From Oscillochloris sp. ZM17-4 (GTDB lineage Bacteria > Chloroflexota > Chloroflexia > Chloroflexales > Chloroflexaceae), in assembly GCF_019599295.1 (NCBI RefSeq), contig NZ_JAIEWN010000012.1:4422-43983 (forward strand): a stretch of DNA of 39,562 nucleotides, written 5' to 3'. Below are positions 1 through 39,562 of the stretch, in pieces. The notes beneath the pieces are model-generated. The model had not been told where the DNA came from and searched no databases. It saw only the letters and a list, made by a program, of their open reading frames with translations. The translations under genes were made by a program, and so were the position numbers. Within the stretch, counting starts at the first letter, position 1. Each line of letters starts with the position of its first letter.

Positions 1-2184
1 CACCCCGGCGTCGAGCGGATCGTGCGCCAGGCCCGGGGCGTCGGCCGCGGCCCCGCCGTGGACCGGGCGATCAACGCGGTGCGCCTCGGCATCGAGCGCG
101 GCTTCGACGAGGGGCTGGCCCACGAGGCCCGGCTCTTCGCCGAGGCGGTGGTGGACCCTGAGGGCGGCAAGGCCGGCATCAGCGCCTTTATGGAGAAGCG
201 CAGCGCGCCCCTGCCCACCCGCCGCCCGCCGGTGGGCGTCGAGCAGGAGCAGATCCTGATCGCCCAGGGCGACCTGCTGCCCGTCGGCGCGGCATTCTTC
301 CCCGGTGCCACGCCCATCCCCGGCTGGCAGTACGCCCAGGCCGTCGTGCGCGACCCGGCGAGCGGCGCGGGCTCCCACGGCGACCCGGCCGTCGCCGAGC
401 ACCAGATCATCATCCCCGTCGAGCGGCCCGGCCCGAGCCAGGCCCTGCTCTACGTGCTGGCCAGCGAGGTCAACTTCAACGATATCTGGGCGATCACCGG
501 CATCCCGGTGAGCCTGTTCGACGAGCACGACCGCGACTGGCACGTGACCGGGTCGGGCGGGGTGGCTCTGGTGGCCGCCCTGGGCGAGGAGGCCCGCCGC
601 GAGGGTCGGCTGAAGGTGGGCGACCTGGTGGCGATCTACGCCGGCCAGAGCGACCTGCTCTCGCCGCTGGCCGGGCTCGACCCGATGGCCGCCGACTTCG
701 CGATCCAGGGCTACAACACGCCCGACGGCTCGCACCAGCAGTTTATGCTGGCCCAGGCCCCGCAGTGCCTGGCGCTGCCGCCCGACATGAGCCTGGAGGC
801 GGCCGGCAGCTTCATGCTCAACCTGGGCACCATCTACCGCGCCCTCTTCACCACGCTGGGCGTGCGGGCCGGGCGCAGCATCTTCATCGAGGGGGCGGCC
901 ACCGGCACCGGCCTCGACGCGGCCCGCACCGCCGCGCGCAACGGCCTGGGCGTGGTCGGCCTGGTCAGCTCGGAGGGGCGCGCGGCCACCCTGCGCGCGG
1001 CCGGGGCGCGCGGGGCGATCAACCGCAAGAGCCCGGCGCTGGCCGAGTGCTTCACCCGCGTGCCGTCTGACCCGGAGCTGTGGGGCACCTGGGAGCAGGC
1101 CGGCGATGCGCTGCTGGAGCGCTTCAGGGGGCAGAACGACGGCCGCCTGGCCGACTACGCCATCTCCCACGCCGGCGAGACGGCCTTCCCGCGCAGCTTC
1201 CAGCTCCTCGGCGCGCCGCGCGGCGGCCACACTCCCACCCTCGCCTTCTACGGGGCGAGCAGCGGGTACCACTTCACCTTCCTCGGCAAGCCGGGCGCCG
1301 CCAGCCCCGCCGAGATGCTGCGCCGCGCCGGGCTCCACGCCGGCCAGGCGGTGGTGATCTACTACGGAATTGCAGATTGCAGATTGCAGATTGCAGATCC
1401 CGGCAATCTGCAATCTGCAATCTACAATCTGCAATCGGCCCTGATCGACCCCCCCGGCCTGGAGGCGGTCGAGGCGGCCAGGGCGATCGGGGCGCGGGTG
1501 GTGGTGGTGGCCGCCAGCGAGGCCCAGCGCGAGTTCGTGCAGAGCCTGGGCTTCGGCGCCGCGCTGCGCGGCGTGGTCAGCCTGGAGGAGATCAGGCGGC
1601 GGATGGGCGACGCCTTCGACTGGCCGGAGACCATGCCCGACCTGCCGGACTCGCGGGCCGACCCGGCGGGGCTGAAGGAGGCGGTGCGCCGATTCAACGA
1701 GCTGACCTTCAAGCCGCTGGGGGCGGCGGTGGGACAGCACCTGCGCAGCGCCGACAACCCGCGCGGCTACCCCGACATCGTCGTCGAGCGGGCCGGCCAC
1801 GACGCGCTGGCGGTCAGCGCGATGCTGGTGAAGCCCTTCACCGGGCGGGTCGTCTACTTCGAGGAGCTGGCCGGGCGGCGCTTCTCCTTCTTCGCCCCGC
1901 AGATCTGGATGCGCCAGCGCCGCATCCTGATGCCCACGGCGAACATCTTCGGGACGCACCTCTCCAACGCCTACGAGATCGTGCGCCTGACCGACGAGAT
2001 CAGCGCGGGGATGCTGGGCATCACCGAGCCGACCATGGTGCCCTGGGGCGAGCTGCGCGACGCCCACCAGGCCATGTGGGAGAACCGCCACGCCGCCGCC
2101 ACCTATGTGGTCAACCACGCCCTGCCCGCCCCCGGCATCAGGGGCAGAGATGAGCTCTACGAGGCGTGGGCGAGCCTCGGCTGA
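1..2184 (+). CDS. pcs: Propionyl-CoA synthase, C-terminal part (hydratase end plus acrylyl-CoA reductase domain); 5' end outside window
   Basis: The frame is open from base 1 (HPGVERIV...) to a TGA at 2182-2184, about 727 codons, so the N-terminus lies outside the window. The first ~75 residues look like the end of an enoyl-CoA hydratase domain (GISAFMEKR). The rest is a medium-chain reductase of the crotonyl-CoA carboxylase/reductase type: SEVNFNDIWAITG, LEAAGSF and the nucleotide-binding GAATGTG near residue 300, and a C-terminal zinc-free MDR fold. Hydratase followed by CCR-like reductase is the order of the last two domains of propionyl-CoA synthase, which turns 3-hydroxypropionate into propionyl-CoA in the 3-hydroxypropionate bicycle. 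The ligase domain, which would prove the call, is not visible. Residues ~457-479 are a low-complexity insert made by an in-frame heptamer repeat (see that feature). Alternative: a two-domain acrylyl-CoA reductase/dehydratase without a ligase. Confidence 0.75.
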   Translation, partial: HPGVERIVRQARGVGRGPAVDRAINAVRLGIERGFDEGLAHEARLFAEAVVDPEGGKAGISAFMEKRSAPLPTRRPPVGVEQEQILIAQGDLLPVGAAFFPGATPIPGWQYAQAVVRDPASGAGSHGDPAVAEHQIIIPVERPGPSQALLYVLASEVNFNDIWAITGIPVSLFDEHDRDWHVTGSGGVALVAALGEEARREGRLKVGDLVAIYAGQSDLLSPLAGLDPMAADFAIQGYNTPDGSHQQFMLAQAPQCLALPPDMSLEAAGSFMLNLGTIYRALFTTLGVRAGRSIFIEGAATGTGLDAARTAARNGLGVVGLVSSEGRAATLRAAGARGAINRKSPALAECFTRVPSDPELWGTWEQAGDALLERFRGQNDGRLADYAISHAGETAFPRSFQLLGAPRGGHTPTLAFYGASSGYHFTFLGKPGAASPAEMLRRAGLHAGQAVVIYYGIADCRLQIADPGNLQSAIYNLQSALIDPPGLEAVEAARAIGARVVVVAASEAQREFVQSLGFGAALRGVVSLEEIRRRMGDAFDWPETMPDLPDSRADPAGLKEAVRRFNELTFKPLGAAVGQHLRSADNPRGYPDIVVERAGHDALAVSAMLVKPFTGRVVYFEELAGRRFSFFAPQIWMRQRRILMPTANIFGTHLSNAYEIVRLTDEISAGMLGITEPTMVPWGELRDAHQAMWENRHAAATYVVNHALPAPGIRGRDELYEAWASLG
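1369..1435. repeat. Inverted heptanucleotide repeat inserted in frame in the pcs gene
   Basis: Four copies of ATTGCAG (1369-1398) face an inverted set (1406-1435). The two 30-base arms pair with a single mismatch around a 7-base loop. The insert is translated without a stop as IADCRLQIAD...NLQSAIYNLQSA, unlike the GC-rich codons on both sides. It is AT-richer than the gene and sits between the nucleotide-binding part and the C-terminal part of the reductase domain. Confidence 0.9.
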
Positions 2185-2211
2185 GGCCGAAGGCGCGGCC
2201 GCCCGGTATGG

Positions 2212-2217
2212 TATACT
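2212..2217 (+). promoter_or_regulatory. Probable -10 box (TATACT) for the glycosyltransferase gene
   Basis: The stretch TATGGTATACT, 28 bases after the pcs stop, is the same 11-mer seen before the LysE-type gene at 8909-8919. No convincing -35 box is visible. A transcript starting here would carry the 2261-2307 hairpin in its leader. Confidence 0.45.
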
Positions 2218-2260
2218 CGCCAGCGGTATTTTGGGGCCACAGGTTCTCGGAAATTGCTGT

Positions 2261-2307
2261 TGTTGTGGCGCAATCTGCCAGCTTCGCTGGCAGATTGCGC
2301 CACAACA
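2261..2307. terminator. 22-bp perfect hairpin with 3-base loop between pcs and the glycosyltransferase
   Basis: Arms 2261-2282 and 2286-2307 are perfectly complementary around TTC. A short T-run follows at 2313-2317, so it may end pcs transcription. It also lies only 14 bases before the next start codon, so it could instead act on that gene's leader. Confidence 0.6.
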
Positions 2308-2321
2308 TGTAGAGGGTTTTT

Positions 2322-4547
2322 GTGCGTATGCGCAGCGTATTTCGCGCCGAGCGATCAGCGCTCGGCGCGCTTGTGATCGTCATCGCCGCCGTGGCCCTGC
2401 GGGCGTGGCTGTGGTGGTGGGGCGCGCGCAGCGGGGCCGTGCCGCCGGGCGACCCGGAGGAGTACTACCGGGCGGCGCTGCATATCCTCCAGGGCGGCTA
2501 CGACGACGCAGGCAAGTGGCTGCGGCCGCCGGGATACCCGGCGCTGCTGGCGCTGATCCTGCCCCTCGCGGGGATGGAGCTGGCGCGGGCCACGCTGATC
2601 CAGGCGGCCCTGATGGGGCTGGGGGCGCTCGCCTTCTACGCCTTCGGGCGGCAGATCTTCGGGCGGCACGACGTGGGCGTGATCGCCGGGCTGATCGCCG
2701 CGCTGTTCATCCCCCTGGCCGCCTTCGGCAGCGCGATCTACGGCGAGGCGCTCTTCGTCACGCTGATGGTGCTCGCGCTCACCGCGCTCGACCGGGCCGC
2801 CCAGCGCGGCGGCTGGCCTATGGCCCTCGCCGCCGGGGCGCTCCTCGCCGCCGCCACGCTGACCCGCGCGGTCGGCCTATTTTTCATCCCGCTGGCCGCC
2901 CTGCTGCTGCTGCTCCGCCCGGCCCACACGCAACCCCCAGCCCCCAGCCCCCGCATCCCGCTCGCCATGGGCCGCTGGCCGCTGGCCCTGGCGCTCCTCC
3001 TCGGCGCCGCGATCCTGATCGCGCCGTGGGCCGCCCGCAACTACGCCGTCCACCAGCGGCTCATCCTGGTGGACACCAACGGCGGGATCAGCGTCTGGTG
3101 GGGGCAGGTGCGCAGCCCCGAGGAGAAGGCCGCCCGCGACGCAGAGCTGTTCGCCGTGCCGAACCTGGCCGACCGCCAGGCGCTCGCCTCCCGCTGGACG
3201 ATCGAGCGCGTCCGCGAGGACCCGCTGGAGTTCATCGGGCGCATGCGCTTCAAGGTGGCATCTCTGCTGATGCTCCAGACCCGCAACTACGCTGCGGGCG
3301 ACGTGATCTCGATCGGGTCGGACGGGAGCCCGGTGGTGCAGAACGCCGGCGAGCTGTCGCTGGGGCTGTCGCTGCTGGCGGACGCCCAGTACATCCTGAT
3401 CATGCTGCTGGGGATCGCGGGGCTCTGCTTCGCGCCGAGCTACCGCCGGGCGCTCCCGGCGCTGCTGTGGGCCGGGCTGACGGTGGCGCTGGTGGCGATC
3501 AGCATCGGCCACCCGCGCCTGCGGCTGCCGCTGGTGTCCGCGCTCATCCCCTTCGCCGCCTACGCCCTGGCCCGCGCCCCCGAGGCGCTGCGTGCCAGCG
3601 CCCGGCTCCTGCGCGACCGGCGGGCCATCGCGGCACTTGTCGGCGCCGCCCTCTTCCTGGCCCTGATCGTCAGCACGCGCTATGTCACCTGGCTGCGGGG
3701 CGAGCGCTACGCCCTGGCGGCGCAGTGGCAGATCGCGCAGGGGGATATGTCCGGCGCGCAGCGGCTGCTCGGACAGGCGCGGGACGTGGATCCGACGAAC
3801 GCGCTGCGGGCGATCGCCCTGGCCGACCTGGAGCTGCGCGAGGGGCGCTACGCCGAGGCCGACGGGCGCTACGCACAGGCGCTGGAGATCGAGGGGCGCA
3901 GCCAGTACGCCCGGGCGAGGCGGATCGGGATCGCCGCGCTGCTCGACCGGCCGGAGGTAGCGCAGGATGAGCTCGCGGCGATCAACGCCTACTGGCGCGC
4001 GGGGGATGATCTGTACCGCTGGGCATGGGGTCGGCTGGGGACGCCGCCGCCCGCCCGCGTCGTCCCAGGCGACCCCATGAGCCTCGGGCACTACGCCGGG
4101 TTTGCGCCGGCCACGCCTGATCTGCCGCAGGGGCTGTGGACGCTGGGCGCGGGCGAGCTGCGGCTGCGCGGCGGCTGCGGCGACCTGGCGCTCCACCTGC
4201 GCGGCACAGCCGGGCAGACCGCCACGGTCTCGGCGGAGGGCTGGCTGACGCCGCAGGCCGTGGCGCTCACCGGCGAGGATCAGGAGATCCGCTGGCCGAT
4301 GTCGGGCGTCCCCGGCTGCGCCGCTGGGGGGGCGATCATCGTACGGGTGCGGAGCCCGACGCGGCTCCTGGAGACAGGAAGCCGCGCCGGGGCGCCGTCG
4401 CCGGGTCCAGCGCGAAGGACCGCGGCGGGGGCAGCGGGTCGAGCGCACGCAGCGCCGTCGCCGTGGCCCGCAGATCCTCAAGCTCGGCCCGCAGGCGCGG
4501 CTCGGCGTCGAGGCGGCGCTCAAGGTCGGCCCGCTCGGCCGCGGTGA
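2322..4547 (+). CDS. PMT/ArnT-like membrane glycosyltransferase with TPR-like tail; C-terminus probably broken
   Basis: The start is GTG 2322, six bases after an AGAGGG ribosome site; ATG 2328 is possible. The protein is an integral membrane protein with about ten hydrophobic segments over residues 10-460. The first outer loop has PGDPEEYY and LRPPGYP, the pattern of dolichyl-phosphate-mannose/ArnT-type (GT39/GT83) glycosyltransferases that use lipid-linked sugars. Residues ~470-560 look like TPR helices (two repeats with A-x-G-D/R-Y/M-x-x-A). A beta-rich stretch follows to about 4350 (GGAIIVRVRSP). The last ~65 residues are Arg/Ala/Pro-rich and are read from the strand opposite the anti-sigma gene, so they are probably not native. 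The true C-terminus seems to be lost at a junction near 4350-4385. The acceptor and sugar are unknown. Confidence 0.7.
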   Translation: MRMRSVFRAERSALGALVIVIAAVALRAWLWWWGARSGAVPPGDPEEYYRAALHILQGGYDDAGKWLRPPGYPALLALILPLAGMELARATLIQAALMGLGALAFYAFGRQIFGRHDVGVIAGLIAALFIPLAAFGSAIYGEALFVTLMVLALTALDRAAQRGGWPMALAAGALLAAATLTRAVGLFFIPLAALLLLLRPAHTQPPAPSPRIPLAMGRWPLALALLLGAAILIAPWAARNYAVHQRLILVDTNGGISVWWGQVRSPEEKAARDAELFAVPNLADRQALASRWTIERVREDPLEFIGRMRFKVASLLMLQTRNYAAGDVISIGSDGSPVVQNAGELSLGLSLLADAQYILIMLLGIAGLCFAPSYRRALPALLWAGLTVALVAISIGHPRLRLPLVSALIPFAAYALARAPEALRASARLLRDRRAIAALVGAALFLALIVSTRYVTWLRGERYALAAQWQIAQGDMSGAQRLLGQARDVDPTNALRAIALADLELREGRYAEADGRYAQALEIEGRSQYARARRIGIAALLDRPEVAQDELAAINAYWRAGDDLYRWAWGRLGTPPPARVVPGDPMSLGHYAGFAPATPDLPQGLWTLGAGELRLRGGCGDLALHLRGTAGQTATVSAEGWLTPQAVALTGEDQEIRWPMSGVPGCAAGGAIIVRVRSPTRLLETGSRAGAPSPGPARRTAAGAAGRAHAAPSPWPADPQARPAGAARRRGGAQGRPARPR

Positions 4548-4629
4548 GGTGATCGTCTATGTATGCGGACAGCAGCTCAAGGTCGCTATCCGGCAGACTA
4601 TTCAGCTGTGGTTGAGGAGTGTTCATCAT
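4336..4629 (-). pseudogene. Anti-sigma factor, N-terminal part only
   Basis: It starts at ATG 4629, 68 bases after the sigma factor stop, on the same strand. Residues ~17-75 (LLSAYIDDHLTAAERADLE, then PPPRSFALDP) match the cytosolic N-terminal helices of membrane-anchored anti-sigma factors of the zinc-free type; there is no HxxxCxxC. The family normally has 150-350 residues with a membrane helix after this region. Here the frame stops at 97 residues with no membrane segment, and the last ~20 residues overlap the tail of the facing glycosyltransferase gene. Sigma binding could survive, but membrane-signal control should be lost. The break could be a real deletion or an assembly join. Confidence 0.65.
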
Positions 4630-4697
4630 CTATAGGGGGTGGTCGCTGCGCCGAAGGGGCCCGGTCGTCCACGATGACTGGTTAAAAACGCGAAACG

Positions 4698-5297
4698 CTA
4701 TCCGTCATCATGACGAAATTTTGACGGTAGCAGTTCCCCCGCCCGCAGGATGTCGCGCAGCCTAGCCCGGCCCCGGCTCAGGCGCGACTTGACCGTGCCG
4801 AGGTTCGCGCCCGTCACCGTGGCGATCTCCTCATAGGCCATGCCCTGGATGTCGCTCAGGATGATCACCACGCGCTGGTCCTCGGGCAGGTCGGCCAGGC
4901 CGCGCTGGATGGCGGCGGCCAGCTCGTGGCGCAGGGCGACATCGTCGGGGCGCTCGCCCTGATCGGGGAGGTCGAAGCCGACTCCATCGTCGTCGGCCAC
5001 CCCGAGCGCCTGGAGCGAGGTGGATGGACGGCGCTTGCGGGCGCGCAGGACATCGTAGCAGGCGTTGGTGGCGATGCGGAGCAGCCACGAGCGAAACATG
5101 CCGCCGCGAAAGCGGCCCAGGCTGCGGTACGCGGAGATGAAGGTGTCCTGCGCGACATCCGCGGCCGCGTCGGGGTCGCCCAGCATCCGGTAGCACAGGT
5201 TGTAGACGCGCGACTCGTAGAGGCGCACTAGCTGGTTGAACGACTCGACATCGCCGCGCTGTGCTGCCTCGATCAGGCGCTGCTCTTCGTTGGACAT
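4698..5297 (-). CDS. ECF (group 4) RNA polymerase sigma factor
   Basis: The 199-residue protein has region 2 at ~10-85 (YNLCYRMLGD, AQDTFISAYRSL, FRSWLLRIATNACYD) and region 4 at ~135-185 (LPEDQRVVIILSDIQG, YEEIA, GTVKSRLSRGRARL). This is the two-domain layout of extracytoplasmic-function sigma factors, and the length is normal. An anti-sigma gene follows in the same operon, as usual, but it is truncated. This suggests the sigma factor may now be unrestrained or differently controlled. The start at ATG 5297 is chosen because it gives the conserved N-terminus and lies ~40 bases after a TATAAT box. The regulon cannot be inferred. Confidence 0.93.
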   Translation of the reverse strand: MSNEEQRLIEAAQRGDVESFNQLVRLYESRVYNLCYRMLGDPDAAADVAQDTFISAYRSLGRFRGGMFRSWLLRIATNACYDVLRARKRRPSTSLQALGVADDDGVGFDLPDQGERPDDVALRHELAAAIQRGLADLPEDQRVVIILSDIQGMAYEEIATVTGANLGTVKSRLSRGRARLRDILRAGELLPSKFRHDDG

Positions 5298-5336
5298 AGG
5301 TGTTGGCGCTGCCCTCTTCTATGCGGCACAGCGCCT

Positions 5337-5342
5337 ATTATA
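5337..5342 (-). promoter_or_regulatory. Probable -10 box (TATAAT) for the sigma factor operon
   Basis: On the minus strand GGTATAAT lies 40 bases before the sigma ATG. No clear -35 box was found, so recognition by an ECF-type sigma (autoregulation) cannot be judged from this. Confidence 0.45.
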
Positions 5343-5425
5343 CCATCGCCGCCAGGCGGGGGCTTGGGGGTGGCTTCGCCACCTCCAACGGTGCGCTGGG
5401 GTAACCTATGAGCGTAGGTGCCTCA

Positions 5426-5550
5426 GCTGGCGACTGACGTCGCAGCGCGGGGGCCTCCGGCCACCCGCCCGCCTCCGCGGGCGGTTCCGGCGTCGGCGCA
5501 GGCCGACGCCCGGCGCGCAGCGCCGCTCCGGCGCGACGTCAGTCGCCAGC
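5426..5550. other. 125-base highly folded intergenic element (cloverleaf-like)
   Basis: An 18-bp perfect outer stem (5426-5443 with 5533-5550) encloses three perfect small hairpins: 5465-5472/5477-5484 with loop CTCC, 5490-5497/5502-5509 with loop GCAG, and 5511-5516/5520-5525 with loop GCA. It occupies most of the ~340-bp gap between the sigma factor start and the Kelch gene end, where no gene is seen. It could be a mobile repeat (MITE/BIME-like), a protein-binding DNA structure or a structured RNA; the sequence alone cannot decide. Confidence 0.7.
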
Positions 5551-5590
5551 CAGTGGGGCTTGACCCAGCGCGTATTCGCGCTAACACGAT

Positions 5591-5637
5591 TTTTTGTTGG
5601 GATGTTGGCGGCGAAGCCGCCAACATCCCAACAAAAA
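5591..5637. terminator. 22-bp perfect hairpin, GAA loop, at the end of the Kelch gene
   Basis: Arms 5591-5612 and 5616-5637 pair perfectly. The element sits 3 bases after the Kelch gene stop. On both strands the T-run precedes the stem and an A-run follows it, so it is not a classical U-tract terminator, although its place suggests transcript 3'-end formation or protection. Confidence 0.6.
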
Positions 5638-5639
5638 GC

Positions 5640-8600
5640 TCAGCGTATGGCCATCGGGAGGTAGGTGCGTAGCCGGGCGTCGATCAGCCAGGTGTCCGCC
5701 CCGTAGATCACGCCGTCGAGGCCCGCCCGCCCCCCCGTGACCCACAGGCGGCCATCCGGCAGGAGCGCCGCGGTGGCGAACGCCTTCGGATGTGCGAGCG
5801 TGCCGACTGTGGTCCAGCGGTCTGCCGCCGGGTCGTACTGCTCGATCTCGCCGGCAAACGAGTCCCACGTCCACTGCGGCAGATCCTCACGCGCGCCGCC
5901 GACGGCCAGGGTCTGCCCATTCGGCAGCTGCGCCAGAACAAACTGGTAGCGTGGCTGCGCGAGCGGTGCCGCAGCCGCCCAGGTGTCTGTCGCCGGGTCG
6001 TACAGCTCGGCGCTGGCGAAGACCTTGTGGGCGGAGGCTCCTGGCAGATCCATACCTCCCACCACCAGCGCGCGCCCATCAGGGAGCCTGGCGATCGCGC
6101 TGTTCAAGCGCGGCGTCACCATCGGCCCGGTGGCCGCCCACGCGTTGGTCTGCGGGTCGTAGATCAGCGCGTCGCCGCCGCTCGGGACACCCATGAAGCT
6201 ATCGCCGCCGGCCACCAGCACCCGCCCATCGTCGAGCCGCAGCGCCGCATGCGAGGCGCGGTCGGATGGCAGTGGCGCGACATCCGCCCACGTGTTCGTA
6301 TATGGGTCGAAGATCTCCACCCGATCCGTACACACGCCGTTGCCGATGCATCCCCCCACGACGAGGACGCGCCCGTCCCGCAGCAGGGTCGCCGTGTGGC
6401 CGACGCCGTGCTTGTGCAGCGGCGGGATCACCGTCCAGCGGTCCGCAGCCGGGTCGTACACCTCCGCGTCGTCAAGCCACTGCTGGGGCAAGGTGTAGCC
6501 GCCGACCACCAGCACCCGCCCATCCTGAAGCAGCGTCGCCGAGTGATCATGCCGCGCCGTGTGCAGCGGGGCGACCGCAGCGAGCGTGTTGTAGAACGGA
6601 TCGAAGATTGTCACATCCGCCAGGAACACATCTCGTGCCTTCGTCCCTCCGACCAGCAGGACTCTGCCGTCGGCCAGGCTCGTGGCCGTGTGGTCTGCGC
6701 GCGCGATCGGCAGCGTCATCCCCGGCACGACTATCGCCCCTGGCGCAGCTGGCGCAGCTGGCGTCAGCAGGGCGTAGCCCCGGCGCAGCAGCGGGCTCGT
6801 CGCCGTCGCCTGCCACAGCACCGGGGTCTTCCCGGCGCGCTCGGACAGGTATCGCCCCCAGCCCAGGGTCTGGAGCGCGATGTTCCACGTGCCTTTGAGA
6901 TGGTTCCACACCGCAGTGTCAGCCTGACAGTCCGCGCCCGCCGGGAACATCAGGCTCTCGACATTAGTCAGGGGCGAGAAGAGCCCGCCGGCGATCAGCC
7001 AGTCCCACATCCGCGTCGCCGCCTGCGGGCGCAGCGACGCGATCAGCCCGGCGTAGTGGGGCATGGCCACGGGCGCCCCCAGCAGATCCGCCCCGTCGTT
7101 CACGGGTGAAAACGCCCCGCCGACGCCGAATGCCTGGTAGATGCTGCCCGGCGGCACCGCTGATCGGGATGGCGCTTCGCCGGCAGACAGCCCGAACAGG
7201 CCCAGCTGGGCCGGGCACCCCGCCGGGTGATAGGTCGGCTCGTAGAACACCTGCCGGTCGGCCGCCGCTGAGCGGTAGGCATCCCAGTCATTCCCCCAGT
7301 AATCGCGGCCGGATGGCGGCGCGACAAAGAGCCAGGCCAGCTCGTCGATAAAGCCGGCCCCGTTGGCGGTGGGCGGCGCGGGGTGGGCGATCCGCGCGAC
7401 GCCGCCGGTCGAGCCCGCGTAGGCCAGCCCCATCAGCCAGCTCTCCCCGCCGAAGACATCCCAGGCCCAGGCCAGACGCTCGCCCGTGTAGGAGTAGCCC
7501 TGCGCGATCATCCCATCCGGCGTAGCCAGATCGGCCCAGTCGATCGCCCGCAGCATGTCCTCCGTGCTGGAGGTGTCCAGCCCCAGGCCGCCCTGCGCGG
7601 AGAGCAGGCCAACCGCCGCGATCACGGTGTCTACCGACGACCACTCGGTGCCTGGCGTAATGCTGATCGCGCCGTCCGGCGTCACATTGACGAAGTGCGG
7701 CCAGAGGCCGTGGAAGCGCGGCGTATCAGCCAGCAGCGCACGGCTGATCTTGTCCACAATCTGGGCGGCGTCGGCGTGCGCGATCACCCCCAGCTGCTCG
7801 GCGACCGCCGTCGCCGCCGCCAGGCTGCCGGTAGACTGGATCGCATCGAACGCGCCGCTCGCATCGCTGGCCCGGTCGCGCACCAGCCCCGTCGTCGGGC
7901 TCCAGCTGCTCAGCAGCATGCCGTAGCTCCAGACAAACGCGGCCGTGGCGGTGTCGGTGATCGGCGTGGCGGCGGCGAGCGACACCCGCTCCAGCACGAC
8001 GCTGTCGCCGGGCGCGGCCTGGTCGAGCACCCAGACCAGCTGGCCGACCGATCCTAATGCGGGCAGATCAAAGGTGACCACCTGCGGCCCGCCCTGCAGG
8101 GTGATCTCGCTCTGCCAGCGCAGCACCGCCCCATCCTTCAGCTCGACCCTCAACTGCCGGCCCGCCGTCCCGCGTGCGATCTGGAGGCTGATCCCCGTAA
8201 CTCGGCTCTGATAGGCTGGCGTGATCGGCGCGGGCAGCAGCGCCGAGAAGTTCACGGCCAACCCCTCGCGCACCGGGTGATCCAGGCTCATCCACACGCC
8301 GGCCCAGGTGCTGCCCGGTGCCACTGCCGTCGTCACCTGCCCGGCGCCCCAGGTCACGACGCTGCTGCTGATCACCCCGCGATCTCCCCCCAGGCGGTTG
8401 AGGAGGTAGGCCGGCTCGCCCTGGGCGGGCTGCGGCCTGAAGTCATCAACCAGGATCTGGATCGACCGCTCGGGCGGGGCGGGCGGGGCGGCGGTCGGCG
8501 CGGGCGCGGCCGTTGGCAGAAGCGGGGCCGCCGGCTGCGCAGGGGAAACCATAGCGGCCAGCAACACGACAAGCAGCGACCCCATCAGCGAGCTCCAAAG

Positions 8601-8657
8601 GGTATTGGCCCGCCCCCAGGGGCGGGCGACGGCACGACCGGCGAAACGAGTGTTCAT
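5640..8657 (-). CDS. Secreted glycoamylase-like/seven-blade Kelch propeller protein
   Basis: The start at ATG 8657 gives 1005 residues and a signal-peptide-like N-terminus (hydrophobic stretch ~26-38 ending before SPAQPAAP). The longer frame upstream only reads through a repeat. Domains in order: a Pro/Ala linker; a beta-sandwich-like region (~50-225); an alpha/alpha-toroid region (~230-600) with FVWSYGMLLSSWSPTTGLV, GERLAWAWDVFGGESWL and FYEPTYHPAGCPAQLG, resembling glycoamylase-like/DUF3131 proteins; then seven Kelch motifs (~640-990), each with DGRxLVVGG and a YDPxTxxW strand. Seven motifs fit one closed propeller. It ends in TYLPMAIR, which resembles the YLPLxxR ends I recall from secreted Chloroflexota proteins. 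Role: probably extracellular or surface carbohydrate binding or hydrolysis; catalytic residues were not assigned. Confidence 0.7.
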   Translation of the reverse strand: MNTRFAGRAVARPWGRANTLWSSLMGSLLVVLLAAMVSPAQPAAPLLPTAAPAPTAAPPAPPERSIQILVDDFRPQPAQGEPAYLLNRLGGDRGVISSSVVTWGAGQVTTAVAPGSTWAGVWMSLDHPVREGLAVNFSALLPAPITPAYQSRVTGISLQIARGTAGRQLRVELKDGAVLRWQSEITLQGGPQVVTFDLPALGSVGQLVWVLDQAAPGDSVVLERVSLAAATPITDTATAAFVWSYGMLLSSWSPTTGLVRDRASDASGAFDAIQSTGSLAAATAVAEQLGVIAHADAAQIVDKISRALLADTPRFHGLWPHFVNVTPDGAISITPGTEWSSVDTVIAAVGLLSAQGGLGLDTSSTEDMLRAIDWADLATPDGMIAQGYSYTGERLAWAWDVFGGESWLMGLAYAGSTGGVARIAHPAPPTANGAGFIDELAWLFVAPPSGRDYWGNDWDAYRSAAADRQVFYEPTYHPAGCPAQLGLFGLSAGEAPSRSAVPPGSIYQAFGVGGAFSPVNDGADLLGAPVAMPHYAGLIASLRPQAATRMWDWLIAGGLFSPLTNVESLMFPAGADCQADTAVWNHLKGTWNIALQTLGWGRYLSERAGKTPVLWQATATSPLLRRGYALLTPAAPAAPGAIVVPGMTLPIARADHTATSLADGRVLLVGGTKARDVFLADVTIFDPFYNTLAAVAPLHTARHDHSATLLQDGRVLVVGGYTLPQQWLDDAEVYDPAADRWTVIPPLHKHGVGHTATLLRDGRVLVVGGCIGNGVCTDRVEIFDPYTNTWADVAPLPSDRASHAALRLDDGRVLVAGGDSFMGVPSGGDALIYDPQTNAWAATGPMVTPRLNSAIARLPDGRALVVGGMDLPGASAHKVFASAELYDPATDTWAAAAPLAQPRYQFVLAQLPNGQTLAVGGAREDLPQWTWDSFAGEIEQYDPAADRWTTVGTLAHPKAFATAALLPDGRLWVTGGRAGLDGVIYGADTWLIDARLRTYLPMAIR

Positions 8658-8660
8658 AGC

Positions 8661-8893
8661 GCATCTCCGTGCGTTAGGGTAACGGTTTCGTGTGGAGCAC
8701 AACAGCTGCCTGATGCATTGGCGTCGGGCCGACGCATGCGCACCGGATGAATCTGCGGGTCGCCCATGCATGGGGTGCGCATGCTTCGGCCCTACCATGC
8801 CCCCGGCGGGGATGGGCCGCCCCGGCGGGCCGACACGGGCGGAGGGCGGTCAATCCGGTTTCGGTTAACCGAATGCACATGGGCTGGCCGCCC
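8661..8893 (-). repeat. MITE-like repeat, degenerate copy, just upstream of the Kelch gene
   Basis: Read on the minus strand this region matches 18205-18499: GGTTAACCGAAACCGGATTG, the GTAGGGCCGA...TCGGCCC inner palindrome and the CACACGAAA-CGTTA end are shared. It is shorter in the middle and its ends are worn. It stops about 4 bases before the Kelch ATG, so that gene's promoter must lie within or beyond the element. Confidence 0.7.
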
Positions 8894-8913
8894 TCGGCGG
8901 GATGGTGATATGG

Positions 8914-8919
8914 TATACT
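8914..8919 (+). promoter_or_regulatory. Probable -10 box (TATACT) for the leader ORF and LysE-type gene
   Basis: TATGGTATACT lies 7 bases before the leader ATG, so transcription would begin at or within the start codon (leaderless). The same 11-mer occurs at 2207-2217. Confidence 0.45.
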
Positions 8920-8926
8920 ACGCGCC

Positions 8927-8998
8927 ATGAGCATAACTGTCAGCAGCACGCGCCAGCAGCAGCGCCGCACCCGGTGGCCGGGAGGTACGGCGGTCTGA
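8927..8998 (+). CDS. Possible 23-residue leader peptide of the LysE-type gene
   Basis: A short frame opens right after a good -10 box and ends with TGA at 8996-8998, 22 bases before a strong terminator hairpin. It contains RQQQRRTRW: four arginines and the only tryptophan within nine residues. A short ORF with clustered codons of one amino acid, then a terminator, then a transporter gene, is the layout of ribosome-mediated attenuation. LysE-type exporters often carry basic amino acids, which would fit arginine. No ribosome site is visible, so translation would have to be leaderless. Confidence 0.35.
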   Translation: MSITVSSTRQQQRRTRWPGGTAV

Positions 8999-9020
8999 CG
9001 TTGCGCAGCTAGCCGAACTC

Positions 9021-9060
9021 GCGCCCGCCGGGGACCCCCCCGGCGGGCGCTTTGTGTTGT
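9021..9060 (+). terminator. Terminator/attenuator hairpin before the LysE-type gene
   Basis: A 13-bp perfect GC stem (9021-9033 with 9038-9050, loop ACCC) is followed by TTTGTGTTGT. It lies between the leader ORF and the transporter start, where a constitutive terminator would make no sense unless read-through is regulated. Confidence 0.6.
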
Positions 9061-9088
9061 CGCCAGATATAGATGCGAGAGGGAAGAG

Positions 9089-9709
9089 ATGCTGGACTCA
9101 GGGTTTCTGCTGCGGGGGCTGCTGGTGGGGTTCGCGATCGCGGCGCCGGTGGGGCCGATCGGGGTGCTGTGCATCAGGCGCACCCTGGCCGACGGGCGGC
9201 TCGCCGGCTTTGCCTCGGGGATGGGCGCGGCGACGGCCGACATGATCTACGGGACGGTGGCGGCCCTGGGGCTGACGGCGGTGGCCGATCTGCTGACGGG
9301 CGTGAGCCTGTGGGCCCGCCTGCTGGGCGGGGTGTTCCTCTGCTACCTGGGGGTGCGCACGCTGCTTGAGGCCCCGGCCGAGCGCCCGGCGGCGGCGGGG
9401 GCGCGCGGGCTGCTGGGGGCTTACGCGTCCACCTTCGCGCTGACGATCACGAACCCGGCGACGATCATCGCCTTCGCGGCGGTGTTCGCGGGCATGGGCG
9501 CGGCCAGCGGGGTCTCTGGATACGGCGACGCGCTGCTGCTGGTGGCGGGGGTATTCAGCGGCTCGGCCCTCTGGTGGCTGCTGCTGAGCGGCGGGGTGAG
9601 CCTGCTGCGCAGCAGGGTGACGCCGGCGTCCCTGCGCTGGGTGAACCGCGGCGCCGGGGCGATCATCCTCGGCTTTGGCGTGGTGGCCCTGGCGAGCCTG
9701 CTCCCCTGA
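9089..9709 (+). CDS. LysE/RhtB-family amino-acid exporter
   Basis: The 206-residue integral membrane protein has about six hydrophobic segments, the size and layout of LysE/RhtB exporters. Family motifs are visible: GFAIAAPVGPIGVLCIRRTL near residues 13-32, LGVRTL after the third helix, and TITNPATIIAFAAVF near 113-127. It would sit in the cytoplasmic membrane and export an amino acid or similar metabolite; the substrate cannot be read from sequence. The ATG follows a GAGGGAAG ribosome site. The gene is preceded by a candidate leader peptide and attenuator and faces the tetR gene, with a 38-bp palindrome in the 31-bp gap and running into tetR. Confidence 0.85.
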   Translation: MLDSGFLLRGLLVGFAIAAPVGPIGVLCIRRTLADGRLAGFASGMGAATADMIYGTVAALGLTAVADLLTGVSLWARLLGGVFLCYLGVRTLLEAPAERPAAAGARGLLGAYASTFALTITNPATIIAFAAVFAGMGAASGVSGYGDALLLVAGVFSGSALWWLLLSGGVSLLRSRVTPASLRWVNRGAGAIILGFGVVALASLLP

Positions 9710-9711
9710 TA

Positions 9712-9749
9712 CGCCCGTAGGGACGCAGCGCGCTGCGTCCCTACGGGCG
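9712..9749. repeat. 38-bp perfect palindrome between facing LysE-type and tetR genes
   Basis: The two 19-base halves (CGCCCGTAGGGACGCAGCG and its complement) meet with no loop. The tetR stop codon (9741-9743) lies inside the right half. The place between convergent genes suggests two-way transcription termination. The GTAGGGACGCAGCG core looks like a dispersed palindrome rather than a made-to-measure terminator. Confidence 0.8.
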
Positions 9750-10352
9750 AGAGTCCGGCGCGAGCCCCCGGCGGAAGATCTCGATGACCGTGTCAGGCAT
9801 GTGCTCGCGGCTCGGCGCGTCGATCGCGCTCAGGTAGCCGATGTGCGGCGACATAAACAGGGCGTAGAAGACCCGCACAATACTCGCCTGGTCGAAGCGA
9901 GGGTCGATCTCGCCACCGCTGATTGCCTGGCTCACCAGATCAACCACCACCGCGTCGATCTTACAGATCTGGTTCATATGCTCCTGGTGTCCCTTGAGCA
10001 TATGCACGATATCGGGCATCCAGAGCTGCATCGCCATCACGCGCTCGTCGAGCTGCACCTGCACCCCAGTGCGCAGCAGGTCGATGAGCCGATCCATCGG
10101 AGATCGCTCTGTCGCGCCATCATCGTCGACGACCGAGAACAGGCGCTCCATCACCTGGATCGCCATCGCCGCCACCAGCGCCTCCTTGGTGGAGAACTGG
10201 CTGTAGAGGGTGGGCTTCGAGACGCCGACGCGGGCCGCCAGCTCGTCCATCGACATCGCGGCGTAGCCCCGCTCGGCGATCAGGCTCTGGGCCGCCTCCA
10301 GGATCTCGTCGCGGAGCATCTGCCGTCGGCGCTCACGTAGGCTGCTCACCAT
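9741..10352 (-). CDS. TetR/AcrR-family regulator of the RND efflux operon
   Basis: The 203-residue protein has an N-terminal DNA-binding domain (residues ~14-60): ILEAAQSLIAERGY, then the helix-turn-helix MSMDELAARVGVSKPTLYSQF and TKEALV. The C-terminal part is helical and divergent, as expected of the ligand-binding domain. It is the third gene of a minus-strand operon after the RND transporter and the adaptor, 81 bases after the adaptor stop. So it probably represses this pump and, unusually, its own gene is last rather than divergent. A candidate operator lies before the RND gene. Its last residues are encoded by the 9712-9749 palindrome. Confidence 0.88.
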   Translation of the reverse strand: MVSSLRERRRQMLRDEILEAAQSLIAERGYAAMSMDELAARVGVSKPTLYSQFSTKEALVAAMAIQVMERLFSVVDDDGATERSPMDRLIDLLRTGVQVQLDERVMAMQLWMPDIVHMLKGHQEHMNQICKIDAVVVDLVSQAISGGEIDPRFDQASIVRVFYALFMSPHIGYLSAIDAPSREHMPDTVIEIFRRGLAPDSRP

Positions 10353-10377
10353 GGGATGGCCTTTCTTCCAAAAGAGG

Positions 10378-10412
10378 GAGGGTTGGGGAGGGCGGAGCCC
10401 TCCCCAACCCTC
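10378..10412. terminator. 16-bp perfect hairpin with GGA loop between adaptor and tetR genes
   Basis: Arms 10378-10393 and 10397-10412 (GAGGGTTGGGGAGGGC and complement) pair perfectly. No T-run follows on the coding strand. It could reduce read-through into tetR or block 3' decay of the upstream message. Confidence 0.5.
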
Positions 10413-10433
10413 ATCCCTCTCCTGGGGAGGGTG

Positions 10434-11975
10434 TCACAGCTGGATGCTGACGCGGGCGCTCATACCTGCGCGCAGGCCCTCCTGCGTGTCGAGGACGATC
10501 CGCACCGCGTAGGTGCGCACTGTGCCAGAGACCGTCGCCGTCGGGGCGACGTAGGTCACCTTCCCAGTGAAGGTCTGTCCAGGGATGGCGTCCACCTCAA
10601 CCGTGGCGGACTGGCCCTCGCGCACCTTGGCCACATCGGTGTCGCTGATATTCACCTCGATCCGCAGCTCGCTTACGTCCACCACCTGGATGACCATCTG
10701 GCCCGAGCCGTTGGACAGGTCGCCCGGGTCGATATTGACCAGCGAGACCGTGCCGGCGAAGGGGGCCTTGATCGCCGCCTTGTCGCGGTTGAGCTTGGCG
10801 GCGTCGCGGGCGGCCTCGGCTGCCTTCACCTGGGCCAGGACCCCGGCGACGGTGGCCTCGGTCGGGTCGGAGGTGATCTGGCTGAGGTTGGCCTGGGCGG
10901 CGGCGAGGCCGGCCTGTGCCGAGGCGAGCTGGCCGGCGCGCTGGTCGCCCTTGAGCTTATTGAGGTTCGCCCGGGCCTGGGCCACGGCGGCGTCGGCGGC
11001 GGCCCGCTGGTCGGCGGTCGCGCCATCGATCAGCTTCTGCAGGCTGGCCTGGGCGCTGCTCAGCTGGGCCTCAGATGCCTGGACCCCATCGATCTCATTC
11101 TGCTGGGACTGTGCGTAGGCCACCTGCGACTGCTGGAAGGCGTTCTGGGCGCTCTCCACCCCGCGCAGCGCCTGGGCCTCCTGATCCTTCAGCGCCTGCG
11201 GCAGATCGCCGGGCAGCTTCTCTAGCCTACGGTTATCCCAGTAGATCCGCGAGTAGGCGTCTTGGGCGTTGCGCAGCGCATTAGCGGCCGAGTCCATCTG
11301 CAGGCGGGCGCTCTGCTTGGCCGCCGAGAGGTTGGTGCGCTGTATCTCCAGGCTGGCGCTGGCCTGCTGCACGGCGGCCTGGGCCTGCTGCAGGTCGGTG
11401 GCCTTCGGCCCGGCGGCGATATCGGCCTGGCGGGCGACGGCCTGCTGGAGGTTCGCCTCGGCGGCGGCGATGTCCTGGTCCGTCACGGCGCCCCGCGTCT
11501 GGCGCACCCCGGCGGCGGCCTGGGCGACCTGGGCCTGGGCGGCGGCGACCTGGTCGGGCGTCGCCCCGTCGATCGTGCGCTGGTAGTTGGCCTGCGCCGA
11601 GGCCAGCTGTGCCTCAGCCTGGGCCACCTGGAGATCGAGCTCGCGGGTGTCCAGCGTGGCCAGCTCCTGGCCCTCGGTCACCACCGCGCCCTCCTCCACC
11701 AGCACAGCGGCCACGGTGCCAGGCACCCGAAATCCCAGCTCGGCGGTGCGCTTGGCGGCGACCTCGCCCGAGGCCGTCACCCCCAGGCTGATCGCGGGTG
11801 CCCCTGCGGCGGGCGCGATGGTGGCCCCGGCGGCCGGCCCGCCCGAGCCACCGCTGTCGGCCAGCACCATTGTCGGGACGGCGCCTGCGGGCTCGGCGGT
11901 GGGTGTCGCCGCAGGCGCGGCGCAGGCGCTCAGCGCGGCGGCGATCAGGGCGGCGGCGAGTATCTTCTTATGCAT
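10434..11975 (-). CDS. RND efflux periplasmic-adaptor-type (HlyD/AcrA family) lipoprotein
   Basis: The protein has 513 residues and begins with a lipoprotein signal (lipobox LSAC at 15-18, lipidation at Cys18). A lipoyl/barrel-sandwich half follows (GTVAAVLVEEGAVVTEGQEL, ~88-108). Then comes an unusually long Ala/Gln-rich coiled coil (~115-385) with repeated AxAQAQVAQA patterns and two DGATxDQxAA hinges. The second lipoyl half (KAPFAGTVSLVNIDPGD) and a beta-barrel/membrane-proximal region complete it (to 513). It should link the RND pump to the outside of the cell. The coiled coil is about two to three times the usual AcrA hairpin, perhaps because no outer-membrane factor gene is present. It lies 69 bases after the RND gene in the same operon. 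Confidence 0.85.
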   Translation of the reverse strand: MHKKILAAALIAAALSACAAPAATPTAEPAGAVPTMVLADSGGSGGPAAGATIAPAAGAPAISLGVTASGEVAAKRTAELGFRVPGTVAAVLVEEGAVVTEGQELATLDTRELDLQVAQAEAQLASAQANYQRTIDGATPDQVAAAQAQVAQAAAGVRQTRGAVTDQDIAAAEANLQQAVARQADIAAGPKATDLQQAQAAVQQASASLEIQRTNLSAAKQSARLQMDSAANALRNAQDAYSRIYWDNRRLEKLPGDLPQALKDQEAQALRGVESAQNAFQQSQVAYAQSQQNEIDGVQASEAQLSSAQASLQKLIDGATADQRAAADAAVAQARANLNKLKGDQRAGQLASAQAGLAAAQANLSQITSDPTEATVAGVLAQVKAAEAARDAAKLNRDKAAIKAPFAGTVSLVNIDPGDLSNGSGQMVIQVVDVSELRIEVNISDTDVAKVREGQSATVEVDAIPGQTFTGKVTYVAPTATVSGTVRTYAVRIVLDTQEGLRAGMSARVSIQL

Positions 11976-12010
11976 GGGTTCCTCAGAAAGAGCTTATACA
12001 GAGAGGGGCA

Positions 12011-12034
12011 TGGGGAGAGAGAAGTCTCTCCCCA
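12011..12034. terminator. 10-bp hairpin between RND and adaptor genes
   Basis: TGGGGAGAGA (12011-12020) pairs with 12025-12034 around GAAG, in the 69-base gap after the RND stop. There is no T-run. It may adjust the relative amounts of the two products. Confidence 0.4.
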
Positions 12035-12044
12035 AAGAGCATAC

Positions 12045-15000
12045 TTAATCGCCGACCGTCTCGCCTGCGGGTGTGCCGGGCTGTCCAGCGGGCGCGCTCG
12101 CCAGTGCGGCGGGTGCCTCGGGCTGCGCGGCGGGTGCCTCGGGCTGGGCCGATTCACCCCGGCGGAACAGGCCCATAAAGCGGCTCACCGCCGAGTCAAG
12201 CAGGCTATAGACCGTCGGTACCACCAGCAGGGTCAGCACCGTCGAGGTGGTGATGCCGCCGATCAGCACCAGGGCCAGTCCGCGGCGGAACTCGGAGCCC
12301 TCGCCGCTGCCGAAGATGTGCAGCCCGATCGCGGTGGGGATGGCACCGGCCACCAGGGCCGCCGAGGTCATCAGGATGGGCCGCAGGCGGATGGCGCCGG
12401 CCAGGCGCAGCGCCTGGTGCTTCTCCACGCCCACCCGGCGCAGCCGGTTGGTGAAGTCCACCAGCAGGATGGAGTTCTTCACCACCACGCCCAGGAGCAT
12501 GATCAGGCCGATCATGCCGGTGATGTCCAGGTCAACCTGAAAGATGCGCAGGGCCAGGAATGCGCCGATGAAGCTGAAGGGCATCGCCATCATGATCACC
12601 AGCGGCTGGGTGAAGGAGCCGAACTGCGAGGCCAGCACCATATAGACGAACAGCACCGAGAGCGCCATCGCCACCAGCAGCGAGCCGAAGCCCTCGGTGG
12701 TCTGCTGGAGCGTGCCCTGGTAGCTCACCACGATATCGCCGGGGATGCCTAATGCATTGATCTTCGGCTGTAGCTCGTTGGAGACATCGGTCAGGTTACG
12801 GCCCTCAAGGTTCGCGCCGATCAGCAGCTGGTTCAGCCGGTCGTAGCGCCGGATGGTGGTCGGGCTGCTGTCCAGCGACACCGTGCCCAGCGAGCTGAGC
12901 GGCACCACGCCAGAGCGGGTGGGGATGGTGATCGCGCTGAGCGCCTGGACGCTGCTGCGGTCATCGGGGCGCAGGCGCACCACCACATCGGTGTCCACGC
13001 CGTTCTGGCGCAGCACGGTGGCCCGGCTGCCGTTGATCAGGGCGCGCACCGAGGTCGAGATGTCGTCGTTGGTGATGCCCAGGTCGCCGATCCGACCGGG
13101 GTCGGCGTTGAAGCGCAGCTCCGGCTTGCCGGATGTGTAGTTGGTGTCGATATCGACCAGGCCCGGCACATCACCCATCGTGCTACGCACCGCATCGACT
13201 ACCGGTGCCAGATCGGCCAGCGGGCGGGTGCTCTGTAGGCTCACCTGGAGCTCGCGGCCGGCAACGCCGGTGCTACTCTGCTGGAAGCTGGGCACGCTGA
13301 ACGAGAGCCGCGGTGCGAAGCCGAGCTGGCCGCGCAGGCGCTCCTGCACCGTCAGCGTAGGGGTGTCCTTGCTGATCTTGATCGAGAACTCGGCGCGCTC
13401 GGGGTTGCCACTAAAGCCAACCGTGCTGATCACCGTCTGCATGGCTGGGTCGGCCTTGAGCACATCCTCGACCTGGCGAGCGATGCGGTCCGTCTCCTCA
13501 AGGGCGGTGCCGGCCGGCAGCTCGAAGCCCATAATGAACTGGTGGTTATCCTGCTCGGGGAAGAACGAGAACTTCAGGCCGCTGGCTACCACGCCGCTGA
13601 GCAGCAGCACGCCGACGGCGACCGCCACGATGATCATGCGGTTCCGCAGCGAGTTGAGGCTCCAGGCCAGCAGGCGGCCGTAGACGCGCCCCATGCGGCC
13701 CGGGTCCTCGTGGGCCTCCTCGATCAGCCCGGCGTCACGCTCGCTGAGCTCGATATCGGCCGCGCCGATCTTCAGGTCGGGTATGACGTCGTGGTGCTGC
13801 GTGGCGTGCTTCTTCGCCTTCGGCTTGATGTTCGGGAAGAGGTTGGCCGACATCATCGGGGCGAAGGTGAAGGCCTCGACCAGCGAGAGCAGGATGGCGA
13901 TCGCCACGATCAGGCCGAAGGAGCGGAACACGATCCCGGCGGTGCCCTCGGCGAAGGTGACGGGCACGAACACCGCGACGATCGTCAGGGTCATCGCCAG
14001 CACCGAGAGGCCCACCTCCCAGGTGCCCTTCGACGATGCCACGCGGGGGCTGTCGCCGCGCTCCAGGTGGCGGAAGATGTTCTCGCGCACCACGATCGCG
14101 TCGTCGATCACCAGGCCCACACAGAGCGAGAGCGCCAGCAGGCTGATCAGGTTGATTGTGATCCCAAAGAGCGGCATGAAGATGAAACTGCCGATCAGGA
14201 TCACCGGCAGGCCGATCATGGTGATGATCGTGCTGCGCAGGTTGCCGAAGAACAGCCAGACCACCAGGAAGGCGGCCAGGGCGGCGAAGGCCAGCTCTTC
14301 GATCGAACTGTTCACCGAGTCGCGCACCGAGGTCGAGTCGTCGCGCGGGATGGTGTAGGTCAGATCGGGCCGGGCGGCGAAGGTCTTCTCCAGGGTGGCC
14401 CGCACGTTGTCGGCCACCTGCACCGTGTTGGTGCCGGACTGCTTGAGGATGGACAGGATGATCGCGTTGTCGCCGTTGAGCCGCGAGTAGCTGGTGCTGT
14501 CAGCGACGCCATCCTCGATGGTGGCCACATCGGACACCCGGTAGCTCGTGCCGGTGATCTGGATGCGCCCGATGTCATCGGGGGTCTGCAGCAGGCTCGG
14601 CGCGCGCAGGCCGATATCCTGGCTGCCCTGGGTGATCGTGCCCAGGCCAAGCGTGGCGTTGGCCTGCTGGAGCGAGCGGGTGATCTGCGAGGGCAGGATG
14701 CCGTAGGCCTGCAGCTTGCTCAAGTCCATCAGCACATTGATCTGGCGCACCTGGCCGCCGTTCACCGTGATATTGCCCACGCCGCCGGCGCGCTGGAGCA
14801 GCGGCACAATGTCGTTCTCCAGCGTTGTGCGCAGCTCAAGCGGCGACTGGCCGGCCGTCCCCGAGACCGCGACCTGCATAATCGGTGCGGCGTTCGGGTC
14901 GAAGCGCTGGAAGACCGGGTCGCGCACATCCTGCGGCAAGGCCGGCATCACGCCGTTCACCTTCTCGCGCACGTCCTGGTCGGCCAGGTTAATGTCCGTC

Positions 15001-15326
15001 CCCGTCTTAAACGAGAGAATAATCAGGCCGAAGCCATCGTTGGCCTGTGAGGTGATATGCTCAAGCCCCTCCAGCGTGTTGACCGCATCCTCGATCGGCT
15101 TGACCACCTGGTCGGCCACGCTCTCGGGGCCTGCGCCGGGGTAGGTGACCGTCACCGCCACCACGGGCACGTCGATGTCGGGCAGCAGGTTGACCGGAGT
15201 TGTGTTAAAGGCCAGGATGCCGAACGTAATGACCGCCAGCATCACCATGGTGATGAAGACTGGCTGGTTGATCGCAACATCGGATATCGCCAGGCCATGG
15301 ATCTTTTCGCGCCGGCGTGGTGCCAT
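12045..15326 (-). CDS. RND (HAE1/AcrB-type) multidrug efflux transporter
   Basis: The 1093-residue protein has the AcrB-family layout: a first membrane helix (~20-40), a large extracytoplasmic loop starting with NLLPDIDVPVVAVTV and YPGAGPESV, a helix bundle, a second loop and a second bundle. The proton-relay motif GLVIDDAIVV (~402-411) is intact. A charged cytosolic insert (~505-555, KPKAKKHATQHHD...) lies between the two halves and is longer than usual. The C-terminal tail is Ala/Pro/Glu-rich with QPEAPAA repeats. It is the first gene of the operon with an adaptor and a TetR regulator. The start follows a GGGGAGGA ribosome site. Substrate is unknown; no TolC-like gene is in the window. Confidence 0.93.
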   Translation of the reverse strand: MAPRRREKIHGLAISDVAINQPVFITMVMLAVITFGILAFNTTPVNLLPDIDVPVVAVTVTYPGAGPESVADQVVKPIEDAVNTLEGLEHITSQANDGFGLIILSFKTGTDINLADQDVREKVNGVMPALPQDVRDPVFQRFDPNAAPIMQVAVSGTAGQSPLELRTTLENDIVPLLQRAGGVGNITVNGGQVRQINVLMDLSKLQAYGILPSQITRSLQQANATLGLGTITQGSQDIGLRAPSLLQTPDDIGRIQITGTSYRVSDVATIEDGVADSTSYSRLNGDNAIILSILKQSGTNTVQVADNVRATLEKTFAARPDLTYTIPRDDSTSVRDSVNSSIEELAFAALAAFLVVWLFFGNLRSTIITMIGLPVILIGSFIFMPLFGITINLISLLALSLCVGLVIDDAIVVRENIFRHLERGDSPRVASSKGTWEVGLSVLAMTLTIVAVFVPVTFAEGTAGIVFRSFGLIVAIAILLSLVEAFTFAPMMSANLFPNIKPKAKKHATQHHDVIPDLKIGAADIELSERDAGLIEEAHEDPGRMGRVYGRLLAWSLNSLRNRMIIVAVAVGVLLLSGVVASGLKFSFFPEQDNHQFIMGFELPAGTALEETDRIARQVEDVLKADPAMQTVISTVGFSGNPERAEFSIKISKDTPTLTVQERLRGQLGFAPRLSFSVPSFQQSSTGVAGRELQVSLQSTRPLADLAPVVDAVRSTMGDVPGLVDIDTNYTSGKPELRFNADPGRIGDLGITNDDISTSVRALINGSRATVLRQNGVDTDVVVRLRPDDRSSVQALSAITIPTRSGVVPLSSLGTVSLDSSPTTIRRYDRLNQLLIGANLEGRNLTDVSNELQPKINALGIPGDIVVSYQGTLQQTTEGFGSLLVAMALSVLFVYMVLASQFGSFTQPLVIMMAMPFSFIGAFLALRIFQVDLDITGMIGLIMLLGVVVKNSILLVDFTNRLRRVGVEKHQALRLAGAIRLRPILMTSAALVAGAIPTAIGLHIFGSGEGSEFRRGLALVLIGGITTSTVLTLLVVPTVYSLLDSAVSRFMGLFRRGESAQPEAPAAQPEAPAALASAPAGQPGTPAGETVGD

Positions 15327-15353
15327 TCGATCCTCCCCAGAGGCTATTACTTG

Positions 15354-15405
15354 TTCAGGTTTTGCACAGGCACACTATATTTAACTATAGCGTAAAAGAA
15401 CCTGA
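15354..15405 (-). promoter_or_regulatory. Promoter and candidate operator of the RND operon
   Basis: On the minus strand a TATAGT box (15374-15379) lies between inverted copies of TCAGGTT (15399-15405 and 15355-15361), extended on one side to TCAGGTTCTTTTAC and on the other to TCAGGTTTTGCAC. Inverted half-sites around a -10 box suit binding by the operon's TetR protein. No standard -35 box is evident. Confidence 0.4.
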
Positions 15406-15461
15406 CGCGCAAGTAGGCCATTGGGAGGATTAGGGCATCACCCGGATGGGTGAGGGAGAGA

Positions 15462-15516
15462 TGATTGACTGGATGGTGTTTGCGAGCTGCGCTCGCAAAC
15501 ACCATCCAGTCAATCA
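15462..15516. terminator. 26-bp perfect hairpin overlapping the U32 gene stop codon
   Basis: Arms 15462-15487 and 15491-15516 pair perfectly around TGC. The U32 stop codon (15514-15516) is the outer end of one arm. It separates the U32 gene from the RND promoter. No T-run follows. Confidence 0.6.
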
Positions 15517-18045
15517 CATAAGGGGTATCAGCTCGTAGCCCTCGGGCACGAAGAGGCTGCCCTCGGTGGTGCCCTGCGGCGAGACCTGGGCGAGCTGGCG
15601 GGATAGCTCGGCGGCTGAGGTCGTGCCGGCCAGGTACTCGGCGAAAGCGCGGCCCACCTGCGCCACCTGCGCGCCCGTCTCGTGGACAAACTCCAGGCGG
15701 TAGTGGGCCACCCCGGCCTCGCGCCAGAGGTCCATATGCCGGCTGGCCTCCTGGGCCTCGGCCCCGAAGACCGTGTTGCGGCAGCCGACATCGGCCATCA
15801 CCGGGTGCGCCCGGCCGCGCTCGTCGCGCAGCTCCACCCGCTGCGTCTCGCAGGGGTGCCCGCAGTCCTTGTAGCTGGTGCCGCTTGAGAGGAAGCGGCA
15901 GAAGACACAGTGCTCGGTGTGGAAGACCGGCAGGTGCTGGTAGGCCACCGCCTCAATCGCGGCGGGGCCGACCTCGCGGGCCAGGTCGGCCACCTGGGCC
16001 GCGTTCAGGTCGTAGGTCGGCGTGAGCCGCTCCAGGCCGAGGCCCATGAAGATCTCGGCGGTGAGCTGGTTGGCCGTGTTCAGGCTGAAGTCGCCGATCA
16101 GGGCCGGGCGATCCTCGACCTGGAGGGCCTGGAGCAGCCCGCCGGAGCGCACCAGGATCGGGCAGCCCAGCTTCAGCAGGAAGTACACCACACGCTGCTC
16201 GCTCGGCTTGAGCACCCGCGGGCTGGCCACGCGGGCCTCGATGCCCGCCGCTTGCACGCGCTCCACGGCGGGCCGCAGCCCGTAGAGCTCCAGGTAGTCC
16301 AGCGTGATGCTGGCCGGCCGCAGCTCCAGCGCGGCGTCGAGTTGCTCGGGGGTGCGAACGAGCAAGTGCAGGAGGCAGGAGGCAGGCCGCTCGCTACGCT
16401 CGCTGCCTCCTGCCTCCTGCCTCCTGCCTCCTGCCTCCTGCCTCCTGCCTCCTGCCTCCTGCCTCCTGCCTCCTGCCTCCTGCCTCCGCCCTAGCGCCTC
16501 CGCCGCCTCCCGCCGCAGGCTGTTCAGCAGCGAGCTGGGCGCGAAGGGCTCGCCTTGTATGTCCAGCTCAAGCCCGGCCAGCTCATAGGGCGTGCCGCCC
16601 AGGCGGCCGAGCTGCTCGCGCAGGTAGGCCTCGTCCACGGCGCGGCGCTGGGCGTGGCCGAGGGGCTCCGCAGACCGCACGCTGGCGCTCAGCTCGGGGC
16701 GAGATACCAGGGCGAAGGTAAGCTCCAGCGGCGCGCCCTCGTGGGCCACGACGCGGGCCGTCAGCGGCTGGCGGCGCAGGGGCGCGGCCGGGGCGATGTA
16801 GGGCCGCGCCGCCCTGTCGAGATCAGGGTCGTGGGTGCGCCAGAGCAGGTCGCCCGGCCGGATGCGGCTGAAGTCCAGCGCGCCATAGGCGAACTCCAGC
16901 TCCAGCAGGCCGTCGCGGGTCGGGGTGGCGATGTAGAGCCGCCCGCCCTCCTCGCGCTCCTGGGGGCTGCGCCAGTCGGCCGCGTCGAAGACCACGCCGT
17001 CGCCGGCCTTCAGCGGGGCCGCAGCGATCTCGGGGTTCGGCTCGACCAGCACATAGTCGGCGAAGACCCGGTCCACCCTGCCGGCCAGCACGCCGCGGTG
17101 GCGCGGCGAGCGCCCGCGCACCACCTTCTGGTGGTCCGTCCCAGAGATAAAGTAGTCGCCCAGGCCGCGCGAGTAGACCTGCTCCAGGTGGATCTCATCG
17201 GCGCGGGTGATGCTCAGCGGCAGGCCGGCCCAGGCCTCATCGATCGCCCGGCGGTAGGCGCTCGTCGTCAGGGCCACATACTCCTCGCCCTTGTAGCGGC
17301 CCTCGATTTTGATCGCCGAGACGCCGATCTGCACAATCTCGGGGATATGCTGGAGCGCGTAGAGGTCGCCCGGCGAGAGCAGGTAGCGCGCGTCGCCGAG
17401 GGGCACGTGGCGGCCATCGACGATCAGCTCGTAGGGCAGGCGGCATGCCTGGGCGCACTGGCCGCGGTTGGCGCTGCGGCCGCCCCAGGCCTCCGACGAG
17501 AAGCACTGGCCGGAGTAGGAGACGCAGAGCGCGCCGTGGCCGAACATCTCCAGCTCCAGGTCGGTGGCGGCGCGGATGGCCCGCACGTCGGCCAGGCTGA
17601 GCTCGCGGGCCAGCACCACCCGGCTAACGCCGAACTGCCTCGCCAGCTCCACGCCCTCGGCGCTGGTGATGCTCATCTGGGTGCTGCCGTGGATGGCCAG
17701 GCCGGGGGCGATCTGGTGGGCCATGCGGGCCACGCCGACATCCTGGACAATGATCGAGTCGGCCCCGGCGGCGGCGATCTGCTCCAGGGCGCGGGCCGCC
17801 TCGCGCAGCTCGTGGTCGAACACCAGCGTGTTGAAGGTCACATAGCCTTTCACGCCGCGCCGGTGGAGCGTGCGCAGAGCATCGGGCAGCTCCTCCAGGG
17901 TGAAGCCAACCTTAGCGCGGGCCGAGAAATGGTTCAGCCCGAAGTAGACGGCGTCGGCCCCGGCCTCAATCGCGGCCTGGAGCTGCGGCCAGTGGCCGGC
18001 CGGGCTCATCACCTCGGGCTTTATTGGTTTGTGCGTGTCGCTCAT
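15514..18045 (-). CDS. Peptidase U32 family protein, RlhA/YhbU-like with C-terminal extension
   Basis: The start at ATG 18045 is chosen because the U32 motif PEVMSPAGHWPQLQAAIEAG begins 10 codons later and a TACAAT box lies just upstream; the longer frame reads through hairpin DNA. The protein has 843 residues. The N-terminal U32 domain (~10-300) contains ADAVYFGLNHFSARA, GSTQMSITS, and the Cys-rich CVSYSGQCFSSEAWGGRSANRGQCAQACRxPY core in pieces near 185-220. The C-terminal part (~580-840) has a second set, HTEHCVFCRFLSSG and DCGHPCETQ, as in the collagenase-like subgroup. Family members such as RlhA hydroxylate an rRNA base with prephenate; others are called proteases without proof. Residues ~519-560 are a low-complexity insert from an in-frame heptamer repeat. 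Confidence 0.82.
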   Translation of the reverse strand: MSDTHKPIKPEVMSPAGHWPQLQAAIEAGADAVYFGLNHFSARAKVGFTLEELPDALRTLHRRGVKGYVTFNTLVFDHELREAARALEQIAAAGADSIIVQDVGVARMAHQIAPGLAIHGSTQMSITSAEGVELARQFGVSRVVLARELSLADVRAIRAATDLELEMFGHGALCVSYSGQCFSSEAWGGRSANRGQCAQACRLPYELIVDGRHVPLGDARYLLSPGDLYALQHIPEIVQIGVSAIKIEGRYKGEEYVALTTSAYRRAIDEAWAGLPLSITRADEIHLEQVYSRGLGDYFISGTDHQKVVRGRSPRHRGVLAGRVDRVFADYVLVEPNPEIAAAPLKAGDGVVFDAADWRSPQEREEGGRLYIATPTRDGLLELEFAYGALDFSRIRPGDLLWRTHDPDLDRAARPYIAPAAPLRRQPLTARVVAHEGAPLELTFALVSRPELSASVRSAEPLGHAQRRAVDEAYLREQLGRLGGTPYELAGLELDIQGEPFAPSSLLNSLRREAAEALGRRQEAGGRRQEAGGRRQEAGGRRQEAGGSERSERPASCLLHLLVRTPEQLDAALELRPASITLDYLELYGLRPAVERVQAAGIEARVASPRVLKPSEQRVVYFLLKLGCPILVRSGGLLQALQVEDRPALIGDFSLNTANQLTAEIFMGLGLERLTPTYDLNAAQVADLAREVGPAAIEAVAYQHLPVFHTEHCVFCRFLSSGTSYKDCGHPCETQRVELRDERGRAHPVMADVGCRNTVFGAEAQEASRHMDLWREAGVAHYRLEFVHETGAQVAQVGRAFAEYLAGTTSAAELSRQLAQVSPQGTTEGSLFVPEGYELIPLM
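16368..16487. repeat. Heptanucleotide tandem and inverted repeat inside the U32 gene
   Basis: Twelve head-to-tail copies of TGCCTCC (16404-16487) follow an inverted short set GCAGGAGGCAGGAGGCAGG (16368-16386). Seven is not a multiple of three, but twelve copies give 84 bases, so the frame is kept and the protein gains four RRQEAGG units. The spacer between the sets is itself an inverted repeat (CGCTCGCTACGCTCGC-like). Confidence 0.92.
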
Positions 18046-18053
18046 GCTCCCAT

Positions 18054-18059
18054 TGTACA
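18054..18059 (-). promoter_or_regulatory. Probable -10 box (TACAAT) for the U32 gene
   Basis: TTGTACAAT lies 8 bases before the U32 ATG on the minus strand, so transcription would begin near the start codon. Upstream (18060-18200) no gene is seen, only small hairpins (GGCGGC-TCT-GCCGCC, AGCCCGC-CTTC-GCGGGCT, and a 13-bp stem around 18107-18140). Confidence 0.35.
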
Positions 18060-18204
18060 AGAAATAGCGCCATGCTGCGCTCGCGGCGGCTCTGCCGCCA
18101 GGGCTTTGGATTTGGGCGACGAATCCGCCCAAATCCAATACAAATGCGAAGCCCGCCTTCGCGGGCTGGCCGAGGCTGCGCAGGCGGCCTTTGTAGAACC
18201 TAGC

Positions 18205-18499
18205 GGGGGGCTTCAGCCCATGTGCATGAGGTTAACCGAAACCGGATTGACCGCCCGCCGCCCCGTGTCGGCGCGTCGGGGCGGCTCATCCCCGCCGGGG
18301 GGCACCGTAGGGCCGAAGCATGCGCACTCCATGCATTGCGACCCGCAGATTCATCCGGTGCGCATGCCTCGGCCCTACCTATGCCGGGGGCGGCCATCCC
18401 CTATGCGGGAGGTTCATCGGTGTCATGTGGCAGTGGAAGATGGAGACTCCTTGCACTACACGAAAGCCGTTAACCTAAGGCACATGGGGCTTCAGCCCC
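18205..18499 (+). repeat. MITE-like element with ~30-bp terminal inverted repeats
   Basis: The ends, 18205-18237 and the complement of 18469-18499, both read GGGCT..AGCCC-ATGTGC.T.AGGTTAAC with about five differences in 30. The inside has a 21-bp palindrome arm pair with one mismatch (GTAGGGCCGA.GCATGCGCAC). No coding frame is seen, and no clear target duplication was found. A shorter inverted copy lies at 8661-8893. The element fills the gap between the U32 gene and the end of the six-gene cluster. Confidence 0.75.
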
Positions 18500-18539
18500 T
18501 GGCGGCGGCGGCGCACAGGGAGGGTTTTGCGGTATTGTG

Positions 18540-19145
18540 TCAATAGCTTTGAAGCAAGTGCGGGCGTAGTGTGAAAATCTGCTTCACTAGTTCATGGTAG
18601 CGCCCGTGACGTTCTGCGTACCTAATGAGTTCGCGTGCCTTTCCGTCCTTGCTAGATGTCGGAAAGGTCTCGTGGTCGATGTTCAGCGTGTAGCAAAGGC
18701 CATTGATCTCTTCATTGCTAAAGTGTTGTGTCAGTAGTTGATAGATAGTTATTCGGTCAAGCTTCTCCACGAGCGATGCAATCTTGACCGCTGTCTGATC
18801 GCCCGGCCGCGATGGATCTACTGTGGGGAGCGGCCGGTTTATCGAACCATCGTGGTAGAAATTGATCGAAATCTTGATAATGTTATTTCCGGCCACATCT
18901 TGAAATTGCACATCCCCGATAGCGTTTTCTTTGCCGAAGGAGATAAGCGTCTGACCGTTTGAGGCTTCTTTACCGGCCAGAACTTCGAGCAAGTATTTCA
19001 TGTCGGGCGTCTTAGTAAACTCCTCTGCCAAGGGTTCACCCTGAACTGCCGCTATCAGAGCTCTGGCAAGCTGAGCGGCGTTCGCCTGCTGCCCGGTGGG
19101 CACCATGCCCTGGAGGGCTTGCTGTAGCTCTTGGGAGGTGATCAT
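18540..19145 (-). CDS. Small effector-associated-domain (EAD) protein, last gene of the conflict cluster
   Basis: The 201-residue protein has three parts: a helical N-terminus (1-60), a short beta segment (~70-95, IGDVQFQDVAGNNIIKISI) of the kind often found beside such domains, and a C-terminal helical domain (~128-197). The last part has ITIYQLLTQHFSNEEINGLC, then LNIDHE and GKARELIRYAERHGRYHEL. This is the pattern of the death-like EADs described by the Aravind group in bacterial NTPase conflict systems, which act as adaptors by like-with-like binding. The STAND-CHAT protein of this cluster carries a matching EAD. The ATG overlaps the radical SAM stop by four bases (ATGA), so translation is coupled. 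No enzyme motif is seen. Confidence 0.65.
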   Translation of the reverse strand: MITSQELQQALQGMVPTGQQANAAQLARALIAAVQGEPLAEEFTKTPDMKYLLEVLAGKEASNGQTLISFGKENAIGDVQFQDVAGNNIIKISINFYHDGSINRPLPTVDPSRPGDQTAVKIASLVEKLDRITIYQLLTQHFSNEEINGLCYTLNIDHETFPTSSKDGKARELIRYAERHGRYHELVKQIFTLRPHLLQSY

Positions 19146-20662
19146 GCTGCAGCCCTTTCTACTGGGTTTGGAGCGGAGTATTCGGGCGCGAACGTGGCAA
19201 TACGCAGGGCCTCCAGCCGTAAGAGCGCTGGAAAGAGGGCCTTATAAATAGCGCAGTTGGGTGAGCGGATGTCGTAACGGCCTGTCGCCCTGTAGGTTTG
19301 CACAGGGCAGCCACCGGCACACCAGTAGCGCCATGTGCAGCTCTGGCATCCCTCCTTAGCGTCGACCGATACATTCTGGAGGCCGATCACCGAGCTGCGC
19401 AGCTCGTGTAGGGGGTCGGCGGCGAATATCGTTGTGATGGGCCGCTCAATTTCCATCGGACATTTCGCTATCTGCCCGTGCTGGTCGACCACCAGATAGC
19501 TGCTGCCCGCAGCGCAGGTATGATCGTGGGCGGCTAGAAAATTCGCTTTGTCGACGAGCGATTCCAGCAGGCTACGCCGCGGGAGGCGTTGCTCAATATG
19601 GCTGAGTGCGGCCAGAAGCGCTGCGATGATGTGCTGCTCGCCAAACCGTAAGTGCGTCTCACAGGCCGATTGCTCATGCTCGCGGTAAAAGCTTAATGTA
19701 AACGGCAGATCGAGATCGAGCAGGTAGTCAAACAGCTGCGGGAGCCCATCGAGGGTATACTCAGAGACGGTGATCGCGATAGTGGGGACCAACCCAGCTT
19801 CCAGCAAGGTCTGTATCCCGCGTTGCACATATACAAAGGAGCCGCCGCCATTAACAAGGCGTCGCTCCGCGTCGTGGTGTGCACCGATGCCATCGAGAGA
19901 GATGCAGATCCCGATCCCCTGCTCCCGCAGCTTTCTCGCCGTACTGGCCGAGATGGCAATGCCGTTGCTCAAGACGAGCGACTGTACGCTGACAGAACTT
20001 ATCGCGGCTTTCTCCTGGGCATAGGCGTTGAGCGAGAGGACAAGACTCAGGTTCAGCAGGGCCTCGCCGCCGGAGAACTTGAGCTTAACCTTGGAGAAGC
20101 CATGCTGCTCAGCGCTGGCGAAGAGCATGTCGATCGTGTGTCGACCGACCTCATGCGACATGCGATCAGCCGTCTTGCGGATATAACAGTATGAGCAGCG
20201 CAGATTGCAGTCGTTTGTGCTGTGCAGCCATGCGGCCAGGGTCTTTGCCGGCTGGAAGATGGGCATGAGCTCGCGGCCTGGCTCGATCAGCAGATCGTAG
20301 GCCGCGAGCTGCGCGATCACGGCGTGCGCGCCGCTGACCTGCGGGGTGTCCGTCGCTGCGATCTGCTGGGGGAGAGCGAAGCTGTCGAGCAGATGGGCCG
20401 CCCGCGGGGTCAGCACGATCACGCCCGCCGCCGAGAGCGGGTTGAAGACAAACTCCCGACCATCGGAAAGCTGATCTCGGTACAGGCCGGGGGCCTGCTG
20501 GAGCTGAGCCGGCAGAGGCACCGATATGCCAGGCACAAAGGTGTTTGTGGATGTGTCGTCTAGGCCGAGACTACAGTCACAGTCGCAATCTGCGGTGAAG
20601 ATCTCGGCATGCGGAATCATCTGCCGATGCATGAGATCGGGCAGGGCGCGGGCAATGGGCAT
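19142..20662 (-). CDS. Radical SAM/SPASM protein with Cys-Asp-rich N-terminus
   Basis: The start at ATG 20662 has an AAGGAAG ribosome site six bases away; a TTG two codons earlier is less likely. The protein has 506 residues. The radical SAM cluster motif CNLRCSYC gives Cys 152, 156 and 159, followed by LKFSGGEALL, LSNG and ISLDG. The C-terminal SPASM region (~385-475) has many cysteines, including GCQSCTWRYWCAGGCP. Residues ~55-135 resemble the small peptide-binding N-terminal domain of peptide maturases (FVFNPLSAAGVIVLT). Before it, residues 20-45 hold DCDCDCSLGLDD, which I do not recognise. Such enzymes modify peptides or proteins (anSME, FxsB, PqqE types). No separate precursor gene is visible, so the substrate could be a cluster protein, its own N-terminus or a peptide encoded elsewhere. 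Confidence 0.82.
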   Translation of the reverse strand: MPIARALPDLMHRQMIPHAEIFTADCDCDCSLGLDDTSTNTFVPGISVPLPAQLQQAPGLYRDQLSDGREFVFNPLSAAGVIVLTPRAAHLLDSFALPQQIAATDTPQVSGAHAVIAQLAAYDLLIEPGRELMPIFQPAKTLAAWLHSTNDCNLRCSYCYIRKTADRMSHEVGRHTIDMLFASAEQHGFSKVKLKFSGGEALLNLSLVLSLNAYAQEKAAISSVSVQSLVLSNGIAISASTARKLREQGIGICISLDGIGAHHDAERRLVNGGGSFVYVQRGIQTLLEAGLVPTIAITVSEYTLDGLPQLFDYLLDLDLPFTLSFYREHEQSACETHLRFGEQHIIAALLAALSHIEQRLPRRSLLESLVDKANFLAAHDHTCAAGSSYLVVDQHGQIAKCPMEIERPITTIFAADPLHELRSSVIGLQNVSVDAKEGCQSCTWRYWCAGGCPVQTYRATGRYDIRSPNCAIYKALFPALLRLEALRIATFAPEYSAPNPVERAAA

Positions 20663-20711
20663 CGGCAACTTCCTTCTACAGCGTGGGTGGCGGTCGTGCA
20701 GTCAGCATCCA

Positions 20712-21635
20712 TCAGGACGCGAGTCGACCGGCAACGGCATACCCGGTATAGTGCTCGTCGTCGCGGAGGAGCACCTCAACTGGCGCAAACCCGGTCTCAC
20801 GCAGCCGTGCAGCCATCTGCTCGGGCGACGAGAAGATGGCAAATACGGCCTCGGGCTCTTCGCAGAGCAGCACCTTGAGGTTAAAATCAGACTTGCCCTC
20901 CTGCGGGTCGGCGATCAAGAAGGCCCCGCCGGGCCTGAGACAGCGGTATGCGGCGCTGATCGTAGCGAGCTGATCGGTGGGGTGCAGATGGTGGAGCGCG
21001 TAAGAACACGTCACGAAATCGACACTCGCCGACTCAGCCTGGCTCAGGTAGCCCACCATATCGGCATTGATGATCGCCACCTGGATCGCTGCCGCCTGCT
21101 GATTGATTCGTGCGGCGCGCTCGCCAGCAATCGCCAGCAGCGCCGGGGTAAACTCAACCGCGCTGATATGGGCTGCCATACCTGCCTGTGCCAACCTCGC
21201 AGCGATATGGCCGGTTGTCCCGAGTGTCCCTGCTCCCAGATCGAGCACATGTAAGGGCCACCTGGTACGCTTCGCATAGGCGACAATTGCAGCGCCGATC
21301 GCGTCGTTGGCTTTATGGATATGCGGGATGCCAGGACCCTCCAGCCGCTCTGGCGTGACCCAGCTCTGGAAGACTATCTGCGCCATCTCCTTGAACTCGG
21401 CTGGCGTCAGTTGCTCCAGCACCCACCCCTGAATCCACTCGGCATGGTATCGTTCGAGGCTCCCATAAGTCGCGAACAGCCCGTCGATTGCACGTACGAT
21501 CAATGCGGTCTTCGTATACAGGCTACTGGCGGGGTCGATGCCCAGGCCCTCGAAGCGCTGTTGCAGGATCGAAGCCTGCGGCGCCTTGGTTGGGATGGCC
21601 TGGAGGAATTCACCAAGAGACGGCTGCTGTGCCAT
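20712..21635 (-). CDS. Class I SAM-dependent methyltransferase
   Basis: In this 307-residue protein the SAM-binding motif I is VLDLGAGTLGTTG (130-142), followed by an acidic strand end (ISAVEFTP), motif II-like AIINADMVGYL and the post-motif VDFVTCSYALHHLHP. The motifs are complete, so it should be active. The first ~110 residues are helical, without a known motif (YHAEWIQGW, FKEMAQIVFQSW), and may hold the substrate site. It lies between the TPR-NTPase and the radical SAM gene with 19- and 49-base gaps, in the same operon. A methyltransferase next to a radical SAM maturase suggests a modified peptide or protein, but a small molecule cannot be excluded. The ATG has an AAGGA ribosome site. Confidence 0.82.
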   Translation of the reverse strand: MAQQPSLGEFLQAIPTKAPQASILQQRFEGLGIDPASSLYTKTALIVRAIDGLFATYGSLERYHAEWIQGWVLEQLTPAEFKEMAQIVFQSWVTPERLEGPGIPHIHKANDAIGAAIVAYAKRTRWPLHVLDLGAGTLGTTGHIAARLAQAGMAAHISAVEFTPALLAIAGERAARINQQAAAIQVAIINADMVGYLSQAESASVDFVTCSYALHHLHPTDQLATISAAYRCLRPGGAFLIADPQEGKSDFNLKVLLCEEPEAVFAIFSSPEQMAARLRETGFAPVEVLLRDDEHYTGYAVAGRLAS

Positions 21636-21654
21636 TGGGGTTCCTTATTCGTAA

Positions 21655-24429
21655 TCACACGTCTTGCTCAGATAGCTTCCGCCGCCTGACATCGTGCAGC
21701 GTGTCGAGCAGGCTGGTATCGTGTTTGAGCAGGTCGCGGCTATCGTTTCGCCAGAAGTCGATGAGGTACGTGCAAAGCATATCGATGAACTCGGGCTGGA
21801 TACGCTGGAGCCGGTCGCGGAGAACATATCTGGCAGCCTCGAAGTTGCTGCGATTGAACAAGAGGGCTTGCGCGCAGGCCTCGCCATAGTGGGCAATTGC
21901 CCGGCGATAGTGCTGCTGCGAGGGTGTGGACGTAGCCAACTCAAAGGCGATATTACCGAGTATCAGCTCCATACGGCTCAGGAGCTCGGCGTAGCGCTGC
22001 CCTTGGGGCAGTGCGCAGTGCTCGACCTCCTCTGAGAGCGGGACTACGGCATCGGTGGTGTTTTTCAAATAGTGTGTCAGGATGAGCGACACTAGGCCAT
22101 CGACAACCAGCGGCTCGGCACCGACTACAGCGGCGAGCCTACGGCTTTCCTCGAATGAGTCCTCCGCCTTCCACCACTCCGATCGGTGAAGCCAGAGCCG
22201 CCCCTTATAGTTCAGCGTCCTGGCCAGATCCGCCTTGCGGTTACGACGGCGCAGTATGCGCTCACTATGCTCAAGGTAGGCGGCGCTCTGCTCGGCGCGT
22301 TTTTTTAAGTCGCTGTTACCCATGCGGAACTTCAGGAAGAAGCTCGGCCACTCCTGGCGCAGGTAGTGCTCTAGCTCCAGGTGGATGGGGCCGGCTGTGG
22401 GGATGCGATCATTTGCCACAGAGTTGGGGTCGAAGATCTGAGCTGCCTTAACGGTGAGGCTCACCTCGCGCCAGTGATAGATAGTGGCCAGGTTTGCCAG
22501 GGCCTTGGCGTTCTCGACCTCATCCTTGAAATGCTCGAACACCTGTGATGCCAGGTAAAAATAGTGCACAGCAAGGTCATAATTGCCGGCATCACGCTCG
22601 ATCATGCCGATCGTACTCCAGCTAAAGCCAACCTGTTGCTGCTGCTCCTCTTTCAGGTTCTGGCGAAGCTTCAGCGCCTGAAGGGCCTCTTCGCGCGCGC
22701 GCCCGTACTCACCACGCTGGCGGTCGAGGTTGGCGATATTATTCATGCAGGCTGCGACCCCCGCATCGTTCATCATCGCCTTTTCGATGCCCAGGCTGCG
22801 CGTATTCCAGCTGCGGGCCTGATCATACTCGCCGAGGGTTGTGCTGAGTGTCGCGATCTTGCGGTAGATCTGGGCCAGGTCGCTCTGCCGGCTTGCCCAC
22901 GCTGGGCTTGTCGGGTCGATCTGGCCTAGGAGCTGTTCGAGCACGCTGCGGCTCTTGTGCTGGTACTCCAGGGCGCGTTTCAGGTCGCTACGTTCCTCAA
23001 TACTGCCTATAAGGTTATAGATCTCGTAGCGCACCTCGCTGCTGACCTGCTCCTGGCGGTTCAGTATATCGAGGATGTGTCGGGCCTGGGCGTCATCGTG
23101 GCGGTAAAAGGCCAGGCGGGCCCGGCTGATTTCAAGCTGGTCGAACTGTTCGGCTGTCAGCTTCGCCACATTGGCCTCGATTACCTCCAGCATGAGCCGA
23201 CAGAAGTCGACGGCCTTCTTGCGTCCATAGTCGTTAAAGAGCGTGATCGCTTTAAAGAGGACTTGCCCAATATCGAGATCAGAGTTCAGCTCGTAGTAGA
23301 GTTCTTCGATCTCTAGGGTGCGGCGCTCAAGGGTGTCCGTGACTCGAGCGAGCTTCTCCTGATATGCCTCGACCGCTTTCCGCGCAATCACCCGCCGCGT
23401 CGCTGGCGGATAGGCCGCATACTTGCCGATCAAATAGCGCATCTCATCGTGCAGCGTATACTCGTGCAGGTCTGCGCGATATTTGATGAAAGCCAGGTTC
23501 TGGAGTTGGGCCAGCACATGCTCAGCCTCGGCGGGCGTTAGTCCCATCAGGTGGGCGAGCATGGGCGCGTCGCAGCGCTTATAGACGACGGCCATATGCA
23601 GGATTGCCGCGTTGACCTGGCTAGGAAGTTCGCGTACCCACGAGACCATTTCACGCTCGAAATCCTCTTTGGGGACCGCAATCAGCTCATCGACATCGGC
23701 GTTCAAGAGAATCCACCCAAGGGCCAGGGCGAGCAGAATAGGCCTGCCCTCCGCCAGGTCATAGATCTTGTCGAGGCTCGCCTGATCGATAAGCTCGGGG
23801 AGATGTTCGCTGGCGAACCGCTGTTGCATATAGGTGCGGGCATCCTCCCGGGTGATCCCCGTTAGCCAGCGCTGATCAATATGCCCCCCAAGATATGCGG
23901 GCGGGATAGGCTCGCGGCCGGCAGTGAGGACAATCGTCTGCCCGTGCAGGCTGGGGAGAAACCTTTCGAGTAGCCAGGTGGCGAAGCTCTGGTGGGGAAT
24001 ATTTTCGAGGGTGTCGAATCGCAGCACTATTTTCGTAACGGTTCTGGCAAGCGCATTGTAGTCGGCCACAAATGCAGCAATAAGCTCCTGCTCATTCTCG
24101 TACGCCTCCTCTGATGTAGCAGGCTCCTGGTCCTGTCGCGCTAAGAAGGTTGTGAAGTGCTCAGAGCCAAGCTGGCGGGTCAAGCTATTGATCAACCCAT
24201 CCTGCGTCTGATTCGCAAAGTCGTAGATATCGATGAGTGCCGGGACTACGCAGCCAAGCTGTTCAAACTCCGGGCCGAGCACCTCAAGCAGCTTAGTCTT
24301 GCCGATCCCGCCATCGCCGACGAAATGGAACATCCAGACCGGCTGCGCCGGATCGAGCAGCTTGAGGGCGCGCTGAATCTCTTCTGTGCGCCCGACAAAG
24401 CCTGTCCCAGTGGCATCAAAGAATGTCAC
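21655..24429 (-). CDS. STAND-type NTPase with C-terminal TPR repeats
   Basis: The start is GTG 24429, which overlaps the upstream stop as GTGA. The protein has 924 residues. FVGRTEEI and Walker A GDGGIGKT (38-45) open the NTPase, and Walker B is IVLRFDT (134-140); sensor and winged-helix-like parts follow (LTGITREDARTYM, LAEGRPILLALA). From ~390 to the end it is helical, with TPR-like units (EYDQARSWNTRSLGIEKAMM, GEYGRAREEALQALKL, GNYDLAVHYFYLASQVFE). STAND NTPases are switches that assemble on sensing a signal through their repeats. It has no visible effector domain and may act as sensor for the others. It resembles the TPR-NTPases that accompany radical SAM genes in the FxsA/FxsB systems of actinobacteria, though I cannot confirm orthology. 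Confidence 0.8.
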   Translation of the reverse strand: MTFFDATGTGFVGRTEEIQRALKLLDPAQPVWMFHFVGDGGIGKTKLLEVLGPEFEQLGCVVPALIDIYDFANQTQDGLINSLTRQLGSEHFTTFLARQDQEPATSEEAYENEQELIAAFVADYNALARTVTKIVLRFDTLENIPHQSFATWLLERFLPSLHGQTIVLTAGREPIPPAYLGGHIDQRWLTGITREDARTYMQQRFASEHLPELIDQASLDKIYDLAEGRPILLALALGWILLNADVDELIAVPKEDFEREMVSWVRELPSQVNAAILHMAVVYKRCDAPMLAHLMGLTPAEAEHVLAQLQNLAFIKYRADLHEYTLHDEMRYLIGKYAAYPPATRRVIARKAVEAYQEKLARVTDTLERRTLEIEELYYELNSDLDIGQVLFKAITLFNDYGRKKAVDFCRLMLEVIEANVAKLTAEQFDQLEISRARLAFYRHDDAQARHILDILNRQEQVSSEVRYEIYNLIGSIEERSDLKRALEYQHKSRSVLEQLLGQIDPTSPAWASRQSDLAQIYRKIATLSTTLGEYDQARSWNTRSLGIEKAMMNDAGVAACMNNIANLDRQRGEYGRAREEALQALKLRQNLKEEQQQQVGFSWSTIGMIERDAGNYDLAVHYFYLASQVFEHFKDEVENAKALANLATIYHWREVSLTVKAAQIFDPNSVANDRIPTAGPIHLELEHYLRQEWPSFFLKFRMGNSDLKKRAEQSAAYLEHSERILRRRNRKADLARTLNYKGRLWLHRSEWWKAEDSFEESRRLAAVVGAEPLVVDGLVSLILTHYLKNTTDAVVPLSEEVEHCALPQGQRYAELLSRMELILGNIAFELATSTPSQQHYRRAIAHYGEACAQALLFNRSNFEAARYVLRDRLQRIQPEFIDMLCTYLIDFWRNDSRDLLKHDTSLLDTLHDVRRRKLSEQDV

Positions 24430-27098
24430 AGTCTACCCTCATCATCGCGCGGCGGTCGCATCGTTTGCATTGGGTCGCCATAGAGTACATAGGCGGCCCA
24501 GGCCGCATCCGGCGCTGCTCGGAGCTGGAGATCGTGGCGCGCTAGCCGGACAGACTCGCCGATCATCTGGCCGGTCATCAGGTGGGTGAAGAATTTTACG
24601 GCGAACTCGGTTGCACTCTCTGGAGTGGTGTTCCACTGATTTACGAGGCAATGATTCGCTCCACTCCTGAGCACTTCCGCCCCCACATCCACGCCGGAGA
24701 GCGGAGACGACGTGTGCGCCCTGAGCTGGTCGCGTAGCTTGCCCACGGGCGCGTGCATATCTTCCCGCATCTTCTCTAGCGCATCCAGCAGGTCGGCGAG
24801 CGCGCGGCGCCGCTCCAGGTGGTCGATCAGCACCTGCATCTTCGCAAGCTTTCCATCACCGCTCAGGTTTTCATAGTCTACACCCAAAAGGTAAAACCCA
24901 CAGAGCGTCTTGAGCTCATTATCATTCAGGCTCTCATCCATCAGGCCCAGCAGCAGTAGCTTAAACGGCTGGAGCTCTTTTCCATCGAGGAGTTGCATCT
25001 TGCCGGTCGTCGAAGGTTGCGTGTCCAGGCTGCCGCCGGGTCGGGGCTGGTGGACGCCATTGATGAAGACCAGCGGCCGCTGTTTAGTCAGGTACGAGCC
25101 CACGTCATGCAGCCGGGCCGCCCTGCCGTCCGCACACATAAGGCTGGCGACCACCCTATGCTCATCAGCGGAATACTCGGCCGTAACAGGTCCGGCCAGG
25201 TAGATCAGGCGATATTTCTGGCGGCTAAACAGCTCAAGCAGGCGTGGCCGGCTGGGAAATTGCTCCGTATCGCAGATGACGCGCCGGGCGCTTAGAACAG
25301 GCGCGATCTGCGCGATCTCCGTTTCCAGCGACGAGGCCATAGGGTCATCACGGGCACCCAGCGTAACCAGGAGCGCTTTTAGGGGCGTTGGGGGCGCACT
25401 ATGATAGCCTGGGAGGTGCTCATCGCTCGCCCACTGCGACTGCGGCAGCGCCCGCCCGATGCTGTGGGTCAGGCAGAGGAAGCTCTCGCCAGAGCGCATA
25501 AGCTCATAGGGCACAGACGCGCCGGTCACACTGATCTCCAGGGCGTTGCCGGCCTCCTGGATGATCTGCGCCGTCGCATCAGGGATGAGGTCGGTGCGAA
25601 TGAGCGTACCTACTTGATCGATGCGGTCGCCCATATCGCCAGCGGCGACACCGGCATCAAAGAGCTCGATCACCTTCACGACATCATCTGCGCGGATAGG
25701 CTTCTCGTAGCTGCGCTCCGCCTCCCGCGCGGCCTTCCACGTTGCCAGAACGCGCTGGGACTCTTCGATCACGATATCGAGCCGCACCTTCGTGCGCTGC
25801 TCGATAAACCGCTCAATGTTGCTGGCCAGTTCATCCCGGAAGCAAAAGAGCTCCTCTTCGTTCTTGATCTGATCGGCCAGGAGCCGGGCTGTACCCAGGC
25901 TCTCCGGCCCCGTGTAGATGGCGCGGAGCCGCTGCGTGCAGCGTTCGCGCAAGACGAAGTTAATCTTCTCGTCGGGGCTATCGTAGCAGCGGTAGATGCG
26001 GGCCAGCAGCAGGAGCTCGCCGCGTAGCCGTGCAGCGATGGCCTCTTTCCCAATCTGGCTATCCTGGAGGTCCTCGTTGAGCCGCCACTCATAGATCTGG
26101 AGCGCGAGCTCGCAGTGGTTAAAAAAGCCCTCGCGGTCGGTAATACTCCAATGGCGGACGAGCAGCCGGCGGAGCGGCGCGACAACCTCGTTGCTGTTGA
26201 TCTTCTTCTCATAGCGTACGATGCCAGTTGCCCGCATCATTGAGATCAGATCGCCGAAGCCGTGGCTATAGCTCTCATCCATCGCCGAAAGGGTGTCCTC
26301 GTCGAAATAACGGTACACGGCCATCTCGCGAATGCGCTGATAGATGGCCTCGTTGAACTCCACCTTTTGCTCAAGCTTTGCCCGCATCTCCTGGACCAGG
26401 TGCTCGACCAGGGCTAGTTCTCTTTTGCGCCACTCGTGCGCCGAGTCTTGCGTCGACTCCTGGGTGAAGAAGGTTGCGATACACTCATTGCCGAACGGCA
26501 GCCCAAAGGTAAGGTAATGGATATGGGTGTGGAGCGACCGTATCGACGCGCGCACTTTGTTCTTGGCGATCAAGTAGCGCAGCTGATTCTCGGTTCCTTC
26601 AGGGTCGCAGAGTGGGATCTGGATGGATTTGATCTGCGTGCGCAACTCGGGGGTCGCCCGCGAGAGGAGATCGACGCGGAAGGGCCAGATGCTGCTGAGG
26701 AAGGCGATGACCTGGCCCTTGTAGGGCGGGCGGGTCAGCGGCACAAGCAGATCGAACACCTCCCGGCTGATCGCCTTCTGCCCGTCGCTGCCTGGCGCAT
26801 CATCAATAATCAGCACCTTTCTCTGGCCCCGGAAGGCCGGCCCATCGATCATGCGCTCTAGGGCGCGCCGAAGCTGCTCCTGGCCGGCTGCGTAGTCGTC
26901 AGGGTGCGATGGAGCTGCGGGAAGGTCAATCCAGACCGTCTGGAGGTTCTTATCCAGCGCATGGAACTCCACCTCGCGCAGCCAGTGAGTTTTTCCAACC
27001 CCCTGGCTGCCCCAGAGCCAGATGATCGGCTCCTCCTGATCGTCGCCGGCGGCGAGTTGCTCGATACGTCGGGCGATAAGATCTGCTAGTCCAGCCAT
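24426..27098 (-). CDS. STAND NTPase fused to a catalytically dead CHAT domain with an inserted EAD
   Basis: The start at ATG 27098 (890 residues) is chosen because the NTPase begins ~30 residues later. A 36-codon in-frame extension to 27206 exists but looks non-coding. Walker A is GSQGVGKT (30-37) and Walker B VLIIDDAP (95-102); a helical middle follows to ~500. Residues ~505-885 form a CHAT domain (caspase-like protease fold): VPYELMRSGESFLCL, GANHCLVNQWNTTPESATEFAVKFF and AAYVLYGDP are typical. The catalytic His motif (AGHG in the family) is here YLAGPV (633-638), and the catalytic Cys motif (LNACxS) is FINGVHQ (678-684), so both catalytic residues are absent. Between the Cys position and the C-terminal half an EAD is inserted (~710-781, DESLNDNELKTLCG, LLGVDYENLSGDGKLAKM). 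It probably acts as a scaffold rather than a protease. Confidence 0.8.
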   Translation of the reverse strand: MAGLADLIARRIEQLAAGDDQEEPIIWLWGSQGVGKTHWLREVEFHALDKNLQTVWIDLPAAPSHPDDYAAGQEQLRRALERMIDGPAFRGQRKVLIIDDAPGSDGQKAISREVFDLLVPLTRPPYKGQVIAFLSSIWPFRVDLLSRATPELRTQIKSIQIPLCDPEGTENQLRYLIAKNKVRASIRSLHTHIHYLTFGLPFGNECIATFFTQESTQDSAHEWRKRELALVEHLVQEMRAKLEQKVEFNEAIYQRIREMAVYRYFDEDTLSAMDESYSHGFGDLISMMRATGIVRYEKKINSNEVVAPLRRLLVRHWSITDREGFFNHCELALQIYEWRLNEDLQDSQIGKEAIAARLRGELLLLARIYRCYDSPDEKINFVLRERCTQRLRAIYTGPESLGTARLLADQIKNEEELFCFRDELASNIERFIEQRTKVRLDIVIEESQRVLATWKAAREAERSYEKPIRADDVVKVIELFDAGVAAGDMGDRIDQVGTLIRTDLIPDATAQIIQEAGNALEISVTGASVPYELMRSGESFLCLTHSIGRALPQSQWASDEHLPGYHSAPPTPLKALLVTLGARDDPMASSLETEIAQIAPVLSARRVICDTEQFPSRPRLLELFSRQKYRLIYLAGPVTAEYSADEHRVVASLMCADGRAARLHDVGSYLTKQRPLVFINGVHQPRPGGSLDTQPSTTGKMQLLDGKELQPFKLLLLGLMDESLNDNELKTLCGFYLLGVDYENLSGDGKLAKMQVLIDHLERRRALADLLDALEKMREDMHAPVGKLRDQLRAHTSSPLSGVDVGAEVLRSGANHCLVNQWNTTPESATEFAVKFFTHLMTGQMIGESVRLARHDLQLRAAPDAAWAAYVLYGDPMQTMRPPRDDEGRL

Positions 27099-27220
27099 AG
27101 ATATCAGCCCTGCTGATTGTTGACAGAGATAGAAGCTGAGATCGCAATCAGGTATGCGGTGGGAAGGGCAATGGCGGCTCCTTCCAGAGGTAGCGCCCGA
27201 CCGCATTGGGCGGCTAGAGC

Positions 27221-28540
27221 TTAGAGGAAGAGCGCGTGATAGGGCGTATAGATAGGATCGCTCCGCTCAAGAACCGTGCGCAGCTCCTTTTTGTCGGCGT
27301 CCCAAAGCACCAGTGGGACAAGGTCGACGCCCTGAGCAGCAAATTTAGCCCGGCCCACATCGTCACGTTCGATGATCGCGATGAGGAAGGCGACATCGCC
27401 GCCGATCTCGCGAATTTTAGCGATGATGCTCAGGAGCAGGTCGACGTGGATGGAGAGCACAAAGACCCCGATGGCGCGCAGCCCTTGAAATGCCTGTTCG
27501 TTCAGCTGGATCACTCCTGGTTCGGGCTCCCAGTAGCGCTCGAAAGACAACCGCGCATCGCCAAGCTCGGCAAAGACGCGATGCACCACATCAGCGGTGG
27601 CAAACTCATCTTCTGAAAACGAGCCAAGCTCAGAGCAGAACAGGACGTATGGATCGGACGGGGACTCCAGATAGCGCGTGAGGACGTGGCGCAGCATAGG
27701 TGCTACGAGATCGCGCACCTCTTTGCGGTTGAATCGGGCTATATAGAGCCAGGAGTCGCTAAACTTATTGACCGAGAGCAGGAACTCGCCGGGGAACGTG
27801 ATTCGTCTGACCCAATCCTTCAGGTCAAGCAGTTGCTGGGATACGTCGCTCTGGAAGGGGGCCACGGGGGGGGCTACTGCGAGCGGAAGCAGGGGGTGTG
27901 ACGAAGGAGCGGAGCTGACTCCATCGACGGGGGCCTTTCGGACACCCGGGATCATAATCTTGCGCTCGTCGGGCCCAATCTGGGCAAGGGTATCGCGTGA
28001 GGCCAGGGCCATATATTTTGCCGCTGGCAACCGCAGATCTTCGGCGATATGCTTACGGGTTGTGCCGAACAGCGTCACGACGCTGCCGATCCTCTGCTCG
28101 TGCTGGCGCCAGAAGTCGACCATCGCCTGAGAATGGCTACCAGCCAGCAGGATCAAGTTCTCGCACCCTGCCACCTGATCCGCGGGGACAAGCTCATAGT
28201 TCAGACGGCTCATGATTCTGTGCAATGTGCCGAGCGTGTAGCGCTTGGCCTGAAATGCCTCCGGCGCGACGAGCTTTCGCCAGGGGTCGGGCTGCACTAT
28301 ATTGCGGGCAATATAGTCAGCGATCTGATCGAGAAGATCGCCGTATTGGTTTGCCAGGATTTCGAATTGCAGGTCGAGGTTAGTTGAATACGGCTGGGTT
28401 GGCAGTGCGCTGCTCTCGTTGTCGAGGGTGTGGATGGCCCACTTATATCCCAGCCGCTCGCGCGTTGACCAGATGCCGGCCTCGATAAGCTTCAGCAGGA
28501 TCTCATTAAGCCCCAGCGGATGTGTAGCCTGGCTATCCAT
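27221..28540 (-). CDS. Protein with divergent, probably inactive orotate-phosphoribosyltransferase-like domain(s), first gene of the cluster
   Basis: The 439-residue protein has a C-terminal part (~240-415) that follows the OPRTase plan: GEFLLSVNKFSDSWLYI resembles the family's GxFxLxSGxxSxxYI, and GVFVLSIHVDLLLSI...REIGGDVAFLIAIIERDDVG lies where VVxVDDVxTTGxS...GAxVxxxxVxVDR is expected. The acidic pair and Thr-Thr-Gly of the PRPP loop are missing. The N-terminal part (~50-190) shows a weaker similar plan (YSTNLDLQFEILANQY, then ENLILLAGSHSQAMVDFW and GSVVTLFGTTR), so it may be a tandem. A Pro/Ser linker (205-230) joins the halves. I infer a ligand-sensing or scaffold role rather than nucleotide synthesis. 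It leads the operon behind a strong promoter, 122 bases before the STAND-CHAT start. The PRTase reading is by pattern only. Confidence 0.5.
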   Translation of the reverse strand: MDSQATHPLGLNEILLKLIEAGIWSTRERLGYKWAIHTLDNESSALPTQPYSTNLDLQFEILANQYGDLLDQIADYIARNIVQPDPWRKLVAPEAFQAKRYTLGTLHRIMSRLNYELVPADQVAGCENLILLAGSHSQAMVDFWRQHEQRIGSVVTLFGTTRKHIAEDLRLPAAKYMALASRDTLAQIGPDERKIMIPGVRKAPVDGVSSAPSSHPLLPLAVAPPVAPFQSDVSQQLLDLKDWVRRITFPGEFLLSVNKFSDSWLYIARFNRKEVRDLVAPMLRHVLTRYLESPSDPYVLFCSELGSFSEDEFATADVVHRVFAELGDARLSFERYWEPEPGVIQLNEQAFQGLRAIGVFVLSIHVDLLLSIIAKIREIGGDVAFLIAIIERDDVGRAKFAAQGVDLVPLVLWDADKKELRTVLERSDPIYTPYHALFL

Positions 28541-28595
28541 CGGTTGCTCCTGAACGGAGAAGGATTAGCACTGATAATAACGTGATCGGGGGCAA

Positions 28596-28621
28596 ACAAG
28601 GTCGTTAACCAACCTTAGTTA
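28596..28621. promoter_or_regulatory. Candidate operator of the conflict cluster
   Basis: An inverted repeat AACAAGGT-(CGTTAACCA)-ACCTTAGTT, with one bulged base, lies just downstream of the -10 box and 56 bases before the first gene. Its centre holds the palindrome GTTAAC. A bound protein here would block transcription. No regulator gene is in the cluster. Confidence 0.4.
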
Positions 28622-28625
28622 GATT

Positions 28626-28654
28626 GTTGTACCGCATGATCAGGGCGATGTCAA
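28626..28654 (-). promoter_or_regulatory. Promoter of the six-gene conflict cluster
   Basis: On the minus strand a perfect -35 box TTGACA (28654-28649) is followed after 17 bases by TACAAC (28631-28626). This is the best housekeeping-type promoter in the window. The leader is about 80 bases long. Confidence 0.6.
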
Positions 28655-28994
28655 GATCTGACTACAGGAGTGCAGGAGGGGTGCAAGCATGAGTTGTCAG
28701 AGACGTTGAACGGCTCTTCTCTGCTGATACAGTGGAGGTTAGCAGCACCCACGACGGCTGCTGCACCACGGGGAGGTGTTCTACCTGCTGAGCAGCGGAG
28801 GAAGGCATACTGGATCGGACCATAGTCGCCCAGACGCCAGAGATGTTCGTGACCACCATGACGGAGCGGACTGCGCAATGGACTATCCGAACCTATCGCG
28901 CGCGGGGACTCCAGATCCGGAGTGGGAAGCATTGAAAATTCCTGTAAACAACTGGTAATAACAATACCTTCGCCAAAACTGACCGGGAACGAGA
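28655..28994. other. Gap without a recognisable gene, probable worn mobile-element DNA
   Basis: No frame on either strand looks like a gene. A plus-strand stretch (~28800-28930, ...QTPEMFVTTMTERTAQWTIRTYR...) reads openly and may be a relic, but I do not recognise it. The left end of the IS4-type element should lie in this gap and was not located. Confidence 0.4.
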
Positions 28995-29056
28995 ATGGCT
29001 TTTGTGGTACCGTTGGGTCGATCAAAACCCGACAACGGAAAGCGCACAAAAGCCAT
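28995..29056. other. Foldback hairpin over the transposase start
   Basis: ATGGCTTTTGTG (28995-29006) pairs with 29045-29056, with an inner CCGTTG.../...CAACGG stem. The transposase ATG (29055) is in the right arm. Such structures near IS ends limit translation from outside transcripts, as known for IS10. Confidence 0.5.
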
Positions 29057-30077
29057 GGATTCTATTCTACCATTGCTCCTCTGCCTGGTCGCTGAAGTCA
29101 GGATGACGACACTGCGCCAGCTTGGCCGGATTGTGCTGGCCATGCTCGCGATGACGGGACGGGTCACGATGCTGGGACTCTCGCGCTGGACCGGAACCGG
29201 TGGCAGCTATCGCACCATCCAGCGCTTCTTTCATACGACCCTGCCCTGGGCCGCGATGCTCTGGATCTTCGTGCGGACGCATCTGCTCACCCCCGGCGAT
29301 GACATGCTGCTGGTCGGCGATGAATGTGTGGTGACGAAAGCCGGGACGGAGACCTACGGCGTGGATCGCTTCTTTTCCAGTATCTTTGGCAAACCGGTGC
29401 CGGGGGTCGCGCTCTTCGCGCTGGCCCTGGTCAGTCGTACGGAACGGCAGGCCTTTCCCGTGCAGATCGCGCAGGTGCTGCGTGAACCTGCGGGAACGCC
29501 GCCCCCAGCCGCGCCGGTCGCCAAACGGAAACCGGGCCGCCCGAAGGGCAGCAGCACCCAGGCCAAGGCCGATGCACCCCTGAATGCGGAACATACCCGT
29601 ATCAGTGCCATGATCCAAGGTCTCCTGACCCGCATCGGGGCATCCCTCACGCTGCGCTATCTGGTGCTGGATGGGCATTTTGGCAACCACAACGCCGTGC
29701 TGATGGCCCGTCGCCTCGGCTTGCACCTTATCTCAAAGCTGCGCAGCGACTCGGCGCTCTATTATCCGTATGACGGCCCCTACGCCGGACATGGCCCACA
29801 CCGAATCTATGGCGAGCGGATCGACCCAACGGCCATCCCGGAACGCTTTCTGAAGCAGACTACCGTGGAACACGAGATTGAGACGCGCATCTATCAGGTT
29901 GAGGCGCGGCACGAGACCTTTGACCAACCGCTGAATGTGGTCATGATCGTCAAGACCCATCAGACCACCGGCAAACAGGCGCACGTCTACCTCTTCAGTA
30001 GTGACGGCACTCTGGCCTGGGATGTCCTGCGTGACGACTACCAGCTGCGGTTCCAAATCGAGTTTGTCTTTCGGTAG
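29055..30077 (+). pseudogene. IS4-type DDE transposase, 3' end cut off
   Basis: The start at ATG 29055 gives 340 residues. The DDE core shows GDECVVTKAGTETYGVDRFF (first Asp near 81), LRYLVLDGHFGNHNAVL (second Asp near 208) and YQLRFQIEFVFR at the end. The last is the start of the IS4 YREK motif (Y-x2-R-x3-E-x6-K), and the K is missing because the frame meets a TAG supplied by foreign DNA from 30073 on. A Pro/Lys-rich KRKPGRPKG patch precedes the second Asp. The 3' part and right end are not found on the far side of the IS pile. It should be inactive. Confidence 0.8.
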
Positions 30078-30211
30078 TGGCTATATCTCGAATGGTGACG
30101 CGTCTCTTCCCCGAGGGAACGCCGTACGAAATGATTGACACCTCGCGTGTTTTGCTTACACGCGGAGTGAGCGATTGTAGCGAAAGAGAAACAGCCGGAG
30201 GCACACTTCAT
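30073..30211 (-). pseudogene. IS1-type element remnant, right piece (insB C-terminus)
   Basis: The minus strand encodes ...HEVCLRLFLFRYNRSLRV and a stop, the end of an IS1 InsB-type transposase. The rest of the gene lies at 31525-31676. Removing the intervening element and one copy of CACTTCAT restores a seamless frame, ...[15 protein letters not shown]. The element end is probably GGTAGTGG at 30073, which truncates the IS4-type gene. Confidence 0.8.
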
Positions 30212-31516
30212 GGTGGTGTCCCTCATATTCCGTGATGAGGTAGGCTGACGAGATAAACATAATGTATCCTCGCGTGGGAGTAGTAGCCTTCTGCACGACG
30301 AGGATTGCATGGACTGGGCAACCTTGTACTGTCCGAACCGTGACTGTCGCTGTTACGGTCTGCCCTTTGCGCAGGGAATGTTGGTAAAAAATGGCTCTAG
30401 CCGTGGGGCAAAACAAGGGTTGTGTCGGGCGTGTGGATGGAGCGTATCATTGACCGAAGGTACCGCCTACTTCAATTTGGAAACCCCACGGTCGGTCTTC
30501 GAACTGGCCGTGCGTGCGCTGGCGGAAGGGATGAGCATCCGGAGCACCGCGCGGGTGGTACAGGTGGATAAAGACACCGTGTGTGCCTGGTTGCAGCGTG
30601 CAGGTGGCCATAGTCGGCTGCTGATGCTGTATTTGTGGCGGCAACTCCACGTCACCGAATGCCAACTCGATGAGCTATGGAGCTTTGTGCATACCAAGGA
30701 GCAGCATCTGCTCCAAGCGACAGAATGGTCGGAGAGCTACGGCGATGCATGGGTGTGGGTGGCATTTGCCCCCTGTTGGCGTTTGGTGTTGGCCTTTGTG
30801 GTCGGTAAGCGCACGCAAGCCGAAGCCAATCTGCTGCTGCAACGGGTCGTTCATGTGACGGATGCGCATATTCCCTTCTTTACCAGCGACCAACTGCCGG
30901 CCTACCAGACGGCACTGCTCGAAGTCTATGGAACCTGGTATCAGCCACCACGGCAAGGCTCACGCGGCCGTCATCCGGCCAAACGCCGCATTCCGCTTCC
31001 AAACTTGCGCTATGCGCAAGTGGTGAAACGACGCGAGCGCGGTCAGGTCGTGGAGGTGAGCAGGAAAGTCGTGTTTGGCAGTGACGACGACCTGGCTGAT
31101 TGCCTGGTTGCCTCGTCCGCGAGCACCACCATCAATACCAGTTTTGTCGAGCGCGACAATCTGCGCTGGCGCACGCTCAATCGTCGCTTGACCCGCAAAA
31201 CGCTCGGCTTTTCCAAGGACATTGGCTGGCTGGAAACCCAGCTCTGGTTGTCGATGGCCTACTATCACCTTTGTTTACCCCATCTCAGCCTGCGTGAAGC
31301 GCTGTCCAACCCACAACCTACCCGCGGTGAGGGTTCGCCGCGCATTTGGCGAGAGGTCACGCCTGCGATGGCAGCCGGTATGACCGATCACGTTTGGACG
31401 ACGGAAGAGTTACTCGGCTTTCGCCTTCCAGTTGCCTTTCTCGATGAGTTGCCAGCAATCGAACACTTGTTCCCTAATCCAGATCTTGCCCATCACGGAA
31501 TATGAGGGACACCACC
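30212..31516 (+). mobile_element. Intact IS1-type insertion sequence (1305 bp, 8-bp target duplication)
   Basis: Perfect 26-bp terminal inverted repeats (30212-30237 and 31491-31516, GGTGGTGTCCCTCATATTCC...) are flanked by the direct repeat CACTTCAT (30204-30211 and 31517-31524). One transposase gene fills the element. It sits inside the insB gene of another IS1-type element. Confidence 0.95.
30309..31505 (+). CDS. IS1-family-like transposase with zinc ribbon
   Basis: The 398-residue protein has an N-terminal zinc ribbon (CPNRDC at ~8-13, CRACG at ~39-43) followed by a helix-turn-helix (~70-95, [19 protein letters not shown]). The catalytic part shows [10 protein letters not shown] (first Asp), [14 protein letters not shown] (second Asp) and [29 protein letters not shown] in two pieces, with the Glu of the DDE triad, as in IS1 InsB. 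At 398 residues it is a single-frame, enlarged version of IS1 InsAB without the usual frameshift. The stop codon lies in the right terminal repeat. It looks intact. Confidence 0.9.
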
Positions 31517-31524
31517 CACTTCAT

Positions 31525-31676
31525 GCATCAGATCGGTTTTTGAAAACGAGAGGGTTTTGCGCACAAACCGTGCCAGACGTTGGCGAATCGTGTTGTTAAA
31601 CCGCTCAATATGGGCCGTTTCACCCGTTTCTTTGCCCACCGCTTCATGCTGGTCATCGGGGAGGATCATTTGATAG
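31525..31676 (-). pseudogene. IS1-type element remnant, left piece (insB middle)
   Basis: The minus strand reads [39 protein letters not shown] and [10 protein letters not shown], the catalytic end of an IS1 InsB protein, split from its last residues at 30211 by the inserted IS. Its N-terminal part is missing because the IS66-type element begins at 31677. No continuation is seen beyond that element. Confidence 0.85.
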
Positions 31677-33407
31677 GTATCCTCTCCATAATCGCTGGAG
31701 TCAGCCGGCGGGCTGAGCAGCGAGGCGCGAGCGCTCGGCAATGCGCTCAGCAAGCGAGGGTGTGCTGGCGGGGCTGACCAGCCGGTCGCGTAGGTAGTGA
31801 AACAGCCCCACACCAAGCTTCGCAGCCGTGGCTGCAATCGTCTGGAACGTATCCCAGGCACGCGCTCCCACCCGCGACTGCGGCCCGAAACTCACATCGC
31901 GTTTGCGCACCCGCCGCCGCGCGGCAAGCTCCATGTCGTTGTTGTGCAGCGGCAACTCTGGCAATTCCAGCACCGCCAACAACTGCACGCGCTTGTCGGC
32001 AGTCTTGCCGATGCGCTCCTCCAACGCCGCGTAGTCCGTCTTGTAGGCTACCAGTGAGTCGAAGGCCGCCCTCAGACGTCCCCGCTCCTCCTCGCTCGGG
32101 GAAAGTCGGTATTTCAGCAGTGCTCGGTACAGCTCCCAATACTGCGTGCGATACGCCTGGAGGTCACGCAGATGGCGCGCCACAACCGGCCGCAGCTTCG
32201 CGTAGTGCCGCCAGTCATGCACCCAGCACAGCCCGTGGCCATCACTCAGATGGTCATACACGGTGGCGTCGTCGCTCAGCAGCCACGCCACAATCGGCAC
32301 ACTGCTCTGGGCATGGTACGCCGCCACCGCCAGGGCGTCGCCGACCGGTTGGAGCTGCTGCCGACCGAGCGTGATGCCTGCTGCCGTCAGCTGCTCGTGC
32401 AGTTCCGTTCTCGTCAGGTCGCGCTCCCAGGGGAGCGCCAGCACCAGCCGGTTGCGGAGCGGCGCTGGCAGGCTGGTTCGCTCCAGCCAGCTCACGGCCT
32501 CGTGGTTGAGGCGGAAGCGCGGCTCTCGCCCCCACAGCACGGCGAGCACATCCTGGCGTGTGCCGCCGGGCCGCGTGTGGTAGCTGGTGAACAGGGCGTT
32601 GCCGACCACGTGGCAGACTTCGTTCTGCCCGTCCACCCGGGTCGAGGTCTGGTCGGTAGCCACCCACGGCCCACTGGCAAGCCCGGCCTGATGGATGGCG
32701 TCTGCTTCTTCGGCCCAGCGACCCGTGGAGTCCGCAAGCAGTCGCGCGACGGTTCCCGCGCCAATCGACACGCCCATCGTCCGCAGGAACTGCAGCAAGG
32801 CCGGCTGGCTCACATTCGTGGTGTCGTGGCCGAGCGCCGGGATGAGGGTCTGGATGCTGGGAGAAAAGCCACCGTGGTAGCCAGGTGGTAGCGGCGCCAG
32901 GATGGTTTGGTTCGTGGAGGGGACGAACCACTCCTCACGCAGGAAGCGGATGACTTCGACCTGGAAGATGAGGTTTTGGGCGATGGTTTCGCGCGTGCCG
33001 TTGAAGCGCGCACCCTCAGGCAGGGTCGCGGGGTCGACCACGCAGCGTTCCTCGCGGGTGACGGTGAGGGTTTGGTTCTTTTTGGGCTTGCCGCGAGGGG
33101 TGCGGGTCTGGCGCTCGACTTCCGAGGAGTGGTCGGTCGGCGTCGGCTGCACCGATGGCTTGATGTTCGGCTTCCCTGCGCCACCTTTCAGGCGGGCGTT
33201 CTCATCGCGGAGCTGCTGGTTCTCGGCGCGCAGGGCGGCGTTTTCTGCAGCCAGCGCCTCGATGATGTTGAGCAACTGCTGAACGACCTCGCGGGTTGCG
33301 GGGTCGGCGATTGCGTCAAGGTTGACATCGGGGAGCTGCATATCAGGAAGTCTACCAGACCTTGGTCGGCCTGTCACCCAGCGCTCCAGCGATTATGGAG
33401 AGGATAC
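31677..33407 (-). mobile_element. IS66-family insertion sequence, single-gene type (1731 bp)
   Basis: Perfect 24-bp terminal inverted repeats lie at 31677-31700 and 33384-33407 (GTATCCTCTCCATAATCGCT...). Only a tnpC-like gene is present, as in the small IS66 subgroup without tnpA/tnpB. The flanking 8 bases differ (TTTGATAG left, ATCGTTTT right), so there is no target duplication, and the DNA on the right is unrelated to the IS1 gene on the left. A deletion or recombination has taken one flank. Confidence 0.9.
31701..33341 (-). CDS. IS66-family transposase (TnpC-like)
   Basis: The start is placed at ATG 33341 (MQLPDVN, 546 residues); ATG 33377 is also possible. The N-terminus has a coiled coil (~15-50, [20 protein letters not shown]) and the zinc-binding-region remnant. 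Then come the DDE core with [16 protein letters not shown] (first Asp), [15 protein letters not shown] and CWVHDWRHY (second Asp region), and [21 protein letters not shown] carrying the Glu. This matches the short IS66 transposases. The gene seems intact and fills the element between its terminal repeats. Confidence 0.88.
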
Positions 33408-33620
33408 ATCGTTTTGAGTGCCTTAATCTTGATAACAGGTGTATGTTATGCTTGGAGTTGTATAATTTATGCATGGGGGGCGTTTAGTATTGGGAATACC
33501 GCTATTATGAGTGCTTTTATCAGTATCTTTTGTGTTTGTGGTTTTCTTGGTGTTTCTCTTGTAGCTGAGATGATATACGATGCAGTTAATGATATGGTGA
33601 AAATCATGAACCCTCAGTAG
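33408..33620 (+). pseudogene. C-terminal fragment of a small membrane protein
   Basis: An open frame leads from the IS66 right end to a TAG at 33618-33620, with two hydrophobic segments (LILITGVCYAWSCIIYAW and MSAFISIFCVCGFLGVSLVA) and a charged end. Base composition is AT-rich, unlike most of the window. There is no start codon near the IS border, so the 5' part was probably lost with the IS66 insertion. The family is unknown. Confidence 0.45.
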
Positions 33621-33648
33621 ATATTTCACCTTAAAGTGCGACTTAAAA

Positions 33649-34068
33649 TCAACTAGTTTTGTTCTTCTCCTCATGATCAAGAAAGCGAAAATACTGAGCA
33701 ACTCGATCTAAAATAGATTTTTTTCCTATATCTGCATATTCCCTCATCAGTTTAAAAATCTGCGTTTCAGAGTCCAGACTCTCTGGATCACTGCCGATAC
33801 GTCTTATTTCCTCAATGCGCTGAGCCGCCATATCTTGACTGTCTTCAAGAGTCCTCATCTCCTCCATAAGGCTCTTTACGTGTCTGATGTCGCCCTGAAC
33901 GGTATTCACAAACATCATAAGTGACACAGCTGACGGATCGCTCTCGCCACGCTCCCACCGTGCAACTTGCTTCGATGACACTTCAAGTGCCTGCGCAACA
34001 TCTTCCTGCGAAAGCGAATTCCACTCGCGCAGTAGCCTCAGATACATTCCAACATGCGTCATACTCAT
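33649..34068 (-). CDS. XRE-family (CI/Cro-type) DNA-binding repressor
   Basis: The start at ATG 34068 gives 139 residues; an upstream TTG is less likely. A helix-turn-helix lies at ~5-60: YLRLLREWNSLSQEDVAQAL, EVSSKQVARWERGESDP. The rest is helical and acidic (METL-type coiled part ~75-135, with EEMRTLEDSQDMAAQRIEEIRR), probably for dimerisation. There is no LexA-type protease domain, so it would be released by other means than RecA. It is divergent from a small Cro-like gene across a 112-base region with repeated TTGTCT sites, the layout of a phage-type genetic switch. AT-rich codons set it apart from the chromosome. Confidence 0.82.
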   Translation of the reverse strand: MSMTHVGMYLRLLREWNSLSQEDVAQALEVSSKQVARWERGESDPSAVSLMMFVNTVQGDIRHVKSLMEEMRTLEDSQDMAAQRIEEIRRIGSDPESLDSETQIFKLMREYADIGKKSILDRVAQYFRFLDHEEKNKTS

Positions 34069-34087
34069 AACGTCACCATAGTAAGTG

Positions 34088-34172
34088 GACAAAATTGTCT
34101 AAAATTAAGCCTTGACAAAAGACATTTTTGTGATTACACTGTCATAGGAATAAATTGTCTGAGTGGGAGACA
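34088..34172. promoter_or_regulatory. Divergent promoter region with three TTGTCT-type operator sites
   Basis: A plus-strand promoter TTGACA (34112-34117), 17-base spacer, TACACT (34135-34140) drives the small gene. Operator-like inverted repeats with the same half-site are GACAA-AA-TTGTC (34088-34099), a looser GACAAaagacatttTTGTG over the promoter (34114 on), and TGTCT-GAGTGGG-AGACA (34156-34172) over the ribosome site. Confidence 0.6.
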
Positions 34173-34180
34173 TTGAGATT

Positions 34181-34411
34181 ATGAATTTAAAAAATCTCTC
34201 TACATCGCTGGAACTGCTAGGGCGTGATGATAACGAACGAGCCCAAGTTCTCAATGTGACGCCGAAAACCATTCAACGATATCGATCAGGTCAGTTCCCT
34301 CAAATCCTACAAAAAATCATTCAACATCGCACTCTACTGCGGGCATTGCTAATCGATGCGTCTCTCCTATGTCCAAATGAGGACGCGCCAGAGCTCCCCA
34401 AATTGGAATAG
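34181..34411 (+). CDS. Small Cro-like helix-turn-helix protein
   Basis: ATG 34181 (76 residues) is preferred; GTG 34163 would add six residues and overlap the operator. The centre reads NERAQVLNVTPKTIQRYRSG (~23-42), a helix-turn-helix with the recognition helix PKTIQRYRSG. The remainder is helical (ILQKIIQHRTLLRALLIDA). It is divergent from the XRE repressor and shares its operators, so it is probably the opposing regulator of a mobile element switch. It has no other domain. Confidence 0.6.
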   Translation: MNLKNLSTSLELLGRDDNERAQVLNVTPKTIQRYRSGQFPQILQKIIQHRTLLRALLIDASLLCPNEDAPELPKLE

Positions 34412-34503
34412 CTAGCCGAAGACCATATCAGGTTTTCTCTCAGGCTATGCCATCTATGGTACAGCCCAGGCGTTGCCATTCTCTGCATTCTGTGGACGAG
34501 CCG

Positions 34504-35327
34504 ATGTCACAACCATCATACTACATCCCAATCCCCCGGCGCCTGATCATCGACCTTCGCGACGCTCCGGTTGCCATCGGGGCTTACGCTCTGATCGCCC
34601 GACGCTACCACGCTGATCGTGTGCCAGTGCCGATCTCGCCACGCGATCTCCAGATCTACGATCCGTCGCTGAGTTACGGTGCGGCCACCCGTGCGCTGCA
34701 GCGCCTCGCTGCAGCCGGCTGGCTCATCGCCCAACGCACACCCGGGCGGAAATCGGCTTATATTTCCGCATGGGGCCGTATTGCAGGCGCGCCACGGGCA
34801 TGGGATCTGGAGTTGCCAGACTACGGGCGACCGCGCCATATCCCGACCCTGCGGCTGGATCGGCGACTGCTTGACATCTGCATGGGCCGACTCGACCCGC
34901 ATCCTGGCCATCCGGCTCTCGCCCAGCGCTACCTGACAACTCCACTGCTCTCGCTGCGCGACATCGGGATCTACTCGATGGCGCTGCATGGCTTCCCTGC
35001 TGCGAGCTATGCATTGGAGAATCTCGGCCTGTTGCGCGATGATGCAGCCCAGCCGCTGCCCGATGATGATGCGACGATTCTCGCCCTAGCCAGCCAGCGC
35101 CGTCTGCTCGACGCCGGAAGCCCCATCGCCTTGAGTCCCGCCGGATATCGTCAACTCGGCCTCGATCTCGCCGAGCCTCCCGCGCCCGCGTCGACGGGGC
35201 AGGCACTTTTTTTTGTGCCGCCCGACCAGATCGGCCCCATGATCGGCAACCCGATCATTCATGAGGCCATTATAGCACAGCCGTCGAGCGCACCACGACG
35301 CCGTGGGCGGGACCGTTACGTCCTGGG
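34504..35327 (+). pseudogene. Replication-initiator-like winged-helix gene, 5' part, cut by a transposon
   Basis: The start at ATG 34504 (MSQPSYYIPIPRRLIIDLRD) fits the family better than ATG 34447. A winged-helix part lies at ~5-90 (APVAIGAYALIARRY, YGAATRALQRLAAAGWLIAQR, GRKSAYISAWGR), followed by a helical region. Phage and plasmid replication proteins commonly begin like this and precede a helicase gene. The frame continues into the transposon only as antisense of its transposase. The missing 3' part appears at 37927-38397, in front of the DnaB gene. Function as a helicase loader or initiator is inferred from context and layout. Confidence 0.5.
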
Positions 35328-37778
35328 GACTACTTCGCCGAGGGCCTCAGGGGGCCAGTGGAGCATCTGGCCGCGACAGATCTGCGCCATGGGCAGCGTA
35401 GCCACGTCGTAGCCGGCCAGCTCCAGCGGACACTTCCCACGGATCCGCTGCTGCGCATCTGGGGTGAACGGGGTGAAGCGGTAGCACCATTCGAACACCG
35501 TCAGGTAGGTCTGCGCCGTGGTGATCGTGTCGAAGCCGCAAAACGTCTGGTAGTGCTGGTCGAAGCGCCGGTTCACCAGCTCGGCCGTGTTGTTCGTCTT
35601 GGGGATGCGGTCGCTCTCGATGGCGTTGACCAGCTTCGGCCAGTGGCGCTCCAGGCTGGCGAAGAGCGCCTCCACCTCGGGCGTCTGCGCCACATACGCC
35701 TCCCGCAGTGCCAGCACCGTGTCGTAGCGCCGTTGGGCCGTCCGTTTCGTCTTGGCGTGAAAGATGCCATCGAGCTGGTTCTGGAGCTTCACCGCGTCAG
35801 GGCGCTGCACACGGTAGTGTTTCCCGTAGGCGTCGCGCAGCTGCGTGTGCCAGGCTTGCAGGGCGTGGAAGATGCACTGGTGGTGAACCGCGTGGGGAAA
35901 CACCGCTGGGATCGCCCGGTCGTAATCTGCGCAGAGGTCGGTCACGATGACCTGCGGCTGATACCCTTTGGCCCGCAGCCCCAGCAGGAAGGCCCGCGCC
36001 GCGTCCGTGCCGCGCACCGGGTAGAGCGCCACGTGCAGCAGGTCGTAGCTGTAGCAGTCCACCGCCACGTAGACGTACATCCAGTGCCGCTGCTTACCCG
36101 CCGGCTTGTCGTTGGTCGGCACCTTCACCCACTTCTCGTCCACGCCCACCACCCCGCTGCTGCGCACCACCCCGAACAGCGCGGCAACCGGCAGCAGTTG
36201 ACCGCCAAACTGGCTGACCCAGCGGTAGGCCGTCGCCGTCGACACCCCCAGCCCGGCGGCGACCCGGCGGTAGCTGCTGTGTCCGAGCTCGTAGGCCTGC
36301 AACGCCTGGAGATGCACCTCCGTGCGCCAGGGCGAATAGGGCAGCAGGTCGGGCGGCAGGCTGGTGAAGCTGCCGTGCGCGCAGGCCGTATTCTGGCAGT
36401 AGTAGCGGAACACGTCCAGCGTCTGCACCTGGCCCGCCGCATCGATGTAGCGCTTGGCGCGCGGGGTACGGCTCTTGCGGCGCACCTGGCTACTGCCGCA
36501 GTGTGGGCAGCGGATGCTGCCGTCATCGACGGTCTCCCAGTCGCCGCAGAGGATGTGCTGGAGGTGATAGCCCCAGGCCAGCGGGCGTTCGAGTTCCTGG
36601 CCGCTGCCGAGGCCCAGCTCCCTGCGCAGGGCGAGCAGGTCGGCCAGCCGCGAGCGCTCCTCTGCGGTGGGTGGCTCGCCACGCGCCAAGCGGGCCTGGA
36701 GCTGGTCGAGCAGGGCAAACAGCTGCGTCACCAGCCAGTCGTCCTTGGGGCGCAGCGTCTCGGCGCTGAGCTGGAAGCGCTCGCGGAGCACCCGGCGGGC
36801 GACCAGCAGCCCGCTCTCCTGGCCAATCTGGTTGATGGCGTGCGCGCTCAGGGTCAGCCCCTCGGCCGCAGCGGCGGCCTGCACCTCAGCCACGCTCCAC
36901 CAGAGGTGGCGCGCCCAGAGCTGAATGAGTTCTTGGCGCTGCGCGTAGGGCAGCAGCGGGCCATCGTGGCGGCTCATCAGGCGTTGCCAGTCGCCAGCCT
37001 CGCGATAATCCTCCCAGCGACTGATCAACTCCTGGAGCGTGCCGAACCAGTCGGCCAGCCAGCTCTGGCAGAGGAAGGGCCATTTCGAGGGGTAGTGCAC
37101 CAGGTGAATGTCACGGAGGAAGAGCAGGAACAGGCGGCGGTCAAATTCGTCGACCGGCTTGTGGCGAATGACAAAGTCCGTGCCCAGGCTCACCTCGTAG
37201 GTGCCATCATCAAGGATACGCCCCGTGGCGCGCGGCTTGGGCGGGCGGGGCACGGCGACGGCGGCGAGGAGGCCGCTGGCGGTCAGGATGTGGTCGCGCA
37301 GCAGGCCAACACTGAGGGTGAGCAGCAGGGCCAGCTGGAGGGCGGCGCTCATATGGATGAGCCAGCGACACGCGGCCCGCTGCCCCCAGCGCGGCCAGAC
37401 CAGGGCGCTGAGGGTGAGCAGGGCGCGCAGCAGCGGCAGACTGGCGAGCAGGAGCAGGGGCGGCGCGACCCGATTGGCCCCCAGCAAAAGCGCGAGCAGC
37501 CCCGCCTGCGCCAGGACGGGCCGCAGGAGCTGGCGGGTGATCGGCCAGACCCGCGCCGCGCGGGCGGGCCGCTGCCACACGCGTCGCCGCACCCAGCGCA
37601 CGGTTCCGGTGCGGCTCATCGCGGACACCGCCGCCGGGAGGCTCTCGGAGCCATGACCACCGCCGAGCCCAAGCAGCAGCGGCAGCAGCGCCAGCGCGAG
37701 TACGCGGGCAACCTGGGACTGACGCCGATGCGATAGTGGGGCCAGAATGGTATGATGCACGCTATGCCAGCCTTTCAC
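35316..37778 (-). CDS. DDE transposase with zinc ribbon and unusual hydrophobic N-terminus
   Basis: The frame starts at GTG 37778 and has 820 residues. Four hydrophobic stretches lie in the first ~175 residues (VLALALLPLLLGLGG; LLRPVLAQAGLLALLLG; PPLLLLASLPLLRALLTLSA; ALQLALLLTLSVGLL), interrupted by Arg-rich segments, like membrane helices. Next is a helical/winged-helix region (~215-300), a zinc ribbon (~425-470, CPHCGSS...CQNTAC), a helix-turn-helix (YELGHSSYRRVAAGLGVSTATAYRWV in two pieces) and a DDE core: GVVGVDEKWVKVP, VIVTDLCADYDRAIP and NNTAELVNRRFDQHY. The core resembles IS6/IS240-like transposases. The stop codon appears to lie just outside the element. No accessory gene is seen. 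Confidence 0.75.
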   Translation of the reverse strand: MKGWHSVHHTILAPLSHRRQSQVARVLALALLPLLLGLGGGHGSESLPAAVSAMSRTGTVRWVRRRVWQRPARAARVWPITRQLLRPVLAQAGLLALLLGANRVAPPLLLLASLPLLRALLTLSALVWPRWGQRAACRWLIHMSAALQLALLLTLSVGLLRDHILTASGLLAAVAVPRPPKPRATGRILDDGTYEVSLGTDFVIRHKPVDEFDRRLFLLFLRDIHLVHYPSKWPFLCQSWLADWFGTLQELISRWEDYREAGDWQRLMSRHDGPLLPYAQRQELIQLWARHLWWSVAEVQAAAAAEGLTLSAHAINQIGQESGLLVARRVLRERFQLSAETLRPKDDWLVTQLFALLDQLQARLARGEPPTAEERSRLADLLALRRELGLGSGQELERPLAWGYHLQHILCGDWETVDDGSIRCPHCGSSQVRRKSRTPRAKRYIDAAGQVQTLDVFRYYCQNTACAHGSFTSLPPDLLPYSPWRTEVHLQALQAYELGHSSYRRVAAGLGVSTATAYRWVSQFGGQLLPVAALFGVVRSSGVVGVDEKWVKVPTNDKPAGKQRHWMYVYVAVDCYSYDLLHVALYPVRGTDAARAFLLGLRAKGYQPQVIVTDLCADYDRAIPAVFPHAVHHQCIFHALQAWHTQLRDAYGKHYRVQRPDAVKLQNQLDGIFHAKTKRTAQRRYDTVLALREAYVAQTPEVEALFASLERHWPKLVNAIESDRIPKTNNTAELVNRRFDQHYQTFCGFDTITTAQTYLTVFEWCYRFTPFTPDAQQRIRGKCPLELAGYDVATLPMAQICRGQMLHWPPEALGEVVPRT

Positions 37779-37926
37779 GGATGGGCGTCATGGTCTTGTG
37801 GTAAAGCTCCATGTACACCCGTCCGCAACGGCTGGCAAATCTATACCCGAGCAGATCGGCCTCGCGAGGCCGACATGACGAAGCGCCCCGGCGACGGAGC
37901 GCTTCCTATGGCTTTCGATTAGTCCC
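35328..37926 (-). mobile_element. Transposon splitting the replication-initiator gene (~2.6 kb; ends uncertain)
   Basis: Short inverted ends GGGACTA (35328-35334) and TAGTCCC (37920-37926) bracket the transposase gene and coincide with where the two halves of the initiator gene stop and resume. No target duplication was found, so the ends are provisional. The ~150 bases between the transposase start and the right end hold an 18-bp palindrome (37856-37873) and a hairpin GAAGCGC...GCGCTTC (37880-37905), but no gene. Confidence 0.45.
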
Positions 37927-38397
37927 TACCGTGTATCGGTCTCGCATGGGCGGGCGGTTCCGCCGCAGCCGACGGGATCATCAGGGAGTCTCAGGGATCT
38001 GAGCGAGTCCCCCCAGCCCCCTGCAGTTACAGACGCCGCTGGTGGTGGCACGAATCGTACTGAATCCGAGCAGCGCCTGCTGGCCCTGGGCGTTCGGCGC
38101 AGCGTGGCCGCCAGCCTGGCCGACCGCCAGGCGGTCCAGGTCGCTCGCGTGATCGCCCAGGCCCGCGCCCGCGCTGATGTGCGCGACCTGGCGGGCTGGG
38201 TGGTCGCCGCCCTGCGCGACCTACCCGATGGCATAGAGACGCCGCCCGAGCGCCCGCTTAGCGCCCTGCCCATCCATGCCCACCCCGACCTTTCCGACGA
38301 GCAGCGCGACCGCTGGATCCGGCGGTTCCGCGCCGCGCCAACCCCCGCCGAGCAGCGCGCCATCCTGGATCGGCTGACCCAGGAGCATCCGCAATGA
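37927..38397 (+). pseudogene. Replication-initiator-like gene, 3' part
   Basis: The frame is open from the transposon side through SLRDLSESPQPPAV to TESEQRLLALGVRRSVAASL, then VARVIAQARARADVRDLAGW and VVAALRD, with a charged tail ending at TGA 38395-38397. An LLxLGV helix followed by a DxAGWxxxALRD helix is the usual C-terminal pattern of phage/plasmid replication proteins, so I take it as the end of the gene begun at 34504. A shorter independent gene from GTG 38104 (97 residues) is possible. It overlaps the helicase start by four bases (ATGA), which indicates coupled translation. Confidence 0.5.
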
Positions 38398-39562
38398 GCG
38401 AGCGTAGCGTGCCCTACGACCTCACCGCCGAGCGGTCGGTGCTGGGGGCCATCCTGCTCGACCGCGAGGCTATCCTAGCCGTCAGCGACCAGATCCAGCC
38501 CGCCGACTTCTACCTGGAGCGCCACGGACAGGTCTACGCGGCCATGCTGGCCTGCCTGGCCCAGCGCGTCCCCCCCGACCTGGCCACCGTCGCCGGCGAG
38601 CTGCGCCGCCAGGAGCGGCTGGAGCTGGTCGGCGGGATGATCGCCCTGGGCGAGCTGGCCGCCGAGGTGCCCACCGCCGTCCACGTCGAGTACTACGTCC
38701 AGGCGGTCGCCCGCGCCGCCACCCTGCGCCGCCTGATCGAGGCGGGCGGCAAGATCACGGCCCTGGGCTACGACGAGCGCGGCGAGCTGGAGACGACGCT
38801 GGATCGGGCCGAGCAGACCTTGTTCGTGGTCAGCCAGCGCCAGCGCGGGGCCGACTTCGTGCCGCTGAGCGCGGTAGTGCAGCAGTACTTCGACGCGGCC
38901 CAGGCCAATGTGGAGGAGCGGGTGACGCCGACAGGCCTGCTCGACCTCGACCGGCGGCTGAACGGCGGGCTGCGCCCGGGCCAGCTGGCCCTGCTGGCGG
39001 CCCGCCCCGGCCTGGGCAAGTCCGGCATGGCCATGAGCATCGCCTACGAGCTGGGGGTGCGGCGACGGCGCGGGGTGGGCGTGGTCTCGCTGGAGATGGG
39101 CCGGGCCGAGCTGCTCCAGCGCCTGATCGCCATCCATACCGGCGTGGACACGCGGCAGGTGGAGGCGCGCACCCGGCGGGGCGACCCGGCCATGGTGGAT
39201 GCTCTGGCGGCGATCGCCGACGCGCCGATCGCGATCGAGGACAGCGCGATGCTGACGGTGATGGACGTGCGATCGAAGGCCCGGCGGCTGGCCGCGCTGC
39301 GCCCGCTCGACCTGCTAATTGTGGACTACCTCCAGTTGCTGATCAGCGACATCCGCGCGCAGAGCCGGGTCGACGAGGTGTCGCGGATCTCGCGGCAGCT
39401 GAAGCTGCTGGCGCGCGAGCTCGGGTGCCCGGTGCTGGCGCTGTCGCAGCTGTCGCGGGCGGTGGAGCAGCGGGCGAGCAAGGTGCCGCAGCTGAGTGAC
39501 CTGCGCGACAGCGGAAGCCTGGAGCAGGACGCCGACATCGTCATGTTTATCTACCGCGAGGA
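38394..39562 (+). CDS. dnaB: DnaB-type replicative helicase, 3' end outside window
   Basis: It starts at ATG 38394, overlapping the preceding stop, and runs off the right edge (389 complete codons seen). The N-terminal helical domain is at ~8-110 (AERSVLGAILLDREAI, FYLERHGQVYAAM), then the linker. The RecA-like ATPase follows: TGLLDLDRRLNGGLRPGQL, Walker A ARPGLGKS (203-210), VVSLEMGRAELLQRL, Walker B LLIVDYLQLL, and SQLSRAVEQR with KVPQLSDLRDSGSLEQDADI in motif H4. It forms a hexamer that unwinds DNA at the fork. Its place behind an initiator-like gene and a phage-type switch suggests a mobile-element copy rather than the chromosomal helicase. Confidence 0.93.
   Translation, partial: MSERSVPYDLTAERSVLGAILLDREAILAVSDQIQPADFYLERHGQVYAAMLACLAQRVPPDLATVAGELRRQERLELVGGMIALGELAAEVPTAVHVEYYVQAVARAATLRRLIEAGGKITALGYDERGELETTLDRAEQTLFVVSQRQRGADFVPLSAVVQQYFDAAQANVEERVTPTGLLDLDRRLNGGLRPGQLALLAARPGLGKSGMAMSIAYELGVRRRRGVGVVSLEMGRAELLQRLIAIHTGVDTRQVEARTRRGDPAMVDALAAIADAPIAIEDSAMLTVMDVRSKARRLAALRPLDLLIVDYLQLLISDIRAQSRVDEVSRISRQLKLLARELGCPVLALSQLSRAVEQRASKVPQLSDLRDSGSLEQDADIVMFIYRE

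Follow-up and report, generated by a model that had tools for sequence, protein, structure and literature searches.

The propionyl-CoA synthase gene (pcs) that opens the window, by which we mean the whole 39,562-nucleotide stretch analysed here, carries at 1369-1435 an in-frame hairpin with arms of tandem heptamers, and we consider it fairly probable that this insert is one copy of a population of selfish, non-autonomous, heptamer-armed palindromes, similar to the palindromic elements of Rickettsia (RPE) and tolerated in variable protein loops. The insert is probably of no use to the enzyme, being tolerated selfish DNA. A heptamer-armed unit with defined ends would be copied into new sites, frame-keeping insertions in loose protein loops would survive and be translated as an extra loop, the arms would afterwards grow, shrink and decay through slippage and point mutation, and a loop that tolerates one element may be reused, such that a different family can replace the first. 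The first-pass annotation had seen part of this in its mobile or expanding repeat: the repeat is indeed dispersed and changing, however expansion is only one of the changes, alongside unit swaps, decay and loop inversion, and the annotation missed hundreds of elements in many unit families, some in core genes, as well as the different hairpin that a congener carries in the same loop. We refer to the window's own genome (6.69 Mb, 182 contigs, 98.6% complete) as G000 and to its nearest congener as G005.

The hairpin in propionyl-CoA synthase

The part of pcs in the window (727 residues) matched the solved enzyme 6eqo_A with an E-value of 7.7e-256 (query 4-725 on chain 1140-1841), so that the whole reductase part is covered, with an intact frame and an open frame of 1,914 aa. 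The gaps of this alignment fall at the insert, with LLYYG on one side and GLE on the other, and the flanking segments look, in our reading, like a beta-strand and a helix of a Rossmann-like unit. The gene model is interrupted between 4322 and 4442 of its contig (C24 of G000, with 600 N in the contig), and the window, which starts at 4422, probably begins directly after a scaffold gap within pcs.

Features of the heptamer repeats and their host gene in the window
Feature	Position	Strand	Remark
Propionyl-CoA synthase gene, 3' part (reductase part)	1..2184	+	hairpin in frame between YYG and GLE
Left arm, ATTGCAG x4.3, 100% identity	1369..1398	+	G-richer arm; outer end at the family's usual phase
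Spacer (loop) CCCGGCA, 7 nt	1399..1405	+	several other hairpins also have CCGG-containing loops
Right arm, inverse ATTGCAG (CTGCAAT type) repeats, one CTACAAT variant	1406..1435	+	
Short CCCCCAG array (2.7 copies) in the PMT_2-family gene downstream	2934..2952	+	under the element threshold
Second element, GCAGGAG x2.7 facing CTGCCTC x12	16368..16487	-	

The hairpin totals 67 bp, its arms of 30 bp each being paired at 29 of 30 positions (97% complementary), and the pcs frame (1, 4, 7...) stays open across it with the translation IADCRLQIADPGNLQSAIYNLQSA, spelling the peptide IADCRLQ ... NLQSAIC; the inverted repeat with its single mismatch and open frame is thus as first annotated. As seven and three have no common factor, a heptamer array gives one seven-residue cycle in every frame, and as the element is palindromic such a cycle is spelled on both strands. 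The RNA fold of 1330-1475 reached -80.1 kcal/mol (z = -7.35), a value equalled by none of 200 shuffles.

The loop between YYG and GLE comprises 29 residues in G000, 28 in G005, 21 in a further congener (G002), 19 in G018 and 10-12 in 20 relatives, and 31 residues in five genomes of another family which have no heptamers at that place. Loop length therefore varies anyway among relatives, which agrees with the earlier suggestion of a tolerant loop, and by the same lengths the insert adds a net ~18-19 residues rather than the roughly 23 first proposed. Among 29 pcs genes (own included), heptamer elements were found in G000 and G005 only and were absent from 27 of the 28 others; each of the two genes has three, at matching places, the two further elements of G000 lying upstream of the window. 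The first site holds ATTCAAC in G000 and ACTCAAC/ACTCAGC/CCTCAGC in G005, the second has retained an AAGGATG-type family in both, and the third, the hairpin in the window, is ATTGCAG in G000 and a GGGAGTC hairpin in the same loop of G005, with borders a few bases apart. None of the other 28 pcs genes has an ATTGCAG insert, which lends no support to the idea that it might be an old feature shared with distant homologues, whilst an assembly artefact, also raised at the outset, is unlikely given that elements of this kind recur at those sites in a second assembly (G005).

Two perfect 22-bp inverted repeats with 3-nt gaps, at 2261-2307 and 5591-5637, lie downstream of genes and are probably terminators; neither recurred elsewhere in the sampled sequence. 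Further along, at 21655-28540 on the minus strand, genes for an AAA_16+TPR protein, an EAD7+CHAT protein and a 439-aa protein without a Pfam match adjoin a radical SAM gene and a methyltransferase, and form a possible conflict-system cluster. Several transposase genes are located at 28995-31505, 31701-33377 and 35316-37778, three of them with DDE_5, IS1-like and IS66/ISL3-like Pfam assignments; the one at 31701-33377 is a further, putative transposase gene.

Abundance, polarity and phase of the heptamer elements

A search of G000 for three ATTGCAG copies (<=2 mismatches, overlapping matches each counted) returned 647 + 659 = 1,306 matches, against 0 for the reversed-pattern control; the genome thus does hold other such arrays. 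Across 61 genomes (own included) any match was present in 23, with a range of 0 to 1,306; the five congeners had 145, 2, 49, 447 and 571 matches, and G016, of another genus, had 1,066 whilst its genus-mate G027 had 0. Families may also be near-private to a genome, as with GGGAGTC, which has 805 matches in G005 vs. 4 in G000. Tandem period 7 accounted for 81 arrays in 400 kb, against 0-7 arrays for any other single period between 4 and 19, multiples of 7 aside, and third-order Markov simulations of three contigs produced 0-1 elements vs. 71, 16 and 44 in the real sequences. In total 149 heptamer elements were detected in 1.0 Mb of G000 and 79 in 554 kb of G005, ca. 150 per Mb or, by extrapolation, roughly a thousand per genome; G002 has one in 120 kb. 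Classed by their commonest unit, 293 arrays fell into 49 unit families, the largest being ATTGCAG (91 arrays), AGGGGAC (30), AATGTTG (29), GGGGGTT (19) and GGGAGTC (15, G005 only). Period 7 likewise predominates in G016, with different units. The window's second element is in frame in a U32-peptidase-family gene (15514-18138, minus strand), where it spells GGRRQEA repeats, and the short CCCCCAG array is possibly a minor member of the heptamer population. As a separate observation, ATTGCAG hairpins occur in two contigs (L117, L122) of a groundwater metagenome-assembled genome labelled Planctomycetota, indicating either a wider range or mis-binned contigs.

With a loop of up to 60 allowed, 89 of 228 elements formed a hairpin and 139 formed none at threshold. 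The polarity of the 89 was uniform: G outnumbers C in the 5' arm of 88, equals it in one and falls below it in none. Outer ends were also non-random, with 73 of 91 ATTGCAG-family arrays starting at one or other of two neighbouring phases (expected 2/7) and single phases preferred by AATGTTG (22/28), AGGGGAC (20/31) and AGGGTAC (8/11; 1/7 expected in each case); p-values for phase assume independent copies, which array copies are not, and serve as a guide only. A preferred outer phase per family suggests that units with defined ends were copied. Complete hairpins were commoner among coding copies (29 of 54 elements interior to genes vs. 35 of 126 intergenic elements). Two further ideas were dropped. 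A TA insertion target was hinted at by the T which precedes AATGTTG in 19 of 28 cases and also precedes the (A)GGGGTTG start, and the ATTGCAG family has no such pattern; selection of families for stop-free units was examined because a period-7 array has stops either in every frame or in no frame, and no enrichment was found, 7 of 16 families with at least three arrays being stop-free on both strands vs. 54% expected from shuffled units.

These features bear on whether each array could have been born on site, growing there by slippage with fold-back copying making the palindromes and no movement at all. Heptameric simple repeats are reported to be over-represented in many bacteria, with a polymerase-footprint slippage idea proposed for them (PMC4692102), copy number does differ at shared sites, and some arrays show gradients of unit variants. 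On the other hand, the recurrence of a single unit at hundreds of sites, the private families and the preferred outer phase are not what local birth leads one to expect; the phase result already disfavours it, and we regard it as unlikely. One polarity together with a fixed start phase points to discrete copied units rather than local slippage, and when the spread of units over hundreds of sites and the private families are added, the pattern argues that discrete palindromic units are copied.

Copying by a Y1 (RAYT-like) transposase acting on a REP-type element, or by a host reverse transcriptase, would fit the palindromic, dispersed and mostly intergenic character of the elements, which resembles GTAG REPs as reported (PMC3733652); the assembly, moreover, is 98.6% complete, and a past enzyme may have been lost. 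Against this stand the many unrelated arm sequences and the absence of any Y1_Tnp match in that assembly, whilst G012, a genome without ATTGCAG arrays, has 11. RVT_1 was found in repeat-rich and repeat-poor genomes alike, and since neither domain tracks repeat abundance across 12 genomes both were rejected as the mobilising enzyme. We give such mobilisation hardly any credence.

Copies inside genes and change at shared sites

Gene calls came from a simple codon-usage script, such that interior counts are estimates; by these, elements interior to genes are under-represented (31 of 149 in G000, with 109 under random placement, and 23 of 79 in G005, with 56), and intergenic elements are far above random (85 of 149, with ~17 expected, and 41 of 79). 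Those in frame spell family peptides, among them IADCRLQ...NLQSAI for ATTGCAG, SRESGVG...PTPDSRL for GGGAGTC, RRMKDEG...SSFILHPS for AAGGATG and GGRRQEA for GAGGCAG. Their host enzymes include isocitrate/isopropylmalate dehydrogenase (IDH), 2-isopropylmalate synthase (LeuA) and a BchH/CobN-type chelatase. A Pfam scan of ten host proteins, with insert placement judged by coordinates, put inserts within the matched domain in Iso_dh, HMGL-like (LeuA), CobN/magnesium chelatase (two inserts), the HATPase of an ammonium transporter-histidine kinase, a glycosyltransferase 2 (GT2) and, in G005, PEP carboxylase, and between domains in glutamate synthase (GltB) and a B12-binding radical SAM protein (G005). 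A FAD-oxidase protein has two inserts outside its matched domains, and the tenth protein had a sub-threshold PMT_2 match and no other. Between G000 and G005, Ka/Ks was 0.26 for pcs and 0.22 for GltB (inserts masked), and 0.29 for IDH, 0.13 for LeuA and 0.27 for BchH (unmasked), which at the level of sequence comparison shows these conserved, heptamer-bearing genes to be under purifying selection. From the open frames and Ka/Ks, the pcs insert and the other in-frame heptamer hairpins in metabolic genes are probably translated.

The occupants of individual sites differ between species. The first BchH site holds ATTGCAG in G000 and in G007 (another genus), a long GGGAGTC array in G005 and nothing in G002; at the second, as read from the protein alignment, G005 retains a relic. 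In GltB, G000 and G005 carry crisp ATTGCAG repeats, those of G001 and G004 have decayed, and G003 has a decayed GGGAG-type stretch; the Iso_dh site has ATTGCAG or shortened forms in G000, G005, G001 and G004 and a CATTCAACATTC-type stretch in G003, both G003 arrays being decayed and their unit our own reading. The GltB tree groups G003 and (G001,G004) with full support, next to G000+G005 (90/97), and from this position ATTGCAG was probably present before the stretch that G003 now has. At the LeuA site, ATTGCAG is present in G000, G004 and G007 and absent in G005, G003 and G002; G005 (L173) carries there a perfect 24-nt in-frame palindrome found nowhere else in the sample. Overall, four of eight coding sites in five genes, one in pcs and three others, carry another unit in some of the species.

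Pairing the 149 G000 elements with 78 of the 79 from G005 gave 19 distinct sites (of the 14 paired G000 rows, 120531 shares its region with another and is not a site of its own). Heptamers were present in both genomes at 13; at three, G005 heptamer hairpins adjacent to genes face a GC-rich palindrome of G000 (GTAAGGGCGCAGCAGCG...), whose arm was matched 38 times in 1.0 Mb of G000 and never in 554 kb of G005; and at three there was nothing comparable on the other side. One shared AGGGGAC site has its loop inverted between the two genomes. Since most paired sites are shared, present mobility looks low, and the copy-number change, decay and drift at shared sites imply slow later turnover.

Could the ancestral hairpin persist while its unit is replaced by that of another family, for example after a break at the extruded hairpin that is repaired from a second hairpin? 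Units do differ within one loop at pcs, BchH site 1, GltB and IDH, three G005 hairpins lie opposite the palindrome private to G000, and repeated replacement of heptamer classes is reported for the P6b stem of the Nostoc trnL intron (PMC4476775). Mosaic arrays with an old and a new arm would add support, and one candidate is the hybrid of two families at 94563-94665 of G000 C24 (ATTGCAG on the left, AACATTC-type on the right, grading via ACACTCA). Yet loss followed by new insertion into the same loose loop yields an identical pattern, the units share no homology to guide an exchange, the pcs borders are shifted by a few bases, and the G003 arrays are decayed, with a unit of our own reading. Overwriting of this kind is possible, though we doubt it, and the wider proposition, that Chloroflexales rewrite hairpins in place with whichever family is abundant in the genome, with no homology between old and new, and so repeatedly re-tag core enzymes with a species-specific peptide, is put forward only tentatively.

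The inserts might instead be maintained by selection, serving as a hairpin in the mRNA or as an extra module of the protein. The RNA hairpin of pcs is very stable, and the insert in the GT2-family gene is almost unchanged between G000 and G005; however, sequence, unit and presence vary among congeners whilst the host proteins are conserved, and copies in G001 and G004 decay by point mutation. A function is, in our view, quite improbable, and we retain the reading of the pcs insert as a tolerated selfish palindrome.

Relation to known palindromes and heptamer repeats

The closest parallel is with the palindromic elements of Rickettsia and Wolbachia, which are reported both between genes and in frame in conserved protein genes (PMC2229807, PMC3767692), as are the elements here, whose in-frame copies do not destroy the conserved genes that carry them. 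Different RPE groups reportedly occupy identical or neighbouring insertion sites, and the one host protein reported as tested, gmk, remains active (PMC2229807, PMC3767692). RPE differ in being about 100-150 bp long and in forming non-repetitive sequence families; the Chloroflexales arms consist of tandemly repeated heptamers, with many unrelated units, the pcs hairpin is 67 bp of heptamers, and most listed elements are <100 bp. REP/BIME and MITE-type palindromes are also described as short and dispersed, with inverted arms and some intragenic copies (PMC3733652, PMC2229807). The elements here share the inverted arms and have a preferred outer phase; unlike those palindromes, they come with no Y1 transposase match and no terminal motif common to all families. 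At the few present/absent sites no target-site duplication or clean empty site was recognised.

In period, the STRR of cyanobacteria, the GGGNATC repeats of Xanthomonas and Nostoc and the TAACTGA repeats of Beggiatoaceae are alike, being reported as heptameric, genome-wide and mostly intergenic, and as occupying shared places in related species, where their copy number varies (PMC4692102, PMC4679880). Head-to-tail heptamers are similarly over-represented across the genome here, with a bias to non-coding DNA. However, STRR-type repeats are described as mainly direct arrays, rare in genes, whereas here many core enzymes contain inverted pairs with a single polarity. The Nostoc trnL P6b stem (Class I TDNGATT, Class II NNTGAGT) is likewise reported as a fixed-site heptamer stem whose class was replaced several times (PMC4476775), but in a structural RNA, at one locus and with two classes, where we find protein-coding loops, many loci and many families. 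Coding inverted repeats are reported from nematomorph mitochondria too, with arms that encode conserved native protein (PMC6649704).

Heptamer over-representation, intergenic bias, heptamer-class swapping in Nostoc and in-frame palindromes in Rickettsia are therefore already known, and the Chloroflexales case joins them; in the titles and abstract openings covered by a literature search, we found no description of translated heptamer hairpins in Chloroflexota. In-frame palindromes in core proteins are described from Rickettsia and Wolbachia, which are intracellular and have small genomes. Here a 6.7-Mb genome has such inserts, of many unit families, in genes of central metabolism and of a tetrapyrrole chelatase, and at these same codons insertion, decay, resizing and swapping can be seen among its close relatives, which makes the reason for period seven, and the way in which heptamer repeats spread and replace each other, open to test.

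Follow-up and report, generated by a model that had tools for sequence, protein, structure and literature searches.

P0001, a 439-residue protein with zero matches in Pfam, NCBIfam, PADLOC or PDB sequences, is encoded by the first gene of a six-gene STAND NTPase operon in Oscillochloris sp. ZM17-4, and sequence comparisons indicate that its C-terminal half descends from an orotate phosphoribosyltransferase (OPRT) whose catalytic motifs have been lost. We tentatively propose, at slightly less than even confidence, that P0001 is an OPRT-derived pseudoenzyme that serves P0002, the NTPase encoded next to it in an immune-like operon, as a non-catalytic recognition or adaptor subunit. The window analyzed here is the whole 39,562-nucleotide stretch of contig NZ_JAIEWN010000012.1 (positions 4,422 to 43,983 of the forward strand), and the coordinates below refer to it. 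The features discussed are the following.

27221 to 28540, minus strand: P0001, 439-residue orphan whose gene heads the operon; its C-terminal half is OPRT-derived as judged from sequence, with the catalytic motifs lost
27305 to 27820, minus strand: OPRT-like region of P0001 (residues ~241–412), alignable collinearly with L003 PyrE
27895 to 28540, minus strand: N-terminal half of P0001 (residues 1–215), a possible, unproven second and more degenerate OPRT-like domain
24426 to 27206, minus strand: P0002, AAA/STAND-type NTPase with a C-terminal CHAT domain; EAD7 at residues 752–814
21655 to 24429, minus strand: P0003, TPR-containing STAND NTPase with a sub-cut-off match to FxSxx_TPR
20712 to 21635, minus strand: P0004, SAM-dependent methyltransferase
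19142 to 20668, minus strand: P0005, radical SAM/SPASM peptide-maturase-like protein; best model PapB (below the cut-off), with an N-terminal DCDC
18540 to 19145, minus strand: P0006, 201 residues, EAD7 at C-terminal residues 134–195, predicted homotypic partner of P0002

The P0001 open reading frame is a real gene heading a tight operon. It begins with an ATG codon preceded by a GGAG ribosome-binding site, and its codon composition is gene-like in the annotated frame, unlike that in the other frames, and matches that of the operon. Since the intergenic gaps across the six genes are so short (14, −4, 19, 43, and −4 bp), the genes form one operon. The GC3 value was 0.71 for P0001 and 0.60–0.75 for the six operon genes, compared with 0.86–0.92 for the neighboring host genes, suggesting that the block at 18540–28540 was acquired recently as one unit. 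Three transposase-like ORFs were located immediately upstream of the operon (28995–30077, plus strand; 30309–31505, plus strand; 31701–33377, minus strand); given these IS elements, a rearrangement at the 5′ end of the operon or a disruption of the locus is conceivable. An ORF similar to the first of the three was also found near the Oscillochloris module in locus L091. Elsewhere in the window, P0007 (15514–18138) contained an in-frame tandem run, GGRRQEAGGRRQEAGGRRQEA, representing a short coding repeat.

The ancestry of P0001 was examined using profiles built from a panel of PyrE proteins, consisting of 31 members at first and enlarged to 61. These OPRT profiles scored 15–20 bits on the C-terminal half, whereas the best scores were 4.3–7.4 for 5,000 shuffles and 8.0–9.9 for natural decoys; for the 20-bit score, the shuffle maximum was 6.4 (n = 5,000) and the best natural decoy reached 9.9. 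Local pairwise alignment of the C-terminal half with L003 PyrE gave a z value of ~10, and none of the 350 natural decoy segments equaled this half by either maximum or mean score. Conservation was strongest in a beta-alpha-beta unit at residues 371–411, which constituted the main profile match. In addition, an unbiased phmmer search of 400 Chloroflexota genomes with P0001 retrieved, among chance matches, an ORF (G132:C136) that is a genuine PyrE carrying an IEDVVTTGQ loop and is collinear with residues 241–410 of P0001. Taken together, the profile, shuffle, pairwise, and decoy comparisons indicate that the C-terminal half is OPRT-derived. The alternative that P0001 is an unrelated orphan resembling OPRTs by a chance match of a single beta-alpha-beta unit would fit the short span of the significant profile match (just 41 residues) and the failure of single-sequence structure prediction, but it is improbable in light of the z value, the decoy result, the retrieval of a PyrE in an unbiased search, and a collinear match that runs on over ~170 residues.

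Compared with PyrE (TIGR00336), P0001 is collinear in sequence over residues 241–412, with the closest likeness at the C-terminal beta-alpha-beta unit, but it differs in having neither the PRPP loop nor the catalytic-loop lysine and in possessing an extra 230-residue N-terminal half and an operon context. The PRPP loop motif ([DE][DE]xx[TS][TSAN]G), which was found in 60 of the 61 panel OPRTs, was absent from the entire P0001 sequence. No lysine was present in residues 315–344, the stretch aligned with the flexible catalytic loop, where the catalytic-loop lysine (K.YGT...EG) would be expected. Because of these two losses, the phosphoribosyltransferase reaction is, on sequence grounds, very unlikely to be carried out by P0001, in agreement with the first-pass annotation, which had described a dead enzyme. 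Its further statement that the PRPP loop is replaced was borne out in that the motif is missing throughout, but the exact replacing segment is ambiguous: MAFFT placed VIQLNEQAFQG at this position, whereas LSIHVDLLL had been assigned before, and the motif is missing in either register. A separate host PyrE with a good profile score is encoded elsewhere in the genome (G000:C95), which counts in favor of the pseudoenzyme reading of P0001.

The N-terminal half gave a less definite picture. OPRT profiles scored 0–2.2 bits on this half, within the shuffle range, and hhalign detected no match between it and OPRT and no mutual similarity between the two halves of P0001. Pairwise alignments to Chloroflexota PyrE proteins (L059–L066), on the other hand, were collinear, with z values of 5–7, and were in register with the earlier assignment that put ENLILLAGSHSQ at the PRPP loop; the best of them (L061 PyrE, z of 7) was equaled by 9 of the 350 natural decoys. 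Thus, of the earlier description of P0001 as a tandem of two OPRT halves, the order of elements and the ENLILLAGSHSQ register proved right, but the profile and decoy scores leave the tandem architecture possible yet unproven; likewise, the broader description of a degenerate OPRT-like protein heading a STAND operon is supported as regards the operon and the C-terminal half of P0001 but was not demonstrated for the N-terminal half.

Structure prediction was also considered. AlphaFold2 run on the single P0001 sequence produced a model with a pLDDT of 38, which was too poor to judge the fold; a fold search from this model was uninformative and was rejected for that reason. A second model was guided by alignment A5; because the OPRT rows of A5 cover the C-terminal half and 20 N-terminal residues, this model does not count as independent proof. 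According to this guided model, the C-terminal half, together with residues 7–30 as the first helix, would form a type I PRTase with a core pLDDT of 70–86. It matched OPRT structures with a Foldseek E value of 3e-6 and VIA-align Z scores of 12–13 (~3.2–3.6 Å over 170–187 residues), a partly circular result in that the resemblance was imposed by the OPRT alignment. The first-pass annotation had named a predicted fold other than that of type I PRTases as its refutation. No such fold emerged, but the sole good model rests on the OPRT alignment and is not a fair test of the N-terminal half.

These models bear on the possibility that P0001 is a true tandem, with a degenerate OPRT domain in each half and the two paired internally in imitation of the OPRT homodimer (a pseudo-dimer), which we regard as a serious contender falling somewhat short of an even chance. 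In addition to the collinear, in-register N-terminal alignments, residues 55–170, for which A5 contains no aligned OPRT rows, were modeled in the alternating, PRTase-compatible order helix-strand-helix-strand-strand-helix-strand-helix (pLDDT ~45–65). Conversely, the same residues were all helical in the single-sequence model, itself of low confidence, and the dissimilarity of the two halves, the profile scores, and the decoys also weigh against this possibility. A tandem arrangement is compatible with either an adaptor or an effector role for P0001.

Both NTPases encoded downstream of P0001, as had been noted previously, were confirmed as STAND-type NTPases with a P-loop and a Walker B motif (GSQGVGKT and VLIIDD in P0002; GDGGIGKT and IVLRFD in P0003). 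The CHAT domain of P0002 has neither the catalytic His nor the catalytic Cys, since the GHG/SACK motifs of its close relatives L044 and L088 are changed to YLAGP/INGVH. Alignment with L044 placed the EAD7 segment of P0002 inside this CHAT domain, while L044 and L088 keep the CHAT active site and have no EAD7. EAD7 (PF19960) exceeded the cut-off in P0002 and P0006, and no further copy is present in the genome. The first 130 residues of P0006 had no good family match and included a repeat-like strand segment, IGDVQFQDVAGNNIIKISI; this N-terminal part is a candidate effector or maturase substrate.

Orthologous loci were identified using P0005 and its relative in G171 (alignment A1) as queries. 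They occur in other Chloroflexota, Nostoc, and Sulfurovum, and the ~48 loci examined shared a pattern of variable upstream genes followed by a 450–820-aa NTPase, a STAND-TPR protein of ~900–1,500 aa, and a radical-SAM enzyme. The proteins encoded upstream included trypsin-like proteins with EAD9 or EAD11-like domains, Trypco1, TIR, SIR2, and CHAT proteins. The NTPase/STAND-TPR/radical-SAM module with exchangeable effectors (L085–L092 and L165–L204) is possibly an undescribed immune module.

No P0001 relative was found by phmmer or OPRT-profile searches among the ORFs of ~65 loci (48 operon orthologs and 17 EAD7 or CHAT loci). P0001 homologs were likewise not found in the plasmids, viral contigs, genome contigs, and 100 relatives searched, in all 158 genomes of the class, or in 120 genomes of the G171 family, and the 400 genomes of the phylum yielded just the one true PyrE in addition to chance matches. 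Transketolase-like, Lon-like, and solute-binding proteins were judged by eye to be such chance matches. Since no homolog was found in the orthologous loci or in the wider searches, P0001 is a singleton in an exchangeable slot, and its co-function with the core rests on a single operon because no homolog shows repeated linkage.

On this basis, we infer a working model in which the STAND-type NTPases of the operon would act as a switch, with P0001 as its first component. A trigger would be sensed by P0001, by the TPRs of P0003, or by both, and P0001 would bind the adjacent NTPase P0002. After the trigger, NTP-driven assembly of the NTPases may expose EAD7; P0002 would then recruit EAD7-tagged P0006 through the EAD7 within its dead CHAT domain. 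P0004 and P0005 would modify some peptide or protein belonging to the system, and P0006 is the candidate substrate or, alternatively, the candidate effector. The recognition or adaptor role, P0002 binding, EAD7–EAD7 recruitment, the substrate of the maturase, and any ligand are thus all putative. The first-pass annotation had suggested that P0001 serves as a sensor, for example of PRPP, orotate, or a nucleotide-like alarm molecule; because the PRPP loop is lost, PRPP is unlikely to be the ligand, while a different one, for instance orotate or a nucleotide, is conceivable. Several observations count against the preferred recognition/adaptor reading: the first-gene slot elsewhere holds effectors and no known sensors, P0001 contains neither an EAD nor another recognized coupling domain, its link to the core is seen in a single operon, its PRPP site is destroyed, and the upstream IS elements raise the possibility of a disrupted locus. 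Because the upstream slot holds exchangeable effectors in the ~48 related loci, an effector or adaptor role should, by analogy, compete with a sensor role on equal terms.

The main rival to the recognition/adaptor reading is that P0001 is itself an exchangeable effector, a PRTase-derived toxin with a new activity or a migrated active site that would harm the cell upon STAND firing. Related modules encode trypsin-like, TIR, SIR2, and CHAT effectors upstream of the STAND-TPR/radical-SAM pair, and retrons and a DprA–PRTase antiphage system probably use PRTases as effectors (PMC9122126). We nevertheless consider an effector role less likely, as P0001 is missing the PRPP loop and the catalytic-loop lysine and has no EAD for coupling to the NTPase, the EAD7 tag being carried by P0006 instead. 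The retron and DprA–PRTase systems resemble the present operon in placing PRTase-fold proteins in defense-like operons but differ from it in that P0001 has no PRPP loop, and neither a reverse transcriptase nor DprA was detected among the six operon proteins by Pfam or PADLOC. Less probable still is a decoy or guard that mimics host pyrimidine-synthesis enzymes which a phage attacks or hijacks, such that interference with P0001 would set off the STAND proteins: P0001, as a catalytically inactive look-alike of a nucleotide-biosynthesis enzyme, does adjoin STAND NTPases, but no phage factor is known here and P0001 is far diverged from the host PyrE.

The operon is of a known kind, namely an EAD-coupled STAND conflict system, in which the OPRT-derived pseudoenzyme and the EAD7-carrying dead CHAT domain are new. 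EADs occur in a paired arrangement and have been predicted to link the core to an effector through homotypic contact, inactive caspase-superfamily domains are common in EAD-coupled systems, and radical-SAM peptide-processing accessories have been reported (Kaur et al. 2020, PMC7159879). Like those NTP-dependent conflict systems, the present operon has one EAD within a core protein and another on a different protein of the operon, along with TPR-bearing STAND NTPases, an inactive caspase-superfamily domain, and a radical-SAM peptide-modifying enzyme. It differs in that no MoxR-vWA core was recognized, its core EAD7 lies within a dead CHAT domain, and its genes include those for an OPRT-derived protein and a methyltransferase. 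The operon also resembles the FxSxx-COOH system (FxsB radical SAM, STAND/AP-ATPase-TPR) in that a radical SAM/SPASM enzyme adjoins a STAND-TPR protein, but no FxSxx peptide or metallopeptidase was recognized, P0005 is closest to PapB, and the FxsB and FxSxx_TPR models scored below their curated cut-offs (58 bits against 370, and 28.7 against 300, respectively).

That P0001 is the first catalytically dead, possibly tandem, OPRT-derived recognition or effector plug-in of a STAND/EAD7/radical-SAM module, with a dead CHAT domain repurposed as an EAD7 scaffold, is a conceivable though doubtful claim. If true, pyrimidine-biosynthesis pseudoenzymes would be a further class of component in the STAND immune modules of bacteria, and the operon would provide a testable case in which two dead enzymes, OPRT-like and CHAT, have been retained for recognition or as scaffolds. 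Given the recurrence of the EAD-NTPase/STAND-TPR/radical-SAM core, one may also ask which peptide is the target of the maturase.

PapB makes Cys-Asp thioethers. In the radical-SAM maturases of the module, an N-terminal Cys/Asp motif (DCDC, CDCDGGDCAC, or DCAC) was observed in most of the 48 orthologs, ~20–110 residues from the ORF start (P0005 orthologs in L044, L085–L092, and L165–L204). This motif could be a core peptide that is fused to the maturase and modified by it, or it could provide an additional ligand for a cluster.
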